Assembly (NCBI RefSeq): GCF_013391085.1
Contig: NZ_CP058334.1
Span: 434,001-498,000, forward strand
Source: Natronomonas halophila
GTDB taxonomy: Archaea > Halobacteriota > Halobacteria > Halobacteriales > Haloarculaceae
DNA length: 64,000 bases
Reading direction: 5' to 3'
This document shows positions 1-64,000 of the stretch, one piece after another. Made by a program: the position numbers and the translations under genes. The notes under the pieces were generated by a model. The model had not been told where the DNA came from, ran no database searches, and saw only the letters and a program-made list of their open reading frames with translations. Position 1 is the first letter of the stretch. Every line of letters starts with the position of its first letter.

Positions 1-1
1 T

Positions 2-1282
2 GCGGCCGCCAACACCGCGACGACCGGGAGCTTCACGATTCCGATGATAAAGGACCAAGGCGTCCGCAAGGACTTCGCCTGTGCCATCGAGTCGGTCGCC
101 TCCAGCGGCGGGCAGATGCTCCCGCCCATCATGGGGGTGGCCGCCTTCCTGATGGCGGACTTCCTCGCGATTCCCTACGTCGAAATCGTCATGGCCGGGA
201 CGCTGCCCGCGCTCCTGTTCTACTTCGCGGTCGGCATCGCCGTCCACCTGACGGTCCACAAGTTCGGCTGGACGACCCCCGCCGACGGCCGCTTCGACAA
301 GCGGATGCTGCTGGGCGGTATCCACTACGTCCTCCCGCTTGCCGTCCTGCTGTACACGCTCATCGGCCTCCGGTACTCGCCGCTGAGCGCGGGGCTGTAC
401 ACCATGGCGGCGATGATTCCCTCAGCGCTGCTGAAACGGCTCATCGACGCCCACGACGCCGACGAAGCCGCGTCCGAGGTCGCACTCGATTTCGTCGTCA
501 CGACCTTCGACGGCCTCCGGCAGGGCGCCGTCGACATGGCGCCGCTGGTCGGCATTCTCGCCTCCCTCGGCGTCGTCATCCAGATGGTCGAACAGACGGG
601 ACTGGGCGCCCGCATCAGTTTCCGGATGGTCTCGCTTGCGGGCGGCGTCCTCGTCTTCCTGCTCATACTCGCGATGCTGACGAGCATCCTCTTCGGCCTC
701 GGGATGCCGACGCCCGCGGCGTACATCGTCGTCGCGGCGCTGGTCGCGCCCGCGCTGGTCCAGATGCAGGTCCAGAGCCTGACGGCGCACATGTTTGTCT
801 TCTACTTCGCGATGCTGTCGGCGATTACGCCACCCGTCGCGGTCGCGGTGGCCGTCGGCGCCCGCATCGCGGATTCGGACTTCATGCGCTCCTGTAAGCA
901 GGCGCTCCGCATCGGCGCGCCCGGGTTCGTCATCCCCTTCGCCTTCGTCGCCAACGACAGCATCATCCAATGGCAGTACGTCGTCAGCGACGCCCGTGAG
1001 GCCGGCGGGTCGGCCCTGCTCGAGGCGCTCGTCCAGCCGATTCTCTTCGAGTTGGGCGTCGTCCTCGTCGGAACGGTCGCGCTGGTCGTCGCGACGGTTG
1101 GCTACGACGGCGTTCAGCGACTCCCGTGGCCACACCGCATCGGCTACATCGCCGTCGCCGCCGTCGCGATGTTCGCGCCGATGAACGCCGCCCAGTTCGC
1201 TGCGGCGGCCTTCGGCGTCGTCGTTCTCGCGTTGACGAACACCGGCCGACTGCCCGCGGTACTGACCCCGTCGCGGCAGTAA
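2..1282 (+). CDS. TRAP transporter fused permease (DctM-like), 5'-truncated by window start
   Basis: The reading frame is already open at base 2, and the residues before the first ATG at 44 (ANTATTGSF) belong to the conserved DctM motif, so the gene enters from outside the window. It is a polytopic inner-membrane permease with many hydrophobic helices. The signature segments ASSGGQMLPPIMG and GLGMPTPAAYIVVAAL are typical of the large membrane subunit of tripartite ATP-independent periplasmic transporters, often 4TM/12TM fusions in haloarchaea. It would import an organic acid or similar solute using an ion gradient together with an extracytoplasmic binding protein not visible here. The substrate is unknown. 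Ends with TAA at 1280-1282. Confidence 0.9.
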   Translation, partial: AAANTATTGSFTIPMIKDQGVRKDFACAIESVASSGGQMLPPIMGVAAFLMADFLAIPYVEIVMAGTLPALLFYFAVGIAVHLTVHKFGWTTPADGRFDKRMLLGGIHYVLPLAVLLYTLIGLRYSPLSAGLYTMAAMIPSALLKRLIDAHDADEAASEVALDFVVTTFDGLRQGAVDMAPLVGILASLGVVIQMVEQTGLGARISFRMVSLAGGVLVFLLILAMLTSILFGLGMPTPAAYIVVAALVAPALVQMQVQSLTAHMFVFYFAMLSAITPPVAVAVAVGARIADSDFMRSCKQALRIGAPGFVIPFAFVANDSIIQWQYVVSDAREAGGSALLEALVQPILFELGVVLVGTVALVVATVGYDGVQRLPWPHRIGYIAVAAVAMFAPMNAAQFAAAAFGVVVLALTNTGRLPAVLTPSRQ

Positions 1283-1335
1283 CCCACCGCCCGTTTCCCG
1301 TTCTTATAAGTCGCGCCGATTTCCGACGGGATGAA

Positions 1336-1344
1336 GTATATATC
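1336..1344 (+). promoter_or_regulatory. TATA box of the ThDP-enzyme gene
   Basis: GTATATATC lies about 27 bases before the ATG at 1367, the usual distance for a leaderless haloarchaeal transcript. It sits inside the longer possible reading frame from 1331 and so argues for the 1367 start. Confidence 0.65.
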
Positions 1345-1366
1345 ACTGGCCCCGACAGAGTGCGTC

Positions 1367-3061
1367 ATGACGGATTCGTATACGGGGGCGGACCTCTTCG
1401 TCGACGCCCTCGAACAATACGGGGTCCAGCACCTCTTCGGAAACCCCGGGACGACCGAGTTGCCCATCATGAACGCCCTGTCGGAAAGCGAGGTGGAGTA
1501 CGTCCTCGGCCTGCAGGAGGACGTCGCCACGGGGATGGCCGCCGGCTACGCCTCCACGCGCCGGTATCACGCCGACGACGACCCCGAGGTCTGTCCGGTC
1601 GGCGTCGCCAACCTCCACATCACGCCGGGCCTCGCCCACGGGACGGGCAACATCTTCGGCGCCGAATACGGCGGCGCGCCGATGGTCGTCACCGCCGGCA
1701 ACCACGAACTCGATTTCCGCCACGAGGAACCAATCCTGACCGGCGACCTCGAGGAGCTCGTCGACCAGTTCTGCAAGTACTCGGCGGAGGTAACTCATAT
1801 CGACGCCCTCCCGATGATGATTCGGCGCGCCTTCCGCGTCGCCATGACGCCGCCGACGGGGCCGGTCTTTCTCGCACTTCCGGCCGACGTGATGCAGACC
1901 GAAACCGACGCCTCGCCGGAACGCCTCGGGCCCATCCCCGACGCCGGGGGCGGCGACACGGCTCAAATCGAGGCCGCGGCGGACTACTTCGTCGAGGCCG
2001 ACCAGCCGGTACTCGTCTTGGGCGACCACATCGCCCGCTCGGGCAAGGACGCCGTCGACGCGGCCGTCCGGCTGGCCGAAGCCACCGGCGCGCGCGTCCA
2101 CGGCGAAATCCTCGCCAGCGAAGTCAACTACCCCACCGACCACGACCAGTGGATTTCCTTCATCGGCCCTGACGAGGGTATCGCCTCGATGCTGATGGAC
2201 ACCGACACGCTCGGCCTCATCGGCTGTTCGACCAACACGACGCTGATGCACCACGAGGAGCCGCTGGTCTCGGAGGATACGACGACGGTTCAGGTCTCCA
2301 GTGACCCATGGGAGGTCGGCAAGAACCAGCCCGCCGATGCCGCCGTCGTCGGCGACCCGGGCCGCGTGATGGACCAGATAGCCGAGCGCGTCGAGGACCG
2401 CCTCAGCGAGGACGAACGACAGGAACGCCTCGACTACGTCCAGACGATGAAGGCCGGCCTCGAATCGACGATGCAGGAGATGGGCGAAGACGAGAAACCC
2501 GAGGGCGAAACCCGCTCCTCGAAGGCCGAACTCGTCGACAACATGAAAGCCGTCGACCCGGACACCTACATCGTCGACGAGGGCGTCACCTCGAAGTTCG
2601 CGCTGCTGACGCGGTTCCCGCTGTCGCCCGAACAGTACCTCTCGAACAAGGGCGGCGGCCTCGGCTACGGCCTGCCCGCGGCGGTCGGCGCGGCCTTCGC
2701 CGAATCCCTCCGGGATGACCCCCGGAACGTCGTCGGTTACATCGGCGACGGGTCGTATCTCTACTACCCCAACACCATCTACTCGGCGGCCCGCAACAAC
2801 CTCGATTTAACCGTGGTCGTCCCCGACAACCGCAACTACCGTATCCTGAAGGACAACACGATGAAGATGCTCGGCGGCGAGGAAGAAGACTACGAGTTCG
2901 TCGGCATGGACTTCGAACCGAACGTCGATATCCCGAAAAACGCCGAAAGCCACGGCGCCCGGGGCCACCTCGTCGAGACGCCCGAGGAATTCCCCGAGGT
3001 CTACGAGGAAGCGCTGGACAGCGAGGGCACGGACGTCATTGACGTGCTAATTCACGACTGA
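1367..3061 (+). CDS. Thiamine-diphosphate-dependent enzyme (acetolactate synthase / benzoylformate decarboxylase-like)
   Basis: A 564-residue protein with the three-domain layout of ThDP decarboxylases and synthases. Near residue 25 is FGNPGTTELP with the glutamate that activates the cofactor. Near the C-terminal third is GDGSYLYYPN followed about 20 residues later by ARNN, the metal and diphosphate-binding motif, then VVVPDNRNYRIL. The substrate cannot be read from sequence; acetolactate synthase-like and benzoylformate decarboxylase-like members are equally possible. The start at 1367 is preferred over 1331 because a TATA box lies within the longer frame. It follows the TRAP permease by 84 bases but has its own promoter. 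Cytoplasmic. Confidence 0.85.
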   Translation: MTDSYTGADLFVDALEQYGVQHLFGNPGTTELPIMNALSESEVEYVLGLQEDVATGMAAGYASTRRYHADDDPEVCPVGVANLHITPGLAHGTGNIFGAEYGGAPMVVTAGNHELDFRHEEPILTGDLEELVDQFCKYSAEVTHIDALPMMIRRAFRVAMTPPTGPVFLALPADVMQTETDASPERLGPIPDAGGGDTAQIEAAADYFVEADQPVLVLGDHIARSGKDAVDAAVRLAEATGARVHGEILASEVNYPTDHDQWISFIGPDEGIASMLMDTDTLGLIGCSTNTTLMHHEEPLVSEDTTTVQVSSDPWEVGKNQPADAAVVGDPGRVMDQIAERVEDRLSEDERQERLDYVQTMKAGLESTMQEMGEDEKPEGETRSSKAELVDNMKAVDPDTYIVDEGVTSKFALLTRFPLSPEQYLSNKGGGLGYGLPAAVGAAFAESLRDDPRNVVGYIGDGSYLYYPNTIYSAARNNLDLTVVVPDNRNYRILKDNTMKMLGGEEEDYEFVGMDFEPNVDIPKNAESHGARGHLVETPEEFPEVYEEALDSEGTDVIDVLIHD

Positions 3062-3085
3062 CTGGGGAAAATCCAGCGTCGCTGC

Positions 3086-3736
3086 CTAAAACAGCCCTTC
3101 TTCGTCGCCGATTCCGAGCCGCTCGCCGAACTCGTCGATTTCGTCGTTGATGTCCGTCCCGCTCGATTCACCGGGCAGGATATCACCCAGTGCGGCGCCG
3201 AAACAGGCGACGGCCCAGACGACCGAGACCCGACCCAGCGCGACGACGGGGTCGGCCCAGCCGTCGAGGCGGCCCCAGACGGTCATCGTGAACGCCGCGG
3301 TGATGAAGGCGATGACGAGCACGGCGAGGAGTCGCCGAGGGATGAGTCCGAAGAGCGGCCGAGAGACCTCCACCTCCCGGAACTCGGCGTAATAGAGCAT
3401 TCCCGCGGTCATGATGACGACGAAACTCACGTTGATAACGAGGAGCGCCGGCGCCGCAAGCAGGTGCTCGGCGATGGCGTTGACGCCGTCCTCGACGAGC
3501 ATCGGCAGCGAGATGAGGATAGCGCCGACGAACGCCTCGGCGATGTCCCGGCGCGTGAACTTGTCGATGGTGCCGCGGACGCCCTCCGGCGAAAGGCTGT
3601 CGACGAGGCGCATCGCGCGGCGGACCTCCTCGCGTTCGGCCTCGTCGTCGACGGTCTCTTCGAGTTCCTCCAGTTGGTTCAACACGTCCTCGACGGCGAC
3701 GCCGTCGGGGTCCCGCGGGGCCGTAGTGTCGGACAT
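3086..3736 (-). CDS. Four-helix integral membrane protein (DUF2391-like)
   Basis: A 216-residue protein, or 219 if the upstream ATG at 3745 is used. The N-terminal 85 residues are acidic and cytoplasmic-looking, including a helical stretch of E/D residues. Four hydrophobic segments follow, starting near ISLPMLVEDG, LLVINVSFVVIM, LLAVLVIAFIT and VVWAVACFGAAL. The FVGAILISLPMLVEDG segment resembles the haloarchaeal DUF2391 family as I remember it; no function is established. Convergent with the ThDP enzyme, 24 bases apart. Confidence 0.75.
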   Translation of the reverse strand: MSDTTAPRDPDGVAVEDVLNQLEELEETVDDEAEREEVRRAMRLVDSLSPEGVRGTIDKFTRRDIAEAFVGAILISLPMLVEDGVNAIAEHLLAAPALLVINVSFVVIMTAGMLYYAEFREVEVSRPLFGLIPRRLLAVLVIAFITAAFTMTVWGRLDGWADPVVALGRVSVVWAVACFGAALGDILPGESSGTDINDEIDEFGERLGIGDEEGLF

Positions 3737-3785
3737 ACCCACCATCTCGGGCGACGCCTCGAAAAGCGTTGTTCCCGGAGCGCGA

Positions 3786-3793
3786 TTTTAAAC
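3786..3793 (+). promoter_or_regulatory. TATA box of the thioesterase gene
   Basis: TTTTAAAC lies about 28 bases before the ATG at 3818, consistent with a leaderless transcript. Confidence 0.6.
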
Positions 3794-3817
3794 CGCCCGC
3801 GGGCGAATCATCGGTCG

Positions 3818-4258
3818 ATGGTCGACCTGCTCGAAACCCGGATACAGAATCGTCAGCGCGTCCAGCCCAACGATACCAATAACTACGGCAGCGTCCACGG
3901 CGGGATGGTGATGCTGTGGATGGACGAGGCCGCGGCACTGTCCGCCATCCGCTTTACCGGCGAGTGGTGTGTGACCGCCCACGTCGACGCCATCGACTTC
4001 CTCGCGCCGGTCCCCTCCGGCGACACGCTCTATCTCGACGCCTACGTCTACCGGGCGGGCCGGACCTCCTGTTCGGTCCGACTGCGCGCCTATCACGAGG
4101 ACCCGAAAACCGGCGACCGGGTCCAGACGACCGACTCGAATTTCGTCTTCGTCGCCGTCGACGAGGAGCGCAATCCCGCCGCGGTGCCGGAACTAACGTG
4201 TGAAAGTGAGGAAGCAGAGCAGTTACGGCAGGCCGCCCGCGACGCCCACGGCGAGTAG
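3818..4258 (+). CDS. Acyl-CoA thioesterase, hotdog fold (YciA/BACH type)
   Basis: A 146-residue cytoplasmic protein. The segment NNYGSVHGGMVMLWMDEAAA is the hotdog-fold signature of the acyl-CoA hydrolase family: asparagines, HGG and a catalytic acidic residue at the start of the central helix. The following TAHVDAIDFLAPVPSGDTL and SCSVRLRAY strands also fit. It hydrolyses acyl-CoA thioesters to free acid and CoA; chain length is unknown. The ATG at 3818 is chosen over upstream in-frame codons because of the TATA box at 3786. Confidence 0.88.
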   Translation: MVDLLETRIQNRQRVQPNDTNNYGSVHGGMVMLWMDEAAALSAIRFTGEWCVTAHVDAIDFLAPVPSGDTLYLDAYVYRAGRTSCSVRLRAYHEDPKTGDRVQTTDSNFVFVAVDEERNPAAVPELTCESEEAEQLRQAARDAHGE

Positions 4259-4265
4259 TCCCGGA

Positions 4266-4697
4266 CTACGACTCGGTTTCGGGGTCGATAACCGACTTCT
4301 CCTCGTCGGCGTGTCGGAGCGTGACGCTGTGGCGCGTGTGTCGGGCGTGTGTCTCCGCCCAGCGGCGGGCCGCACGCTCTTCGAGGAACTCGTCGCCGTC
4401 GGGGCATTGCCGGCAGGCGACGACCCACGGCGTTATCTCGTCGGGGAAGTGGCCTGTGTGGCGGTGGTGGTCCAGCGCGAACCGTTCGAGCGCCTGATTG
4501 CCGACGCGCAACTCGTCGAGTTCGTATTCGAGGTCCCATTCCCGAGCGCACTGCGAGCAGGTCACCGTCGGCAGGTCGTCGACCTCTACCGGCGGGATGG
4601 CGTCGTCGCGTTCGCTGTCGTAACCGTCGGGCACGAATCGAAATTGGTCGCCGGAGTATTTAGGCGCACGGAACGGTCGCGACCGGACGATTCGCAT
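4266..4697 (-). CDS. Small zinc-binding protein of unknown function (host gene flanking the insertion)
   Basis: A 143-residue protein with two CxxC pairs, CSQC near residue 47 and CRQC near residue 95, and a His-rich stretch between them (DHHRHTGHF), suggesting a zinc ribbon or treble-clef fold. I do not recognise the family. Its promoter, with TATA at about 4723-4731, lies only a few bases outside the mobile element, so the insertion has replaced everything upstream of the core promoter. Confidence 0.7.
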   Translation of the reverse strand: MRIVRSRPFRAPKYSGDQFRFVPDGYDSERDDAIPPVEVDDLPTVTCSQCAREWDLEYELDELRVGNQALERFALDHHRHTGHFPDEITPWVVACRQCPDGDEFLEERAARRWAETHARHTRHSVTLRHADEEKSVIDPETES

Positions 4698-4722
4698 ACA
4701 TGGCTGTCAGCGAATCGGTCGG

Positions 4723-4731
4723 CGTTAAAAG
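4723..4731 (-). promoter_or_regulatory. TATA box of the host zinc-protein gene, abutting the insertion
   Basis: Read on the minus strand the box is CTTTTAACG, centred about 30 bases before the ATG at 4697. The BRE position falls at 4732-4738, at the chromosome/element boundary. Confidence 0.55.
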
Positions 4732-4736
4732 TTGAG

Positions 4737-4760
4737 TGGGACCGCCGTGACACGAACATC
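4737..4760. other. Left attachment boundary (attL-like)
   Basis: TGGGACCGCCGTGACACG begins here and recurs at 45941; the bases just before differ (chromosome here, element right end there). The short dyad CGTGACACG lies within it. The core may be longer than can be seen, because the right chromosomal boundary is outside the window. Bases 4737-4810 hold no gene. Confidence 0.75.
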
Positions 4761-4810
4761 TCGGTTTCCGCCGCCGTTGCCGTACTTCGAACTGATTGTT
4801 TTCTTATGAG

Positions 4811-5851
4811 TCATGATTTGGTGTCCTCCGTTGGGATGTCGAGTTTCTCCAGGTGCGGCTGCCGCCGCTGCCGGAGTTCCTCGAGCGGGTCCGACTTGTC
4901 GTAGTGTCGTCGCAGAATCTCGGGCGAAACGTTCGCGCGCTTCGCGACGACCTCCATCGGGATGCCCTGGTTGAGCTGCCAGGTGATCGAGCCCGTTCGG
5001 ATTTGGTGAGGCGAACGCGTCGACGGGCACTTCGCGATTCCGTTGTTGTGCCACCACTCGCAGTTCCGATCCTCGCGGTCGTGGGGACACGTCGTCCGCC
5101 AGCACGGCGCTGTCCCGAAGTACGCGGCCATCCGGACGCTGTTCTTCGAGATGCGGCCGTACTGCGTGGTGAGCAGCGGGTCGCGCCCGAAGTCGTCGCG
5201 CCGCTCCTTCCGGTTCTCGTCGATGTAGGTCTCGACGACGTCCGCGACGGTCGGCCGGAGCCCGACGGGGCGCTCGCCATCGGACCCGTTTTTCAGCGGC
5301 GTGCCGGACTCCGGCCGGTGCCGAAAATCGAGGTAGTACTCCTCCGACTCGGCGTCGGCGACGTAGTCGCGGAGATCGAGGCCGCGAACGGCGCCGAGGC
5401 GACACCCGATATGCCACATCAACTCCAGGACGACGTGCTTCCGGGAGCCGTACTCGCTACTCTGCCGATACCAGCGAATCTGCGGAATCGCGTCCTCTGC
5501 ATCGAGCTTGATGTCGCTGGACTGCTCTTCCTTCGTGACGGTCGGCGGGTCGACCGCCTCGGCGACGTTTTCGTCGACGAGGCCACGGCTCGCGCACCAC
5601 TCCAGCCAGTCCTGGACCGTACCGAGTTGGTTGTTCATCGAGATGGTGCTGATTTCGGCGCGACGGTCGGCTTCGAAATCGTCGATGTCCCACGGCGTCA
5701 ACTCGGCCATCGACTCGATGTCGTTCTCGGCGCACCATTCGACGAACTCTTTGGTCCGGTAGTGCAGCGTCGACAGCGAGGCTTCGCGAAGGTCGTCCCG
5801 GCGCTTGTCGATCCAGCGCTGGGCTGCCTCCTCTGGCGACATGTCCCTCAT
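4811..5851 (-). CDS. Tyrosine recombinase (integrase) of the element
   Basis: A 346-residue protein. Residues 1-100 form a SAM-like core-binding domain and the remainder is the catalytic domain. Candidate catalytic residues are R151 (HIGCRLG), H282 and R285 (SPHQIR), H316 and nucleophile Y317 (LRRHYDKS). An inserted Cys/His cluster at residues 250-275 (CWRTTCPHD to CP) looks zinc-binding. It lies 74 bases inside the left boundary and is the last gene of the 11247-4811 operon; its ATG overlaps the TGA of the HNH gene. It most likely drives integration and excision at the 4737/45941 site and may have generated the tandem array. Confidence 0.93.
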   Translation of the reverse strand: MRDMSPEEAAQRWIDKRRDDLREASLSTLHYRTKEFVEWCAENDIESMAELTPWDIDDFEADRRAEISTISMNNQLGTVQDWLEWCASRGLVDENVAEAVDPPTVTKEEQSSDIKLDAEDAIPQIRWYRQSSEYGSRKHVVLELMWHIGCRLGAVRGLDLRDYVADAESEEYYLDFRHRPESGTPLKNGSDGERPVGLRPTVADVVETYIDENRKERRDDFGRDPLLTTQYGRISKNSVRMAAYFGTAPCWRTTCPHDREDRNCEWWHNNGIAKCPSTRSPHQIRTGSITWQLNQGIPMEVVAKRANVSPEILRRHYDKSDPLEELRQRRQPHLEKLDIPTEDTKS

Positions 5852-6330
5852 CGGTCTCCCTCCAGGACATCGCTCATCAAGCGATCCGTTTCTTCTCGGA
5901 GCCTCTCGAGGTCTTTAATAGGGTAGAAGCCAAGCCCGGATTCGCCCTCCAGGAGGTCTCGACAGACATCGCGCTTCAGCTTCTGGATATCATACTCGGT
6001 TAAATAGCGCCCTTCCTCAATCGGTTCTTTATCAGCGTATTCCAGCTTTTCATCGTGAAGCGTGTACGCGCCGGTAACGGCTGCATGGACTCGGAGGAGA
6101 GTCCAGCGAAGTTCCCGGATGGTGTCGAACATCACGTCGGGCGTCATACCCGACCGGACGCCGATTTCGTGGTAGAATTCGGCGTCCCAGGTCCGCTCGA
6201 TTGTTTTGTGGCAGTCTGAGCAGACGGTAATGAGGTTCTGGTCCTCATCGGTTCCGCCGTATCGACGAGGCACGACGTGGTGTTCTTCGAGGTGGTCGGT
6301 CGCGTCACAGAATCGGCAGTTATCGTTCAT
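5848..6330 (-). CDS. HNH endonuclease-like protein
   Basis: A 160-residue protein. The N-terminus has a zinc-binding C5-x2-C8 pair, then EEHHVVPRRYGG, an asparagine (EDQNLITVC) and SDCHKTIE, matching the HNH ββα-metal nuclease core. The C-terminal 100 residues are helical and unrecognised. Such nucleases in mobile elements nick or cut DNA during defence, packaging or recombination; the role here is unknown. Four-base overlaps with both neighbours indicate translational coupling between the zinc protein and the integrase. Confidence 0.82.
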   Translation of the reverse strand: MNDNCRFCDATDHLEEHHVVPRRYGGTDEDQNLITVCSDCHKTIERTWDAEFYHEIGVRSGMTPDVMFDTIRELRWTLLRVHAAVTGAYTLHDEKLEYADKEPIEEGRYLTEYDIQKLKRDVCRDLLEGESGLGFYPIKDLERLREETDRLMSDVLEGDR

Positions 6331-6740
6331 GCTGGAATGGAAACGGAGGGGGTTCGGTTCGCGGGCTGTGCGTCGGTCGGCTTCGGCAGCGACGTGCCGT
6401 CGGGCTGGTAGCGGACGTCTTCGTCGGTGGGTCGGTGCTTCGTGACGGCGCCGCAGTCCTCACACCCAACCCGGATGACGTCGCCGACGCTCCGGTACTC
6501 GAGTGGAAGGAAGCGTTCGGCGCCGCACTCGATGCAGATGCGTCGGAAGCGGACGCGGACGAGGCCGTTTTCGCGTTCGCCGAAGTCCGAGGGGTACTCG
6601 AAGGGCGCGACTGGCTCGTCGACGAGATCGCGCCCGCACTCGATGGGTTCGCCATCAGTTTCGTCGACGACGTTGTCGCAGCGGTAGACGGTGGTCGACC
6701 GGCCGCCGCACGCTGGGCAGAAGACGATCCAGCGGGTCAT
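6327..6740 (-). CDS. Zinc-ribbon protein, function unknown
   Basis: A 137-residue protein with CPAC at the N-terminus, a single C at YRCDNVV and a further C at IECG, then ICIECGAERF and GCEDCG. The five Cys groups suggest two zinc ribbons. The last 35 residues are Pro/Thr-rich and probably disordered. It could bind nucleic acid. The ATG overlaps the stop of the C2H2 gene by four bases. Confidence 0.75.
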   Translation of the reverse strand: MTRWIVFCPACGGRSTTVYRCDNVVDETDGEPIECGRDLVDEPVAPFEYPSDFGERENGLVRVRFRRICIECGAERFLPLEYRSVGDVIRVGCEDCGAVTKHRPTDEDVRYQPDGTSLPKPTDAQPANRTPSVSIPA

Positions 6741-7699
6741 GCGGGACCAGCCTCCTCGGCGTCGGTATCTGGCGTCAGCAGGTCGCAGGCCGTCGTCGGG
6801 TCGTCTGGGAGGCCGTCGCCGGCGACGGCGCCGTCGAAGCCGTAGATGCCGAGCGCTCGCAGGACGCGCTCGGTCGACCAGCCGAGGTTCTCAGCGAGCT
6901 CGCTGACTGTCGAGGCGTCGTCGACCTTCTCCTGGAACTCGCCGGGCTCGAGATAGTCCAGCCGAGCCTGCGGAACGCCGTGCGCCTCAGTCCGGTGGAT
7001 TCCTTTCTCGAATGCGTTGCTGCAGACGACGCCGCAGCGACATACCCATGGATAGGACGTCGGCTCCTCCTCGGACGTGTCGTCGGGCGCGTCGGCGAAT
7101 CCTTTCGTCTGGACGCTCGTCGCGGCTTCGCTGGCATCTTTTCCGTTCGAAGCAGCGTCCTCGTCGTCGACGTGCTGGCCGGACGTGTCGTCGACGCGTT
7201 GAACGGCCGGCGTCAGGTCCCCCGTTCCGAGTTCGCTGGTGTCCTCGAGGTCATCCTCGTCGTCTCTATCTTCCTCGTCATCGCTGCCGTGCTGGTGGCC
7301 GCGATGAATCGAGAGGCCATGCTCGGAGTCGAACGTTTCACCGCAGTCGGAGCACCGAATCTCAGGATCCTCGTCGTCTGTGTGCGCACGGCCTTTGTGA
7401 ATCGCGAGCCCCTGCTGGTTGCCGGTGTACTCGCAGCCGTCGACGTCGCACTCGATCTCTTCGTCGGCGTCCTCGTCGATGTCTTCCTCGACGGCTTCGT
7501 CGACGTGCTCTTCCTGGTCGGCGTCGGTCACCGATGTCTCCTGCGTCGGCTCGGCCGGCGCCGTGATCGTCACCGAGGCCTGGATGGTGTCGTCGGTGAC
7601 TTCGAGGAGTTCGGCATCGTCGACGTCGACGGCGTCCACGGTCTCGAGCTTGTCGAGGACGTCCGCGAGCGCGCGGTAGTTCGTCGCGAGGTCGCTCAT
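6737..7699 (-). CDS. C2H2 zinc-finger protein with acidic linkers
   Basis: A 320-residue protein with three C2H2-type fingers: C84-C89-H101-H106, C116-C119-H132-H137, and about C222-C226-H235-H240. They are separated by very acidic, probably disordered linkers. A helix-turn-helix-like segment near residues 264-285 (VSELAENLGWSTERVLRAL) follows. This is likely a DNA-binding regulator or accessory factor of the element. Copy 2 carries one substitution, aspartate to glutamate after finger 1 (base 7367). Confidence 0.78.
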   Translation of the reverse strand: MSDLATNYRALADVLDKLETVDAVDVDDAELLEVTDDTIQASVTITAPAEPTQETSVTDADQEEHVDEAVEEDIDEDADEEIECDVDGCEYTGNQQGLAIHKGRAHTDDEDPEIRCSDCGETFDSEHGLSIHRGHQHGSDDEEDRDDEDDLEDTSELGTGDLTPAVQRVDDTSGQHVDDEDAASNGKDASEAATSVQTKGFADAPDDTSEEEPTSYPWVCRCGVVCSNAFEKGIHRTEAHGVPQARLDYLEPGEFQEKVDDASTVSELAENLGWSTERVLRALGIYGFDGAVAGDGLPDDPTTACDLLTPDTDAEEAGPA

Positions 7700-8070
7700 G
7701 CTTCGACGACCTCCTGGGCAGCGTTCGCGAGCGGTGTCTCCTGGACGTCGACGATCTCCGGGAGTTCCTCCTGGAGGAGGTCCTCAAGTTCGATCGCCTT
7801 TCGTGGTTCGCCCTCACCGCCGCCGGTGGTGAAGTCGTGGTAGCGGTAGCGAGCGGCGCCGTCGTTATCGAGGCTGGTCGTGATGGCCCATTCGCGAGGC
7901 CCGCTGTCGAAGTAGAGGGCCACGCCGTCGACGCGCCGCAGCGTCACCAGCAGGTGGTGCGGCGGCAGCGTCGCGCAGTCATCGCGATAGTACTCGAGAA
8001 CGGCCTGGCCGAAGGCCTCGTCGCGGTCGGCGAACGCCTCCAGCCGGGTCTCGACCGGCTCACTCGGCAT
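7696..8070 (-). CDS. Hypothetical protein, 124 aa
   Basis: A soluble protein beginning MPSEPVETRLEAF; an in-frame upstream extension to 8187 would read through the preceding gene, so the internal ATG is preferred. It has an α/β pattern with strands around HHLLVTLRRVDGVALYFD and REWAITTSL. No family recognised. Start and end overlap the neighbouring genes. It is intact here but frameshifted in copy 2 by loss of one base near codon 9. Confidence 0.65.
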   Translation of the reverse strand: MPSEPVETRLEAFADRDEAFGQAVLEYYRDDCATLPPHHLLVTLRRVDGVALYFDSGPREWAITTSLDNDGAARYRYHDFTTGGGEGEPRKAIELEDLLQEELPEIVDVQETPLANAAQEVVEA

Positions 8071-8416
8071 CGCCGTCACCCCCCTCGGCCTCTTCGAACA
8101 GCGTTGAAGCGAGTGTTCTCGCGGCTGCCACCACGAGTCCAGCAACCAGCCAGAAGACGATGGTAGCGACCAATATCCCTGCAGCAACCCCTATCAAGTG
8201 CTGCGTGGGGTAGTCGATGATATTCCCGGAGACGGCCTGATAGACGATTGTCCCGACCATCACCGGAATCATGATCGCGGTGAGGAAGGTCGAGATGACC
8301 CCCAGACCTGCAGCCCATTTGATGCTGTAATCCGACACGAGATAGTCGATGTACTGTGCGATGAAGATTCGCAGTACAGAGGACTGTGAGTCGGGTTCAA
8401 CCACGTATTCAGACAT
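8060..8416 (-). CDS. Small membrane protein, 118 aa, two helices
   Basis: Starts MSEYVVEP at 8416, overlapping the stop of the 49-residue gene. Two hydrophobic segments span about residues 35-62 (GLGVISTFLTAIMIPVMVG) and 72-100 (LIGVAAGILVATIVFWLVAG), with an acidic C-terminal tail. Role unknown. Intact here; copy 2 has two single-base deletions that destroy the frame. Confidence 0.65.
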   Translation of the reverse strand: MSEYVVEPDSQSSVLRIFIAQYIDYLVSDYSIKWAAGLGVISTFLTAIMIPVMVGTIVYQAVSGNIIDYPTQHLIGVAAGILVATIVFWLVAGLVVAAARTLASTLFEEAEGGDGDAE

Positions 8417-8558
8417 CGACGACACCTCCCTCGCTGGGGTCGCCGAGATGCAGGATGACGGTCTGGAAGCCGTCACGCGTGAAGTCGATATCCTCGACGA
8501 GCTCGTGGCCGCGGAGCTCTTCCAGGAGTTCGCGACGAGCGTCGACGGCGGTGCTCAT
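8409..8558 (-). CDS. Small hypothetical protein, 49 aa
   Basis: Reads MSTAVDARRELLEELRGHEL and ends GGVVDV. It has an α-helical N-terminus and a strand TVILHLG. Its ATG overlaps the methyltransferase stop and its TGA overlaps the next ATG, so it fits the gap exactly and is probably real. Conserved in copy 2. Confidence 0.6.
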   Translation of the reverse strand: MSTAVDARRELLEELRGHELVEDIDFTRDGFQTVILHLGDPSEGGVVDV

Positions 8559-9397
8559 CGGCTACCACCACCAACAGACTCGATACCGTCCTGAATCGCC
8601 TGCTCGAGAAGGCCATCCAACGTTTCGGGCTCGTTTCCGAACGAATCGAGCGTCGCTTGGTCGGGCTCTTTCAGGTCATGCCGCTCGCGGAAAGACTCCG
8701 GATGGTTGACCCGACCCGGCTTCGCGCCGAGGTGCAGCTGAGGGTTGCCTTCTTCGGGAACACCCATGACGTCGACGCGCTTCCCTGTGATAATGACGCG
8801 CTCGCGATGCTGTGGGACGCCGTAATCAGCGGCGTCGACGACTTCCCAAGTTACGTTGTAGCCGGCGTCCGCAAAGGTCTCACAGACCTCCATAATCGCC
8901 TGACCGTCCTTCATCGTCGCCAGGCCAGGCACGTTCTCCATCACGAAGGAGACGGGCTTCGCTTGGTGAACGATGCGGGCCATCTCGAGGTAGAGCTCGT
9001 TCCGCGGATCGTCCTCGTCGCGAGTCCCGATATGCGAAAAGCCCTGGCAGGGCGGGCCGCCGGAAATGGCGGTGATTTCACCGACGCCGACGCCAGCCGC
9101 CTCGAGGATCTCCCACGTCGACACCTTCCGGATATCGCGTTCCATGAGGACCGGCGGTTCATCCTGGTCGAGATGGTCTCCCTCGATGAGGTTCCGCCGA
9201 TACGTAGCAGCGGCGTGTTCGTTCTGCTCGACCGCGACGAGATTCTTGAATCCCGCCTGGCCGAAACCGAGGTCGAACCCACCGATTCCGCTAAACAGCG
9301 AGACGTGAGTGGGCGGCGACGAGTAGCCGATGCGTTCCTGAAGACTCTCTGGTTCCTCGTACTGGTGCGTCCCGAGGAAGGCGCTGCTCTTTAACAT
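8555..9397 (-). CDS. C5-cytosine DNA methyltransferase, catalytic part without obvious target-recognition domain
   Basis: A 280-residue protein. Motif I is FSGIGGFDLG (35-44), motif IV PPCQGFS with catalytic C117 (115-121), motif VI ENV (154-156), motif VIII QHRER (196-200). It transfers a methyl group from S-adenosylmethionine to cytosine C5. Only about 75 residues follow motif VIII, and I cannot find motifs IX and X or a clear target-recognition region, so it is shorter than usual members. It has no restriction enzyme neighbour; protection of element DNA from host restriction is a plausible role. Confidence 0.88.
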   Translation of the reverse strand: MLKSSAFLGTHQYEEPESLQERIGYSSPPTHVSLFSGIGGFDLGFGQAGFKNLVAVEQNEHAAATYRRNLIEGDHLDQDEPPVLMERDIRKVSTWEILEAAGVGVGEITAISGGPPCQGFSHIGTRDEDDPRNELYLEMARIVHQAKPVSFVMENVPGLATMKDGQAIMEVCETFADAGYNVTWEVVDAADYGVPQHRERVIITGKRVDVMGVPEEGNPQLHLGAKPGRVNHPESFRERHDLKEPDQATLDSFGNEPETLDGLLEQAIQDGIESVGGGSR

Positions 9398-9876
9398 CCG
9401 TCGATCACCCCGGCGCCGTCGCAGCGCTGTTCCCAGCGGTCGATAACCTCGTCAGGGTCGCCGTCGGGCTCGTCGTAGGTGTCGACGAGGCTGTACAGCG
9501 GGCGGTTGGCTGTCGGGACCTCGTCGAGGTCGGCGGTCCGCGGCGCGGCCTTCGCGACGAATGACTCGGGCGTGACGTGGTTGCCGTCGCGGTCGGCGTC
9601 GAAGGACCGTTCGTGGGCGAGGGCGCCGTCGTCCGTGACGTACAGCACGCGAATGACGGAGCGTTCGCGATGCGGGCCGTCGACGAGGTCACCATCGTCC
9701 GCGCGGACGCCGGCGAGTTCGACGCCGGCGCGCACCAGAATCGGGTAGGTGCGGGTGCAGCCCTCGGTGACGGGTTCTTCGTCGCCGGCCCCGAGCCATT
9801 GCTGCGGGATGGAGCGCGGCGGGCTCGCGAGCCCGTCGACGAAGCGCCACTCCTGGTCCTGGGCGAACGCTGACAT
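9391..9876 (-). CDS. Hypothetical protein, 161 aa
   Basis: An acidic soluble protein, MSAFAQDQEWRF to GVIDGC, with a predicted β-rich centre (SVIRVLYVTDDGALAHERSF). No family recognised. Overlaps the methyltransferase start by seven bases and abuts the next gene. Copy 2 has one extra codon (Arg) before LVDTYDEP. Confidence 0.6.
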   Translation of the reverse strand: MSAFAQDQEWRFVDGLASPPRSIPQQWLGAGDEEPVTEGCTRTYPILVRAGVELAGVRADDGDLVDGPHRERSVIRVLYVTDDGALAHERSFDADRDGNHVTPESFVAKAAPRTADLDEVPTANRPLYSLVDTYDEPDGDPDEVIDRWEQRCDGAGVIDGC

Positions 9877-10133
9877 CAGGCGTCACCTCCCTGAATCTGC
9901 TTGAGGAGGATTCGCGGGCCGAACACGGCGAGGAGTCCGCCAAGAACCATGAGAAGGCCCGCTGCCACGTATCCGCCGGCTGGGGTGAAGATGCTGACCT
10001 GGCTTAGCTTCAGGCCGACACCCAGCCCCAACCCGAAAGAGGCGATGGAGAGGCCGATGGTTTCCGTGTGGTGGATGAGGCTGTGGAATTCCAGCATGGC
10101 GAGGGCGTCCTCCTGCGTGAGGTCGTCGCTCAT
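9876..10133 (-). CDS. Small two-helix membrane protein, 85 aa
   Basis: The start MSDDLTQEDALAM at 10133 is chosen because it overlaps the stop of the preceding gene. Two hydrophobic segments lie near residues 26-45 (IGLSIASFGLGLGVGL) and 50-75 (AGGYVAAGLLMVLGGLLAVFG). Holin-like in size and topology, but no evidence for that function. Confidence 0.62.
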   Translation of the reverse strand: MSDDLTQEDALAMLEFHSLIHHTETIGLSIASFGLGLGVGLKLSQVSIFTPAGGYVAAGLLMVLGGLLAVFGPRILLKQIQGGDA

Positions 10134-10342
10134 CGGACGGCCCTCCCGTCGATGAAGGCGCTTTCGTCGGCCTGGAGCCATCGCTCGCCGGTGATGTCCT
10201 CCGGGTCGAACAGGACGGCCGTGCCCTCCTCGGGGTCGCGAACGTAGTCCAGCGGCGCCGGCGGCTCGAAATCCTCACCGTGCGGGCAGACGCTGTCGAC
10301 CTCGGCGTCGACGGTGACCTGCTCGCTCTCGCCGGCGCTCAT
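10130..10342 (-). CDS. Small acidic protein, 70 aa
   Basis: MSAGESEQVTVDAEVDSVCP to DGRAVR. It has one CPHG motif and is otherwise acidic and β-prone. Four-base overlaps with the TFB-like gene and the membrane gene support its reality. Function unknown. Confidence 0.58.
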   Translation of the reverse strand: MSAGESEQVTVDAEVDSVCPHGEDFEPPAPLDYVRDPEEGTAVLFDPEDITGERWLQADESAFIDGRAVR

Positions 10343-11247
10343 CGGTTGAACACCTCCTTCAGCGCGGCGACGACGCGGTCCGAGAACGTCGTCTCAGCCG
10401 GTTCGTCCTCGGACTCGGGTTTGGGCTCGAGGATGTCTTCGGCGACGCCGATTTCTCGGTAGTACTTCCGAATCGATGACGGATTCGATCCGGAGGCCTT
10501 GGCGACGTCCTCCTGCGTCCGCTTCTCGTTCTCCATGAGTGCCGCGAAGTAGACGGCGCCGGCGGCGATGTGGTGAGCGGGCCCGTTGATGGGGTGTTCC
10601 ATCCAGGCGCGGCACGCGTAGGCGGTCGCGCGCTCGGTCGCGTCTTGGCTAAGCTCGAGGACCTCGCAGATATCGTGAACGAGCTCGATATTGACCGAGG
10701 ACAGCGCGTCGAGTTCCTCAGCGCTCGCGACGGATGGCTCGGCTCCCGGCGTACAGGTGTCGACACCGCCGTCGGTCAGGACCTCGACGTCGTCAGGGTC
10801 GAGGTCTTCCAGCTTCCCGGCGAGTTCCGGGCCGCCGGGGTTGTTCTCGACTTCGACGCTGGGGTCGCACCACTTGCACAGCGTCTTGTTCTGGAGGCGC
10901 GGGCTGTCGGCGTCGACTTGCGTCCAGGACTCGGCGTCGATCGCGCGGCCACTGCGGGTGCCGTGGTGGCACCGCGGCTTCGAGGGGTCGTCCTCAGCCG
11001 GCAGGTGGTACTTCTTCGTGCGCGACGCGAGCTTCGCGAGAACGACGTGGTCCCAGGCGGTCGGTCCGCAGGTGTTATTTGCCTCTCGCTCCGACCCACT
11101 CGGTAGGCGGGCTCCCTGGCCTGTCTGATCCTTACTCTTCGAACTGGCCGCCGCGTCGCTGGTATCCGCTCGGGCGGACGCCCGAGACTGTTCCTCAGTC
11201 GTGGTAGGGCCGTCATAATTACGGGCCCTGGATTCTTGATTTCGCAT
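10339..11247 (-). CDS. TFB-like protein with a single cyclin fold
   Basis: 302 residues from ATG 11247; a GTG at 11307 would extend it into a hairpin and is disfavoured. The C-terminal part (HIAAGAVYFAALMENEKRTQ then VAKASGSNPSSIRKYYREI) matches the second cyclin repeat of archaeal TFB/TFIIB, which contacts TBP and promoter DNA. A second repeat and the N-terminal zinc ribbon are absent. Instead there is a Ser/Thr-rich tail and a CHHG ... CKWC cluster that may bind zinc. It heads the 11-gene overlapping operon ending at the integrase and could redirect transcription to element promoters. Confidence 0.75.
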   Translation of the reverse strand: MRNQESRARNYDGPTTTEEQSRASARADTSDAAASSKSKDQTGQGARLPSGSEREANNTCGPTAWDHVVLAKLASRTKKYHLPAEDDPSKPRCHHGTRSGRAIDAESWTQVDADSPRLQNKTLCKWCDPSVEVENNPGGPELAGKLEDLDPDDVEVLTDGGVDTCTPGAEPSVASAEELDALSSVNIELVHDICEVLELSQDATERATAYACRAWMEHPINGPAHHIAAGAVYFAALMENEKRTQEDVAKASGSNPSSIRKYYREIGVAEDILEPKPESEDEPAETTFSDRVVAALKEVFNR

Positions 11248-11288
11248 GGTTTCTGAAATTTCCCTCTGCAGGGGGTTTTGGAAACCAG

Positions 11289-11314
11289 GCCCGGCGTGGT
11301 GCAACACGCCGGGC
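11289..11314 (-). promoter_or_regulatory. Strong hairpin in the presumed 5' leader of the TFB-like gene
   Basis: Perfect 10-base arms (11289-11298 and 11305-11314) with a 6-base loop, between a TATA-like CATAAACG near 11360 and the ATG at 11247. A second small dyad, GGTTT-TGG-AAACC, lies at 11274-11286. Most genes here look leaderless, so a structured leader is unusual. Confidence 0.5.
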
Positions 11315-11410
11315 GTCTTCTGGCCGCGCCCGATGGGCCTGGCTCCCTACCGAATACGTTTATGCGGTTCCTAATAATCCTACTGGTGGTAGTACCCCAA
11401 TTGGAGTCCA

Positions 11411-11451
11411 CCAACAGTATCATATATCATGTTACCAATAGTATCATGTAT
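11411..11451 (+). promoter_or_regulatory. Tandem 17-bp operator-like repeats over the winged-helix gene promoter
   Basis: CCAAYAGTATCATRTAT occurs at 11411-11427 and 11435-11451 with a 24-base period. The first copy contains the likely TATA (CATATATC, about 25 bases before ATG 11450) and the second covers the transcription and translation start. This arrangement suggests autorepression by the encoded winged-helix protein. Confidence 0.6.
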
Positions 11452-11782
11452 GCCCCTTTCGACGGATACGGTGATGCTGCTGCAGCACCCGACGGACCAA
11501 ATGATTCTCAGGGAGCTGCAGGAAGGCCGAAACCTCGGTGCGAATATCGCCGACGAAATCGACCGACATCAGAAGACGGTCACGAAACGTCTGAATCAAC
11601 TCGAGGACTACGGCCTCGTCGAAAACATCGGCCGAGGCGTCTACGAACTCACCGCTCGCGGCGCTGCGACCTACGAGCTCATCGACGAGCGCGACCGAGA
11701 GGACTTCGAGGACCTCGTCGACGAACGGGCTGAGGACCTCACCGTCGAGGGGCAACGAATCGTCGATGCGGCTGAGAACTGA
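11450..11782 (+). CDS. Winged-helix transcriptional regulator
   Basis: 110 residues from ATG 11450 (an ATG at 11429 is in the repeat region). MILRELQEGRNLGANIADEI and KTVTKRLNQLEDYGLVENIG form a MarR/PhiH-like winged helix with the wing GRGVYELTARG. The acidic C-terminal helix may dimerise. It is divergent from the TFB-like operon and shares 200 bases of control region with it, so it is a good candidate for a repressor of the integrase operon and of itself. Confidence 0.8.
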   Translation: MPLSTDTVMLLQHPTDQMILRELQEGRNLGANIADEIDRHQKTVTKRLNQLEDYGLVENIGRGVYELTARGAATYELIDERDREDFEDLVDERAEDLTVEGQRIVDAAEN

Positions 11783-11791
11783 CATTCTGTT

Positions 11792-12085
11792 TTAGTTCCG
11801 CGGCTCGATTTCGTAGGTGTCGCCGTCGACGTGCTCGACGCCGGTGCCGGCCTCACCGGCCATCTGCTCGAGGATGGCTCGGACGGCTGGCTCTCGCGGC
11901 AAGGTGTTCTTCGCGACCTCGTCGACGGTGACCTCGGTGACTATCTGGACGTCGTCGTCCTCAAGGTCGGCGTCGTCGTCCAGGTCCTCGATCTCGAGGT
12001 TGAGGAGCATCGAAATGTAGCCGCGGACGGATTCCAGCTGCTTCGCGCTTACGTCGACGTCCGGTTCAGGGGTTGCTGCTGCCAT
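11792..12085 (-). CDS. Hypothetical acidic protein, 97 aa
   Basis: MAAATPEPDVDVSAKQLESV to YEIEPRN. The centre is very acidic (EIEDLDDDADLEDDDV) followed by TEVTVDEVAKNTLPREPAVR. Convergent with the winged-helix gene, nine bases apart. A TATA-like CCTTTTACC lies about 30 bases upstream of its ATG. Function unknown. Confidence 0.6.
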   Translation of the reverse strand: MAAATPEPDVDVSAKQLESVRGYISMLLNLEIEDLDDDADLEDDDVQIVTEVTVDEVAKNTLPREPAVRAILEQMAGEAGTGVEHVDGDTYEIEPRN

Positions 12086-12126
12086 ACACGAGGAGCGACG
12101 GCCTATAGAACGGTAAAAGGGGGATG

Positions 12127-12144
12127 CATTTCCGGTATAAAAGA
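12127..12144. repeat. 18-bp site shared with the orc promoter (copy A)
   Basis: CATTTCCGG-TATAAAAGA. It matches 14497-14514 at 15 of 18 bases and lies in the intergenic region 12086-12233, which otherwise holds TATA-like boxes for both flanking genes. Confidence 0.5.
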
Positions 12145-12233
12145 GGAGGGGTGACTTCCGGCAATCGCGGTTGTTTCAGTATCAGAAATAGTGAATAAGA
12201 CCTATTAACTGTGAGTGGTACGAATGGGACACT

Positions 12234-12407
12234 ATGAGCGATGACAAATCAGAGCGTGAGGAAGACCTTGAGGAGATGCTTGAGGCAGCTGAAGACGAAA
12301 CGTCACCCGTCGCGCTCGCCGAACGCGCGTATAACCGGAACGAGGACGCGGAACCCAAAGCACGACTTTCTAACTCGTCTGCTCCGGCGCGGGCGAAGCA
12401 CGACTAA
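12234..12407 (+). CDS. Small acidic protein, 57 aa
   Basis: MSDDKSEREEDLEEMLEAAE to PARAKHD, charged and probably mostly helical or disordered. A TATA-like CCTATTAAC about 31 bases upstream of the ATG fits a leaderless transcript. It is followed 10 bases later by the protease-like gene and is probably co-transcribed with it. Confidence 0.55.
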   Translation: MSDDKSEREEDLEEMLEAAEDETSPVALAERAYNRNEDAEPKARLSNSSAPARAKHD

Positions 12408-12417
12408 CTTCTAACAT

Positions 12418-13347
12418 ATGCCTACTTGGGGGGAGATTCTCGACCAGATAGAAGAGGGCCGTGAACGGATCGGTCTCGAGGCATACGACGTCGTTCGTAA
12501 GAAGTACATTGACGACTTGGCGGACTACACCGGAAACGACGTCATCCTGTATTCCTCATCCTGGACGGCGCCGTCGGACAACACGGCGAACCAATCCATC
12601 GATGATAGTGACATCCAAGGGTTCATGGAGGCGCTCAGCGGCCTCGATGGCGATACGCTGGACCTTGTGATTCACAGCCCGGGCGGAAAACCGGAGGCAG
12701 CAGAACAAATCGTCGAATACCTTCGAGACAACTTCGATGAGATACGAGCGTTCGTTCCGCAATCAGCCCGATCGGCGGCCACGCTCGTCTGCTGTGCAGC
12801 CGATGTCGTCTATATGGGTTCGCACTCCAGTCTCGGCCCGATCGACCCGCAGCTGAGACTCCGAACAGACCTCGGCCCTCGAATGGTGCCCGCTCACTCT
12901 ATCCTCGAGCAATTCGACATGGCCCGAAACGAATTCAAAGAGACAGGAGAAGTCGGGCATTGGGCACCGATTCTGCGCCAGTACGGGCCGAGCCTTATCA
13001 GGGAGTGCGAGGACGCCATCGACTACTCCGAGCAACTTGCAAAGCGGTGGGCAGAGGAGTTCCAGGTTGACACCGAGGATGCCGCGAGCGAACTTGCCGA
13101 AAACCTCTCGGAACGGAAAGAACACAAAAGCCACAACCGGCCCATAATGCGGGATGAAGCCGAAGAGATCGGTTTCAACGTCGAGCCGCTGGAACAGGAC
13201 GATGATCTACAAGACCACGTCCTTTCCGTCTTCCACGCCGCCGGCCACACTCACTCGGGGACAGGGGCTGCTAAAATCATAGAGAACCACGCCGGGAATA
13301 GTTTCGTCCGAATAGCAGGTCAACCGGAATCCGAAGACGACGAATAA
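12418..13347 (+). CDS. ClpP-class serine protease-like protein (serine dehydrogenase proteinase, SDH family)
   Basis: A 309-residue protein. HSPGGKPEAAEQI (86-98) forms the oxyanion region, and QSARSAATLVCCAADVVYMG (about 115-134) carries the presumed nucleophile S119 of the ClpP/SppA fold. SSLGPIDPQL supplies the conserved aspartate D143. No signal peptide or membrane helix is evident, so it is probably cytoplasmic. Known members cleave peptides or act on membrane-associated proteins; the target here is unknown. Confidence 0.82.
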   Translation: MPTWGEILDQIEEGRERIGLEAYDVVRKKYIDDLADYTGNDVILYSSSWTAPSDNTANQSIDDSDIQGFMEALSGLDGDTLDLVIHSPGGKPEAAEQIVEYLRDNFDEIRAFVPQSARSAATLVCCAADVVYMGSHSSLGPIDPQLRLRTDLGPRMVPAHSILEQFDMARNEFKETGEVGHWAPILRQYGPSLIRECEDAIDYSEQLAKRWAEEFQVDTEDAASELAENLSERKEHKSHNRPIMRDEAEEIGFNVEPLEQDDDLQDHVLSVFHAAGHTHSGTGAAKIIENHAGNSFVRIAGQPESEDDE

Positions 13348-13388
13348 CGTCAGCACTCCTAATTCTCGCGATTTCTGGGTTCGCTAAT

Positions 13389-14456
13389 TTAGAGCGTTTT
13401 CTTCGAGAGGCGAATCTCGACCGAGGGCTCGATCGACGAGTCGCACGCTTCGTGGACGTTGTTCTGGGTCTCGATGAGGTCGTACTCCCGGAGCTTCGCT
13501 AACTGGTTTCGGCGCGTTCGGTTCGTCGACGGCGGCCGCGACGGCCGCTCGTTCCAGACGTCGTCCTGGTGGGCGTCGGCGAGGTCGTAGAGCCGCGACG
13601 AGGACACGGGGCCGTACACGCGGATGAGTTCGTAAAGGAACTGGTAGGCGAAAGGGAGACTCCGGATATTCGCCTTCCGGATGTCGCGCTTCGCGAGCTC
13701 GTAGCCGCGCTCGATGTCGGCGTCGTGAATCTCGTCGTGGCCGCGCTCGTCGGCGACCTCGGCGGCGGCCCGCAGCGACTGGATGGCATCGCGAGCGACG
13801 CCGGCCTGGTGGTCGGCAATCGCCTCCAGTTGGGCGCGACTCCAGGCGTCGCGACGCAGCCCGGCTTCGGCGCGGCGCTGGAGGATATCGGCGAGTTCTG
13901 AGACGCTGAAGCGGTCCAGCGGGATGTGCGTCCCGGCGGTAAAGCGGTCGCGAACCCCGGGGTCGAGCCGGCTAAACCACCGTTCCGGCTCGTGACAAAT
14001 CACGACCACGGAGAGCCCGGCCATGCTGCTGAGGGTGTCGACCGCGTCGCGGGCGATGTCGTCGGCTTCGTCGAGGATCACGACGCCAGCAGGGTCGGCG
14101 TCGGCGACGATCTCCTCGAGCATCGCGAGGACGTCGGCGACTGGTTCGGTGCGTGGGACGTCGTCGGGCCCGCGCTGGAAGCTCTCGATGGTGCGGCGAT
14201 AGATGGACCCGGGGGCGACATCGAGACACCGGACGTGGGCGTCGATCGTGCCGCGGCGCTCTCGGAGTCGCTCGACGCATTGCTTCGAGAGGACGGTTTT
14301 GCCGACGCCGCTGGAGCCGGAGAGGACGGCGTGGCCGCGATGGGACCCGTCTGTGCCGGGGTCGAGTGCCTCCAGGAGGAGGTCCGTTTCGCTCTCGCGG
14401 TGGAGGAGTCTCGTCGGCCGATGGTCCTCGTCGAAGACGTCCCGACGAACGATCAT
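13389..14456 (-). CDS. cdc6: Orc1/Cdc6 replication initiator
   Basis: A 355-residue AAA+ protein. Walker A is GSSGVGKT (47-54), Walker B ILDEAD (127-132), sensor 1 region VVICHEPERW, arginine region RDRF. The C-terminal 110 residues carry a winged-helix DNA-binding domain. It binds origin repeats and loads the helicase, so the element probably replicates from its own origin. Start at 14456 is supported by a TATA (minus-strand TTTTTATAC) about 27 bases upstream. It is convergent with the protease-like gene. Confidence 0.9.
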   Translation of the reverse strand: MIVRRDVFDEDHRPTRLLHRESETDLLLEALDPGTDGSHRGHAVLSGSSGVGKTVLSKQCVERLRERRGTIDAHVRCLDVAPGSIYRRTIESFQRGPDDVPRTEPVADVLAMLEEIVADADPAGVVILDEADDIARDAVDTLSSMAGLSVVVICHEPERWFSRLDPGVRDRFTAGTHIPLDRFSVSELADILQRRAEAGLRRDAWSRAQLEAIADHQAGVARDAIQSLRAAAEVADERGHDEIHDADIERGYELAKRDIRKANIRSLPFAYQFLYELIRVYGPVSSSRLYDLADAHQDDVWNERPSRPPSTNRTRRNQLAKLREYDLIETQNNVHEACDSSIEPSVEIRLSKKTL

Positions 14457-14479
14457 GTCTGAGACCGACGCAAGATGGG

Positions 14480-14514
14480 TATAAAAATCAGGGTCTCATT
14501 TCCGGCAGGAAAGA
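14480..14514 (-). promoter_or_regulatory. orc promoter with palindromic 18-bp site (copy B)
   Basis: TATA at 14480-14488 on the minus strand. Just upstream, 14497-14514 (CATTTCCGG-CAGGAAAGA) contains the dyad TTTCC-GGCA-GGAAA and matches the site at 12127. It may be an initiator-binding box or a shared operator. Confidence 0.5.
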
Positions 14515-14535
14515 AATCGTGGAGTGAAAATAAAG

Positions 14536-15615
14536 TCAGCCGCAGAAAACCTGCGTCACCCAGAGCTCATCGCCACGGATCTCGACGCCAATACCTTCCG
14601 AATTCCAAGCGTCGCTGAGAAGGTTTCGTCGGTGGCCAGAAGAAGCCAACCAGGACTCGACAACGCGTTCAGCGGTCGTATTCGGGCTGGTGCCGTACCC
14701 CTCGCTGTAATAGAGATTTTCACCGACAGCGTTGCAGGTGATGCCTACAGACGTGACTCGATCGTACGAGTCCTCACCGTCAGGGTTTTCATGAGCGTAG
14801 AAGTCCCGTGCGACCATGTCTTGACTATGATTCTTCGCGACGCCGTGGAGCGCCGGGTTGTTCTCGAGCGTCGCGAGGCCGCGCTCGGAGCGAATCTCAT
14901 TCACTTCGCTATGAATCGCCGTTTCGATGGCTTCTTCCTCGCTTTCGGTGTCCGTATCGAGCATTCCAGCGACGGCGCCGGCGCCCGCTTCGGCGTTCTC
15001 ATCGATAGCCGGTACGCCAGTCCCTAAGAACCCGGCGAGAAACAGCGCACCGACCGCGAGAAGTAGAATCGGCGTCACCGTTTTGACCAGGCTGAATATC
15101 GAGCCGAGGAGTCGGCTCAACCAACGATTGAACCGTCGAAGATACGAGGGTAATCGCTTCACGACTTGAAACGGAGCGAGGATCGCTATGATCGCCAAGC
15201 CAGCGATCGTCGCGGCAACGCGACGCCCCTGCGTTGTGATCGAGCGCTGACTATCGTTCTCGGCGTCCTCGTCGTCCGGCCTGGCAATGGAGCCGTCGGG
15301 GTTGACATCCGGGCTTGAAGAGGTCGTGTAGTCCTTCGCGGCGCCCGGGAGCTCCGCGCCAGGGTCCGCCGTGTCGGTGTCGGAATCAGCAGTTTCCTCG
15401 TTTTGCTTTGGCGGGTCTGTCTCTGACCCAAATGCTTCTCCGAGCAATCCGCCGCTACCGCTGCTTCTGAATTCAGGCCCGTGCGTGTCGGCCTGCTTCA
15501 GGCCGGGGCAGTTGTGGTTTTCTGGGAGTCGATGGCTCTTACAGTATTTTCCCGTACAGTAATTACAATCGTACAGGAGCGAACTGCTGTCCCCGCATAT
15601 CGAACACCCCGACAC
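14536..15615 (-). CDS. AN1-type zinc finger / two-helix membrane / CAP-domain protein
   Basis: A 359-residue protein. Residues 4-36 form an AN1-like finger (C4, C7, C17, C20, C25, H28, H34, C36). A disordered linker follows, then two hydrophobic segments near 132-152 and 171-195. The C-terminal 120 residues are a CAP/SCP domain with HSEVNEIRSERGL, HENPDGEDSYDRV, GENLYYS and SGHRRNLLSDAW. The topology places the CAP domain outside the cell or in the particle envelope. CAP domains can bind lipids or act on partner proteins; the role here is unknown. The TATA is TTTTATAAAA at 15637-15646. Confidence 0.82.
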   Translation of the reverse strand: MSGCSICGDSSSLLYDCNYCTGKYCKSHRLPENHNCPGLKQADTHGPEFRSSGSGGLLGEAFGSETDPPKQNEETADSDTDTADPGAELPGAAKDYTTSSSPDVNPDGSIARPDDEDAENDSQRSITTQGRRVAATIAGLAIIAILAPFQVVKRLPSYLRRFNRWLSRLLGSIFSLVKTVTPILLLAVGALFLAGFLGTGVPAIDENAEAGAGAVAGMLDTDTESEEEAIETAIHSEVNEIRSERGLATLENNPALHGVAKNHSQDMVARDFYAHENPDGEDSYDRVTSVGITCNAVGENLYYSEGYGTSPNTTAERVVESWLASSGHRRNLLSDAWNSEGIGVEIRGDELWVTQVFCG

Positions 15616-15636
15616 ATCTACTCACAACAACGCGGA

Positions 15637-15646
15637 TTTTATAAAA
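15637..15646 (-). promoter_or_regulatory. TATA box of the AN1-CAP gene
   Basis: The self-complementary TTTTATAAAA is centred about 26 bases before the ATG at 15615. Bases 15647-15703 hold no gene. Confidence 0.6.
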
Positions 15647-15703
15647 CGCTAGGACGGGTTTTATTTCAGAAGTACGCTGGTGGACCAGCGTTGCTGTGCA
15701 TTC

Positions 15704-16783
15704 TCAAGATTGCTCGGCGTGCAAGCCCCGGTACTCCGAAATAATCGTGTTAAGATGATTTTCCCATGTAAATTTGTTAGCTTGCTTTTCTCCCTTCTTA
15801 ACCAATTCCGACCGAACCATTTCATCTGAGACAATTTTATCAAGCGCATCTGCAAATTTCGGGACATCGGTCGGATCGTTTATTAAAAGCGCGGCGCCGT
15901 TTGAAATCTCTGGAATCGCACACAAGTCTGATGCGACGACTGGCGTTTTCCTTGTCATGGCTTCGACAATCGGTCGACCAAAGGTTTCGTGAAACGAGGG
16001 ATGGATGAGGCACGCTGCATTATCGTACCAAGTCACGAGTTCGCTGGGTTTGAGGAACCCAAGCGTATGGACATTACCGCTGGTTGATGCTGGAAGGTCC
16101 TCTCGCGTCACGCCAGCGATATAGAGTGGGAGGTCTGCTGCACACGATTGGGCCGCTTTGATAGCAGTTTCCGTATTTTTGATTCCTGGATCAGTTGCGA
16201 CGTGGAGCATATACTGCTCTGGGGCTCCCTCCGGTCGGTTTTGCTTTGGGAGGGTGTAATACACATCATCAATAGCTTCGTACGTTGCCCTCAACCGTGA
16301 GTTGCCAAATGGAATCTGAGACCGAAGCGTCTCTGCAACGTACTCACTAACACAAAAGACCCGGTCCAAGGTGAGTGCTCGCAATACGTCCTGTATGCGT
16401 AGCCGCCATTTTAACCGCCCAGAAACGTTCACTTCATCTGGCAGTTCAGTATTCCAATGCTCCACACCGTGGCTGGTGGCGACAACGGGCACGTCGGTCC
16501 GATAAGCAGGATATTCACCAAACAACTCGTTACACCCGAGATGAAGAAGATCCAACTCATCGGCGTTGATTTTGGTATGCCAGCGAGGTGGAATCGATTT
16601 GTCCGGTAGTTGTCGGCCATCGGTATCAGGACCGAACACGTCTTTAGGATCGCCTCGACAGTAGACAATGGCTTCTATACGGTCGTCGTTTTGCAAATGT
16701 CGTACTAAATTATGGAAATATCGGGTTGGCGCCCCACCAACGTTCCCAGACCCAACCATCAGCCCTACACGGAGTGCTTCCAT
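15704..16783 (-). CDS. GT4-family glycosyltransferase
   Basis: A 359-residue GT-B enzyme. N-terminal GSGNVGGAPTRYFHNL is the acceptor-domain glycine loop. The C-terminal donor domain has the EX7E motif E266-E274 (HETFGRPIVEA). It transfers a sugar from a nucleotide-activated donor to an acceptor such as a surface glycan or lipid. The gene is visibly richer in A+T than its neighbours (TTTATTAAAAG-type codon runs), suggesting separate acquisition. Its promoter TATA is at 16806-16815, divergent from the 34-residue gene. Confidence 0.85.
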   Translation of the reverse strand: MEALRVGLMVGSGNVGGAPTRYFHNLVRHLQNDDRIEAIVYCRGDPKDVFGPDTDGRQLPDKSIPPRWHTKINADELDLLHLGCNELFGEYPAYRTDVPVVATSHGVEHWNTELPDEVNVSGRLKWRLRIQDVLRALTLDRVFCVSEYVAETLRSQIPFGNSRLRATYEAIDDVYYTLPKQNRPEGAPEQYMLHVATDPGIKNTETAIKAAQSCAADLPLYIAGVTREDLPASTSGNVHTLGFLKPSELVTWYDNAACLIHPSFHETFGRPIVEAMTRKTPVVASDLCAIPEISNGAALLINDPTDVPKFADALDKIVSDEMVRSELVKKGEKQANKFTWENHLNTIISEYRGLHAEQS

Positions 16784-16805
16784 TTTCGGTATCGTTCAAT
16801 CGCCT

Positions 16806-16835
16806 CTATAAAAAGCATGTAGTTTACTTTTATTT
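16806..16835. promoter_or_regulatory. Divergent promoter pair between glycosyltransferase and small zinc gene
   Basis: TCTATAAAAAG (16806-16816) read on the minus strand is about 27 bases before ATG 16783. ACTTTTATTT (16826-16835) is about 28 bases before ATG 16858 on the plus strand. Confidence 0.55.
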
Positions 16836-16857
16836 GGTAGGTGGTGCTAGTCATAAT

Positions 16858-16962
16858 ATGCACAATAAGTTAATCTGTAGCCGATGTGGAGAATCGTATA
16901 AAACCGATGACCGGGAGACGGTTATGTACCACAAGTACGGCCATTGCACAGCGAATGAATAA
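16858..16962 (+). CDS. Tiny zinc-finger protein, 34 aa
   Basis: MHNKLICSRCGESYKTDDRE to YGHCTANE. One finger is formed by CSRC and YHKYGHC (C7, C10, H25, H29 or C30). The ATG at 16858 is chosen over an upstream in-frame ATG because of its own TATA box. Single-finger micro-proteins of this kind are common in haloarchaea; function unknown. Confidence 0.6.
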   Translation: MHNKLICSRCGESYKTDDRETVMYHKYGHCTANE

Positions 16963-17024
16963 ATAATACTCTGCATTAGACTGCTTCGTCGACGTGCCAA
17001 TCCGCCCGACCGGACCGTGTAAAA

Positions 17025-18731
17025 TCAAAATCCACCGGAGAACTCGTGTATCACTTCCCACGACCCACCGGGGCCGTAGGCGACGAGTGCCGCGTTCCCG
17101 GTCCCGGCAGGGTCCCAGTTCGCCCCGTCTGCGACCGCAAAGTTGGCGTCGTATGTGCTTGCTGCGGCCGACTGAGGGAACAGTTGTTGGCTCTTTTCTT
17201 TAACCACCTCATTTTCATTGTGGTTAACCCGGGTTTCGATACTGACCTCATTTTGATTGACCAACAGGTCATCGCCACCTGAGCCAGCAATCGTTAGCAG
17301 AAGCTCTTTGATTTTTCCAGCCGGGTCTGCTGCCAGTTGGAGCTGGTTATTCGACTCGTCGACTCTCATTCGGGCGATGTCAGACATGTCGTCGAAATAT
17401 ATCGATTTACCCAGCGGAAGCTGGAGATCGTGGGGGACACGCCCGCCGAACATCTGTGTCTGACCGCCCAAATTCCACTCGGTCGGGAACGTGCTGCTAT
17501 CATAGGCGGCCTGAATCCGGCCAGTAACGCGGCTGTAACTCCCTGTCAACTCGATTTTCATCCAGGGATGTTTCGAGGTATCATAGTCGAGATGGTGTGG
17601 ATGCGGGACGTGCCACCAGCCCGGATGTTCTTTTCCAGGTCCGATCGACTGTTTTATCGAGTCCCACGACCCGAGCCCGCTCGAGGAATCGGTCGCGTGA
17701 TGGACGTGTCCGTAAATCACGGCATGGACGGATGGGTCCTCGTTGAGAAGGTCTCGAACCTCGTCCATATTGACCGTCTCGTCGTAGGCCAGCCCAGTGG
17801 TGTACGTTAGGGGCTGATGCGTAAACACAATCTTCGGGCGGCGGGAGGAGTTGAGATGCGATCGGAGGAAGTCGATACAGCCCTGCGGTATCTCGTGATC
17901 GTTGGCGTCATCGGTGGTTGAATACGCGGTATTGAGAACGATGAGGTCGACGTTTTTGTACTCCTCGACGTACCACGTATCAGAATCGCCAGAATAGCCG
18001 TATGGCTCGTACGACCAGTCAGCGCCATAACTACCTGCCTGCTTGTATTCGTGGTTTCCTTGGGAGTAGTGGACTGGGGCGTTTAACCCCGCCCCGTCGC
18101 TGCCGCCGCTATTTTCGATGTAGTCGATCGCCGTCGAGACGTAATATTGGAGGGTGGATTTTGATTCCTTATTGCCTTTGATGAGGTCGCCATTATGGAT
18201 TACAACATCGGGATTCCAGGCATTGATCTCGTCGATGACGATGTCGAGATTAGACTTCCAGCCACTCGATCCGGGAATGTCGTCGTTGGCTGTGCCGCCT
18301 TCCTCGTTGTAGTGCGTGTCACTAAGGACAGCGATCTTCACCGATCCGATAGATTGTTTGTCTGTATAGTGCGATTCGACGTGCTGCTCTGGAATCTTGC
18401 TCTCGGGGGAGCCGTGGCCCAGCTTCGTCCAGGTGTCACCGTCGGCATACCACTCGGTCTGGGTGTCGACAGCGACATAGTACCGTTCAACATTCGGCTC
18501 GACATCGTACGGCGTGCTGTTTACCGCGCCTTCCGGCCCTTTGAACAAGCCGTCGGTGATCTGGTGCGGTTCCTCGAGCATGCTACCAGCCTCCAGCGAG
18601 CCGCTGGCGTCGCTGTTGGCGGCGATCACCATTCCGATGACGCTGCCGCCCGCGAGCCCCGCGAGGACGCCGCGCCGCGTGTGCTTGCTTCCGAGTACGC
18701 TTCGTCCGTCGTCGTCTGATGTGTCGGTCAT
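17025..18731 (-). CDS. Tat-exported calcineurin-like phosphoesterase with fibre-like C-terminal module
   Basis: A 568-residue protein. It has a twin-arginine signal (HTRRGVLAGLAGGSVIG, 17-33). Metallophosphatase motifs follow in order: D138-x-H140 (LSDTH), GDL with D182, GNHE with N226 and H227, H305 (FTHQP), and GHVHH with H342 and H344. They bind a two-metal centre for phosphomono- or diester hydrolysis. Residues 370-568 are a separate β-rich part ending WDPAGTGNAALVAYGPGGSW, which resembles C-terminal modules of viral fibres. This is the last gene of the surface-protein block, 17 bases from the next. Confidence 0.85.
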   Translation of the reverse strand: MTDTSDDDGRSVLGSKHTRRGVLAGLAGGSVIGMVIAANSDASGSLEAGSMLEEPHQITDGLFKGPEGAVNSTPYDVEPNVERYYVAVDTQTEWYADGDTWTKLGHGSPESKIPEQHVESHYTDKQSIGSVKIAVLSDTHYNEEGGTANDDIPGSSGWKSNLDIVIDEINAWNPDVVIHNGDLIKGNKESKSTLQYYVSTAIDYIENSGGSDGAGLNAPVHYSQGNHEYKQAGSYGADWSYEPYGYSGDSDTWYVEEYKNVDLIVLNTAYSTTDDANDHEIPQGCIDFLRSHLNSSRRPKIVFTHQPLTYTTGLAYDETVNMDEVRDLLNEDPSVHAVIYGHVHHATDSSSGLGSWDSIKQSIGPGKEHPGWWHVPHPHHLDYDTSKHPWMKIELTGSYSRVTGRIQAAYDSSTFPTEWNLGGQTQMFGGRVPHDLQLPLGKSIYFDDMSDIARMRVDESNNQLQLAADPAGKIKELLLTIAGSGGDDLLVNQNEVSIETRVNHNENEVVKEKSQQLFPQSAAASTYDANFAVADGANWDPAGTGNAALVAYGPGGSWEVIHEFSGGF

Positions 18732-18748
18732 TGGTGGTCATCGTGGTG

Positions 18749-19795
18749 TTAATCCAGTTGCGAGAACACAGCCCCGGCCAGCACGCCGAAGATGAACAGC
18801 GCAAACCCAAGCCGGACGAACCATGCCGAGCCCGACTCGACGTCGTAGGTCACGAAGATCACGTCACCGTGGCCGGTCAGCACACCGCCGTCCAGGGCGA
18901 CGATTTCGTGGTCCGTCATGAACTGCGTGATGGGGCCGGCGAGCTCGTAGTCCTCGCCTTCCTCAAGCGGCGGCCCGCTGCTGCCGTTCACGAAACTCGC
19001 GTTCTGCAGCGACGCCTCGCCACCGCCGAAGTAGACGGGGACGCTCGCCGCTGAGCGGTCGCGCGTATCGTACATGATGCGTGCGTCGGGCGCGGTGCCT
19101 TCGACGCTCAGCACGGGCTCGGCGACCCACTCGCTTCGCTGGCTGTTGGTCAGCACCGCCGGGTACAGCCGCGTCTCCTCGAGGGTGCCGTGCCAGTTCT
19201 GCGCGCTGGGCCGATCGGCGACGGTCTGACTGCTGGTGTTGGTCGCCGTGCCGACGGTCGTGTTCCGACTGACGGTGAACGTCTCGCTGGTGGCGTTCCG
19301 GTTCGCACAGACGAGCGTCCGGTTCGTCGGGTCTGGCGCCGCGACCGCGGCGGTGTGCGAGGCGCGACTGGCGGCGTCGTAGTAGTAGCCCTCGTACGTG
19401 CTCGCCGAGTCGTTGTACGTGAGCACGATCTCGTAGCGGTCGGTCTCGACGGCCAGCAGTGCGCGCGTCGAGCCGTTGTCGACGACGGTGCTGTCGGCAG
19501 TACTGTAGGTGCAGGCGCTCCAGTTGTCGCCGAGGGTGACGTCGAGGTCGGCGCTGACTTGCGAGTCGCTCGCGCCGGTCAGGTAGACGGCGTCGCCGAG
19601 CGTGCTGTTCGCCGAGATGTTCGTGATATCGCCCGTCCGCGTGTTTTCTAGGGTGCCGCCGCCGTCGAGCATCTCGACGTCCTGCTGTTGGTCTTCGAGC
19701 GCGGCGCTGGCGAAGAGTCCGCCGCCAAGGACGGCCCCAAGGACGGACATGATGATGACGGCGACGATAAGCGTCGTGAGTAGGTCCTCGGACAC
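18749..19795 (-). CDS. Membrane-anchored LamG-like surface protein
   Basis: 348 residues from a GTG start (MSEDLLTTL). A hydrophobic N-terminal anchor (7-29) and a C-terminal transmembrane helix (about 325-345, LGFALFIFGVLAGAVF) flank an Asn/Thr-rich extracellular domain with many N-glycosylation sequons. WHGTLEETRLYPAVLTNSQR resembles the closing strand of LamG/concanavalin-like lectin domains. Probably exposed on the cell or particle surface. An inverted repeat at 19830-19844 lies in its upstream region. Confidence 0.72.
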   Translation of the reverse strand: MSEDLLTTLIVAVIIMSVLGAVLGGGLFASAALEDQQQDVEMLDGGGTLENTRTGDITNISANSTLGDAVYLTGASDSQVSADLDVTLGDNWSACTYSTADSTVVDNGSTRALLAVETDRYEIVLTYNDSASTYEGYYYDAASRASHTAAVAAPDPTNRTLVCANRNATSETFTVSRNTTVGTATNTSSQTVADRPSAQNWHGTLEETRLYPAVLTNSQRSEWVAEPVLSVEGTAPDARIMYDTRDRSAASVPVYFGGGEASLQNASFVNGSSGPPLEEGEDYELAGPITQFMTDHEIVALDGGVLTGHGDVIFVTYDVESGSAWFVRLGFALFIFGVLAGAVFSQLD

Positions 19796-19829
19796 GCGGA
19801 CTCGCCTCTACCCGTTGAAGCGCGCTCGA

Positions 19830-19844
19830 TGAGCATATGGCTCA
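19830..19844. promoter_or_regulatory. Inverted repeat upstream of the LamG-like gene
   Basis: TGAGC-ATATG-GCTCA in the 106-base gap 19796-19901. It overlaps a TATA-like CCATATGC on the minus strand about 40 bases before the GTG start; possible internal promoter or operator. Confidence 0.4.
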
Positions 19845-19901
19845 ACTGAAGTAGCAACTCATGTTGTAAGGATAGTTCCTACCCGAGGTGTGTGAGCCCG
19901 C

Positions 19902-20306
19902 TTACGCCGTGCCAGCGCTGTCCGTCCCCTGCTCGGTCTCGGCGTTGGCGTCGAGGCCAAAGGCAGATCTGAGGGCGGGTTTCACCAGGCCGAGGCTGAC
20001 AGCAGCGCCGACGATGAAGCCGAGTCCGACGTCGACGACGTAGGGTTGGGTGAGGAAAACGGTGCTGAGGCGCGTCGCAACGCCGATGCAGGCGACAATG
20101 CTGGCGTTGGTGGCCATCTCGACGACGATCTCTTTGTCCATGCCGACGTGGACGGCGAGCCCGGATAACAGCAAGCCCATCGCGAGCGTCGCGACAGTGC
20201 AGGCGACGTATAGCCATCGCGGCGGGTCATAAAGCACGTTGGCGAGCCACGGCGGCCCTTGGACGGTCTCGACCAGCCCGCTGGAGAGGGCGACTTCGAG
20301 CATCAT
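19902..20306 (-). CDS. Small multi-helix membrane protein, 134 aa
   Basis: MMLEVALSSGLVETVQG to QGTDSAGTA. Three hydrophobic segments: YVACTVATLAMGLLLSGLAV, ASIVACIGVATRLSTVFL, and VDVGLGFIVGAAVSLGLV, with an acidic cytoplasmic-like tail. Overlaps the preceding gene by four bases. Unrecognised; part of the surface/membrane block. Confidence 0.68.
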   Translation of the reverse strand: MMLEVALSSGLVETVQGPPWLANVLYDPPRWLYVACTVATLAMGLLLSGLAVHVGMDKEIVVEMATNASIVACIGVATRLSTVFLTQPYVVDVGLGFIVGAAVSLGLVKPALRSAFGLDANAETEQGTDSAGTA

Positions 20307-20836
20307 CGTAACACCCCGATGATGACGGATGTGAGGACGAGCCCGAGCCCGAACAGTGAGACGCCCATCAGCCAGACGGGTGCGAGCCCGACGGCGGTGA
20401 CGCCGGCGAGGGCGACCAGCCCAATCACGGCGCCACCCACGGGGCCAGGGCCGGCACGGATGAACGTCGAGCCGATGGTGCCGGCAACGATGAGGCCGAC
20501 GATAATGGCGCCGCCGGGACCGTTATCGTCCGGCGGCTCGCCGATAACGAACGTCCCGAGGCGAGAGAGCATCGTCACGAAGCTCTCGAGCGTCGCGTTC
20601 TCGTTGCCGGCCATCCACGACTCGTTGTCCACCTGGGTGGTGTTGTCGGCGTAGTACGGCGCTTTTTCGTCGAGGCTCTCGGTCGCCGTCTCGTTGGTCT
20701 GCGCGCTCGCGACGCCTGCGAATGCGATGCTGCCGATGCCCCCGACGACCAGCAGCATGGCGATCACAAGTGCGTGAACGCGGCGGTCGGTAGCCAGCGC
20801 AGCCGTCGTCGGTGTCGTGGTCGTGGTCGTGGACAT
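20303..20836 (-). CDS. Exported membrane protein, 177 aa
   Basis: A Thr-rich N-terminus precedes a signal-like helix ending AGVASAQT, a likely signal-peptidase site. A short extracellular region rich in Asn sequons (NETAT, NTTQ, NATL) and then three hydrophobic segments (GGAIIVGLIVAGTIGSTFI, VGGAVIGLVALAGVTAVGL, LMGVSLFGLGLVLTSVIIGV) follow. Candidate particle membrane protein; no family recognised. Confidence 0.68.
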   Translation of the reverse strand: MSTTTTTTPTTAALATDRRVHALVIAMLLVVGGIGSIAFAGVASAQTNETATESLDEKAPYYADNTTQVDNESWMAGNENATLESFVTMLSRLGTFVIGEPPDDNGPGGAIIVGLIVAGTIGSTFIRAGPGPVGGAVIGLVALAGVTAVGLAPVWLMGVSLFGLGLVLTSVIIGVLR

Positions 20837-20839
20837 GGG

Positions 20840-21220
20840 TTATGCGGACCCCCTGATGACGCGGATGAGCGAGACGTAGAACGCGCAGGTCAGACTCCCA
20901 CCGAACAGGAGCGAGATTTCCAGTGGCGCGCCGAGCCCGATCAGCGTGGTGAGCGGCCAGAAGAGATAGCCGAAGAGGCTGGTCAACAGTCCCAGGACGG
21001 CCAGCAGGCCGGCGCCGCCGATCGTCGAGGCGGCTTGCTTGATCGGCCCGGAGATCTCCTCGAGGGCTTGTGCGGTTTCGCTGTTAGCCGATGCCTCGTC
21101 TCCGTCAGGATTGTCGACGAACAGTTCGGCGACGCCGGCGTCGGTCCAGGCGATGGCGCCACCGCCCCACATGACCGCGCCGATGACGAAGTATGCCATG
21201 ATGACGTTGCTGAAGCGCAT
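20840..21220 (-). CDS. Membrane protein, 126 aa, three hydrophobic segments
   Basis: MRFSNVIMAYFVIGAVMWGG forms the first segment. An acidic loop (VDNPDGDEASANSETAQ) follows, then LLAVLGLLTSLFGYLFWPL and ISLLFGGSLTCAFYVSLIRV. Three bases from its neighbours on each side. Function unknown. Confidence 0.68.
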   Translation of the reverse strand: MRFSNVIMAYFVIGAVMWGGGAIAWTDAGVAELFVDNPDGDEASANSETAQALEEISGPIKQAASTIGGAGLLAVLGLLTSLFGYLFWPLTTLIGLGAPLEISLLFGGSLTCAFYVSLIRVIRGSA

Positions 21221-21222
21221 AG

Positions 21223-23241
21223 TTAGAGTCCCCTCCGTGTGGCCGCGATTGCGACGAACGCGATGACTGTGATGAACATGAGGCTTTCAGACACCCAGCC
21301 GATGACGTAGAACCCGCCGATGAAGCCGACCGCCGTGAGGCCGACGACTTCGGTTGAAGCGGTCGTCGAAGCGACAGCGGCGCTCCCAAAGACGGTGACG
21401 AGCATCGCGAGGAACGTCAGTGCGCCACCGCCACCGCTCGGAAGGTGGGCTGGGACGTCCGCGAGGACGGGCAAGAGCGCGTACTCGTTGTCGTAGGTCG
21501 TCCGCACGGCGAACGTGATCGATTCCTCGATCGTCTCGCCGTTCGACAGCGACGCGGTCGCCTCGACGGTGACGTTCCCGCCGCCCCAGCCGGTGAGGTT
21601 CAACTCCGGCTGCACCGTTGCCGACCCCGTGCCGCTCGTCTGGTAGAGCGTCGACGAGTTCGTCTCGTTCTGGGCGCGAATGGTGAGGTCCCACGACTCA
21701 ATCTCGACGGTTTCGCTGTCGAAGTCGACAGTGACGCCGGCGGTGTCGCTCTCCAGGAGCGTTCTGGTGCTCGGCGCGACCGTGATCAGCGCGGCTTGCT
21801 CGTCGAGTGTGATCGTGCCGTCCGGCCGAACGGTGACTTCCTGGGCGCTGTCATCGGTCGGCGTGTACTGGCCTTTCACCGTCCGGGCGCCGGTTTCCGT
21901 GTTGATGAGGACGAGGCGATGCCGGACGTTGTACCGTAGTTGCGCTGGGAATTCGCCGTTCGCGCCGAAGTAGTCGCCCTGGACGGTTCGCCAGTCGATA
22001 TCGCCGGACTCGTTCGCGAGACCGCGCTGAATCAGCATGACGGTGTCCTCATCGGCGAACCGACCAGAGTAGTCGATGAGTTCGAACGTTGGCGAGACGG
22101 CTTGCTCGGTGTCGTTCAGCAGGTAGACGATATCGCTCTCGACGAGGCTTTGCTTGTAGATACGGCGTGGATAGTAGCCGTCGGCCTCGGCGACCACGAC
22201 GAAGGGGCGATCTGCCGGGAGCCCGGTCATATTGACGGTGCCGTCCGTCGCAGTTCGGGAGACGATCAGGCTCTCGCCATCTGAGAAATAGAACCGGAGC
22301 TCGACGTCGATCCCGTCGATGAGCGTCGTCGGGTCAGACTCTTCGCGGATATAGAGCGTGCCTGGCGTGGCGAACGTGTGGGGGTTCGAATCGCTTCCTG
22401 ATTGTGCGGTGTCGCCGGTCGAGTCGGTCGCGACGACGTACCACTCGTGTTCGCCACCCTCGCTGACGGTCGCGGTGTAGGTTGCTGTTCCGTTGCTCGT
22501 GACGGTGGTCGTGCCGTTCAGTTCCCCGTCGACGTACCATTCGAGCGTGACCTCCTCGTTCGTGGTGTCGAAGTCCGGGTCGGTGACGTTGACGCTGAGG
22601 TTCACCTCGACGTCGGAGAACTCTTCGCCGTTGGTCGGTGAGGGATCGGATAGCGTCGGGCCGCCCTTCGGCTCGACGAGCGTGAGTTGCGCGCCCGACG
22701 AGATGGAGATCGTCGCGACGCCCGACCCACCGGCCTGAACGAGTTCGTCATCGCCGTTCGCTCGGTTGACGCGAATCCACTGGCCCGCGCTGAACCCGTG
22801 GACATAGAGCGTGCCCGTGCCGCCGACGTCGAACTCGGTGGTCGTCGTGTCCTGCAGGTCGACGTCCCGATAGGTGATCGAGGAGACGCCTGACACCCCG
22901 ACGGTCTGGATGCCGGTGGTGTTCGCCTCCATCGTGCCGCCGTTCGAATCGATCGCTGACAGCGTCGGGGCGTCGCTACTTGGCCCGGCCAGTCTCGTCG
23001 ATGATCCAGCAGGGCCATCGACGGTCGTGTTCTGGATGGTGACGGAGCCGTCAGTGCCGAAGGGGTTGTCGCCGGCGATGCCGGTGTCTTCGTCGAGCGT
23101 GACGCTGATGCCATCCGGGTGGTCGAACATCACGCCGGTGCCAGCCGTCAGGAGCGTGGCGGCGCCGGCAGTACCGACCACGACAAGCACGGCTACCAGG
23201 AGCGCGAGCTGTACCTGGCTGAGCCGAGTGGTTACGTCCAT
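21223..23241 (-). CDS. Large surface protein with Ig-like and carboxypeptidase-regulatory-like domains, 672 aa
   Basis: N-terminal signal-anchor (LALLVAVLVVVGTAGAATLL). A β-rich region follows. An Ig/PKD-like domain (SDVEVNLSVNVTDPDFDTTN ... EHEWYVVATDSTGD) and a carboxypeptidase-regulatory-like domain (GTLYIREESDPTT ... LPADRPFVVVAEADGYYPRR) come next, then further β-domains and three C-terminal hydrophobic segments (LTFLAMLVTVFGSAAVA, VVGLTAVGFIGGFYVIG, SLMFITVIAFVAIAA). It has many N-glycosylation sequons. Size, architecture and place suggest the main spike or adhesin of the particle; inference. Confidence 0.78.
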   Translation of the reverse strand: MDVTTRLSQVQLALLVAVLVVVGTAGAATLLTAGTGVMFDHPDGISVTLDEDTGIAGDNPFGTDGSVTIQNTTVDGPAGSSTRLAGPSSDAPTLSAIDSNGGTMEANTTGIQTVGVSGVSSITYRDVDLQDTTTTEFDVGGTGTLYVHGFSAGQWIRVNRANGDDELVQAGGSGVATISISSGAQLTLVEPKGGPTLSDPSPTNGEEFSDVEVNLSVNVTDPDFDTTNEEVTLEWYVDGELNGTTTVTSNGTATYTATVSEGGEHEWYVVATDSTGDTAQSGSDSNPHTFATPGTLYIREESDPTTLIDGIDVELRFYFSDGESLIVSRTATDGTVNMTGLPADRPFVVVAEADGYYPRRIYKQSLVESDIVYLLNDTEQAVSPTFELIDYSGRFADEDTVMLIQRGLANESGDIDWRTVQGDYFGANGEFPAQLRYNVRHRLVLINTETGARTVKGQYTPTDDSAQEVTVRPDGTITLDEQAALITVAPSTRTLLESDTAGVTVDFDSETVEIESWDLTIRAQNETNSSTLYQTSGTGSATVQPELNLTGWGGGNVTVEATASLSNGETIEESITFAVRTTYDNEYALLPVLADVPAHLPSGGGGALTFLAMLVTVFGSAAVASTTASTEVVGLTAVGFIGGFYVIGWVSESLMFITVIAFVAIAATRRGL

Positions 23242-24278
23242 AGCTGTTGGGTGTAGTCGTCGTCGATCTCGGTGGTTGTCGCCGCAGCATCGTTGAGCAC
23301 GACGTTATCGACGATGGCGTTGATGTAGCCGCCGTAGTCGGAGTGTTCGGCGAACAGATACAGCGCTCGGGCGAAGTCGTTCATCGTCCCGAGCGTCCCG
23401 CTTTCCTGGACGTTCGTGCTCGTAGTCGTGTTCACGTAGAACGTCCAGTCGGCGGTGCTGTCACTGCTCTTCGTGAAGACGATGCGATACCGACTCCCGT
23501 CGTCGACGGCTGTGTCCGTCTCAGCGATGTATCGGTTTCCGGATGCATCGATGAAGATCACGCCAAGGTGGCCTGACCGGAGCAACAGCCCGTCGCCGAT
23601 TCGAATCGTGAATCGCTCGCCACTCGAGGGGTTTTCCCGAACCCCGAGGATGTGGTCTCCCCATTCGTTGCTCGACACGTTCTCGATTGTGAATGCGAAC
23701 GAGGCTTCGCCGTTCAGCGTGGAGCCGTACGTCGAGAGGTTCCCCTGGAAGGTGACGTAGTCGCCGCTCCCATCGCCCTCAAGCGCGTAGTCAGCTTGAT
23801 ACGTGCCGAACGTCCACGCCGGCCCCTGGATGTCGCCGTCAGCGCTCCCGATATAGTCCGGTAACACCGTGCCGTCGCCGTCATGCATCGGGTAATGGTG
23901 GATTGCGTTCGCGAACGCCGGGCTCTGGACCGGACGTCGTCCGAGCGCCTTCACGCCGTTGTGCTGGATTCGCACGCCCGGCGCCTGGGCGTTCTCGGTG
24001 GGGAGGACCGGGACGACGCCGATTTCGCCGCCGACGAACACTCGATAGACGGCGGCTTCGTCGGGACGGACGCCACTCGTCGCGAACACTCGGAGGGACG
24101 TGATGCCGCTGGATGTCTGGAATCGGAGGGTGGCGATCTGGTCGTCGCCACTGGCGCCGTTGAGGTCGGTTCGAAGCCATGCCTCGCCCGGCTGCGTGTC
24201 GGTCGGGTCGCTCGTTAACGCGGCGAGGCCAAGGCGCTCGGTGCGAAATCGCTCGGCTTCGATGATGCCGCGCCCCAT
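23232..24278 (-). CDS. LamG/concanavalin-like fibre protein, 348 aa
   Basis: The N-terminal 40 residues (ERLGLAALTSDPTDTQPGEA-type, then WLRTDL) resemble the attachment segment of viral fibres. Residues 130-340 form a LamG-like β-sandwich (ASFAFTIENV, YRIVFTKSSDSTADWTFYVN, YINAIVDNVVLNDAA). No signal peptide or membrane helix is present, unlike its neighbours, so it may attach through its N-terminus to a particle protein. Probable glycan-binding receptor protein. Overlaps the 672-residue gene by ten bases. Confidence 0.75.
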   Translation of the reverse strand: MGRGIIEAERFRTERLGLAALTSDPTDTQPGEAWLRTDLNGASGDDQIATLRFQTSSGITSLRVFATSGVRPDEAAVYRVFVGGEIGVVPVLPTENAQAPGVRIQHNGVKALGRRPVQSPAFANAIHHYPMHDGDGTVLPDYIGSADGDIQGPAWTFGTYQADYALEGDGSGDYVTFQGNLSTYGSTLNGEASFAFTIENVSSNEWGDHILGVRENPSSGERFTIRIGDGLLLRSGHLGVIFIDASGNRYIAETDTAVDDGSRYRIVFTKSSDSTADWTFYVNTTTSTNVQESGTLGTMNDFARALYLFAEHSDYGGYINAIVDNVVLNDAAATTTEIDDDYTQQLWT

Positions 24279-24280
24279 CG

Positions 24281-24547
24281 TCAGGCCTCCGAGTTATACC
24301 AGAGTTCACCCGCGTCCGGGCTGGATGGATCAGTGGTTCGGGGGACGAGTCGGATGCGGTCGGCGCGAAGCTTTTCGAGCGGGTCGTCACTCTCGACTGG
24401 GAACACGCCCTGCGGGGCGGCCTCGACGGTTTCCGCGCCGGCGTAGAATCCGGCGGCGCCGGCGGCGGCGATGCCGGCGGCGCCGGCGAGCACGCGGCGT
24501 CGCGAGAGTTCGTCGGGATCGTCGTTGGTTGGTGAGTCGTCGGTCAT
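24281..24547 (-). CDS. Short Tat-signal protein with fibre-type C-terminal motif, 88 aa
   Basis: SRRRVLAGAAGIAAAGAAGF is a twin-arginine signal. The C-terminus, TTDPSSPDAGELWYNSEA, matches the SDPTDTQPGEAWLRTD segment at the N-terminus of the adjacent fibre protein. It may be a small exported adaptor for fibre attachment, or a truncated fibre. Two bases upstream of the fibre gene. Confidence 0.68.
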   Translation of the reverse strand: MTDDSPTNDDPDELSRRRVLAGAAGIAAAGAAGFYAGAETVEAAPQGVFPVESDDPLEKLRADRIRLVPRTTDPSSPDAGELWYNSEA

Positions 24548-24630
24548 GGATGGGTGGGTGCCGGCGTGTCCCGGCCGGCGCGGGTGATCGGTGGCGATTC
24601 ATCGCGCGAGAACGGGTTGGGCGGCGGCAT
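24544..24630 (-). CDS. Possible 28-aa peptide
   Basis: MPPPNPFSRDESPPITRAGR to PTHP. It fits exactly between two genes: its ATG is two bases after the preceding stop and its TGA overlaps the next ATG. Pro-rich, no fold visible. It may simply be a coupling spacer. Confidence 0.35.
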   Translation of the reverse strand: MPPPNPFSRDESPPITRAGRDTPAPTHP

Positions 24631-24632
24631 CG

Positions 24633-24857
24633 TCAGCCACCTCCTGCGGTTGCTTTCACGAAGATCACGCCCAGCAGGACGAGCACCGCCAGCGGCAGGA
24701 TCAACTGAAAGAGATACGCGGTGCCGGTTGACATGACACCTACGTTCGCCTGGAGGCGCTCCCAGAAGACGGGATAGAGCGCGGCGACGATCGCGATCGA
24801 GAAGGTGAGGAACGCGATATCCGGCACGGTGAGGCGGCCGCGGGTGTCACTCGGCAT
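24633..24857 (-). CDS. Two-helix hairpin membrane protein A, 74 aa (candidate coat protein)
   Basis: MPSDTRGRLTVPDIAFLTFS opens a first helix to about residue 35; the second is AYLFQLILPLAVLVLLGVIF. It aligns without gaps to the neighbouring 77-residue protein over 63 positions: shared TRG, D at the helix start, F, LxP, and QLxxP in helix 2. Size and topology resemble coat proteins of spindle-shaped archaeal viruses. Three bases from the next gene. Confidence 0.72.
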   Translation of the reverse strand: MPSDTRGRLTVPDIAFLTFSIAIVAALYPVFWERLQANVGVMSTGTAYLFQLILPLAVLVLLGVIFVKATAGGG

Positions 24858-24859
24858 CG

Positions 24860-25093
24860 TTAGGTCCCCCTCCGTGCAGACACGCCGACGCTGAGGATGA
24901 GCCCGATGAACAGCGCCGGGACGACCAGCTGGAGCAGCAGGCTGCTGAAGGGGTCGGCCTCGGCGCTGACCATCCCGATGAAGTGATAGATCGTCGGTGC
25001 CAGCGAGATCGTTGCGACGAGCACGAACAGCGTGAGGACGACGTCGGTGAGTTGGACGGCGCCGCGAGTATCGTCTCTTGGGTTTGTTGTCAT
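24860..25093 (-). CDS. Two-helix hairpin membrane protein B, 77 aa (candidate coat protein)
   Basis: Start MTTNPRDDTRG at 25093; a longer in-frame reading from 25501 would run inside the giant gene and is rejected. Helix 1 is VVLTLFVLVATISLAP, helix 2 LLLQLVVPALFIGLILSVG. Paralogous to proteins A and C. Confidence 0.72.
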   Translation of the reverse strand: MTTNPRDDTRGAVQLTDVVLTLFVLVATISLAPTIYHFIGMVSAEADPFSSLLLQLVVPALFIGLILSVGVSARRGT

Positions 25094-25098
25094 GTCTG

Positions 25099-25290
25099 TT
25101 AGCCTCCTTGCAGCCAGCTGACGACGAAGAGCGCGACCGTCGCCGGCAGGACCAGCTGGGCGAGGAACTGCGCCTCGGTCGGCAGATTCTCCATCGGTGC
25201 GTAGCTCGTGATGAAGAACATCCACGCTGGCATGACTGCGACGAGGCCGAAGAACCCCAACAGGGCGAACGGGAAATCGAACGGGTTCAT
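25099..25290 (-). CDS. Two-helix hairpin membrane protein C, 63 aa (candidate coat protein)
   Basis: MNPFDFPFALLGFFGLVAVM gives helix 1 and FLAQLVLPATVALFVVSWL helix 2, with the same QLxxP pattern as A and B. Its ATG overlaps the stop of the 1087-residue gene by four bases, implying coupled translation. Confidence 0.7.
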   Translation of the reverse strand: MNPFDFPFALLGFFGLVAVMPAWMFFITSYAPMENLPTEAQFLAQLVLPATVALFVVSWLQGG

Positions 25291-28200
25291 AGCAACCCCC
25301 CGTCGTCGAACTCGAGGCCGAAGCCGTCGCCGAACCCGAAGTCGGCATCGAACCCAGCGAAGACGCCATCCCAAGCCCCGTCGGCACGACGCTGACGGTC
25401 TTGCTGCCGGGCGTCACCCGTGTCAGAGCGGTCTCCGGCGACACCGGCGCCGGGGTCGAAAAACGACTGGACGTCCGCGAACGCACCGGCAAAGCCGTCA
25501 TCGAGCGCTTGGGCGACGGGTAACTCGCCCGTCCGACGCAGGCTCACCGGCTGGGCTTCGAGCGTCTCCTGGGACGGCGCCCGGGGCGTCTGCGTGCCGG
25601 TCGTCGCCACGGTAAAGACGGTTTCCTGCAGCCAGCCCGGCGCCAGCACCGACTCAGTCGCCGGCATCGGCGCCGTCTCCGTCGTCGGCGATCCGAACGC
25701 CAGCGCCCACGGCGACGCCTCCGGGACCGTCGTGCTTTCAGCCCGCGACTCCCAGCGAGTCTCGAAGAACGGCTCGGCGCGACGCTCCTGTCGAAGCTCC
25801 TGGCGCGTCTCCTGCCGCGTTTCCTGCCGGGTCTCCTGTCGGGTTTCTTGCCGAGTGTCGAGACGCGGCTCCTGACGCGTTTCGGAGCGCTGCTCTTGGC
25901 GCGTCTCCGGCCGTGCGTCCTGCCGGGTGTCGCCACGCGGCTCCGTCTCGACGAACGGCTCGGTCTCCGTCCCGACCTCCTGGTCAGTCGCGACGCCCGT
26001 CTCCGTCTGGACGACGTTGCCCTCGAAGTCGCTGATGCTCTCCGAAGCGGTATCGAGCAGTCCCAGCGTGCCGGCGCCCGTCACGGTGATCGCGCCGAGC
26101 CCGACGCGTTCGGGACGCCCGCGAAGCACGTCCGTCTCGGTAACCGTCGGGGTCTGTGCCGCGAAGAGGCGTTCGCGAGCGCCGTACGTGACGGCGGCGG
26201 CCAACCCACCGCTGGCGGCGGCCGTCTGCTGGGTTGTCAGCAGGCGGCCGCTCGCTGCGGCTTCGGCCGCCGCGCTTCGCCGCGGCCGAACGGGGTCGAG
26301 CCCGATGACGTCGCCGTCCTCGGTGAAGAGCGGGCCGCGACTGGCGCGGCTACCGGTCGGGGCCAGCGGGTCGGTCGCGCCCTCGTAGTCGCCCGTGGCT
26401 TGTGCGCGCTGTTGTTGGGCGCGGCGAGTGATGTCGCCGCTCATCTGGTCGCGCGGGCTACCCTCGAGGACTTCCGAGCGACTCGGGTCGTAGTCGGTGA
26501 ACGGCGCGTCACCGGCGTTAGTCTCCGTGTCGGCTCGCCCCTCGGTTTCGACGCGCGGCGGGACGAGGCCGGCGCCGGCGCGCCACTCGACGCTCGTCCC
26601 GCCGACGCGTTCCCGAGCACCCTCGAAGAGATCTCGGGCTCGCCGTCGAGCGCGCGCCCGCCGGGAGGGGCCAGTGACGCCCTGTGCCTCGTCGACCATT
26701 TCGCTGGTCAGTGTTTCCGGCCGTTCGTCGGGTAAGTCGGTTCGAGGAGCTTCGGATTCCGACGGCAACCGCTGGGGTTGCGGGTCGATATGTCCCTCGC
26801 GAACGCCTGGAACAGCGCGGGCGAGTCGGGACGGGATAGCGCCCGACCGTGCAGCGGTGATGGCGATTTCCTCGCCAGGCTGGATTCCGAACGCGGCGGC
26901 CCGACCAGCTCGAGCGCCGCCGATGCGTCGAGCGCCACCGATGACGCCGCCGCTTGCGACGACGCTCCCTCCGACCTGCCCGAGCGTTCGCCGCGGCTCT
27001 TCCATCGCCTGTTGTGTGAAGCCGGCGCCGGCGAGCGCAGCAGCGCCAGCGGCTTCGGTAGCGAACTCCCTGCCATCGCCGCGAGCCGTCTCGGCGGCCG
27101 CCGCCCCACCGAACTCGGCGGCTTCCTTCACGGTAAGGGTGAGGCCGGCCGGATCGGCAATCGTTCCAACGCCCTGGACGGCGCCCTCGACGAGAGCTTC
27201 CCGCTCGCCAGGTGTCGATGCGGTCATCCCAACCGGGTCGGTCACGCGGTACGCCGCGGCACCACCCGGCGTCCGAGCGAGGTCGCCGGCAGTCTCTGCG
27301 ATCGGCTCCCAGAACTGCTGTTGGGTGGTCTGGGACGCCGAAACGAGGACGTCCTCGACGCGCGGCCCGCGACCGGGCTGGGTCGTTGCTGCCGGCGACG
27401 TCGGGAGCAACTCGCCGACGTAAATCGTCGAGTCACCGAACTGCTCTTCGTCGTTCGCTTGCGCGAACTCGCGGCGAACGCGCGCCCGGTTGACAACGCT
27501 GCCCTCGACCGGGCTCTCGAGGCCGGTTGCGTCTTCGACGGTTTCGACGGCGCCGCTGAAAATGTCCTCCTGCTGTGATGCCTGCTGGAGGCGCTGTTCG
27601 CGACTGCCGTAGCCGGGGAGCAATCGGGCTTGCCAGCGGCCATCGTCGGTCTGCTCGACAACGAAGTCCTCGCCGGGCTCCAGGTCGACTCCGGTCTCGG
27701 CTTCCAGTTGCGCTTCGAGTTGCGCGGTTGCGCGGTCGCGAGCGCTTGCCCGCTCCTGTGAGAACCGTTCCTCCCACGCCTGCTGGCGCTGCTCTCGAAT
27801 CTGGCTCTCGATCTGCTGGGTCGCGGCGCCGATCCGTGCCGATCGGGACGGAACGGCGACGAGGTCGTCCCCGCGGCGCCTAATCGCTATATCGCTTGGA
27901 TCGTCGGCCCAGGCGAACTCATCGATCGCTCGCTGCTCCAGCTGGGCCGCCTGTTCCTGGTAGGGTGAACTGTCGACGCCCTCGAGGCCTTCTTGGAGCG
28001 TTTCGTCGACCTCTTCACGCGCAAGCCGCTGGGCTTCGGCCTCGGTTCGCGTTGTCTGCTCGGCCTGTTCCTGTCGAGCGGCTTCGGCGACGCGTTCGGT
28101 ACGCGTTTCCTCCGTCTCCCCTGAGTTATCGCGAAGCCGCGGATCGACATCCGATTGGAAGTCGCCGCGACCGGTCTCGGGCGGCGTCCCACCGGGGTCG

Positions 28201-28550
28201 GTGTCCTCGACGGGTTGCGTCGTCGAGTCCTGCTGGCGCTCGCGGGCCTCGCGAGCACCTTGCTCAGTGCGCGTGTCACCCTCACCGCCGGCGTCACCGT
28301 CCGTTTCTTCGTTGCCGTCGTCGAGACGCGGGTCGACGGCGTCCTGGTAGTCACCGCGTGAGGTGTCAGTCTCGCCACCGGTGTCGGCGTTTGACGTGTC
28401 AGTCTCCTGTTGGCGGTCGCGGGCTTCGCCGGCGCCGAACTCCGTTCGGGTCTGCTCGTCGGTTGCATCGGTGCTGGTGCCGGTGCTCTCACTCGAGGAG
28501 TCGTCTGTGTCGTCGGTGCCGCTACCACCGGACGGATCTGCGATTACCAT
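25287..28550 (-). CDS. Giant repeat-rich protein, 1087 aa (candidate particle or ejection protein)
   Basis: The N-terminal 170 residues carry about three imperfect repeats: TRTExGAxEARxRQQ, later GDYQ or GDFQ, then VDPRL. Residues about 170-330 are Gln/Arg/Glu-rich helices, probably coiled coil. The middle holds Gly/Ala-rich hydrophobic stretches (GGAAAAETARG, GSVVASGGVIGGARRIGG, ASGGLAAAVTYG) that could be membrane-active. Residues about 872-924 are a tandem ETRQ array. The end is aromatic and acidic (FGFGDGFGLEFDDGGLL). No enzyme motif seen. It is the largest gene of the block and sits beside the candidate coat genes. Confidence 0.78.
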   Translation of the reverse strand: MVIADPSGGSGTDDTDDSSSESTGTSTDATDEQTRTEFGAGEARDRQQETDTSNADTGGETDTSRGDYQDAVDPRLDDGNEETDGDAGGEGDTRTEQGAREARERQQDSTTQPVEDTDPGGTPPETGRGDFQSDVDPRLRDNSGETEETRTERVAEAARQEQAEQTTRTEAEAQRLAREEVDETLQEGLEGVDSSPYQEQAAQLEQRAIDEFAWADDPSDIAIRRRGDDLVAVPSRSARIGAATQQIESQIREQRQQAWEERFSQERASARDRATAQLEAQLEAETGVDLEPGEDFVVEQTDDGRWQARLLPGYGSREQRLQQASQQEDIFSGAVETVEDATGLESPVEGSVVNRARVRREFAQANDEEQFGDSTIYVGELLPTSPAATTQPGRGPRVEDVLVSASQTTQQQFWEPIAETAGDLARTPGGAAAYRVTDPVGMTASTPGEREALVEGAVQGVGTIADPAGLTLTVKEAAEFGGAAAAETARGDGREFATEAAGAAALAGAGFTQQAMEEPRRTLGQVGGSVVASGGVIGGARRIGGARAGRAAAFGIQPGEEIAITAARSGAIPSRLARAVPGVREGHIDPQPQRLPSESEAPRTDLPDERPETLTSEMVDEAQGVTGPSRRARARRRARDLFEGARERVGGTSVEWRAGAGLVPPRVETEGRADTETNAGDAPFTDYDPSRSEVLEGSPRDQMSGDITRRAQQQRAQATGDYEGATDPLAPTGSRASRGPLFTEDGDVIGLDPVRPRRSAAAEAAASGRLLTTQQTAAASGGLAAAVTYGARERLFAAQTPTVTETDVLRGRPERVGLGAITVTGAGTLGLLDTASESISDFEGNVVQTETGVATDQEVGTETEPFVETEPRGDTRQDARPETRQEQRSETRQEPRLDTRQETRQETRQETRQETRQELRQERRAEPFFETRWESRAESTTVPEASPWALAFGSPTTETAPMPATESVLAPGWLQETVFTVATTGTQTPRAPSQETLEAQPVSLRRTGELPVAQALDDGFAGAFADVQSFFDPGAGVAGDRSDTGDARQQDRQRRADGAWDGVFAGFDADFGFGDGFGLEFDDGGLL
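25780..25925 (-). repeat. Tandem 12-bp repeats encoding ETRQ
   Basis: Within the giant gene, degenerate 12-base units (minus-strand GAGACNCGNCAG type) repeat about ten times, changing mainly at third codon positions. The array encodes ETRQ, EPRL and ELRQ variants. Confidence 0.7.
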
Positions 28551-28587
28551 CGAGCCTCACCTCCGGTGTGTTTGATGCAACTCATGG

Positions 28588-29598
28588 TCAGAACCTCAGG
28601 AGATCATCGTCGTCGTTGTTCCCTGTGACGAGGTCGTCCACGTGTGGCCCGTCCCGATTGCCTTCCTCACCGCCGAAGAATCCGCCGTCGGCGAAGTCGA
28701 AGAATCCAGACTCCTCCGTATCGTCGGTGGAGTCCGTTCCCGTAGACCCGACGCCGAGCCACCCCTCATCCATCCAAGCCGCCGACCCTGCGCCAGCGGC
28801 GATTTCGAGACCGTGCGGGTTCTGCTGCATCCAGGCTTGCATCGCGTCCTTCGCGGCGCTTTTGCTCTCGAAGACGCCAATACGGACCTGTCCGTTCCCC
28901 CTCTCCGAGGCGAGGGCTCGCCAGTCACCGTTCGGGAGCCTGTTCGCGACGACAACAGTCTCGACACCGCCGTTGTGTTCTTGCCGATACTGTAGCTGAT
29001 CTGAGTCGTTGACTACCTCTGTGTACTCATGCATAGTCGAGCCTCCATGAGGACCGCCACCGCCAAGGACGAAGGCCTCCATTCCAGCCGAGTTCCGATT
29101 CGGAAGGACCAACTGATCGACTGCTGGCCCCGGCTGGCGGCCAGGCGCGCGAGCCGATCGCCCCGTCACGAAGGCGGCGAGGTCCTGCGGCGACGTCACG
29201 GGATCGAGCGTCGCATCGACCGGCGCCGCCGCCTGCGCGGATCGCTCAGCGTTCCGAAGCACCTGCTCGCGCTCGTCATCGCCGCCAGCAGTCGAGGCTG
29301 GCGCATCGATACTCGATACGGCCGACCGGCCAGCGCTGGCCGCCGCACTGCCAGCGACGGCCGCGACGTCCCGCGGGCTCTGCGCGGCGAGTTGCTTCGC
29401 CTCCTGGACGGCGCCGCGCGCCTCGATGCGAGCCGGTTTCGCCGCCTCCTGAGCAGCGGATTTCAGGCGGGTGAGACGGCCGCCGTCGGCTTCGCGTTGG
29501 GCGCGCTCGAGCTCGGTTTCGAATCGCTCCCGTTCGCGCTGCTTCGCGCGTCGTTCGGCGCGTTGTCGAAGGGTCTGCAACTGGTCAGCTATCGCCAT
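28588..29598 (-). CDS. Coiled-coil structural-type protein, 336 aa
   Basis: The start MAIADQLQTL at 29598 is preferred over 29613 because GGAGGTG lies seven bases before it. Residues 1-75 are a highly charged coiled coil (RQRAERRAKQRERERFETEL). The centre is Ala-rich, then a globular part follows (VVNDSDQLQYRQEHNGG ... GVFESKSAAKDAMQAWMQQN). The end is acidic and aromatic (SGFFDFADGGFFGGEEG, DDDDLLRF), similar to the end of the giant protein. Unrecognised; likely internal or tegument-type component. Confidence 0.68.
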   Translation of the reverse strand: MAIADQLQTLRQRAERRAKQRERERFETELERAQREADGGRLTRLKSAAQEAAKPARIEARGAVQEAKQLAAQSPRDVAAVAGSAAASAGRSAVSSIDAPASTAGGDDEREQVLRNAERSAQAAAPVDATLDPVTSPQDLAAFVTGRSARAPGRQPGPAVDQLVLPNRNSAGMEAFVLGGGGPHGGSTMHEYTEVVNDSDQLQYRQEHNGGVETVVVANRLPNGDWRALASERGNGQVRIGVFESKSAAKDAMQAWMQQNPHGLEIAAGAGSAAWMDEGWLGVGSTGTDSTDDTEESGFFDFADGGFFGGEEGNRDGPHVDDLVTGNNDDDDLLRF

Positions 29599-29755
29599 CG
29601 TCAACACCTCCATCCGTCGCGAAACGACCCCCGCCGCCTTTCTCGGCGATGAACTTCGCGATCTCTTCGAGTGAGTCGGCTTGGTAGAGTTCCTTGCTCC
29701 GGCCGCCGTAGCGTTCGTCTTCTTCCCGGAGGACGAACCGACGCTGACCGCTCAT
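29585..29755 (-). CDS. Small basic/acidic protein, 56 aa
   Basis: MSGQRRFVLREEDERYGGRS to GVDDGDS. One helix, DSLEEIAKFIAEKG. The start at 29755 overlaps the stop of the upstream gene by four bases. Function unknown. Confidence 0.58.
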   Translation of the reverse strand: MSGQRRFVLREEDERYGGRSKELYQADSLEEIAKFIAEKGGGGRFATDGGVDDGDS

Positions 29756-30438
29756 AGGCCACCTCCAATGACGGATTGGAAGATAGCGAACCCAATCAGT
29801 CCGATAACGATCCATCGGAGCGCGCTTTTGGCGTCGATATCGAACTTGTCGAGAAGCCCCGGCTTGCTGGAGGTCACCATCAGCGTGGCGACCTCTTCGA
29901 GCGTATCGGCCGGAATCGCGTTCTTCGACGGGTCGCGAAGGTTGATCGGGTCGGCCTCGTTCGCCTTGTGCGCGATGGTCCAGATACCCTGTTCTTCCGA
30001 GGCGACCATCGCCTCTTTCGGGAAGAGATAGCGCTTGCCCTTGTGAACGACGTAGGGGATGCCGGACCCGTCGGTCTGGGGCTTCACGAACTTCGGCTTC
30101 GGGAACGTGTCATCAATCAGGAACCACTGGACATAGCCCTTGTTCGCGAAGCGGCGACGCTTCTTCATCTTCCGTCGCATCCGCCAGAGCTTCTGGAACA
30201 GCCCCCAGCGAGCCGTCTTTATATCCGGCTCGTCGAACGAGACGAGTTGGGCTTCGCCATCCTCGGTCGACACCCGCTGTTCGACGTCAGCGCCATCCGG
30301 AAGCGTGTCGACGTCCGCGCCATCGCTGCTGGTTCCCCGAACATGGGCTACAGCGGCGATCCCGACCACCACGATAGTGACCGCCGCCAGCGACCCGAGA
30401 AGCGTCGTCGACGAAACCCCCGCGAGCTGGGCGATCAT
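29752..30438 (-). CDS. Membrane protein with helices at both ends, 228 aa
   Basis: N-terminal helix TLLGSLAAVTIVVVGIAAVA and C-terminal helix LRWIVIGLIGFAIFQSVIG flank a soluble domain. The domain has a strongly basic segment (LWRMRRKMKKRRRFANKG) followed by VVHKGKRYLFPKEAMVASEE. The basic patch could contact nucleic acid beneath a membrane. No family recognised. Confidence 0.68.
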   Translation of the reverse strand: MIAQLAGVSSTTLLGSLAAVTIVVVGIAAVAHVRGTSSDGADVDTLPDGADVEQRVSTEDGEAQLVSFDEPDIKTARWGLFQKLWRMRRKMKKRRRFANKGYVQWFLIDDTFPKPKFVKPQTDGSGIPYVVHKGKRYLFPKEAMVASEEQGIWTIAHKANEADPINLRDPSKNAIPADTLEEVATLMVTSSKPGLLDKFDIDAKSALRWIVIGLIGFAIFQSVIGGGL

Positions 30439-31067
30439 CGCTGCCCACCTCCAGTGAGGCCGCGAAGCCGCTCGCGAGCGCCGCCGCCATCACCGTTGTC
30501 GTCATTGCTGATGAGTTTCTTGACGCGGCCGAAGAGGTTGTCCTGCGTGCGCGCCTCCTTCGATTTCGAGGCTTCGTTCCGCATCAACAGCATCCGATAG
30601 TGCGGCGCCATCCAGTCCGGCCGGCCAGTGAATTCGACGATCGCCTCGAACTGCTGTTCCTCAGGCAGACTGTCCCAGATCTCCTCGCCGCGCCGTTCCA
30701 GATACCGCCGTCGGTCCTCGCTTTCCTTCCAGGAGTCGCCTTTACCGTTCCAGCCGCTGACGTCCTTCTTCTTGCCGTTGTCGTTGATATACGTCCAGCC
30801 TTCTTCGGCGAGGGCACGCTTCGTCTCCTCGAGGCGACGATTGTCGATGCGGTCGGAAAGCGCCGCATCGGCGAACATCCCCGCCCGATAGGACTCGATT
30901 TGCTGGTAAACCTCGGCTTCTGTCAAGTTCCCGAGGCCGAGATTGTTGTTGTTCAGGAACTCCTCGGTCAGACTCGGGTTTACCGCCTCCTGATAGAGAT
31001 CGAGGTCTTTGTGCGGGCGCTGCGGCTGGTCGGTCTGCTGTTGGGTCTGTTGGATCTGGTTGCTCAT
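30435..31067 (-). CDS. Hypothetical soluble protein, 210 aa
   Basis: Gln-rich N-terminus (MSNQIQQTQQQTDQPQ). Helical, charged body with YQEAVNPSLTEEFLNNN and SDRIDNRRLEETKRALAEEG. Basic Gly-rich end (GGGARERLRGLTGGGQR). No membrane helix. Overlaps both neighbours by four bases; possibly an internal particle or DNA-associated protein. Confidence 0.65.
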   Translation of the reverse strand: MSNQIQQTQQQTDQPQRPHKDLDLYQEAVNPSLTEEFLNNNNLGLGNLTEAEVYQQIESYRAGMFADAALSDRIDNRRLEETKRALAEEGWTYINDNGKKKDVSGWNGKGDSWKESEDRRRYLERRGEEIWDSLPEEQQFEAIVEFTGRPDWMAPHYRMLLMRNEASKSKEARTQDNLFGRVKKLISNDDNGDGGGARERLRGLTGGGQR

Positions 31068-31375
31068 GACTCACTCACTCCTGAAAGACTGCGGAGGGTT
31101 AGGATGCCGCCAAAAATGAGCCACAGCTCACCGACGGGCCAGCGATCCATCGGTTGGAAATCGCTGTATGTGTACTCGATTTCGGTCTCGTCAGCCGAGA
31201 CGTTGCGCTCGATCTGGCCGTCACGCACCTGGAGGCCGTCGGACATCACCATGCCGCCGACGCCGACGACGAGGATGGCGCCGAGCATGGCGACGCCCGG
31301 CATCTCCAGTAGCATGCCGACGAGCCAGCCGATAAATCCGAGAGCTGTGAACGTTGCGGCAAGTATCAAAATCAT
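31064..31375 (-). CDS. Small membrane protein, 103 aa
   Basis: Helices MILILAATFTALGFIGWLVG and VAMLGAILVVGVGGMVMSDG, then a soluble β-rich domain (RNVSADETEIEYTYSDFQPM) and a weakly hydrophobic LWLIFGGILTL. Unrecognised member of the membrane block. Confidence 0.63.
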   Translation of the reverse strand: MILILAATFTALGFIGWLVGMLLEMPGVAMLGAILVVGVGGMVMSDGLQVRDGQIERNVSADETEIEYTYSDFQPMDRWPVGELWLIFGGILTLRSLSGVSES

Positions 31376-31429
31376 CGTTGGTCTGAAAGTATGGGTGAAT
31401 GGGGGATGGGGTGGGGTGACTACGCTACC

Positions 31430-31870
31430 TCACATCTCGTCGATAACGCGTGCGGCGAGCGTTCCGAGGATCAACAGCCCGACGAACATCGGGACCATCG
31501 TGATGACGGTCGTTGTCGTGCCGTCGGTCGCCTGGTAGTCGTACGAGACGCGGATTTCCTCGCCGTCATCGATACTGCCGCTCGACAGCGTCTGTATCGA
31601 TCCGGGTGGATAATCCATCTCGTAGTCGGTACCGGGCGTCGCTTCTTCCCACTCGCCTGAGGTATCGTTGGTGTAATAGACGGTTTCGCTATCCGTCTGG
31701 ATGTCGTAGCCACGAAGGTCGACGTACTCGCCGTGGGAGGCGGTCACCGTCTCGTTGTCAACGGCTTGCGTCCCGGTGTTGTCACCGATAGTCGTCGCGA
31801 TCGGCGAGAAGAGTACGGCTGCGATGGTCACTGCGACCATCACTCCAGCCAGTTTCTTTGCGTCTGCCAT
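31430..31870 (-). CDS. Exported protein anchored at both ends, 146 aa
   Basis: Signal-like helix KLAGVMVAVTIAAVLFSPIA. An extracellular β-domain of about 95 residues with Asn sequons (VYYTNDTSGEWEEATPG) follows, then the C-terminal helix ITMVPMFVGLLILGTLAARV. The C-terminal helix resembles that of the next gene (PMFxGLL). Probable particle or cell-envelope protein. The 54 bases 31376-31429 hold no gene. Confidence 0.68.
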   Translation of the reverse strand: MADAKKLAGVMVAVTIAAVLFSPIATTIGDNTGTQAVDNETVTASHGEYVDLRGYDIQTDSETVYYTNDTSGEWEEATPGTDYEMDYPPGSIQTLSSGSIDDGEEIRVSYDYQATDGTTTTVITMVPMFVGLLILGTLAARVIDEM

Positions 31871-31880
31871 CGTTCACCCC

Positions 31881-32144
31881 TCAGATCCGCCGCATGAGCG
31901 GCGATGCGAGTGCGATCAACAGGAGCAGTCCGGCGAACATCGGGAGCAGCTCGAGGATCGTCAGCGTGGTGCCGCTGGCGTTCGAGCTGTTGACGGACTC
32001 GAGGACAACCGGGATGAAGACCTCGACGGCGATGATCGCCGCAATCAGGAGCCCGATGAAGAGTCCTGCGAGGTTCGTCCCCTGCCCACGCGTGCCCGCG
32101 GAGAAGGCACGCGCCTCCTCTTTGAGTCGCTTAATTGGATTCAT
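31881..32144 (-). CDS. Two-helix membrane protein, 87 aa
   Basis: MNPIKRLKEEARAFSAGTRG is a basic N-terminus. Helix 1 is LFIGLLIAAIIAVEVFIPVV; after a short Ser/Asn loop comes helix 2, ILELLPMFAGLLLLIALASP. It heads the long minus-strand membrane/surface operon (31881 down to 17025). A TATA-like TTTGATAATGG on the minus strand near 32181-32191 and GGTGG before the ATG fit a short-leader transcript. Confidence 0.66.
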   Translation of the reverse strand: MNPIKRLKEEARAFSAGTRGQGTNLAGLFIGLLIAAIIAVEVFIPVVLESVNSSNASGTTLTILELLPMFAGLLLLIALASPLMRRI

Positions 32145-32165
32145 CTGAGTTCACCACCTACTCGG

Positions 32166-32242
32166 TTGCAAGAGAGATTCCATTATCAAATTCTGAAGAT
32201 GTTCCTACTCGAATTGCAACCCTGTTGCATGTTTAATTGCAA
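32166..32242. promoter_or_regulatory. Divergent control region with TTGCAA boxes
   Basis: The intergenic region 32145-32261 separates the particle operon (minus) from the plus-strand operon. TTGCAA occurs at 32166-32171, 32214-32219 and 32237-32242, with TTGCAT near 32225. A promoter-like GTTTAAT lies about 29 bases before ATG 32262. Confidence 0.5.
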
Positions 32243-32252
32243 CTAGAAACTA
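32238..32252 (+). repeat. 15-bp direct repeat, left copy
   Basis: TGCAACTAGAAACTA, identical to 40282-40296 in the same orientation, 10 bases before the AbrB-like gene. Confidence 0.65.
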
Positions 32253-32261
32253 GACAGGAGT

Positions 32262-32510
32262 ATGGGAACACGGGGTAGTGAACTGACACAGACCGAACGG
32301 CGGGCCCGGGAGGCGATGGACGCAATGCAAGAAGACCAGCTCTGGAAACTCGGCGAATACAAGATGAACTACGCCGGCAGCAGCACCCGAGTCACCGCAG
32401 CCAGCGAGTTCTGCGATCGGAACGGCCTCGAGGTCGGCGACGACGTCGACCAGTATCTGCACGCCGAATCGGGCGCGCTCGTGATTGTACCCTCTCAGAG
32501 TGAGGAATAA
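32262..32510 (+). CDS. AbrB/SpoVT-like small DNA-binding protein, 82 aa
   Basis: Residues 40-78 (SSTRVTAASEFCDRNGLEVG then DVDQYLHAESGALVIVPS) fit the swapped-hairpin AbrB fold with its GLEVGD turn. The N-terminal half is helical (TERRAREAMDAMQEDQLWKL). First gene of the plus-strand operon and next to the TTGCAA boxes, so it may regulate the divergent particle operon. Assignment from pattern only. Confidence 0.55.
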   Translation: MGTRGSELTQTERRAREAMDAMQEDQLWKLGEYKMNYAGSSTRVTAASEFCDRNGLEVGDDVDQYLHAESGALVIVPSQSEE

Positions 32511-32512
32511 CC

Positions 32513-33025
32513 ATGTCGACAGACGAGAGTCCCGAAGCCCGACGGTCTCGCGAGCGTACCGCTGAACCCGTCGACCCCGAGAACTTCAATCTCCGACGTC
32601 GCCTCCGGCAGATTCACAACGCGAAAGAGCAGGTCCCAGAGACGATCAGTGAAGAAGCAAAGCGAGTCGTTGACGACCCTCGCGACCCCGGTATCTCGGA
32701 AGAACGATATTACGAACTGGTTGCCGATGCCGTGTTGAACTTCATTATCGAAGTTGAGCCGCTAATGCAGAACGACGATCTCGACGGGACCGACGCTTGG
32801 GACGAGGACCCCGTGTTCCAGGTGAACGATATCGAATACACGCTCAAGGATATCGTCGAGAATGACGGCGTCATTGAAACCGAGGACGGCAGGCAGCCGA
32901 TTCCGATTTCAGCGAGCCGAAAGGCGTACCGCGCGACGAACCGCTTTCTTTCCACGGCCGGCTTCGGCGTCGAGTTCGACCAGAAGATGCCGGCCGAGGA
33001 AGGATTTGACTCCACCTCTCTCTAA
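32513..33025 (+). CDS. Hypothetical soluble protein, 170 aa
   Basis: MSTDESPEARRSRERTAEPV to GFDSTSL. Helical N-terminal half (RRLRQIHNAKEQVPETISEE), then a possible β/α part (VFQVNDIEYTLKDIVENDGV). Separated by two bases from both neighbours, so probably functions with the ATPase. Unrecognised. Confidence 0.65.
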   Translation: MSTDESPEARRSRERTAEPVDPENFNLRRRLRQIHNAKEQVPETISEEAKRVVDDPRDPGISEERYYELVADAVLNFIIEVEPLMQNDDLDGTDAWDEDPVFQVNDIEYTLKDIVENDGVIETEDGRQPIPISASRKAYRATNRFLSTAGFGVEFDQKMPAEEGFDSTSL

Positions 33026-33027
33026 CG

Positions 33028-33873
33028 ATGGCTAAAGCAGAATCGCCCGGTATCCCTGAATCGTCCTGGACGAACCCTTTCCAGGAAGGAACGTTCCTTC
33101 ACCAGCTGTATGGCACAGTTGTTCGGCAGGAACGCGACCTCATCATAATTATCGACGATATGAATGCCCGGCGTGGGACCGGGAAGACCGTCGCCTCGAT
33201 GCAGTTAGCGAACGCGATGGACCAGACGCCTGAGGGGCTTACGTGGGACAAGGTGTCCCTCGAGCCGGAGGAGATCCGGAACGCCTACGCCGAGCAGCCG
33301 AAGCGCTCGGGCCTGGTGTTCGACGAGGCTGAAGTCGGCGCCTCGAATCGGCAAGCGATGTCGAAGGCGAATCAGGCGCTGCGGGAAATCATGTCGATGG
33401 GGCGAGTCGAGCAGAAGTACGTCGTCATCAACGCCCCGCTGAAGGACTTTATCGACCAGGACCTGCAGAAGCTCGCCGACGTCTGGATCAGCCTCACCAG
33501 GAAGGGCGCCGGCGTCGTCCATCACTTCAAATGGGAACGGTACTCGAAGACGCTGATGACGCCGAAAAAGCAGTTCATCGAGTTTGACGATATCCCCGGC
33601 GACCACGATCTCAGGAACGTCTACAACAAACTCACCCAGGCAAAGCGGGCGAAAATTGGCGGTGAGGACGGCGATGGGTTCGTACCCATGGACGAGCACG
33701 AGGAGAAGTTGAAGCAGGCGCGGAAGCAAGCGCGCCAAGAAGCGCGGGACGAGATTGTCCAGGGGATATTCGCCCATCCAGAAATAGAGGAAACAGCGGT
33801 GAGTCAGCGTATGGTCGGTGAGGCGATCGGCGTCTCACAGACCACCATTAGCAATATTTTACAGGAGAATTGA
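33028..33873 (+). CDS. P-loop ATPase with C-terminal helix-turn-helix, 281 aa
   Basis: Walker A ARRGTGKT (47-54) preceded by strand DLIIIIDDM. Walker B GLVFDE (95-100). Conserved-looking SMGRVEQKYVVINAPL and DVWISLTRKG sensor-like segments. The last 30 residues (SQRMVGEAIGVSQTTISNIL) form an HTH. The fold looks HerA/FtsK- or Zot-like. It could power particle assembly, DNA translocation or partition. No membrane helix. Confidence 0.75.
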   Translation: MAKAESPGIPESSWTNPFQEGTFLHQLYGTVVRQERDLIIIIDDMNARRGTGKTVASMQLANAMDQTPEGLTWDKVSLEPEEIRNAYAEQPKRSGLVFDEAEVGASNRQAMSKANQALREIMSMGRVEQKYVVINAPLKDFIDQDLQKLADVWISLTRKGAGVVHHFKWERYSKTLMTPKKQFIEFDDIPGDHDLRNVYNKLTQAKRAKIGGEDGDGFVPMDEHEEKLKQARKQARQEARDEIVQGIFAHPEIEETAVSQRMVGEAIGVSQTTISNILQEN

Positions 33874-33874
33874 A

Positions 33875-34042
33875 ATGCCGATTTACCCATTCATTACCAC
33901 CACAAGCATACCAACATACCATTACGCGCATAGCGGATTTTCCGGGTGTACTTGTGGAAATAGCGGGGGGGGGGGCTCGGGCGGCGTCCCGCCTCCTGGT
34001 CGGCTGAGTCGAGTCCGAACCCTGGCTGCGTACCTAAGATAG
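33875..34042 (+). CDS. Small Gly-rich protein, 55 aa, with an 11-G tract in its coding sequence
   Basis: MPIYPFITTTSIPTYHYAHS to TLAAYLR. The ATG at 33875 follows GGAGAATTGAA, a good ribosome-binding site, directly after the ATPase stop. The centre has CTCG and a Gly run encoded by the G tract. The frame after the tract depends on its length, so the C-terminus is uncertain. Composition is unlike its neighbours. Confidence 0.45.
   Translation: MPIYPFITTTSIPTYHYAHSGFSGCTCGNSGGGGSGGVPPPGRLSRVRTLAAYLR
33965..33975. repeat. Homopolymeric G tract (11 G)
   Basis: The longest homopolymer I noticed in the window, inside the 55-residue reading frame. A possible slippage site, or a sequencing-length uncertainty. 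Confidence 0.8.
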
Positions 34043-34071
34043 CCCGCTAACCAGTCCTGAACCTGAGAACC

Positions 34072-35022
34072 ATGACCGAACAACTGCACATCCTCGAAGG
34101 CGATCTCGAGACCGACACCGATTCCACGACCACCGCGGACACCGATCCCTCGCAGGAGCTTGGCGATCTCGAGGAGCGAACGGCCAGCTTCTACGAGGGC
34201 GCAACCGACCCGCCCTGGGAAGACATCGAGCGGCAGACAGCAGCGTTCATCAAGGCGCTCCTGCCTGCGGTTGGGAAAGACGAGTTCCTCGATGACCGAC
34301 GTCGGATTCATCACTACCAACAACTGGACAATCTCCGGCTCGTCGACGACCTCGATTCGGAGGCTACCGACGACGTCGACCTCGGTTTGCTGTTCGCGCT
34401 CCCGGACGAGTCGCTGCTCTTCGTCGGTAGCGACCCGACCGCGAAGGACACCCGGCCGCTCTTCGGGTTTGTCGTCGAACCGTTTGCTCCCTTCCCGGCA
34501 CCGACGTCCGCTCGGGACGCTCTGGACCTGCTTCGGCCCGGCGCCGTTCGCGAAGCCTTCGCGCGCGATGGTGATGAACCCGACCGGCAGGGCGAGTGGT
34601 GGCTCCTCCCGACGGACAAGGTCCCGACGAGCCAGGTGTACAAACCCGGTGTCGACAGTCGCCCGTACGGGCCGTCGCCGCTGGGGAACCATGTCCCTCG
34701 CGAGTACGGCTTCACGACGCGCGAACCTGACTTTCTGGACGCCGTCCGAGAGCGGGTTCCGGCGCTTCCGGACTCCGTTCAGTCGGCCCCGGAAGTGATG
34801 GAGTGGGTGCATCGACAGCACCAGAAACGGCCGATGCCGGAGTACGCTCCGGAGTGGGACACGATTCAGGACGCTGCTGGAGAGATTCTGGTTCGCGGCA
34901 CGCTTCGCCACCGCGAGAACGACCATTTCGTCGAGAACGTCGGCGACGACTGGCACAGCGCCCAGACTCACGACATGAACGTCTACACAGCTGACGAGTT
35001 CGACCGGGTGGTGCTCGACTGA
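34072..35022 (+). CDS. Hypothetical protein, 316 aa
   Basis: Acidic soluble protein, MTEQLHILEGDLETDTDSTT to FDRVVLD. Has an α/β core (LGLLFALPDESLLFVGSD, PLFGFVVEPFAPF) and a distinctive C-terminus VRGTLRHRENDHFVENVG ... DWHSAQTHDMNVYTAD rich in His, Asp and Trp that could bind metal. No family recognised. Overlaps the following gene by one base. Confidence 0.65.
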   Translation: MTEQLHILEGDLETDTDSTTTADTDPSQELGDLEERTASFYEGATDPPWEDIERQTAAFIKALLPAVGKDEFLDDRRRIHHYQQLDNLRLVDDLDSEATDDVDLGLLFALPDESLLFVGSDPTAKDTRPLFGFVVEPFAPFPAPTSARDALDLLRPGAVREAFARDGDEPDRQGEWWLLPTDKVPTSQVYKPGVDSRPYGPSPLGNHVPREYGFTTREPDFLDAVRERVPALPDSVQSAPEVMEWVHRQHQKRPMPEYAPEWDTIQDAAGEILVRGTLRHRENDHFVENVGDDWHSAQTHDMNVYTADEFDRVVLD

Positions 35023-35324
35023 TGTCCGCGCTATCCATCATTCGCGACTTGGGGCTCCGGTCGCTCGCAGCTGCCTGGGTCGAGATGGGGTTCAACGCCG
35101 TGCTGCTGTTCGGCATCCCGTACGTAGTGTATCGCTTCGTGACCGACGCGCCGATCATCCATCGTCGAACGGCGGTCGTCGTCTTCGGCATCGCGACGAT
35201 CGCGGCGACAGTGATGACGATCGTGACGATCTACGGCGCGGCGACGGATGCTGGCTGGTACACGCAGGCCGACTCGATGCGAGCCAGCATCGAGGCCGAT
35301 CCGGAGGATACCGAGCAAGGATGA
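35022..35324 (+). CDS. Two-helix membrane protein, 100 aa
   Basis: Helices LAAAWVEMGFNAVLLFGIPYV and AVVVFGIATIAATVMTIVTI separated by a short charged loop (DAPIIHRRT). The acidic tail overlaps the glycosyltransferase start by four bases. Possibly a membrane partner of the glycosyltransferases. Confidence 0.62.
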   Translation: MSALSIIRDLGLRSLAAAWVEMGFNAVLLFGIPYVVYRFVTDAPIIHRRTAVVVFGIATIAATVMTIVTIYGAATDAGWYTQADSMRASIEADPEDTEQG

Positions 35325-36313
35325 GTAGTGATTTGTCAACACCCACGCTGGCCACCCCATCGTTAGATGGCATCGAACCACGCGTCGCCATCGTCAGCCC
35401 TGGCGACCGCACCGACCGTCTCACCGTACCGCTAGCTGCTGCCGGCATTGACTACTCGGTTAACCCCGTCGACCCCACAACGTTCGACGTTGTCATCTGC
35501 GATACGCCAGATCGGGAGATGCTTCGGACGGTCGTCGAGTGCCGGCTCGACGGCACGCCCGTCCTGTTCCGGCAGCGTGGCGATCCATTCTGGGGCATCG
35601 GCGAATGGATTGATTCGCGTGTGAAGAAGGCCGTCCTGTTTCGGATGCTGCGGGCCGTCGACGGGTGTCTCGCGATCGCCCCCCACCAGGCGAGCAAGTA
35701 TTCGCGGAAGACGGGTGTGCAGTCCGACATCGTGACGCTGCCGAAGGACGTCGCCGAGTGGCCGGATAGCGATCACACCGACGAGGAGTTACGCATCATC
35801 TCGCTGACGAACGCGACGTATCCCGACAAGTACCGGCCGCTACTGGAACTCGCGCCCGCCGTCGACGAGGTTCTGGAGTCGGGGACGTGGCGCATCGGGT
35901 CGTGGTGTGACAAGCACGGCGAGGAAATCCGGGGGGTGCTCGGCTCGTACGACAACATCGAGTACGGCATCCAGTTGGACGCCGAAGCTGAGTTAGAATG
36001 GGCGAACGTGATGATTCACCATTCCGGCCTCGACGTCCTCCCGAACGCGATATTGGAAGGGATGGCCGCTCGCCTGCCCGTGTTGACGAATCCACACGTC
36101 GCGTTTAGTCAGTCGCCAGCCCCGACCGTGATCTCCAGTGGCGACCGCGTCCCCGAGTTGCTTGCCCAGCTGCGCGACCCCGAGGGTCGACAGGTCGTCG
36201 GCGACCGCGGCCACGACTACGTCGCTCGCGCGCACGACCCCGAAGCCGTCGGCCACGAGCTGGTGCGCGCGGTGACACGGCTCACTGACATCGGAGGTGA
36301 CGGGAAACGATGA
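35321..36313 (+). CDS. Glycosyltransferase-like protein (GT-B fold), 330 aa
   Basis: RVAIVSPGDRTDRLTVPLAA begins the N-terminal Rossmann domain; the DVVICDTPDRE and GCLAIAPHQASKYSRKTGVQ segments match a GT4 acceptor domain. The donor domain has WANVMIHHSGLDVLPNAILE-GMAARLPVLT, with one acidic residue at the EX7E position and H/G in place of the first Glu. Probably modifies a surface glycan. Overlaps both neighbours by four bases. Confidence 0.7.
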   Translation: MSSDLSTPTLATPSLDGIEPRVAIVSPGDRTDRLTVPLAAAGIDYSVNPVDPTTFDVVICDTPDREMLRTVVECRLDGTPVLFRQRGDPFWGIGEWIDSRVKKAVLFRMLRAVDGCLAIAPHQASKYSRKTGVQSDIVTLPKDVAEWPDSDHTDEELRIISLTNATYPDKYRPLLELAPAVDEVLESGTWRIGSWCDKHGEEIRGVLGSYDNIEYGIQLDAEAELEWANVMIHHSGLDVLPNAILEGMAARLPVLTNPHVAFSQSPAPTVISSGDRVPELLAQLRDPEGRQVVGDRGHDYVARAHDPEAVGHELVRAVTRLTDIGGDGKR

Positions 36314-37491
36314 GCGCAGACTCGCCGACGGTCTCGGTGGTCATCCAACCCGGCAAAAAGGATAACGGGCCGATGACCCACCAGACCGAATCGCTCTGTG
36401 ACATCCTCTCGGCCGTCGCGACGGTTCAGATCGTCGCGTTGAACGCCGCAGTCGTCGCCCCGCTGGCCGACGACTACGACATCCTCGAGGTCGGCGACGG
36501 GCAGTTTCCCGACGGGATCGCCGCGGCGGCCGTCCAGTTCCTCGTTAATCAGATCCGGCTGGGCGTCGCGCTGGCCCGCGCCGACACTGACGTCGTGTTA
36601 TTCTACGGCGCGACGACCTACGCCATCCCGATGGCGATCGCGCGCCTCGGCGGCGCCGACGTAATTGCCCAACCGAAGGGCGATGTCGCGGCGGCCTGCT
36701 ATGCCGACTGGCGCCGCTCAACACCGACGGCCGTCGCGCGGGTGCTCGCAACAGGCGTGAAACTCCTGGAACGAACCGGCTTTGCGGTTGCTCACGGCAC
36801 CGCCGTCTACACCCCGACGATGGCCCGGTCGTTGGGACTCGACCCCGAGTCGGCGAGCGTGTATGCCGATGCCGCCCGGTTCGTCGACACGGAGGCCTTT
36901 TCCGTTGACACGCCCCCGGCCGAACGTCCCGACCACGTCGTGTTTGTCGGTCGGCTGGATGCCGACAAACGCATCGACATCATCCTCGAGGCCGCGCGAC
37001 AGCTTGGCCCCGAGATCGACGTGACGCTCGTCGGTAACGGCCCGCAGGCCGACCGGCTGGCCGACGCCCCGCCGAACGTTACCCACGAAGGCTGGGTGCC
37101 CCACGACGAGGTACCGGCGTATCTCGCCGACGCGCAGGCCGTGATACTCGCCTCGGAACAGGAGGGGCTGCCGACGGTGCTGCTGGAAGCCTACGCCTGC
37201 GGGACGCCCGTCGTCGCCCCGCGGGTCGGCGGCATCGAAGACGCCATTACGGACGCCCTGACGGGTGAAGTGTATTCGACGCCCGATGCCGACCAACTCG
37301 CGGCGAGCGCCCGCCGTGTTGTGGAAGAATACGACAGCGACGTGCTGGCACAGAATTGCCGCGCCATCGCCGAAGGCCGGTTTTCACGAGCGGCAGCGGT
37401 CGACCGCTATCGAACGATGCTCGAACAACTCTCCACGCAGTACGCTGCATCGACAACAACCACACCCGAGATTGCGGAGGTACCGACATGA
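36310..37491 (+). CDS. GT4-family glycosyltransferase, 393 aa
   Basis: A complete GT-B protein. VVFVGRLDADKRIDIILEAA starts the donor domain, VGNGPQ binds the nucleotide, and EX7E is E285-E293 (EQEGLPTVLLE) followed by AYACGTPVVAPRVGG. It transfers a sugar from a nucleotide donor. Paired with the preceding GT-like protein, so the element may build a two-sugar modification of host or particle glycoproteins, which are rich in Asn sequons here. Confidence 0.85.
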   Translation: MSADSPTVSVVIQPGKKDNGPMTHQTESLCDILSAVATVQIVALNAAVVAPLADDYDILEVGDGQFPDGIAAAAVQFLVNQIRLGVALARADTDVVLFYGATTYAIPMAIARLGGADVIAQPKGDVAAACYADWRRSTPTAVARVLATGVKLLERTGFAVAHGTAVYTPTMARSLGLDPESASVYADAARFVDTEAFSVDTPPAERPDHVVFVGRLDADKRIDIILEAARQLGPEIDVTLVGNGPQADRLADAPPNVTHEGWVPHDEVPAYLADAQAVILASEQEGLPTVLLEAYACGTPVVAPRVGGIEDAITDALTGEVYSTPDADQLAASARRVVEEYDSDVLAQNCRAIAEGRFSRAAAVDRYRTMLEQLSTQYAASTTTTPEIAEVPT

Positions 37492-37943
37492 CGGCGAATC
37501 GCTGGTGGGTCAAGATGGCCGCCCGCTGGCAAGCGCGTATCGACGCCATTCAGGGTCAGATTCAGGCGATAAGTCTTCTTGCCACCGGGTTTTCGACGTT
37601 CTCGATTATGCTGCAGGGCTTTGGAAAAGGTGAGTGGGTACCGTATCTCGGCGCGCTCGTCGCTATCTCGCTGCCCATCTATGCCTTCCTTTACTTTGAA
37701 GGAGGTGTCTGGAATCAGGTCGGGCGCGATCGGGCCGATAAGAGTTCGAACTTCTCGGCGCCCGCGGGCCGCATCATCGTCGAGATGTATGCGCGCTCGC
37801 GCGAAGCTGCCCGCCGAGGGCGGCCACTTTCCGAGGAGGAACGAGACGCCATTAAGGCCGAAGCCGATGCAGCGTTCCTCGAGTTTCGCGACGGCTACGA
37901 TATAGATCAACACGACACTGACCAGCAGGAGGCCACCCGATGA
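37488..37943 (+). CDS. Membrane protein with two helices and charged tail, 151 aa
   Basis: MTANRWWVKMAARWQARIDA is an amphipathic start. Helices are ISLLATGFSTFSIMLQGF and YLGALVAISLPIYAFLYF. The soluble tail is charged and helical (RSREAARRGRPLSEEERDAI). The ATG overlaps the GT4 stop by four bases. Unknown function. Confidence 0.65.
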   Translation: MTANRWWVKMAARWQARIDAIQGQIQAISLLATGFSTFSIMLQGFGKGEWVPYLGALVAISLPIYAFLYFEGGVWNQVGRDRADKSSNFSAPAGRIIVEMYARSREAARRGRPLSEEERDAIKAEADAAFLEFRDGYDIDQHDTDQQEATR

Positions 37944-38731
37944 CGCTACGTGAACGGGTATCGCCGGAATGGGTCGACTGGACAGGGTGGGTGAGCTTCG
38001 ACATCGAGACATCGAGAGGGTGTGGCCGCTTGGACACCATCGCCGAAGCTATCCCGGATGCCGTGTTTGACCACTGGACAGCCGGTGCCGATACTGTCGT
38101 CGGGTTACTCGTTATCTCGTGGGTAACGGTGTTGTTCGTGCTGTTCGGCTACGGATTTGCTAATACTGTTGACACGCTTCTCACGTCCGACTGGGCGACG
38201 TTTTTTGGCCAGCCGCCCGAGCGAGAGCCGGCGCCGCTACCCAGCTTATCGCAAGCTGCGATCGGGCTCGCTCAGCTTTACCTCGGCGTCATCGGTGCGA
38301 TTGGATTGCTGGTTCCGGGGATGATTCTCCACGAAGGGAGCCACGCGATCGTCCTCGAGAAGTACGGCAACGGCATCGACACCTACGGCCTGTCGTTTAC
38401 TGCGGGCATCCCAAAAGGCGCATTCGTAAAACCGACCGAGGGAATCCTCTCGAATCAGGAGTTTCGAGCTGTGTTCGCTGTCGGCCCGATGGCCAACGTG
38501 ACGTGGGCGGTCGCCCTCGCCTCGATCGCCAGCCTCGTGTCTGGCTCGGTTGGCTTCGGACTCAAGGTGCTCGCCGGCGCCGAGGTGTTGATTGTCCTAA
38601 CGAATACGGCGCCGTTCCCCGGGAGCGACGGTCAATTGTTCCTGAAGATGTGGTACGATGAATGGCTCGGCATCGAGGCGGCGATGGAAGCCGCCTTCGA
38701 GGGGTTCCATCCTGGAGGTGCGTCGACGTGA
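37940..38731 (+). CDS. Site-2-protease-like membrane metalloprotease, 263 aa
   Basis: Polytopic. HEGSH at 131-135 is an HExxH zinc site within a hydrophobic helix (GLLVPGMIL-HEGSHA), and NTAPFPGSDG at 222-231 is the NxxPxxxxDG motif, the third zinc ligand of the M50 family. These cleave within membranes, typically to release anti-sigma factors or process envelope proteins. Several double-anchored surface proteins of this element are possible substrates, but that is inference. Confidence 0.82.
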   Translation: MTLRERVSPEWVDWTGWVSFDIETSRGCGRLDTIAEAIPDAVFDHWTAGADTVVGLLVISWVTVLFVLFGYGFANTVDTLLTSDWATFFGQPPEREPAPLPSLSQAAIGLAQLYLGVIGAIGLLVPGMILHEGSHAIVLEKYGNGIDTYGLSFTAGIPKGAFVKPTEGILSNQEFRAVFAVGPMANVTWAVALASIASLVSGSVGFGLKVLAGAEVLIVLTNTAPFPGSDGQLFLKMWYDEWLGIEAAMEAAFEGFHPGGAST

Positions 38732-38955
38732 GCGACGGCCCCAGTCTATTCGACCATCTGTACAACGAGTGTCACCCGTTGCGGTCGCCAATACTCGGTC
38801 GGTTCCTCAGCGCCACGGTGTGCGCATTAGGTCACGAGGTCGTGGTGATGAAACTGGACACCTGGGACGAACCGTGGCTGGCGTGCAGCGTCTGCGGCGC
38901 CCGCTTCGCTCCAGAGAGCATCATGGCAGACGATTACGATGTGGTCAAGATATGA
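38728..38955 (+). CDS. Small zinc-binding protein, 75 aa
   Basis: GTG start overlapping the protease TGA (GTGA). Has ATVCALGHEVVVMKLDT and WLACSVCGARFAPES, with CSVC and an upstream C/H pair that can form one zinc site. Unrecognised. Confidence 0.6.
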   Translation: MSDGPSLFDHLYNECHPLRSPILGRFLSATVCALGHEVVVMKLDTWDEPWLACSVCGARFAPESIMADDYDVVKI

Positions 38956-39155
38956 ATCCGATTCAAACCCACCTCGAAAGCGAAGGCGCCGACCTGTCGG
39001 TCGATGATGCGCTTGAGGTCAGAATCCGCCAGCACGTCCCCGGCGATTCGGTGATTAGGGAATTCGAGCGGCGGTACTATAAGGCAGTTCTCGATGCGTG
39101 TTTCGAGACAGCACAGAAAACGACGGACATCCCTGAGCCCGAAGGTGATTCATGA
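38952..39155 (+). CDS. Hypothetical small protein, 67 aa
   Basis: MNPIQTHLESEGADLSVDDA to PEPEGDS. Soluble, helical (GDSVIREFERRYYKAVLDAC). Four-base overlaps with both neighbours support reality. Confidence 0.58.
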   Translation: MNPIQTHLESEGADLSVDDALEVRIRQHVPGDSVIREFERRYYKAVLDACFETAQKTTDIPEPEGDS

Positions 39156-39400
39156 TGCGACGATTCACCACCACTTCCAACGAATCGGATTCCAAATTCG
39201 GCATCGGCCTGCTCACCGGCGTCTTTGTGACACTTTCCTGTCTCGCCGTAATTCGTGTGGCCCGATGGGCGATGCAGAACCCTGTTTTCGATACGGTTCA
39301 TACTTGGGCGACCACGCCGAGCATCGCGCCAATCGACTTGTTGAATGTCGTGCCAATCGCGATGCTCGTGCTGATGATAGCAATGGTGAACCGGCTCTGA
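39152..39400 (+). CDS. Two-helix membrane protein, 82 aa
   Basis: Helices GIGLLTGVFVTLSCLAVIRV and PIDLLNVVPIAMLVLMIAMV. Basic N-terminus MMRRFTTTSNES. Function unknown. Confidence 0.6.
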   Translation: MMRRFTTTSNESDSKFGIGLLTGVFVTLSCLAVIRVARWAMQNPVFDTVHTWATTPSIAPIDLLNVVPIAMLVLMIAMVNRL

Positions 39401-39405
39401 CTATC

Positions 39406-39618
39406 ATGATCACGAACACTGCCCGGACCGACGACGAATCGATGCCCGTACGCCGAAGTATCGCATTCATCATCTTTTGCATCGTCTTCGGGTGGATGGT
39501 CCTCGCCCGCCCTTGCGACCGGGGAGGGTGTATCGATCGGCGGACTGCGGCGACCGGGCTAACGTCGGCGTTGCTCTGGGTGTGGATGTTCTACATCACC
39601 TACCTCTTCCTCCTTTAA
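39406..39618 (+). CDS. Two-helix membrane protein, 70 aa
   Basis: MITNTARTDDESMPVRRS then helices IAFIIFCIVFGWMVLA and GLTSALLWVWMFYITYLFLL with a Cys pair between them (CDRGGC). Last gene of the plus-strand operon, convergent with recombinase 2. Confidence 0.58.
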   Translation: MITNTARTDDESMPVRRSIAFIIFCIVFGWMVLARPCDRGGCIDRRTAATGLTSALLWVWMFYITYLFLL

Positions 39619-39653
39619 CCGCTTCCGAGAATAGCCGTGTTTCGGAAGTCCGT

Positions 39654-40259
39654 CTATAGGGTCGCCTTCGACATCTGGTCGATGATGTTGTCCTCGGTCG
39701 GCGCCGCGAGGTACGGCTCGATCGCGTCGTAGGACGACCACCCGCCGAGCGCCATCACGATCCGCGGCGAGACTCCTTCCTCGACGAGCAGATGGTTCGC
39801 CCAACAGCGCCGAAGGTCGTGACTCGAGACTCGTCGATAGTCGTCGTCGCCGGTCTCGTCGGCAGCCGCCTCCGCTGCTCGTGATACCCAGTTCTGGACG
39901 CTTCGCTTCTTCCGGTCGATGAGAAGATCCCCCTCGCCAAGGTCGTTCTCCTGGACGTAGCGATTGATGAGGACCTCGACGTCGCGAGGGAGCCAGGTCT
40001 CTCGGTACTTCCCGCCCTCGTATTCGCCGGTGGTGTCCTTCCCGGAGGTGACGGCGAGCTCGTAGTGGCGACCGTCCTTTGTTCGCGAGATGTGTCGCGG
40101 CTGGACGTCGAGGGTTTCGGCGACCCGGAGGCCGCAGTCGCCCATAAGACGGATGGCGACCTCGGCCTGGAGGCTGTGGGCGGCTCGCGGGAGTTCCTGG
40201 TATTCGTCGCGACTCATCCAGACGTTCCACGAGCCGTCTTTGTTCCGTTCGGTTCGCAT
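39654..40259 (-). CDS. Second tyrosine recombinase, catalytic domain only, 201 aa
   Basis: Catalytic residues are R45 (GLRVAE), possibly K74 (SGKDTTG), H147 and R150 (SSHDLRR), W174 and nucleophile Y183 (IEPYLA). There is no N-terminal core-binding domain, so it is short for an integrase. ATG 40259 is preferred; a TTG at 40286 would add nine residues. The 15-bp repeat 40282-40296 lies just upstream. It could act in resolution, inversion or a nested insertion. Confidence 0.85.
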   Translation of the reverse strand: MRTERNKDGSWNVWMSRDEYQELPRAAHSLQAEVAIRLMGDCGLRVAETLDVQPRHISRTKDGRHYELAVTSGKDTTGEYEGGKYRETWLPRDVEVLINRYVQENDLGEGDLLIDRKKRSVQNWVSRAAEAAADETGDDDYRRVSSHDLRRCWANHLLVEEGVSPRIVMALGGWSSYDAIEPYLAAPTEDNIIDQMSKATL

Positions 40260-40281
40260 TACACGCTTCTCTTGGGATTCG

Positions 40282-40296
40282 TGCAACTAGAAACTA
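40282..40296 (+). repeat. 15-bp direct repeat, right copy
   Basis: TGCAACTAGAAACTA, identical to 32238-32252. Here it is also inside the dyad GTGCA-11-TGCAC (40281-40301). The gap 40260-40434 has no gene; it holds this site and a TTGCACGTTTCTATAC stretch near 40369. Confidence 0.65.
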
Positions 40297-40434
40297 TGCA
40301 CGGGGTGGGTTCGCAGCTGTGAACTGGCGATATAGCGGGGATTAGACCGGCATCCGGGGTTCGCGTTGCACGTTTCTATACAAACACGAAAAATATCCGA
40401 ATCTGTTGAGAGGGTCGAGCGTCTGAAAGGCCGA

Positions 40435-40743
40435 TTACTGAGTTTGATACCACTGAAGCATTCCAAACCCAACGCCAATTACCCAGGTGTAGAGAATCGG
40501 CCATCCCACCAGCCAAACAAGGGCCTTGGCGTATCTCACAACCAGATTATCGTCTCCCGCTTTTCGTGCATCGAAGGGTCGCTTGATCCCCCAGACAATT
40601 CCCCATTTTACAGCCTGCCAGAGTGTGTCAACCCCTTTCGCATTAACTGGCATACAAACGAGTATGTTCTGGAAATTAAAAAGTATGGTCTGCTTAACAA
40701 GATGGTTGAGATAGCCTCCGCTGGCCGGTGGGGCGAACACCAC
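40435..40743 (-). CDS. Small membrane-associated protein, 102 aa
   Basis: GTG start at 40743, 15 bases after the helicase stop. Hydrophobic segments near VKWGIVWGIKR and ALVWLVGWPILYTWVIGVGF, with many Trp. More A+T-rich than its neighbours. Function unknown. Confidence 0.52.
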   Translation of the reverse strand: MVFAPPASGGYLNHLVKQTILFNFQNILVCMPVNAKGVDTLWQAVKWGIVWGIKRPFDARKAGDDNLVVRYAKALVWLVGWPILYTWVIGVGFGMLQWYQTQ

Positions 40744-40758
40744 GTCTCCAGACTGGTA

Positions 40759-43725
40759 TCAGTCGCTTCTCGGTGGATCGTCTCCGTCCGCGATAGCGTC
40801 ATCGCCACCCGTAGCGACATCGTCGGGGGCGTAATCAATGGTGCTGTCGTGGTCGGGGTCAGTAATCGCAAGCGCCCACGTATAGGTAGGGTCCTGTACG
40901 GCAGCGCTTACGATATCGTCACCGAGGTCGACAACACCGGCGTTCGGCGTGCCGTCGTCGCTGTAAAGCGTCGCGCCGTGACTACCGACGCCCTGGATGG
41001 CGTCGATGACGTCGAACTCGGCGGCTCGCTCCAGCGTCTCGTAGGCATGCTGTTTCGACACGCCGGCTTCGCGGGCGAGGTCGCGAGCGGACTGGGGTTC
41101 GTCGGCGTTCCGCAGCGCCTCAAGGACGTCGGACTGCATCGAGGTCCACGTCTGGATTGTGCCGGGGACCTGGACGTCGGCAAATCCGGTCGGGAGAGCG
41201 TCGGTCTCGACAAACACGGTTGCCGTCGACGACGGATCGTCGGGGTTCCGGGCGTAGCGACCGGCCGACTGGGCGACGTGGTTCTCGCGGACGCTCGCGA
41301 GGATCTCTTGGGCGGTGTCGGCATCCTGGCCTTTGAACTCGCGACCACGAGCCCGTTTAAGTCCGGTGCCGTGGCAGTCGTGGCAGCCGGCGCCGTCGCA
41401 GGACTCGCAATGCGCATTCGTCTCGTCGTCCAGGTCGTCGGGGTCCGAGCGTTCCGGCTCGGCGTCCAGATCGAGCGCGGCGACGACGTCCATAACCATG
41501 CCGTCGCCGGGGTCGAGAGCGCCGAGGACGTACCCGACGGATTCGTCGCCGAAGTCGTTCCGGCTCTTCTCCTCGCCGTAGTGCATCGTCTCGGGGTCGG
41601 GGACACCGTAGTCGCGCATGATCCCCTCGAGGTCGTCCTCGACGGCGCTGGTGGTGATGGCGGTGCGGAAGTCGTCGCCGTACTCTTCGCGAAGATGCTC
41701 GACGATAACCTCGGTCTGCTCGACGTTGAAGTACTTCCCCGAGGCGAGGGGGCGCGTGGCGTCGCCAACCTGGACGACTCGGAGCCCGCGTTCAAAGCGG
41801 CGCCAGAGGCGGCGTTCGTCGACGTCCAGGACCTTCCGGCGCTGGATCTCTGGGTGGACCTGCAGTTGCCAGATCGGGAGCGCCGGGTGGGCGTCCAGCC
41901 CGATCACGCTGCGGGTGAGGCCCATATCCGGTGTGGTCCAGGTCTGTTGGAGTTCGTTCCGGGAGTCGAAGACGACGGTGAGCCATTCGCGGTTCCAGCC
42001 GTCGTCGTCGCGAGCGCCAGAGTCCAGCCGCACAGGTTCGTAGCTGACGCGGCCGACGCGACGGCCGCCGGCGCGCTGCTCGCTGGTAAGGATGGCACGG
42101 GCGAGCGGCCCGGCGAGCGTGTGGGCCCGCGGCGTCGAGTAGTACCACTCGCGGTCGGGCTGTCGCTGCAGCTGGTCGTAGAGTTCCTCGAGGAGCGCGT
42201 CTCGGTATTCGGAGACGACGAGGCCGCGTTTCTGGGCAGCCATCTCGACGTCGTCGGCGACGAGGTCGGCGAGGCGTTCCTTCGGGTGGTCGGCGGTCGC
42301 GACGCTCCAGAACTCTTCCCACGTGTCGAGGTGCGCACCGACTTCCTCGAGGAAGGCGGCAACCGCGCCCTTAACGCGCTCGGTGGTGAGGTCGTGGCTG
42401 AAGTCCGGCTGCTCGTCGATAACCAGGTTCGTCTGGTTCCGGAGGCCGGGGACGTGCGCGAAGTTGTGGGTCGCGATGACGAGCGGGTACTCGTTGTCTC
42501 GCCAGTCGTCCCATTGGGCGATCGCGTCGCAGTCGTGCTCGTACTTGCCTTCCTCTTTACAGGGCAGGTCGACGCCCTGGTCGTTGTGGGCTTCGAGCCA
42601 GCGGTGGGCGTCGCTGAAGGTGACGCCGCGGCCCTGGCAGACCTCCTGGATCCATTCGCTGGCTGGCTGGCCGTCGATAGTCAACACGAGGTCGTCGTCT
42701 TCGTCGTCCGGGTCGGGGTCGAAGTTACCCGCTGCGACCGGGCAGGCTTCGTGCCGGGCGCGGAAGACGAAGTGTTCGCCGCCCTCTTCGCGAGCGACCT
42801 CGGCAGCTTCGTTCCGCGCGTCACGTGTGGGGAGGAGGTGAACGACGGGGCGGTCGTCGGTGAGGTGGTCGTAGGCGCCCCAGCGCGTGGAGTCGATGGT
42901 GTAGCTCTTTCCGGCGCTGGTCGGGGCGTCGACGACGCGCTTGTCCTCGTGGCGGATGACCTCGTGGATCTTCTCCTCGAGGCGGTCGCGAAGCTCATCG
43001 GTGGTCGGCCACTCGAGGCCGCGCTTCTTGGCGGCCCGGCGCCGCTCTTTCGGTGAGAGCGATTCGAGTTGCGCGAGCGGGAGGACACTCGTCGGGGTGG
43101 CGACCTGACCAGCCGACATGGTGGGCGCCGACTCGCTGCTGGTGTCGTCGCTCGCGACCGGCGAGTCCGACCCACCCATGAAGTCAGCGGCAGTCAGGCT
43201 ATCCGCGTCGACGTCGTCGTTATCGCCGGCTGACGCGGGTTCTGGAGACGTAGTTTCTTGTGTCGAACCCGGGGGTTGTGTCTTCGATTCGGGTTCGTAG
43301 CCAGCGATAGCCTCGGCTTCGGCGCTGATATCCCGATCGACGCCGTCGGGGACGTCTTCGTCGACGGTGACCGACTCGGCATCGCTGAGGTCCTGGTCCA
43401 GAACTTGCTGGCCGGCCGTGGTGCCGTTCGGGTCTCCCGGGTGATGCTTCTCACAGAGGCTATCCGGGTGCGGGTTGACGCGAGGCTCGTCGCAATAGGG
43501 GTTCGCACACGTACGGTTGTAGTTCTGGGCGGGAATCGTATCGACGATGACCGGCTCGTCGTCACTTTCCTGGGTCGCCTCGTCGAGGACGTCATCGACG
43601 AGGTCCTGCATTCCGGGTTCGAGTTCGAGTTTGCCGAGGACCTCCCAGCGGTCGGCGTCGGGATGGTTAGCGACGTAGCGCTCGATGCGTTCGCGAACGT
43701 CGTCGGCGTCGCTCAAGCCGACCAC
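40759..43725 (-). CDS. Large SF2 helicase with zinc motifs and winged helix, 988 aa
   Basis: Zinc-like cluster C73-C78-C91-H94. Acidic linker to about 220. Walker A APTSAGKS (267-274), Walker B/motif II VIDEQP (435-440), motif VI QSAGRYAR. Four Cys between motifs I and II (C328, C363, C389, C399) recall the Fe-S domain of XPD-family helicases. CESCDGAG and CHDCHGTG form a DnaJ-like zinc pair. The C-terminus has an HTH (SARDLAREAGVSKQHAYETL). Likely the replicative or DNA-processing helicase. The GTG start at 43725 overlaps the previous gene; a TTG at 43716 would give a TTGA overlap. Confidence 0.85.
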   Translation of the reverse strand: MVGLSDADDVRERIERYVANHPDADRWEVLGKLELEPGMQDLVDDVLDEATQESDDEPVIVDTIPAQNYNRTCANPYCDEPRVNPHPDSLCEKHHPGDPNGTTAGQQVLDQDLSDAESVTVDEDVPDGVDRDISAEAEAIAGYEPESKTQPPGSTQETTSPEPASAGDNDDVDADSLTAADFMGGSDSPVASDDTSSESAPTMSAGQVATPTSVLPLAQLESLSPKERRRAAKKRGLEWPTTDELRDRLEEKIHEVIRHEDKRVVDAPTSAGKSYTIDSTRWGAYDHLTDDRPVVHLLPTRDARNEAAEVAREEGGEHFVFRARHEACPVAAGNFDPDPDDEDDDLVLTIDGQPASEWIQEVCQGRGVTFSDAHRWLEAHNDQGVDLPCKEEGKYEHDCDAIAQWDDWRDNEYPLVIATHNFAHVPGLRNQTNLVIDEQPDFSHDLTTERVKGAVAAFLEEVGAHLDTWEEFWSVATADHPKERLADLVADDVEMAAQKRGLVVSEYRDALLEELYDQLQRQPDREWYYSTPRAHTLAGPLARAILTSEQRAGGRRVGRVSYEPVRLDSGARDDDGWNREWLTVVFDSRNELQQTWTTPDMGLTRSVIGLDAHPALPIWQLQVHPEIQRRKVLDVDERRLWRRFERGLRVVQVGDATRPLASGKYFNVEQTEVIVEHLREEYGDDFRTAITTSAVEDDLEGIMRDYGVPDPETMHYGEEKSRNDFGDESVGYVLGALDPGDGMVMDVVAALDLDAEPERSDPDDLDDETNAHCESCDGAGCHDCHGTGLKRARGREFKGQDADTAQEILASVRENHVAQSAGRYARNPDDPSSTATVFVETDALPTGFADVQVPGTIQTWTSMQSDVLEALRNADEPQSARDLAREAGVSKQHAYETLERAAEFDVIDAIQGVGSHGATLYSDDGTPNAGVVDLGDDIVSAAVQDPTYTWALAITDPDHDSTIDYAPDDVATGGDDAIADGDDPPRSD

Positions 43726-43934
43726 CCCCAGTCCTCGAGCGTGGTCTGGCCGTCAACGTCCGGCTTCTCCCCGCCGTCAGGTACCGGGACGTTCTCGGTG
43801 CGTTCTTCGCCGGCGCCGTCGACGCGATCGTCGACGACGTCGACGGTCTCGCCGTCACCCTGCCAGTAGGGTGCCTCGGAGAGATGCTGAACGGTCCCGT
43901 CGAGCGCGGGCCCGTCGTAGGAGGCAGGGCTCAC
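43713..43934 (-). CDS. Small acidic protein, 73 aa
   Basis: GTG start overlapping the ATPase stop (GTGA). MSPASYDGPALDGTVQHLSE to LEDWGWSA. The C-terminal TTLEDWGWS resembles a short linear motif such as a PCNA-binding box (Q-x-x-L-x-x-W), GQTTLEDW, so it may tether replication proteins. Inference from motif only. Confidence 0.55.
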   Translation of the reverse strand: MSPASYDGPALDGTVQHLSEAPYWQGDGETVDVVDDRVDGAGEERTENVPVPDGGEKPDVDGQTTLEDWGWSA

Positions 43935-45710
43935 CGCCCACCACCTCCGTTGCTCTGTGCGAGTTGAGCGAGGACCTCTTGGTAGGTCTCTTCGATGGTT
44001 GCCTCGTCGACGTTGTAGTCAGCGAGTTCGTCCTCGACGAGGCCGCGAACGTTCGGGGCGACGCTGCCGTCGTTGTTCTTTCGGACGAACCCAGCGTCGA
44101 TGAGGTCCGCCATCTCGTCGTAGTGCGTCGAGTTCGGGTTACCGTCCAGCCCGAGAGCGGCCTGTGCCCACGCCTTCTGGCTGCCGAGCGTCTTGCCGCG
44201 GGCTTCTATGAACTTCAGGAGCTTCTTCTCCTGTGGGGAGAGCGAGGCGGTCTTCTCGACGAGTCGGTCGACGGCGTCCTGGGCGAAGTCCGCGAGGATG
44301 TCTTCCTGGACGCCTACAGAACGAGTACTCTGCTGCGACGACACATCGGTCGAGGCTTCCGGCTCGGGCGGCTGCTCGAAGTCGACTTCGACATCGAACG
44401 TATCGACGAGACTCTCGACGTCTTCAGCTGCAGCGTCGAAGGCGGCGCGGAGTTCCTGCAGTTCCGCTTCGACGTCGGCCAGCTGATCTTCCAGTTCGTT
44501 GCGTTCTTCGCGAGCGGCGTCGGCTTCGGCTCTGGCTTCCTCGAGGTCGGCTTCGAGCGCATCACGTTGTGCTTTCAGTTCGTCGACGCGCTCCTGCAGG
44601 TCCGCGACCCCTTCGCCGACGTCCTCGACAGCTCCGCCGCCGTTCGACCCGAGGTTTTCAAGCGCTGAGGCGAGGCGGTCAGTATCCTCGAGTTCCTGTC
44701 GGAGCTCCTCGTTCTCTTCGCGAAGATCTTCATTTTCTTCGCGAAGCCGCTCCAGTTCGTCTTCTCGCTCGGAACGCCGCTGGGCTTCCTCTTCGACTTC
44801 CTCCTGGAGGTCTTCAAGGACGTCCGCGATTTCGTCCGGGGTCTCGGGGATTTCGAAGGTTTCCTCGCGAGGGTCGGGAGAAGTCCGTTTGCGGACCGTG
44901 ATCGGGCCGATGAGGTCGCCATCGGTGATGGACTGACCGCGGGCGAGTATCTCGCCAGTCTCCAGGGAAGCGAGTTCTTCCTCTGAGCATCGAAGCGCGT
45001 CAGCGGTCCGGCTGAGGTCCTCGTCGCCTGGCTTGTGCGAGATGAAGTCCTGACACAGCTGGATGACGCCGTTGTGTAGGAAGGCGCGGCGCTGGTACCC
45101 GACGATGACTGAGATGCCTTTGTTGCCGCCCTCGGTTGCGGCCTTGATGATTTGGCCGCGGCAGCGCTTTACGTAGTCGTCGAGTTCGGAGTTCCGCGGG
45201 CGCCGAGTCCTTCGGCGCGAGCATGTGCGCCTCGTCGAGAACCAGTAGCGACTTTGTCCGGTCACCGGAGCGGTACTTCTCGTGTGCGCGCTCGTTGAAG
45301 GACTGCAGGACTTTCGCCGCGGCGAGGTGGACACGGCTCTTCTCGTCTTCGTAGTCGGCGTAGGTGGAGATATCGACTAGGATCTTCATCCCGCGGTCGA
45401 GGACCCATTCGCCGATCTTGTCGAGGTCCTTGAGGGCGACAGCGAGGTCTATGCCCTCTTCGTCACGAGCGCCGACCACCGTGATCTGTTCGTCGACGAG
45501 CCGGACTGGCGTGAGGGCGCCGAGTCGTTCGACGATAAGCGTCGGGATGGGGACGTCGGCGAGGTCCTCGAGGATGACGGCGAGGGTGTTTGACTTCCCG
45601 GTCCCCGAGGTGCCTTCGACGCTGAGGCGGAAGTCCTGGATGTCGACAGGGTCGAACTGGACGGCGCCGAGCTCGACGCTGCTGGAGGACTGCTGGGCGG
45701 CCTCAGACAT
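43931..45710 (-). pseudogene. HerA-like ATPase with long coiled coil and winged helix; one-base frameshift
   Basis: Walker A GTSGTGKS (33-40), Walker B LLVLDEAH (155-162). At the ggg of 45198-45200 one extra base shifts the frame: the first part ends in an out-of-frame ELRTRRL tail, the second resumes SELDDYVKRCRGQIIKAA. Repaired, it would be about 592 residues: ATPase core (VGYQRRAFLHNGV), a long Glu/Arg coiled coil (about 290-430), and a C-terminal HTH (KLLKFIEARGKTLGSQKAWA). HerA enzymes are hexameric DNA translocases, so it is a candidate packaging or transfer motor. Either a decayed copy or a homopolymer sequencing error. Confidence 0.8.
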
Positions 45711-45738
45711 CGCCGATCACCTCCAGCCAGAGGCTCAT
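45703..45738 (-). other. 11-codon mini reading frame between two genes
   Basis: MSLWLEVIGDV; its ATG overlaps the zinc-protein stop and its TGA overlaps the ATPase ATG. Probably a translational-coupling relay rather than a functional peptide. Confidence 0.35.
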
Positions 45739-45872
45739 GCGTGGCACCTCCCGTCGTCGAGGGCAGGGCAGTCCTGCTCGTCGGCGACGATGAAGCACCC
45801 GCACGTGTCACAGACCGGGAAGGAGCCCTGCTGCTGAGTATCGGTGTCAGCAGACTCCTCTGGCCGGCTCAT
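45735..45872 (-). CDS. Small Cys-rich zinc protein, 45 aa
   Basis: MSRPEESADTDTQQQGSFPV to GRCHA. CDTCGC, DCPAL and RCH supply enough ligands for one zinc. First gene after the operon promoter at 45897, translationally chained to the ATPase through the mini frame. Confidence 0.58.
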   Translation of the reverse strand: MSRPEESADTDTQQQGSFPVCDTCGCFIVADEQDCPALDDGRCHA

Positions 45873-45896
45873 GACGAACACCTCCGGCTGGAGGTT

Positions 45897-45923
45897 GAGA
45901 TAAAGAACCGTCTTGTGACGGTT
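45897..45923 (-). promoter_or_regulatory. Promoter and palindromic operator of the helicase/ATPase operon
   Basis: Minus-strand CTTTATCTC is about 30 bases before ATG 45872. Directly upstream, over the BRE position, is the perfect palindrome AACCGTC-TTGT-GACGGTT (45906-45923). A regulator bound there would block or recruit the initiation complex. Confidence 0.6.
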
Positions 45924-45940
45924 GTTTCCGTATAAGTGGA

Positions 45941-45964
45941 TGGGACCGCCGTGACACGAACATC
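45941..45964. other. Element-element junction (attP-like)
   Basis: The sequence of the left boundary (TGGGACCGCCGTGACACG) restarts here, preceded by the element's right end (GTATAAGTGGA). This is the junction expected of the excised circle or of a tandem array. Confidence 0.8.
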
Positions 45965-46014
45965 TCGGTTTCCGCCGCCGTTGCCGTACTTCGAACTGAT
46001 TGTTTTCTTATGAG

Positions 46015-47055
46015 TCATGATTTGGTGTCCTCCGTTGGGATGTCGAGTTTCTCCAGGTGCGGCTGCCGCCGCTGCCGGAGTTCCTCGAGCGGGTCCGACT
46101 TGTCGTAGTGTCGTCGCAGAATCTCGGGCGAAACGTTCGCGCGCTTCGCGACGACCTCCATCGGGATGCCCTGGTTGAGCTGCCAGGTGATCGAGCCCGT
46201 TCGGATTTGGTGAGGCGAACGCGTCGACGGGCACTTCGCGATTCCGTTGTTGTGCCACCACTCGCAGTTCCGATCCTCGCGGTCGTGGGGACACGTCGTC
46301 CGCCAGCACGGCGCTGTCCCGAAGTACGCGGCCATCCGGACGCTGTTCTTCGAGATGCGGCCGTACTGCGTGGTGAGCAGCGGGTCGCGCCCGAAGTCGT
46401 CGCGCCGCTCCTTCCGGTTCTCGTCGATGTAGGTCTCGACGACGTCCGCGACGGTCGGCCGGAGCCCGACGGGGCGCTCGCCATCGGACCCGTTTTTCAG
46501 CGGCGTGCCGGACTCCGGCCGGTGCCGAAAATCGAGGTAGTACTCCTCCGACTCGGCGTCGGCGACGTAGTCGCGGAGATCGAGGCCGCGAACGGCGCCG
46601 AGGCGACACCCGATATGCCACATCAACTCCAGGACGACGTGCTTCCGGGAGCCGTACTCGCTACTCTGCCGATACCAGCGAATCTGCGGAATCGCGTCCT
46701 CTGCATCGAGCTTGATGTCGCTGGACTGCTCTTCCTTCGTGACGGTCGGCGGGTCGACCGCCTCGGCGACGTTTTCGTCGACGAGGCCACGGCTCGCGCA
46801 CCACTCCAGCCAGTCCTGGACCGTACCGAGTTGGTTGTTCATCGAGATGGTGCTGATTTCGGCGCGACGGTCGGCTTCGAAATCGTCGATGTCCCACGGC
46901 GTCAACTCGGCCATCGACTCGATGTCGTTCTCGGCGCACCATTCGACGAACTCTTTGGTCCGGTAGTGCAGCGTCGACAGCGAGGCTTCGCGAAGGTCGT
47001 CCCGGCGCTTGTCGATCCAGCGCTGGGCTGCCTCCTCTGGCGACATGTCCCTCAT
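46015..47055 (-). CDS. Tyrosine integrase, copy 2
   Basis: Same 346-residue protein as at 4811-5851, all catalytic residues (R151, H282, R285, Y317) kept. Here its downstream flank is element DNA instead of chromosome. Confidence 0.92.
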   Translation of the reverse strand: MRDMSPEEAAQRWIDKRRDDLREASLSTLHYRTKEFVEWCAENDIESMAELTPWDIDDFEADRRAEISTISMNNQLGTVQDWLEWCASRGLVDENVAEAVDPPTVTKEEQSSDIKLDAEDAIPQIRWYRQSSEYGSRKHVVLELMWHIGCRLGAVRGLDLRDYVADAESEEYYLDFRHRPESGTPLKNGSDGERPVGLRPTVADVVETYIDENRKERRDDFGRDPLLTTQYGRISKNSVRMAAYFGTAPCWRTTCPHDREDRNCEWWHNNGIAKCPSTRSPHQIRTGSITWQLNQGIPMEVVAKRANVSPEILRRHYDKSDPLEELRQRRQPHLEKLDIPTEDTKS

Positions 47056-47534
47056 CGGTCTCCCTCCAGGACATCGCTCATCAAGCGATCCGTTTCTTCT
47101 CGGAGCCTCTCGAGGTCTTTAATAGGGTAGAAGCCAAGCCCGGATTCGCCCTCCAGGAGGTCTCGACAGACATCGCGCTTCAGCTTCTGGATATCATACT
47201 CGGTTAAATAGCGCCCTTCCTCAATCGGTTCTTTATCAGCGTATTCCAGCTTTTCATCGTGAAGCGTGTACGCGCCGGTAACGGCTGCATGGACTCGGAG
47301 GAGAGTCCAGCGAAGTTCCCGGATGGTGTCGAACATCACGTCGGGCGTCATACCCGACCGGACGCCGATTTCGTGGTAGAATTCGGCGTCCCAGGTCCGC
47401 TCGATTGTTTTGTGGCAGTCTGAGCAGACGGTAATGAGGTTCTGGTCCTCATCGGTTCCGCCGTATCGACGAGGCACGACGTGGTGTTCTTCGAGGTGGT
47501 CGGTCGCGTCACAGAATCGGCAGTTATCGTTCAT
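47052..47534 (-). CDS. HNH endonuclease-like protein, copy 2
   Basis: Identical 160-residue product to 5848-6330, with EEHHVVPRRYGG and SDCHKTIE intact. Confidence 0.82.
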   Translation of the reverse strand: MNDNCRFCDATDHLEEHHVVPRRYGGTDEDQNLITVCSDCHKTIERTWDAEFYHEIGVRSGMTPDVMFDTIRELRWTLLRVHAAVTGAYTLHDEKLEYADKEPIEEGRYLTEYDIQKLKRDVCRDLLEGESGLGFYPIKDLERLREETDRLMSDVLEGDR

Positions 47535-47944
47535 GCTGGAATGGAAACGGAGGGGGTTCGGTTCGCGGGCTGTGCGTCGGTCGGCTTCGGCAGCGACGTG
47601 CCGTCGGGCTGGTAGCGGACGTCTTCGTCGGTGGGTCGGTGCTTCGTGACGGCGCCGCAGTCCTCACACCCAACCCGGATGACGTCGCCGACGCTCCGGT
47701 ACTCGAGTGGAAGGAAGCGTTCGGCGCCGCACTCGATGCAGATGCGTCGGAAGCGGACGCGGACGAGGCCGTTTTCGCGTTCGCCGAAGTCCGAGGGGTA
47801 CTCGAAGGGCGCGACTGGCTCGTCGACGAGATCGCGCCCGCACTCGATGGGTTCGCCATCAGTTTCGTCGACGACGTTGTCGCAGCGGTAGACGGTGGTC
47901 GACCGGCCGCCGCACGCTGGGCAGAAGACGATCCAGCGGGTCAT
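47531..47944 (-). CDS. Zinc-ribbon protein, copy 2
   Basis: Identical 137-residue product to 6327-6740. Confidence 0.74.
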   Translation of the reverse strand: MTRWIVFCPACGGRSTTVYRCDNVVDETDGEPIECGRDLVDEPVAPFEYPSDFGERENGLVRVRFRRICIECGAERFLPLEYRSVGDVIRVGCEDCGAVTKHRPTDEDVRYQPDGTSLPKPTDAQPANRTPSVSIPA

Positions 47945-48903
47945 GCGGGACCAGCCTCCTCGGCGTCGGTATCTGGCGTCAGCAGGTCGCAGGCCGTCGT
48001 CGGGTCGTCTGGGAGGCCGTCGCCGGCGACGGCGCCGTCGAAGCCGTAGATGCCGAGCGCTCGCAGGACGCGCTCGGTCGACCAGCCGAGGTTCTCAGCG
48101 AGCTCGCTGACTGTCGAGGCGTCGTCGACCTTCTCCTGGAACTCGCCGGGCTCGAGATAGTCCAGCCGAGCCTGCGGAACGCCGTGCGCCTCAGTCCGGT
48201 GGATTCCTTTCTCGAATGCGTTGCTGCAGACGACGCCGCAGCGACATACCCATGGATAGGACGTCGGCTCCTCCTCGGACGTGTCGTCGGGCGCGTCGGC
48301 GAATCCTTTCGTCTGGACGCTCGTCGCGGCTTCGCTGGCATCTTTTCCGTTCGAAGCAGCGTCCTCGTCGTCGACGTGCTGGCCGGACGTGTCGTCGACG
48401 CGTTGAACGGCCGGCGTCAGGTCCCCCGTTCCGAGTTCGCTGGTGTCCTCGAGGTCATCCTCGTCGTCTCTATCTTCCTCGTCATCGCTGCCGTGCTGGT
48501 GGCCGCGATGAATCGAGAGGCCATGCTCGGAGTCGAACGTTTCACCGCAGTCGGAGCACCGAATCTCAGGTTCCTCGTCGTCTGTGTGCGCACGGCCTTT
48601 GTGAATCGCGAGCCCCTGCTGGTTGCCGGTGTACTCGCAGCCGTCGACGTCGCACTCGATCTCTTCGTCGGCGTCCTCGTCGATGTCTTCCTCGACGGCT
48701 TCGTCGACGTGCTCTTCCTGGTCGGCGTCGGTCACCGATGTCTCCTGCGTCGGCTCGGCCGGCGCCGTGATCGTCACCGAGGCCTGGATGGTGTCGTCGG
48801 TGACTTCGAGGAGTTCGGCATCGTCGACGTCGACGGCGTCCACGGTCTCGAGCTTGTCGAGGACGTCCGCGAGCGCGCGGTAGTTCGTCGCGAGGTCGCT
48901 CAT
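47941..48903 (-). CDS. C2H2 zinc-finger protein, copy 2
   Basis: 320 residues; differs from 6737-7699 only by glutamate for aspartate in the linker after finger 1 (base 48571). Confidence 0.78.
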   Translation of the reverse strand: MSDLATNYRALADVLDKLETVDAVDVDDAELLEVTDDTIQASVTITAPAEPTQETSVTDADQEEHVDEAVEEDIDEDADEEIECDVDGCEYTGNQQGLAIHKGRAHTDDEEPEIRCSDCGETFDSEHGLSIHRGHQHGSDDEEDRDDEDDLEDTSELGTGDLTPAVQRVDDTSGQHVDDEDAASNGKDASEAATSVQTKGFADAPDDTSEEEPTSYPWVCRCGVVCSNAFEKGIHRTEAHGVPQARLDYLEPGEFQEKVDDASTVSELAENLGWSTERVLRALGIYGFDGAVAGDGLPDDPTTACDLLTPDTDAEEAGPA

Positions 48904-49273
48904 GCTTCGACGACCTCCTGGGCAGCGTTCGCGAGCGGTGTCTCCTGGACGTCGACGATCTCCGGGAGTTCCTCCTGGAGGAGGTCCTCAAGTTCGATCG
49001 CCTTTCGTGGTTCGCCCTCACCGCCGCCGGTGGTGAAGTCGTGGTAGCGGTAGCGAGCGGCGCCGTCGTTATCGAGGCTGGTCGTGATGGCCCATTCGCG
49101 AGGCCCGCTGTCGAAGTAGAGGGCCACGCCGTCGACGCGCCGCAGCGTCACCAGCAGGTGGTGCGGCGGCAGCGTCGCGCAGTCATCGCGATAGTACTCG
49201 AGAACGGCCTGGCCGAAGGCCTCGTCGCGGTCGGCGAACGCCTCCAGCGGGTCTCGACCGGCTCACTCGGCAT
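48900..49273 (-). pseudogene. 124-aa hypothetical gene, frameshifted in copy 2
   Basis: One C is missing (CCAGCGGG instead of CCAGCCGGG, near 49248), so the frame changes after MPSEPVET and ends early. The downstream 83 residues remain open in the original frame. True lesion or base-calling error cannot be decided from sequence alone. Confidence 0.7.
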
Positions 49274-49617
49274 CGCCGTCACCCCCTCGGCCTCTTCGAA
49301 CAGCGTTGAAGCGAGTGTTCTCGCGGCTGCCACCACGAGTCCAGCAACCAGCCAGAAGACGATGGTAGCGACCAATATCCCTGCAGCAACCCCTATCAAG
49401 TGCTGCGTGGGGTAGTCGATGATATTCCCGGAGACGGCCTGATAGACGATTGTCCCGACCATCACCGGAATCATGATCGCGGTGAGGAAGGTCGAGATGA
49501 CCCCCAGACCTGCAGCCATTTGATGCTGTAATCCGACACGAGATAGTCGATGTACTGTGCGATGAAGATTCGCAGTACAGAGGACTGTGAGTCGGGTTCA
49601 ACCACGTATTCAGACAT
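49263..49617 (-). pseudogene. 118-aa membrane gene, frameshifted in copy 2
   Basis: Two one-base losses (CCC to CC near 49515 and a C6 to C5 run near 49282) change the frame after SDYSIKW and again near the end. The second fuses the membrane part to the frame of the next gene. Confidence 0.7.
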
Positions 49618-49759
49618 CGACGACACCTCCCTCGCTGGGGTCGCCGAGATGCAGGATGACGGTCTGGAAGCCGTCACGCGTGAAGTCGATATCCTCGACG
49701 AGCTCGTGGCCGCGGAGCTCTTCCAGGAGTTCGCGACGAGCGTCGACGGCGGTGCTCAT
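49610..49759 (-). CDS. 49-aa hypothetical protein, copy 2
   Basis: Same sequence as 8409-8558; it lies between the damaged membrane gene and the methyltransferase. Confidence 0.58.
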   Translation of the reverse strand: MSTAVDARRELLEELRGHELVEDIDFTRDGFQTVILHLGDPSEGGVVDV

Positions 49760-50598
49760 CGGCTACCACCACCAACAGACTCGATACCGTCCTGAATCGC
49801 CTGCTCGAGAAGGCCATCCAACGTTTCGGGCTCGTTTCCGAACGAATCGAGCGTCGCTTGGTCGGGCTCTTTCAGGTCATGCCGCTCGCGGAAAGACTCC
49901 GGATGGTTGACCCGACCCGGCTTCGCGCCGAGGTGCAGCTGAGGGTTGCCTTCTTCGGGAACACCCATGACGTCGACGCGCTTCCCTGTGATAATGACGC
50001 GCTCGCGATGCTGTGGGACGCCGTAATCAGCGGCGTCGACGACTTCCCAAGTTACGTTGTAGCCGGCGTCCGCAAAGGTCTCACAGACCTCCATAATCGC
50101 CTGACCGTCCTTCATCGTCGCCAGGCCAGGCACGTTCTCCATCACGAAGGAGACGGGCTTCGCTTGGTGAACGATGCGGGCCATCTCGAGGTAGAGCTCG
50201 TTCCGCGGATCGTCCTCGTCGCGAGTCCCGATATGCGAAAAGCCCTGGCAGGGCGGGCCGCCGGAAATGGCGGTGATTTCACCGACGCCGACGCCAGCCG
50301 CCTCGAGGATCTCCCACGTCGACACCTTCCGGATATCGCGTTCCATGAGGACCGGCGGTTCATCCTGGTCGAGATGGTCTCCCTCGATGAGGTTCCGCCG
50401 ATACGTAGCAGCGGCGTGTTCGTTCTGCTCGACCGCGACGAGATTCTTGAATCCCGCCTGGCCGAAACCGAGGTCGAACCCACCGATTCCGCTAAACAGC
50501 GAGACGTGAGTGGGCGGCGACGAGTAGCCGATGCGTTCCTGAAGACTCTCTGGTTCCTCGTACTGGTGCGTCCCGAGGAAGGCGCTGCTCTTTAACAT
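49756..50598 (-). CDS. C5-cytosine methyltransferase, copy 2
   Basis: 280 residues identical to 8555-9397, including PPCQGFS and ENV, and likewise lacking recognisable motifs IX-X. Confidence 0.87.
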   Translation of the reverse strand: MLKSSAFLGTHQYEEPESLQERIGYSSPPTHVSLFSGIGGFDLGFGQAGFKNLVAVEQNEHAAATYRRNLIEGDHLDQDEPPVLMERDIRKVSTWEILEAAGVGVGEITAISGGPPCQGFSHIGTRDEDDPRNELYLEMARIVHQAKPVSFVMENVPGLATMKDGQAIMEVCETFADAGYNVTWEVVDAADYGVPQHRERVIITGKRVDVMGVPEEGNPQLHLGAKPGRVNHPESFRERHDLKEPDQATLDSFGNEPETLDGLLEQAIQDGIESVGGGSR

Positions 50599-51080
50599 CC
50601 GTCGATCACCCCGGCGCCGTCGCAGCGCTGTTCCCAGCGGTCGATAACCTCGTCAGGGTCGCCGTCGGGCTCGTCGTAGGTGTCGACGAGGCGGCTGTAC
50701 AGCGGGCGGTTGGCTGTCGGGACCTCGTCGAGGTCGGCGGTCCGCGGCGCGGCCTTCGCGACGAATGACTCGGGCGTGACGTGGTTGCCGTCGCGGTCGG
50801 CGTCGAAGGACCGTTCGTGGGCGAGGGCGCCGTCGTCCGTGACGTACAGCACGCGAATGACGGAGCGTTCGCGATGCGGGCCGTCGACGAGGTCACCATC
50901 GTCCGCGCGGACGCCGGCGAGTTCGACGCCGGCGCGCACCAGAATCGGGTAGGTGCGGGTGCAGCCCTCGGTGACGGGTTCTTCGTCGCCGGCCCCGAGC
51001 CATTGCTGCGGGATGGAGCGCGGCGGGCTCGCGAGCCCGTCGACGAAGCGCCACTCCTGGTCCTGGGCGAACGCTGACAT
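50592..51080 (-). CDS. Hypothetical protein, copy 2 (162 aa)
   Basis: As 9391-9876 but with one additional codon giving YSRLVDT instead of YSLVDT; the frame is kept. Confidence 0.6.
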   Translation of the reverse strand: MSAFAQDQEWRFVDGLASPPRSIPQQWLGAGDEEPVTEGCTRTYPILVRAGVELAGVRADDGDLVDGPHRERSVIRVLYVTDDGALAHERSFDADRDGNHVTPESFVAKAAPRTADLDEVPTANRPLYSRLVDTYDEPDGDPDEVIDRWEQRCDGAGVIDGC

Positions 51081-51337
51081 CAGGCGTCACCTCCCTGAAT
51101 CTGCTTGAGGAGGATTCGCGGGCCGAACACGGCGAGGAGTCCGCCAAGAACCATGAGAAGGCCCGCTGCCACGTATCCGCCGGCTGGGGTGAAGATGCTG
51201 ACCTGGCTTAGCTTCAGGCCGACACCCAGCCCCAACCCGAAAGAGGCGATGGAGAGGCCGATGGTTTCCGTGTGGTGGATGAGGCTGTGGAATTCCAGCA
51301 TGGCGAGGGCGTCCTCCTGCGTGAGGTCGTCGCTCAT
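51080..51337 (-). CDS. 85-aa two-helix membrane protein, copy 2
   Basis: Identical to 9876-10133. Confidence 0.62.
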   Translation of the reverse strand: MSDDLTQEDALAMLEFHSLIHHTETIGLSIASFGLGLGVGLKLSQVSIFTPAGGYVAAGLLMVLGGLLAVFGPRILLKQIQGGDA

Positions 51338-51546
51338 CGGACGGCCCTCCCGTCGATGAAGGCGCTTTCGTCGGCCTGGAGCCATCGCTCGCCGGTGATG
51401 TCCTCCGGGTCGAACAGGACGGCCGTGCCCTCCTCGGGGTCGCGAACGTAGTCCAGCGGCGCCGGCGGCTCGAAATCCTCACCGTGCGGGCAGACGCTGT
51501 CGACCTCGGCGTCGACGGTGACCTGCTCGCTCTCGCCGGCGCTCAT
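51334..51546 (-). CDS. 70-aa acidic protein, copy 2
   Basis: Identical to 10130-10342. Confidence 0.58.
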   Translation of the reverse strand: MSAGESEQVTVDAEVDSVCPHGEDFEPPAPLDYVRDPEEGTAVLFDPEDITGERWLQADESAFIDGRAVR

Positions 51547-52451
51547 CGGTTGAACACCTCCTTCAGCGCGGCGACGACGCGGTCCGAGAACGTCGTCTCA
51601 GCCGGTTCGTCCTCGGACTCGGGTTTGGGCTCGAGGATGTCTTCGGCGACGCCGATTTCTCGGTAGTACTTCCGAATCGATGACGGATTCGATCCGGAGG
51701 CCTTGGCGACGTCCTCCTGCGTCCGCTTCTCGTTCTCCATGAGTGCCGCGAAGTAGACGGCGCCGGCGGCGATGTGGTGAGCGGGCCCGTTGATGGGGTG
51801 TTCCATCCAGGCGCGGCACGCGTAGGCGGTCGCGCGCTCGGTCGCGTCTTGGCTAAGCTCGAGGACCTCGCAGATATCGTGAACGAGCTCGATATTGACC
51901 GAGGACAGCGCGTCGAGTTCCTCAGCGCTCGCGACGGATGGCTCGGCTCCCGGCGTACAGGTGTCGACACCGCCGTCGGTCAGGACCTCGACGTCGTCAG
52001 GGTCGAGGTCTTCCAGCTTCCCGGCGAGTTCCGGGCCGCCGGGGTTGTTCTCGACTTCGACGCTGGGGTCGCACCACTTGCACAGCGTCTTGTTCTGGAG
52101 GCGCGGGCTGTCGGCGTCGACTTGCGTCCAGGACTCGGCGTCGATCGCGCGGCCACTGCGGGTGCCGTGGTGGCACCGCGGCTTCGAGGGGTCGTCCTCA
52201 GCCGGCAGGTGGTACTTCTTCGTGCGCGACGCGAGCTTCGCGAGAACGACGTGGTCCCAGGCGGTCGGTCCGCAGGTGTTATTTGCCTCTCGCTCCGACC
52301 CACTCGGTAGGCGGGCTCCCTGGCCTGTCTGATCCTTACTCTTCGAACTGGCCGCCGCGTCGCTGGTATCCGCTCGGGCGGACGCCCGAGACTGTTCCTC
52401 AGTCGTGGTAGGGCCGTCATAATTACGGGCCCTGGATTCTTGATTTCGCAT
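51543..52451 (-). CDS. TFB-like single-cyclin protein, copy 2
   Basis: Identical to 10339-11247. Its leader hairpin is at 52493-52518. Confidence 0.75.
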   Translation of the reverse strand: MRNQESRARNYDGPTTTEEQSRASARADTSDAAASSKSKDQTGQGARLPSGSEREANNTCGPTAWDHVVLAKLASRTKKYHLPAEDDPSKPRCHHGTRSGRAIDAESWTQVDADSPRLQNKTLCKWCDPSVEVENNPGGPELAGKLEDLDPDDVEVLTDGGVDTCTPGAEPSVASAEELDALSSVNIELVHDICEVLELSQDATERATAYACRAWMEHPINGPAHHIAAGAVYFAALMENEKRTQEDVAKASGSNPSSIRKYYREIGVAEDILEPKPESEDEPAETTFSDRVVAALKEVFNR

Positions 52452-52614
52452 GGTTTCTGAAATTTCCCTCTGCAGGGGGTTTTGGAAACCAGGCCCGGCG
52501 TGGTGCAACACGCCGGGCGTCTTCTGGCCGCGCCCGATGGGCCTGGCTCCCTACCGAATACGTTTATGCGGTTCCTAATAATCCTACTGGTGGTAGTACC
52601 CCAATTGGAGTCCA

Positions 52615-52655
52615 CCAACAGTATCATATATCATGTTACCAATAGTATCATGTAT
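52615..52655 (+). promoter_or_regulatory. Tandem operator-like repeats, copy 2
   Basis: Both CCAAYAGTATCATRTAT units are preserved (52615-52631, 52639-52655). Confidence 0.58.
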
Positions 52656-52986
52656 GCCCCTTTCGACGGATACGGTGATGCTGCTGCAGCACCCGACGGA
52701 CCAAATGATTCTCAGGGAGCTGCAGGAAGGCCGAAACCTCGGTGCGAATATCGCCGACGAAATCGACCGACATCAGAAGACGGTCACGAAACGTCTGAAT
52801 CAACTCGAGGACTACGGCCTCGTCGAAAACATCGGCCGAGGCGTCTACGAACTCACCGCTCGCGGCGCTGCGACCTACGAGCTCATCGACGAGCGCGACC
52901 GAGAGGACTTCGAGGACCTCGTCGACGAACGGGCTGAGGACCTCACCGTCGAGGGGCAACGAATCGTCGATGCGGCTGAGAACTGA
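52654..52986 (+). CDS. Winged-helix regulator, copy 2
   Basis: 110 residues identical to 11450-11782. Confidence 0.8.
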   Translation: MPLSTDTVMLLQHPTDQMILRELQEGRNLGANIADEIDRHQKTVTKRLNQLEDYGLVENIGRGVYELTARGAATYELIDERDREDFEDLVDERAEDLTVEGQRIVDAAEN

Positions 52987-52995
52987 CATTCTGTT

Positions 52996-53289
52996 TTAGT
53001 TCCGCGGCTCGATTTCGTAGGTGTCGCCGTCGACGTGCTCGACGCCGGTGCCGGCCTCACCGGCCATCTGCTCGAGGATGGCTCGGACGGCTGGCTCTCG
53101 CGGCAAGGTGTTCTTCGCGACCTCGTCGACGGTGACCTCGGTGACTATCTGGACGTCGTCGTCCTCAAGGTCGGCGTCGTCGTCCAGGTCCTCGATCTCG
53201 AGGTTGAGGAGCATCGAAATGTAGCCGCGGACGGATTCCAGCTGCTTCGCGCTTACGTCGACGTCCGGTTCAGGGGTTGCTGCTGCCAT
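52996..53289 (-). CDS. 97-aa acidic protein, copy 2
   Basis: Identical to 11792-12085. The 18-bp site is at 53331-53348. Confidence 0.6.
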   Translation of the reverse strand: MAAATPEPDVDVSAKQLESVRGYISMLLNLEIEDLDDDADLEDDDVQIVTEVTVDEVAKNTLPREPAVRAILEQMAGEAGTGVEHVDGDTYEIEPRN

Positions 53290-53437
53290 ACACGAGGAGC
53301 GACGGCCTATAGAACGGTAAAAGGGGGATGCATTTCCGGTATAAAAGAGGAGGGGTGACTTCCGGCAATCGCGGTTGTTTCAGTATCAGAAATAGTGAAT
53401 AAGACCTATTAACTGTGAGTGGTACGAATGGGACACT

Positions 53438-53611
53438 ATGAGCGATGACAAATCAGAGCGTGAGGAAGACCTTGAGGAGATGCTTGAGGCAGCTGAAGAC
53501 GAAACGTCACCCGTCGCGCTCGCCGAACGCGCGTATAACCGGAACGAGGACGCGGAACCCAAAGCACGACTTTCTAACTCGTCTGCTCCGGCGCGGGCGA
53601 AGCACGACTAA
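53438..53611 (+). CDS. 57-aa acidic protein, copy 2
   Basis: Identical to 12234-12407. Confidence 0.55.
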   Translation: MSDDKSEREEDLEEMLEAAEDETSPVALAERAYNRNEDAEPKARLSNSSAPARAKHD

Positions 53612-53621
53612 CTTCTAACAT

Positions 53622-54551
53622 ATGCCTACTTGGGGGGAGATTCTCGACCAGATAGAAGAGGGCCGTGAACGGATCGGTCTCGAGGCATACGACGTCGTTC
53701 GTAAGAAGTACATTGACGACTTGGCGGACTACACCGGAAACGACGTCATCCTGTATTCCTCATCCTGGACGGCGCCGTCGGACAACACGGCGAACCAATC
53801 CATCGATGATAGTGACATCCAAGGGTTCATGGAGGCGCTCAGCGGCCTCGATGGCGATACGCTGGACCTTGTGATTCACAGCCCGGGCGGAAAACCGGAG
53901 GCAGCAGAACAAATCGTCGAATACCTTCGAGACAACTTCGATGAGATACGAGCGTTCGTTCCGCAATCAGCCCGATCGGCGGCCACGCTCGTCTGCTGTG
54001 CAGCCGATGTCGTCTATATGGGTTCGCACTCCAGTCTCGGCCCGATCGACCCGCAGCTGAGACTCCGAACAGACCTCGGCCCTCGAATGGTGCCCGCTCA
54101 CTCTATCCTCGAGCAATTCGACATGGCCCGAAACGAATTCAAAGAGACAGGAGAAGTCGGGCATTGGGCACCGATTCTGCGCCAGTACGGGCCGAGCCTT
54201 ATCAGGGAGTGCGAGGACGCCATCGACTACTCCGAGCAACTTGCAAAGCGGTGGGCAGAGGAGTTCCAGGTTGACACCGAGGATGCCGCGAGCGAACTTG
54301 CCGAAAACCTCTCGGAACGGAAAGAACACAAAAGCCACAACCGGCCCATAATGCGGGATGAAGCCGAAGAGATCGGTTTCAACGTCGAGCCGCTGGAACA
54401 GGACGATGATCTACAAGACCACGTCCTTTCCGTCTTCCACGCCGCCGGCCACACTCACTCGGGGACAGGGGCTGCTAAAATCATAGAGAACCACGCCGGG
54501 AATAGTTTCGTCCGAATAGCAGGTCAACCGGAATCCGAAGACGACGAATAA
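53622..54551 (+). CDS. ClpP-class (SDH) protease-like protein, copy 2
   Basis: Identical to 12418-13347, with S119 and HSPGG retained. Confidence 0.82.
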   Translation: MPTWGEILDQIEEGRERIGLEAYDVVRKKYIDDLADYTGNDVILYSSSWTAPSDNTANQSIDDSDIQGFMEALSGLDGDTLDLVIHSPGGKPEAAEQIVEYLRDNFDEIRAFVPQSARSAATLVCCAADVVYMGSHSSLGPIDPQLRLRTDLGPRMVPAHSILEQFDMARNEFKETGEVGHWAPILRQYGPSLIRECEDAIDYSEQLAKRWAEEFQVDTEDAASELAENLSERKEHKSHNRPIMRDEAEEIGFNVEPLEQDDDLQDHVLSVFHAAGHTHSGTGAAKIIENHAGNSFVRIAGQPESEDDE

Positions 54552-54592
54552 CGTCAGCACTCCTAATTCTCGCGATTTCTGGGTTCGCTAAT

Positions 54593-55660
54593 TTAGAGCG
54601 TTTTCTTCGAGAGGCGAATCTCGACCGAGGGCTCGATCGACGAGTCGCACGCTTCGTGGACGTTGTTCTGGGTCTCGATGAGGTCGTACTCCCGGAGCTT
54701 CGCTAACTGGTTTCGGCGCGTTCGGTTCGTCGACGGCGGCCGCGACGGCCGCTCGTTCCAGACGTCGTCCTGGTGGGCGTCGGCGAGGTCGTAGAGCCGC
54801 GACGAGGACACGGGGCCGTACACGCGGATGAGTTCGTAAAGGAACTGGTAGGCGAAAGGGAGACTCCGGATATTCGCCTTCCGGATGTCGCGCTTCGCGA
54901 GCTCGTAGCCGCGCTCGATGTCGGCGTCGTGAATCTCGTCGTGGCCGCGCTCGTCGGCGACCTCGGCGGCGGCCCGCAGCGACTGGATGGCATCGCGAGC
55001 GACGCCGGCCTGGTGGTCGGCAATCGCCTCCAGTTGGGCGCGACTCCAGGCGTCGCGACGCAGCCCGGCTTCGGCGCGGCGCTGGAGGATATCGGCGAGT
55101 TCTGAGACGCTGAAGCGGTCCAGCGGGATGTGCGTCCCGGCGGTAAAGCGGTCGCGAACCCCGGGGTCGAGCCGGCTAAACCACCGTTCCGGCTCGTGAC
55201 AAATCACGACCACGGAGAGCCCGGCCATGCTGCTGAGGGTGTCGACCGCGTCGCGGGCGATGTCGTCGGCTTCGTCGAGGATCACGACGCCAGCAGGGTC
55301 GGCGTCGGCGACGATCTCCTCGAGCATCGCGAGGACGTCGGCGACTGGTTCGGTGCGTGGGACGTCGTCGGGCCCGCGCTGGAAGCTCTCGATGGTGCGG
55401 CGATAGATGGACCCGGGGGCGACATCGAGACACCGGACGTGGGCGTCGATCGTGCCGCGGCGCTCTCGGAGTCGCTCGACGCATTGCTTCGAGAGGACGG
55501 TTTTGCCGACGCCGCTGGAGCCGGAGAGGACGGCGTGGCCGCGATGGGACCCGTCTGTGCCGGGGTCGAGTGCCTCCAGGAGGAGGTCCGTTTCGCTCTC
55601 GCGGTGGAGGAGTCTCGTCGGCCGATGGTCCTCGTCGAAGACGTCCCGACGAACGATCAT
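54593..55660 (-). CDS. cdc6: Orc1/Cdc6 initiator, copy 2
   Basis: Identical to 13389-14456. The upstream dyad site is at 55701-55718. An array therefore carries two initiator genes and, presumably, two origins. Confidence 0.9.
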   Translation of the reverse strand: MIVRRDVFDEDHRPTRLLHRESETDLLLEALDPGTDGSHRGHAVLSGSSGVGKTVLSKQCVERLRERRGTIDAHVRCLDVAPGSIYRRTIESFQRGPDDVPRTEPVADVLAMLEEIVADADPAGVVILDEADDIARDAVDTLSSMAGLSVVVICHEPERWFSRLDPGVRDRFTAGTHIPLDRFSVSELADILQRRAEAGLRRDAWSRAQLEAIADHQAGVARDAIQSLRAAAEVADERGHDEIHDADIERGYELAKRDIRKANIRSLPFAYQFLYELIRVYGPVSSSRLYDLADAHQDDVWNERPSRPPSTNRTRRNQLAKLREYDLIETQNNVHEACDSSIEPSVEIRLSKKTL

Positions 55661-55739
55661 GTCTGAGACCGACGCAAGATGGGTATAAAAATCAGGGTCT
55701 CATTTCCGGCAGGAAAGAAATCGTGGAGTGAAAATAAAG

Positions 55740-56819
55740 TCAGCCGCAGAAAACCTGCGTCACCCAGAGCTCATCGCCACGGATCTCGACGCCAATACCT
55801 TCCGAATTCCAAGCGTCGCTGAGAAGGTTTCGTCGGTGGCCAGAAGAAGCCAACCAGGACTCGACAACGCGTTCAGCGGTCGTATTCGGGCTGGTGCCGT
55901 ACCCCTCGCTGTAATAGAGATTTTCACCGACAGCGTTGCAGGTGATGCCTACAGACGTGACTCGATCGTACGAGTCCTCACCGTCAGGGTTTTCATGAGC
56001 GTAGAAGTCCCGTGCGACCATGTCTTGACTATGATTCTTCGCGACGCCGTGGAGCGCCGGGTTGTTCTCGAGCGTCGCGAGGCCGCGCTCGGAGCGAATC
56101 TCATTCACTTCGCTATGAATCGCCGTTTCGATGGCTTCTTCCTCGCTTTCGGTGTCCGTATCGAGCATTCCAGCGACGGCGCCGGCGCCCGCTTCGGCGT
56201 TCTCATCGATAGCCGGTACGCCAGTCCCTAAGAACCCGGCGAGAAACAGCGCACCGACCGCGAGAAGTAGAATCGGCGTCACCGTTTTGACCAGGCTGAA
56301 TATCGAGCCGAGGAGTCGGCTCAACCAACGATTGAACCGTCGAAGATACGAGGGTAATCGCTTCACGACTTGAAACGGAGCGAGGATCGCTATGATCGCC
56401 AAGCCAGCGATCGTCGCGGCAACGCGACGCCCCTGCGTTGTGATCGAGCGCTGACTATCGTTCTCGGCGTCCTCGTCGTCCGGCCTGGCAATGGAGCCGT
56501 CGGGGTTGACATCCGGGCTTGAAGAGGTCGTGTAGTCCTTCGCGGCGCCCGGGAGCTCCGCGCCAGGGTCCGCCGTGTCGGTGTCGGAATCAGCAGTTTC
56601 CTCGTTTTGCTTTGGCGGGTCTGTCTCTGACCCAAATGCTTCTCCGAGCAATCCGCCGCTACCGCTGCTTCTGAATTCAGGCCCGTGCGTGTCGGCCTGC
56701 TTCAGGCCGGGGCAGTTGTGGTTTTCTGGGAGTCGATGGCTCTTACAGTATTTTCCCGTACAGTAATTACAATCGTACAGGAGCGAACTGCTGTCCCCGC
56801 ATATCGAACACCCCGACAC
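55740..56819 (-). CDS. AN1 / CAP-domain membrane protein, copy 2
   Basis: Identical to 14536-15615. Confidence 0.82.
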   Translation of the reverse strand: MSGCSICGDSSSLLYDCNYCTGKYCKSHRLPENHNCPGLKQADTHGPEFRSSGSGGLLGEAFGSETDPPKQNEETADSDTDTADPGAELPGAAKDYTTSSSPDVNPDGSIARPDDEDAENDSQRSITTQGRRVAATIAGLAIIAILAPFQVVKRLPSYLRRFNRWLSRLLGSIFSLVKTVTPILLLAVGALFLAGFLGTGVPAIDENAEAGAGAVAGMLDTDTESEEEAIETAIHSEVNEIRSERGLATLENNPALHGVAKNHSQDMVARDFYAHENPDGEDSYDRVTSVGITCNAVGENLYYSEGYGTSPNTTAERVVESWLASSGHRRNLLSDAWNSEGIGVEIRGDELWVTQVFCG

Positions 56820-56907
56820 ATCTACTCACAACAACGCGGATTTTATAAAACGCTAGGACGGGTTTTATTTCAGAAGTACGCTGGTGGACCAGCGTTGCTG
56901 TGCATTC

Positions 56908-57987
56908 TCAAGATTGCTCGGCGTGCAAGCCCCGGTACTCCGAAATAATCGTGTTAAGATGATTTTCCCATGTAAATTTGTTAGCTTGCTTTTCTCCCTT
57001 CTTAACCAATTCCGACCGAACCATTTCATCTGAGACAATTTTATCAAGCGCATCTGCAAATTTCGGGACATCGGTCGGATCGTTTATTAAAAGCGCGGCG
57101 CCGTTTGAAATCTCTGGAATCGCACACAAGTCTGATGCGACGACTGGCGTTTTCCTTGTCATGGCTTCGACAATCGGTCGACCAAAGGTTTCGTGAAACG
57201 AGGGATGGATGAGGCACGCTGCATTATCGTACCAAGTCACGAGTTCGCTGGGTTTGAGGAACCCAAGCGTATGGACATTACCGCTGGTTGATGCTGGAAG
57301 GTCCTCTCGCGTCACGCCAGCGATATAGAGTGGGAGGTCTGCTGCACACGATTGGGCCGCTTTGATAGCAGTTTCCGTATTTTTGATTCCTGGATCAGTT
57401 GCGACGTGGAGCATATACTGCTCTGGGGCTCCCTCCGGTCGGTTTTGCTTTGGGAGGGTGTAATACACATCATCAATAGCTTCGTACGTTGCCCTCAACC
57501 GTGAGTTGCCAAATGGAATCTGAGACCGAAGCGTCTCTGCAACGTACTCACTAACACAAAAGACCCGGTCCAAGGTGAGTGCTCGCAATACGTCCTGTAT
57601 GCGTAGCCGCCATTTTAACCGCCCAGAAACGTTCACTTCATCTGGCAGTTCAGTATTCCAATGCTCCACACCGTGGCTGGTGGCGACAACGGGCACGTCG
57701 GTCCGATAAGCAGGATATTCACCAAACAACTCGTTACACCCGAGATGAAGAAGATCCAACTCATCGGCGTTGATTTTGGTATGCCAGCGAGGTGGAATCG
57801 ATTTGTCCGGTAGTTGTCGGCCATCGGTATCAGGACCGAACACGTCTTTAGGATCGCCTCGACAGTAGACAATGGCTTCTATACGGTCGTCGTTTTGCAA
57901 ATGTCGTACTAAATTATGGAAATATCGGGTTGGCGCCCCACCAACGTTCCCAGACCCAACCATCAGCCCTACACGGAGTGCTTCCAT
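56908..57987 (-). CDS. GT4 glycosyltransferase, copy 2
   Basis: Identical to 15704-16783, including the A+T-rich composition. Confidence 0.85.
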   Translation of the reverse strand: MEALRVGLMVGSGNVGGAPTRYFHNLVRHLQNDDRIEAIVYCRGDPKDVFGPDTDGRQLPDKSIPPRWHTKINADELDLLHLGCNELFGEYPAYRTDVPVVATSHGVEHWNTELPDEVNVSGRLKWRLRIQDVLRALTLDRVFCVSEYVAETLRSQIPFGNSRLRATYEAIDDVYYTLPKQNRPEGAPEQYMLHVATDPGIKNTETAIKAAQSCAADLPLYIAGVTREDLPASTSGNVHTLGFLKPSELVTWYDNAACLIHPSFHETFGRPIVEAMTRKTPVVASDLCAIPEISNGAALLINDPTDVPKFADALDKIVSDEMVRSELVKKGEKQANKFTWENHLNTIISEYRGLHAEQS

Positions 57988-58061
57988 TTTCGGTATCGTT
58001 CAATCGCCTCTATAAAAAGCATGTAGTTTACTTTTATTTGGTAGGTGGTGCTAGTCATAAT

Positions 58062-58166
58062 ATGCACAATAAGTTAATCTGTAGCCGATGTGGAGAATCG
58101 TATAAAACCGATGACCGGGAGACGGTTATGTACCACAAGTACGGCCATTGCACAGCGAATGAATAA
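58062..58166 (+). CDS. 34-aa zinc-finger protein, copy 2
   Basis: Identical to 16858-16962, with the same divergent TATA pair upstream. Confidence 0.6.
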   Translation: MHNKLICSRCGESYKTDDRETVMYHKYGHCTANE

Positions 58167-58228
58167 ATAATACTCTGCATTAGACTGCTTCGTCGACGTG
58201 CCAATCCGCCCGACCGGACCGTGTAAAA

Positions 58229-59935
58229 TCAAAATCCACCGGAGAACTCGTGTATCACTTCCCACGACCCACCGGGGCCGTAGGCGACGAGTGCCGCGTT
58301 CCCGGTCCCGGCAGGGTCCCAGTTCGCCCCGTCTGCGACCGCAAAGTTGGCGTCGTATGTGCTTGCTGCGGCCGACTGAGGGAACAGTTGTTGGCTCTTT
58401 TCTTTAACCACCTCATTTTCATTGTGGTTAACCCGGGTTTCGATACTGACCTCATTTTGATTGACCAACAGGTCATCGCCACCTGAGCCAGCAATCGTTA
58501 GCAGAAGCTCTTTGATTTTTCCAGCCGGGTCTGCTGCCAGTTGGAGCTGGTTATTCGACTCGTCGACTCTCATTCGGGCGATGTCAGACATGTCGTCGAA
58601 ATATATCGATTTACCCAGCGGAAGCTGGAGATCGTGGGGGACACGCCCGCCGAACATCTGTGTCTGACCGCCCAAATTCCACTCGGTCGGGAACGTGCTG
58701 CTATCATAGGCGGCCTGAATCCGGCCAGTAACGCGGCTGTAACTCCCTGTCAACTCGATTTTCATCCAGGGATGTTTCGAGGTATCATAGTCGAGATGGT
58801 GTGGATGCGGGACGTGCCACCAGCCCGGATGTTCTTTTCCAGGTCCGATCGACTGTTTTATCGAGTCCCACGACCCGAGCCCGCTCGAGGAATCGGTCGC
58901 GTGATGGACGTGTCCGTAAATCACGGCATGGACGGATGGGTCCTCGTTGAGAAGGTCTCGAACCTCGTCCATATTGACCGTCTCGTCGTAGGCCAGCCCA
59001 GTGGTGTACGTTAGGGGCTGATGCGTAAACACAATCTTCGGGCGGCGGGAGGAGTTGAGATGCGATCGGAGGAAGTCGATACAGCCCTGCGGTATCTCGT
59101 GATCGTTGGCGTCATCGGTGGTTGAATACGCGGTATTGAGAACGATGAGGTCGACGTTTTTGTACTCCTCGACGTACCACGTATCAGAATCGCCAGAATA
59201 GCCGTATGGCTCGTACGACCAGTCAGCGCCATAACTACCTGCCTGCTTGTATTCGTGGTTTCCTTGGGAGTAGTGGACTGGGGCGTTTAACCCCGCCCCG
59301 TCGCTGCCGCCGCTATTTTCGATGTAGTCGATCGCCGTCGAGACGTAATATTGGAGGGTGGATTTTGATTCCTTATTGCCTTTGATGAGGTCGCCATTAT
59401 GGATTACAACATCGGGATTCCAGGCATTGATCTCGTCGATGACGATGTCGAGATTAGACTTCCAGCCACTCGATCCGGGAATGTCGTCGTTGGCTGTGCC
59501 GCCTTCCTCGTTGTAGTGCGTGTCACTAAGGACAGCGATCTTCACCGATCCGATAGATTGTTTGTCTGTATAGTGCGATTCGACGTGCTGCTCTGGAATC
59601 TTGCTCTCGGGGGAGCCGTGGCCCAGCTTCGTCCAGGTGTCACCGTCGGCATACCACTCGGTCTGGGTGTCGACAGCGACATAGTACCGTTCAACATTCG
59701 GCTCGACATCGTACGGCGTGCTGTTTACCGCGCCTTCCGGCCCTTTGAACAAGCCGTCGGTGATCTGGTGCGGTTCCTCGAGCATGCTACCAGCCTCCAG
59801 CGAGCCGCTGGCGTCGCTGTTGGCGGCGATCACCATTCCGATGACGCTGCCGCCCGCGAGCCCCGCGAGGACGCCGCGCCGCGTGTGCTTGCTTCCGAGT
59901 ACGCTTCGTCCGTCGTCGTCTGATGTGTCGGTCAT
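58229..59935 (-). CDS. Tat-exported phosphoesterase with fibre-like tail, copy 2
   Basis: 568 residues identical to 17025-18731. Confidence 0.85.
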   Translation of the reverse strand: MTDTSDDDGRSVLGSKHTRRGVLAGLAGGSVIGMVIAANSDASGSLEAGSMLEEPHQITDGLFKGPEGAVNSTPYDVEPNVERYYVAVDTQTEWYADGDTWTKLGHGSPESKIPEQHVESHYTDKQSIGSVKIAVLSDTHYNEEGGTANDDIPGSSGWKSNLDIVIDEINAWNPDVVIHNGDLIKGNKESKSTLQYYVSTAIDYIENSGGSDGAGLNAPVHYSQGNHEYKQAGSYGADWSYEPYGYSGDSDTWYVEEYKNVDLIVLNTAYSTTDDANDHEIPQGCIDFLRSHLNSSRRPKIVFTHQPLTYTTGLAYDETVNMDEVRDLLNEDPSVHAVIYGHVHHATDSSSGLGSWDSIKQSIGPGKEHPGWWHVPHPHHLDYDTSKHPWMKIELTGSYSRVTGRIQAAYDSSTFPTEWNLGGQTQMFGGRVPHDLQLPLGKSIYFDDMSDIARMRVDESNNQLQLAADPAGKIKELLLTIAGSGGDDLLVNQNEVSIETRVNHNENEVVKEKSQQLFPQSAAASTYDANFAVADGANWDPAGTGNAALVAYGPGGSWEVIHEFSGGF

Positions 59936-59952
59936 TGGTGGTCATCGTGGTG

Positions 59953-60999
59953 TTAATCCAGTTGCGAGAACACAGCCCCGGCCAGCACGCCGAAGATGAA
60001 CAGCGCAAACCCAAGCCGGACGAACCATGCCGAGCCCGACTCGACGTCGTAGGTCACGAAGATCACGTCACCGTGGCCGGTCAGCACACCGCCGTCCAGG
60101 GCGACGATTTCGTGGTCCGTCATGAACTGCGTGATGGGGCCGGCGAGCTCGTAGTCCTCGCCTTCCTCAAGCGGCGGCCCGCTGCTGCCGTTCACGAAAC
60201 TCGCGTTCTGCAGCGACGCCTCGCCACCGCCGAAGTAGACGGGGACGCTCGCCGCTGAGCGGTCGCGCGTATCGTACATGATGCGTGCGTCGGGCGCGGT
60301 GCCTTCGACGCTCAGCACGGGCTCGGCGACCCACTCGCTTCGCTGGCTGTTGGTCAGCACCGCCGGGTACAGCCGCGTCTCCTCGAGGGTGCCGTGCCAG
60401 TTCTGCGCGCTGGGCCGATCGGCGACGGTCTGACTGCTGGTGTTGGTCGCCGTGCCGACGGTCGTGTTCCGACTGACGGTGAACGTCTCGCTGGTGGCGT
60501 TCCGGTTCGCACAGACGAGCGTCCGGTTCGTCGGGTCTGGCGCCGCGACCGCGGCGGTGTGCGAGGCGCGACTGGCGGCGTCGTAGTAGTAGCCCTCGTA
60601 CGTGCTCGCCGAGTCGTTGTACGTGAGCACGATCTCGTAGCGGTCGGTCTCGACGGCCAGCAGTGCGCGCGTCGAGCCGTTGTCGACGACGGTGCTGTCG
60701 GCAGTACTGTAGGTGCAGGCGCTCCAGTTGTCGCCGAGGGTGACGTCGAGGTCGGCGCTGACTTGCGAGTCGCTCGCGCCGGTCAGGTAGACGGCGTCGC
60801 CGAGCGTGCTGTTCGCCGAGATGTTCGTGATATCGCCCGTCCGCGTGTTTTCTAGGGTGCCGCCGCCGTCGAGCATCTCGACGTCCTGCTGTTGGTCTTC
60901 GAGCGCGGCGCTGGCGAAGAGTCCGCCGCCAAGGACGGCCCCAAGGACGGACATGATGATGACGGCGACGATAAGCGTCGTGAGTAGGTCCTCGGACAC
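59953..60999 (-). CDS. LamG-like anchored surface protein, copy 2
   Basis: 348 residues identical to 18749-19795. Confidence 0.72.
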   Translation of the reverse strand: MSEDLLTTLIVAVIIMSVLGAVLGGGLFASAALEDQQQDVEMLDGGGTLENTRTGDITNISANSTLGDAVYLTGASDSQVSADLDVTLGDNWSACTYSTADSTVVDNGSTRALLAVETDRYEIVLTYNDSASTYEGYYYDAASRASHTAAVAAPDPTNRTLVCANRNATSETFTVSRNTTVGTATNTSSQTVADRPSAQNWHGTLEETRLYPAVLTNSQRSEWVAEPVLSVEGTAPDARIMYDTRDRSAASVPVYFGGGEASLQNASFVNGSSGPPLEEGEDYELAGPITQFMTDHEIVALDGGVLTGHGDVIFVTYDVESGSAWFVRLGFALFIFGVLAGAVFSQLD

Positions 61000-61105
61000 G
61001 CGGACTCGCCTCTACCCGTTGAAGCGCGCTCGATGAGCATATGGCTCAACTGAAGTAGCAACTCATGTTGTAAGGATAGTTCCTACCCGAGGTGTGTGAG
61101 CCCGC

Positions 61106-61510
61106 TTACGCCGTGCCAGCGCTGTCCGTCCCCTGCTCGGTCTCGGCGTTGGCGTCGAGGCCAAAGGCAGATCTGAGGGCGGGTTTCACCAGGCCGAGGC
61201 TGACAGCAGCGCCGACGATGAAGCCGAGTCCGACGTCGACGACGTAGGGTTGGGTGAGGAAAACGGTGCTGAGGCGCGTCGCAACGCCGATGCAGGCGAC
61301 AATGCTGGCGTTGGTGGCCATCTCGACGACGATCTCTTTGTCCATGCCGACGTGGACGGCGAGCCCGGATAACAGCAAGCCCATCGCGAGCGTCGCGACA
61401 GTGCAGGCGACGTATAGCCATCGCGGCGGGTCATAAAGCACGTTGGCGAGCCACGGCGGCCCTTGGACGGTCTCGACCAGCCCGCTGGAGAGGGCGACTT
61501 CGAGCATCAT
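61106..61510 (-). CDS. 134-aa membrane protein, copy 2
   Basis: Identical to 19902-20306. Confidence 0.68.
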   Translation of the reverse strand: MMLEVALSSGLVETVQGPPWLANVLYDPPRWLYVACTVATLAMGLLLSGLAVHVGMDKEIVVEMATNASIVACIGVATRLSTVFLTQPYVVDVGLGFIVGAAVSLGLVKPALRSAFGLDANAETEQGTDSAGTA

Positions 61511-62040
61511 CGTAACACCCCGATGATGACGGATGTGAGGACGAGCCCGAGCCCGAACAGTGAGACGCCCATCAGCCAGACGGGTGCGAGCCCGACGGCG
61601 GTGACGCCGGCGAGGGCGACCAGCCCAATCACGGCGCCACCCACGGGGCCAGGGCCGGCACGGATGAACGTCGAGCCGATGGTGCCGGCAACGATGAGGC
61701 CGACGATAATGGCGCCGCCGGGACCGTTATCGTCCGGCGGCTCGCCGATAACGAACGTCCCGAGGCGAGAGAGCATCGTCACGAAGCTCTCGAGCGTCGC
61801 GTTCTCGTTGCCGGCCATCCACGACTCGTTGTCCACCTGGGTGGTGTTGTCGGCGTAGTACGGCGCTTTTTCGTCGAGGCTCTCGGTCGCCGTCTCGTTG
61901 GTCTGCGCGCTCGCGACGCCTGCGAATGCGATGCTGCCGATGCCCCCGACGACCAGCAGCATGGCGATCACAAGTGCGTGAACGCGGCGGTCGGTAGCCA
62001 GCGCAGCCGTCGTCGGTGTCGTGGTCGTGGTCGTGGACAT
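61507..62040 (-). CDS. 177-aa exported membrane protein, copy 2
   Basis: Identical to 20303-20836. Confidence 0.68.
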   Translation of the reverse strand: MSTTTTTTPTTAALATDRRVHALVIAMLLVVGGIGSIAFAGVASAQTNETATESLDEKAPYYADNTTQVDNESWMAGNENATLESFVTMLSRLGTFVIGEPPDDNGPGGAIIVGLIVAGTIGSTFIRAGPGPVGGAVIGLVALAGVTAVGLAPVWLMGVSLFGLGLVLTSVIIGVLR

Positions 62041-62043
62041 GGG

Positions 62044-62424
62044 TTATGCGGACCCCCTGATGACGCGGATGAGCGAGACGTAGAACGCGCAGGTCAGACT
62101 CCCACCGAACAGGAGCGAGATTTCCAGTGGCGCGCCGAGCCCGATCAGCGTGGTGAGCGGCCAGAAGAGATAGCCGAAGAGGCTGGTCAACAGTCCCAGG
62201 ACGGCCAGCAGGCCGGCGCCGCCGATCGTCGAGGCGGCTTGCTTGATCGGCCCGGAGATCTCCTCGAGGGCTTGTGCGGTTTCGCTGTTAGCCGATGCCT
62301 CGTCTCCGTCAGGATTGTCGACGAACAGTTCGGCGACGCCGGCGTCGGTCCAGGCGATGGCGCCACCGCCCCACATGACCGCGCCGATGACGAAGTATGC
62401 CATGATGACGTTGCTGAAGCGCAT
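62044..62424 (-). CDS. 126-aa membrane protein, copy 2
   Basis: Identical to 20840-21220. Confidence 0.68.
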   Translation of the reverse strand: MRFSNVIMAYFVIGAVMWGGGAIAWTDAGVAELFVDNPDGDEASANSETAQALEEISGPIKQAASTIGGAGLLAVLGLLTSLFGYLFWPLTTLIGLGAPLEISLLFGGSLTCAFYVSLIRVIRGSA

Positions 62425-62426
62425 AG

Positions 62427-64000
62427 TTAGAGTCCCCTCCGTGTGGCCGCGATTGCGACGAACGCGATGACTGTGATGAACATGAGGCTTTCAGACACCC
62501 AGCCGATGACGTAGAACCCGCCGATGAAGCCGACCGCCGTGAGGCCGACGACTTCGGTTGAAGCGGTCGTCGAAGCGACAGCGGCGCTCCCAAAGACGGT
62601 GACGAGCATCGCGAGGAACGTCAGTGCGCCACCGCCACCGCTCGGAAGGTGGGCTGGGACGTCCGCGAGGACGGGCAAGAGCGCGTACTCGTTGTCGTAG
62701 GTCGTCCGCACGGCGAACGTGATCGATTCCTCGATCGTCTCGCCGTTCGACAGCGACGCGGTCGCCTCGACGGTGACGTTCCCGCCGCCCCAGCCGGTGA
62801 GGTTCAACTCCGGCTGCACCGTTGCCGACCCCGTGCCGCTCGTCTGGTAGAGCGTCGACGAGTTCGTCTCGTTCTGGGCGCGAATGGTGAGGTCCCACGA
62901 CTCAATCTCGACGGTTTCGCTGTCGAAGTCGACAGTGACGCCGGCGGTGTCGCTCTCCAGGAGCGTTCTGGTGCTCGGCGCGACCGTGATCAGCGCGGCT
63001 TGCTCGTCGAGTGTGATCGTGCCGTCCGGCCGAACGGTGACTTCCTGGGCGCTGTCATCGGTCGGCGTGTACTGGCCTTTCACCGTCCGGGCGCCGGTTT
63101 CCGTGTTGATGAGGACGAGGCGATGCCGGACGTTGTACCGTAGTTGCGCTGGGAATTCGCCGTTCGCGCCGAAGTAGTCGCCCTGGACGGTTCGCCAGTC
63201 GATATCGCCGGACTCGTTCGCGAGACCGCGCTGAATCAGCATGACGGTGTCCTCATCGGCGAACCGACCAGAGTAGTCGATGAGTTCGAACGTTGGCGAG
63301 ACGGCTTGCTCGGTGTCGTTCAGCAGGTAGACGATATCGCTCTCGACGAGGCTTTGCTTGTAGATACGGCGTGGATAGTAGCCGTCGGCCTCGGCGACCA
63401 CGACGAAGGGGCGATCTGCCGGGAGCCCGGTCATATTGACGGTGCCGTCCGTCGCAGTTCGGGAGACGATCAGGCTCTCGCCATCTGAGAAATAGAACCG
63501 GAGCTCGACGTCGATCCCGTCGATGAGCGTCGTCGGGTCAGACTCTTCGCGGATATAGAGCGTGCCTGGCGTGGCGAACGTGTGGGGGTTCGAATCGCTT
63601 CCTGATTGTGCGGTGTCGCCGGTCGAGTCGGTCGCGACGACGTACCACTCGTGTTCGCCACCCTCGCTGACGGTCGCGGTGTAGGTTGCTGTTCCGTTGC
63701 TCGTGACGGTGGTCGTGCCGTTCAGTTCCCCGTCGACGTACCATTCGAGCGTGACCTCCTCGTTCGTGGTGTCGAAGTCCGGGTCGGTGACGTTGACGCT
63801 GAGGTTCACCTCGACGTCGGAGAACTCTTCGCCGTTGGTCGGTGAGGGATCGGATAGCGTCGGGCCGCCCTTCGGCTCGACGAGCGTGAGTTGCGCGCCC
63901 GACGAGATGGAGATCGTCGCGACGCCCGACCCACCGGCCTGAACGAGTTCGTCATCGCCGTTCGCTCGGTTGACGCGAATCCACTGGCCCGCGCTGAACC
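62427..64000 (-). CDS. 672-aa surface protein, copy 2, truncated by window end
   Basis: Only the C-terminal ~524 codons (Ig-like, carboxypeptidase-regulatory-like, three terminal helices) are inside the window. By offset the start would be at about 64445. Confidence 0.78.
   Translation of the reverse strand, partial: FSAGQWIRVNRANGDDELVQAGGSGVATISISSGAQLTLVEPKGGPTLSDPSPTNGEEFSDVEVNLSVNVTDPDFDTTNEEVTLEWYVDGELNGTTTVTSNGTATYTATVSEGGEHEWYVVATDSTGDTAQSGSDSNPHTFATPGTLYIREESDPTTLIDGIDVELRFYFSDGESLIVSRTATDGTVNMTGLPADRPFVVVAEADGYYPRRIYKQSLVESDIVYLLNDTEQAVSPTFELIDYSGRFADEDTVMLIQRGLANESGDIDWRTVQGDYFGANGEFPAQLRYNVRHRLVLINTETGARTVKGQYTPTDDSAQEVTVRPDGTITLDEQAALITVAPSTRTLLESDTAGVTVDFDSETVEIESWDLTIRAQNETNSSTLYQTSGTGSATVQPELNLTGWGGGNVTVEATASLSNGETIEESITFAVRTTYDNEYALLPVLADVPAHLPSGGGGALTFLAMLVTVFGSAAVASTTASTEVVGLTAVGFIGGFYVIGWVSESLMFITVIAFVAIAATRRGL

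Follow-up and report, generated by a model that had tools for sequence, protein, structure and literature searches.

Our main finding is that a gene in the 64,000-nucleotide stretch analyzed here (the window, which lies in a 3.21-Mb chromosome) may encode a modular, Tat-exported and envelope-active enzyme of a provirus related to the lemon (spindle)-shaped haloviruses. The enzyme would be docked on the virion via a LamG protein and would cut a phosphodiester of the host coat, a reading that we hold with slightly better than even confidence. The gene and the parts of its product are as follows:

17025 to 18731, minus strand: Tat-exported metallophosphoesterase of 568 aa (predicted export), an uninterrupted open reading frame with a PF00149 match (E 7.7e-18)
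18603 to 18731, minus strand: predicted Tat signal, residues 1 to 43 (TRRGVLAGLAGGSVIGMVIAANS), an RR motif and 20 uncharged residues
18357 to 18602, minus strand: N-terminal module, residues 44 to 125 (GSM..GPEGA..YYVAVDTQTEWYADGDTW), common to L018, pHTUR06 and Halorussus L070
17463 to 18344, minus strand: two-metal calcineurin-like catalytic domain, residues 130 to 423, defined by PF00149, homologue alignment, and profile and fold comparison
17028 to 17192, minus strand: C-terminal fibre-end module, residues 514 to 568 (..ADGANWDPAGTGNAALVAYGPGGSWEVIHEF..), matched in 26 IMG/VR loci
58229 to 59935, minus strand: identical second copy of the gene (100% identity), in the tandem second provirus copy

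Judging from GC content at the three codon positions (0.59/0.42/0.69) and an acidic composition (15% acidic versus 6% basic residues), the reading frame looks like real coding sequence. The predicted export signal has TRRGVL at residue 18, then the uncharged stretch, and no transmembrane segment was found beyond it; matches of residues 8 to 41 to CDP-archaeol synthase were discarded as signal-peptide noise. The protein ends in ...GGSWEVIHEFSGGF, which corrects the ending given in an earlier note on this DNA. The full-length structure model is poor (pLDDT 44), and structural comparison was limited to the trimmed core, residues 124 to 421 (model pTM 0.79). It is conceivable that such a protein is a chance fusion, or a decayed passenger gene without function, as could be argued from a GC3 below that of the structural genes and from the fact that we found no orthologue with the full architecture outside this provirus. 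We consider this very improbable in view of a frame intact in two copies, with all metal ligands and the Tat signal kept, an acidic halophilic composition and a tight operon position.

The PF00149 match spans residues 132 to 345 and scores 66 bits against a gathering cutoff of 21.5. All ligand motifs are present (SDTHY at 137, NGDLI at 180, GNHE at 225, FTHQP at 303 and GHVHH at 341), and the metal ligands D138/H140, D182, N226/H227, H305 and H342/H344 are invariant across seven homologues; the complete two-metal site and the predicted Tat export described in the earlier note are borne out. GpdQ is the top PDB profile match (E 5.2e-10), followed by Rv0805, SMPDL3 and Mre11-type enzymes, and it is also the top fold match of the trimmed model (3d03, E 5.9e-8, TM 0.56-0.60, 14% identity). 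By profile and modelled fold, the enzyme thus appears to belong to a GpdQ/Rv0805/SMPDL3-like group, outside the GpdQ, SpdA and CpdA equivalogs (best NCBIfam score 27.8 bits against a cutoff of 400). GpdQ (PDB 3d03, 2dxl, 2zo9) and the class III PDE Rv0805 share the two-metal calcineurin-like fold and its ligands with the provirus enzyme, but neither has its Tat signal, N-terminal module or fibre-like C-terminus. Mre11/SbcD, a DNA-repair identity raised by Mre11 entries in both fold and sequence scans, was rejected on the higher rank of GpdQ, and is also contradicted by the Tat signal and the fibre-like end; no Rad50/SbcC partner gene was seen adjoining the gene. Identity to GpdQ and Rv0805 is too low for their likeness to predict the substrate. 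A phosphodiester, rather than a teichoic acid, is probably cut, a reasonable guess from the GpdQ-nearest fold. The teichoic-like polymers proposed in the earlier note were set aside, since haloarchaeal envelopes are not known to contain such polymers.

The viral setting that had been supposed for the gene holds, since it lies inside a 41.2-kb provirus with an integrase, an Orc1/Cdc6 protein and an LSV-48N-like spike. The elements that define this provirus are:

4726 to 45962, no strand: provirus copy 1, 41.2 kb, with ~32-bp overlap or att-like repeats at its bounds
45931 to 64000, and on to window coordinate ~87163 beyond the window, no strand: provirus copy 2, 99.94% identical to copy 1
21223 to 23241, minus strand: Ig-domain spike or tail protein, homologue of LSV-48N CDS0012 (35.5% identity, E 2e-26)
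20840 to 21220, minus strand: small membrane protein conserved beside the spike gene, with profile matches in several sister elements
25287 to 28550, minus strand: structural-region protein of 1087 aa, conserved in sister elements
31881 to 32144, minus strand: putative major capsid protein of 87 aa with two transmembrane segments, resembling His1 gp21 (VP21)
33028 to 33873, plus strand: ATPase/DnaA-like protein common to the spindle-shaped haloviruses BLv25 and His1 (E 4e-22 to BLv25)

The two copies stand head-to-tail with 9 mismatches, 11 gaps and about 32 common bases at their junction, and are either a true dimer or a trace that an active circular form has left in the assembly. The gene set also includes a C5 methylase, TFB and glycosyltransferases; neither terminase nor portal was detected among the provirus proteins scanned. 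Besides the spike and ATPase homologies, the capsid-like protein is weakly similar to His1 VP21 (35% over 60 aa, a weak E of 7e-4 in a small comparison) and has matches in L112, L114 and L116, and the provirus holds His1 gp31/gp32 homologues (1e-56, 46.5%). Two glycosyltransferase genes adjoin the gp32 homologue (35321-37943, plus strand), in the His1 order gp31-gp32. The provirus is related to the lemon-shaped haloviruses LSV-48N and His1, and its virus would apparently be lemon-shaped too. LSV-48N, a Haloferax virus (PP151251), has lemon-shaped particles by TEM, with particle proteins found by LC-MS/MS (PMC12714723). It has the homologous spike, the ATPase, an Ig-like protein and a comparable gene order, but its genome is 24.9 kb, profiles detect no LamG gene in it and the phosphoesterase has no match there, whereas the provirus is larger and in tandem.

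Relatives of the spike were found by profile in 28 of 272 sampled haloarchaeal genomes, and several of these loci also hold ATPase, Ig-like or capsid-like proteins. One of the carriers, the 75.8-kb Halomicrobium urmianum plasmid NZ_CP084093.1 (L120/L134), has the spike gene three times at an exact spacing of 14,077 bases, with one more in the chromosome; the repeats apparently represent concatenated copies of a spindle-virus-like element of ~14 kb. Another related provirus with a spike gene has beside it, in the opposite orientation, a gene for a trypsin-like protease whose N-terminus contains an RR motif (L114:6011-7177, plus strand).

The place of the phosphoesterase gene within the provirus is defined by its upstream neighbor, the proposed docking partner of the enzyme:

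18749 to 19795, minus strand: LamG-like protein bounded by two transmembrane segments, one at either end, directly upstream of the phosphoesterase gene with a 17-nt gap

A LamG gene followed by the gene of a Tat-exported protein is found in three elements, namely the window provirus, L018 (G056) and L112 (G342), with transmembrane segments at both LamG ends in all three; the 17-nt gap is matched by one of 9 nt in L018 and by a start/stop codon overlap in L112 (ATG and LamG end both at 12963). The catalytic domain is apparently swapped in L112, where the slot holds a Tat-exported GH28-type beta-helix protein (23.5 bits against a cutoff of 22.9). Against a model built without it, this protein shows a weak N-module match (E 0.0015 if the Tat part is included, none if it is not). 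In L018 the gene is incomplete: the contig ends after the Tat signal and N-module, so that any enzyme domain would lie beyond the contig end. The N-modules of the window, L018 (29% over the whole N-terminus) and plasmid pHTUR06 (37%, in a protein carrying a repeat-propeller-like domain) are clearly homologous by sequence comparison. Moreover, the module occurs in the chromosomal Halorussus Tat phosphoesterase L070 (E 5.6e-12), and weaker matches of the ATDTG/GD.W type are common in haloarchaeal beta-helix proteins. In the other fetched sister loci, profiles detected no LamG or N-module gene except for a partial LamG match within the spike of L115 and, in L129, a weak match of the N-module to a protein that is itself Tat-exported and beta-helix-like. 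The Halomicrobium L134 and Halobaculum L129 plasmids have other Tat-exported, beta-helix-like proteins and no detected LamG gene; here the beta-helix label comes from reading the sequence, since Pfam assigned no such family. A low-GC gene (L112:14823-15794, minus strand, GC3 0.43) adjoins the GH28-like enzyme gene, and genes resembling it stand near beta-helix or phosphoesterase genes in the glycan clusters L017, L040 and L038.

The other catalytic domains in this slot fit an exchangeable host-range tool, and the phosphoesterase is probably one such interchangeable tool for passing the host's coat. They also bear on phosphate scavenging, by which an extracellular phosphodiesterase or nuclease would supply the infected cell with phosphate released from glycerophosphodiesters or from extracellular DNA. 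Haloarchaea are known to draw phosphorus from extracellular DNA, and the closest solved relatives of the enzyme include the phosphodiesterases GpdQ, Rv0805 and SMPDL3, but phosphate nutrition makes little sense for a slot that in L112 apparently holds a polysaccharide-type fold in place of the phosphoesterase. With no phosphate-related neighbor genes seen either, we regard this explanation as improbable.

The C-terminus is of a viral type. Residues ~514-568 resemble the terminal part of fibre-type proteins at 26 IMG/VR loci (in two of which the match is internal; one example has 58% identity over 48 aa, E 2e-10), so that the pattern is not due to chance, and the protein has the virus-type C-terminal module looked for in a virion tailspike or fibre protein. 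The earlier note had taken some 200 residues to be fibre-like; only the last ~50 are recognisably so, because residues 421-500 match nothing among the fetched sequences. That note had also considered that this region might be a phosphatase-associated domain of non-mobile genes. Instead, its members are fibre-type proteins of viruses and beta-helix proteins encoded in the chromosomal glycan clusters L017, L039 and L040; the chromosomal phosphoesterase relatives, whose alignment covers the catalytic core, lack the module. The N-module and the place behind the LamG gene are nevertheless a stronger argument than the C-terminus. Elsewhere in the provirus, a second Tat-signal protein of 88 aa (24281-24547, minus strand) ends in a fibre-like PDAGELWYNS stretch, and directly after it comes a 348-aa protein (23232-24278, minus strand) with a similar PGEAWLRTD stretch.

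The main rival explanation is that the enzyme was captured from a host and is secreted for lysogenic conversion rather than built into the virion. Released, or kept on the lysogen surface, it would alter the envelope so as to remove receptors or exclude superinfection, in concert with the products of two adjacent genes:

15704 to 16783, minus strand: family-4 glycosyltransferase (Pfam PF00534), cargo gene adjoining the phosphoesterase gene
14536 to 15615, minus strand: AN1 zinc finger and CAP-domain protein, cargo gene

In the latter protein the AN1 zinc finger is joined to a CAP domain of the extracellular type. These neighbors are compositional outliers like the phosphoesterase gene, with GC3 values of 0.49 (glycosyltransferase) and 0.68 (CAP gene) next to 0.69, versus 0.81-0.89 in most of the structural block. 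Such values fit recently acquired cargo, and are compatible with both a tailspike-like enzyme and lysogenic conversion. Related phosphoesterase genes also lie in chromosomal surface-glycan clusters that include sulfatases and glycosyltransferases (L016, with sulfatases and an FkbM methyltransferase, and L038). Lysogenic conversion is further favored by L070 of Halorussus salinisoli, a chromosomal Tat phosphoesterase in which the N-module and the catalytic core stand together in a non-viral context; this module is therefore no proof of a virion protein. L070 and two other chromosomal enzymes, L036 and L037, combine a Tat signal and a phosphoesterase (26-27% identity over the whole alignment) outside a viral setting, and differ from the provirus enzyme by a different, longer C-terminal region, without the fibre-end module.

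The relatives, whose cores are 22-31% identical to that of the provirus enzyme, also include viral ones. In the tailed provirus of G094, the phosphoesterase appears as a tail-fibre-like gene (L014), beside L015 with portal and head protease, and in a tailed provirus of Haladaptatus (L071, with terminase and portal) it lies among structural genes. Both are unrelated to the window provirus, and they imply that viruses use such phosphoesterases among particle genes. This speaks against lysogenic conversion, as do the tight linkage of the gene to LamG where the structural block ends, the Tat proteins of other folds kept in the slot of sister elements, and the virus-fibre-like C-terminal end; we judge it unlikely, though well ahead of a decayed gene. 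No relatives were found in phage records, and a plasmid search with the phosphoesterase gave only the N-module on pHTUR06. Among IMG/VR viral contigs, no relative of the whole protein or core was found at the sensitivity used, nor any in searches with the N-module, phosphoesterase-fibre, spike or LamG; the C-terminal module alone was found. The gene family is therefore either rare or so divergent that the pattern scan misses it.

Action at the cell surface, as the earlier note had it, appears to be the best fit to Tat export, a virus-type C-terminus and a viral location, and a viral envelope-active enzyme is now better supported than from sequence reading alone. That the enzyme is probably present on the virion we infer from its architecture, its viral location and the conserved slot. 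In such a virion-borne role, the phosphoesterase would be expressed late, together with the LamG membrane protein encoded upstream, and exported folded via Tat. Its N-terminal module would then dock on LamG in the membrane where the virion forms, so that particles would carry the enzyme. On contact, it would cut a phosphodiester of the host surface coat, either a glycan decoration or a lipid head group, much as phage tailspikes cut capsule.

More generally, but only tentatively and with less than even confidence, we suggest that the large lemon-shaped viruses of haloarchaea have an exchangeable cassette for attacking the envelope. In this cassette, a twin-transmembrane LamG protein would sit in the virion membrane and hold an enzyme exported by Tat, and host range would be set by the catalytic domain of this enzyme, be it a phosphoesterase, a GH28-like beta-helix or another. 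The phosphoesterase would then be the phosphodiester-cutting counterpart of phage tailspikes, and would point to an undescribed phosphodiester in the host surface coat, which its substrate would reveal. To our knowledge, envelope recognition and breaching by the spindle-shaped viruses of haloarchaea are poorly known, and this reading would offer a concrete enzyme to assay, LamG as its candidate docking partner and an exchangeable slot comparable across viruses. A non-exhaustive search of the literature brought up no archaeal virus with a metallophosphoesterase of virion type. HFTV1, another halovirus, has an enzyme-like protein in its particle, with similarity to polysaccharide deacetylases (PMC12494034).

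Modular virus-borne envelope enzymes are already known as a kind, of which the phosphoesterase would be a variant. It resembles the phage tailspikes and depolymerases in its anchor-like N-terminal part, its apparently exchangeable catalytic domain and its neighborhood of structural genes. Unlike them, it is a predicted Tat-exported protein of a spindle-virus-related provirus, and its catalytic domain is a metallophosphoesterase.
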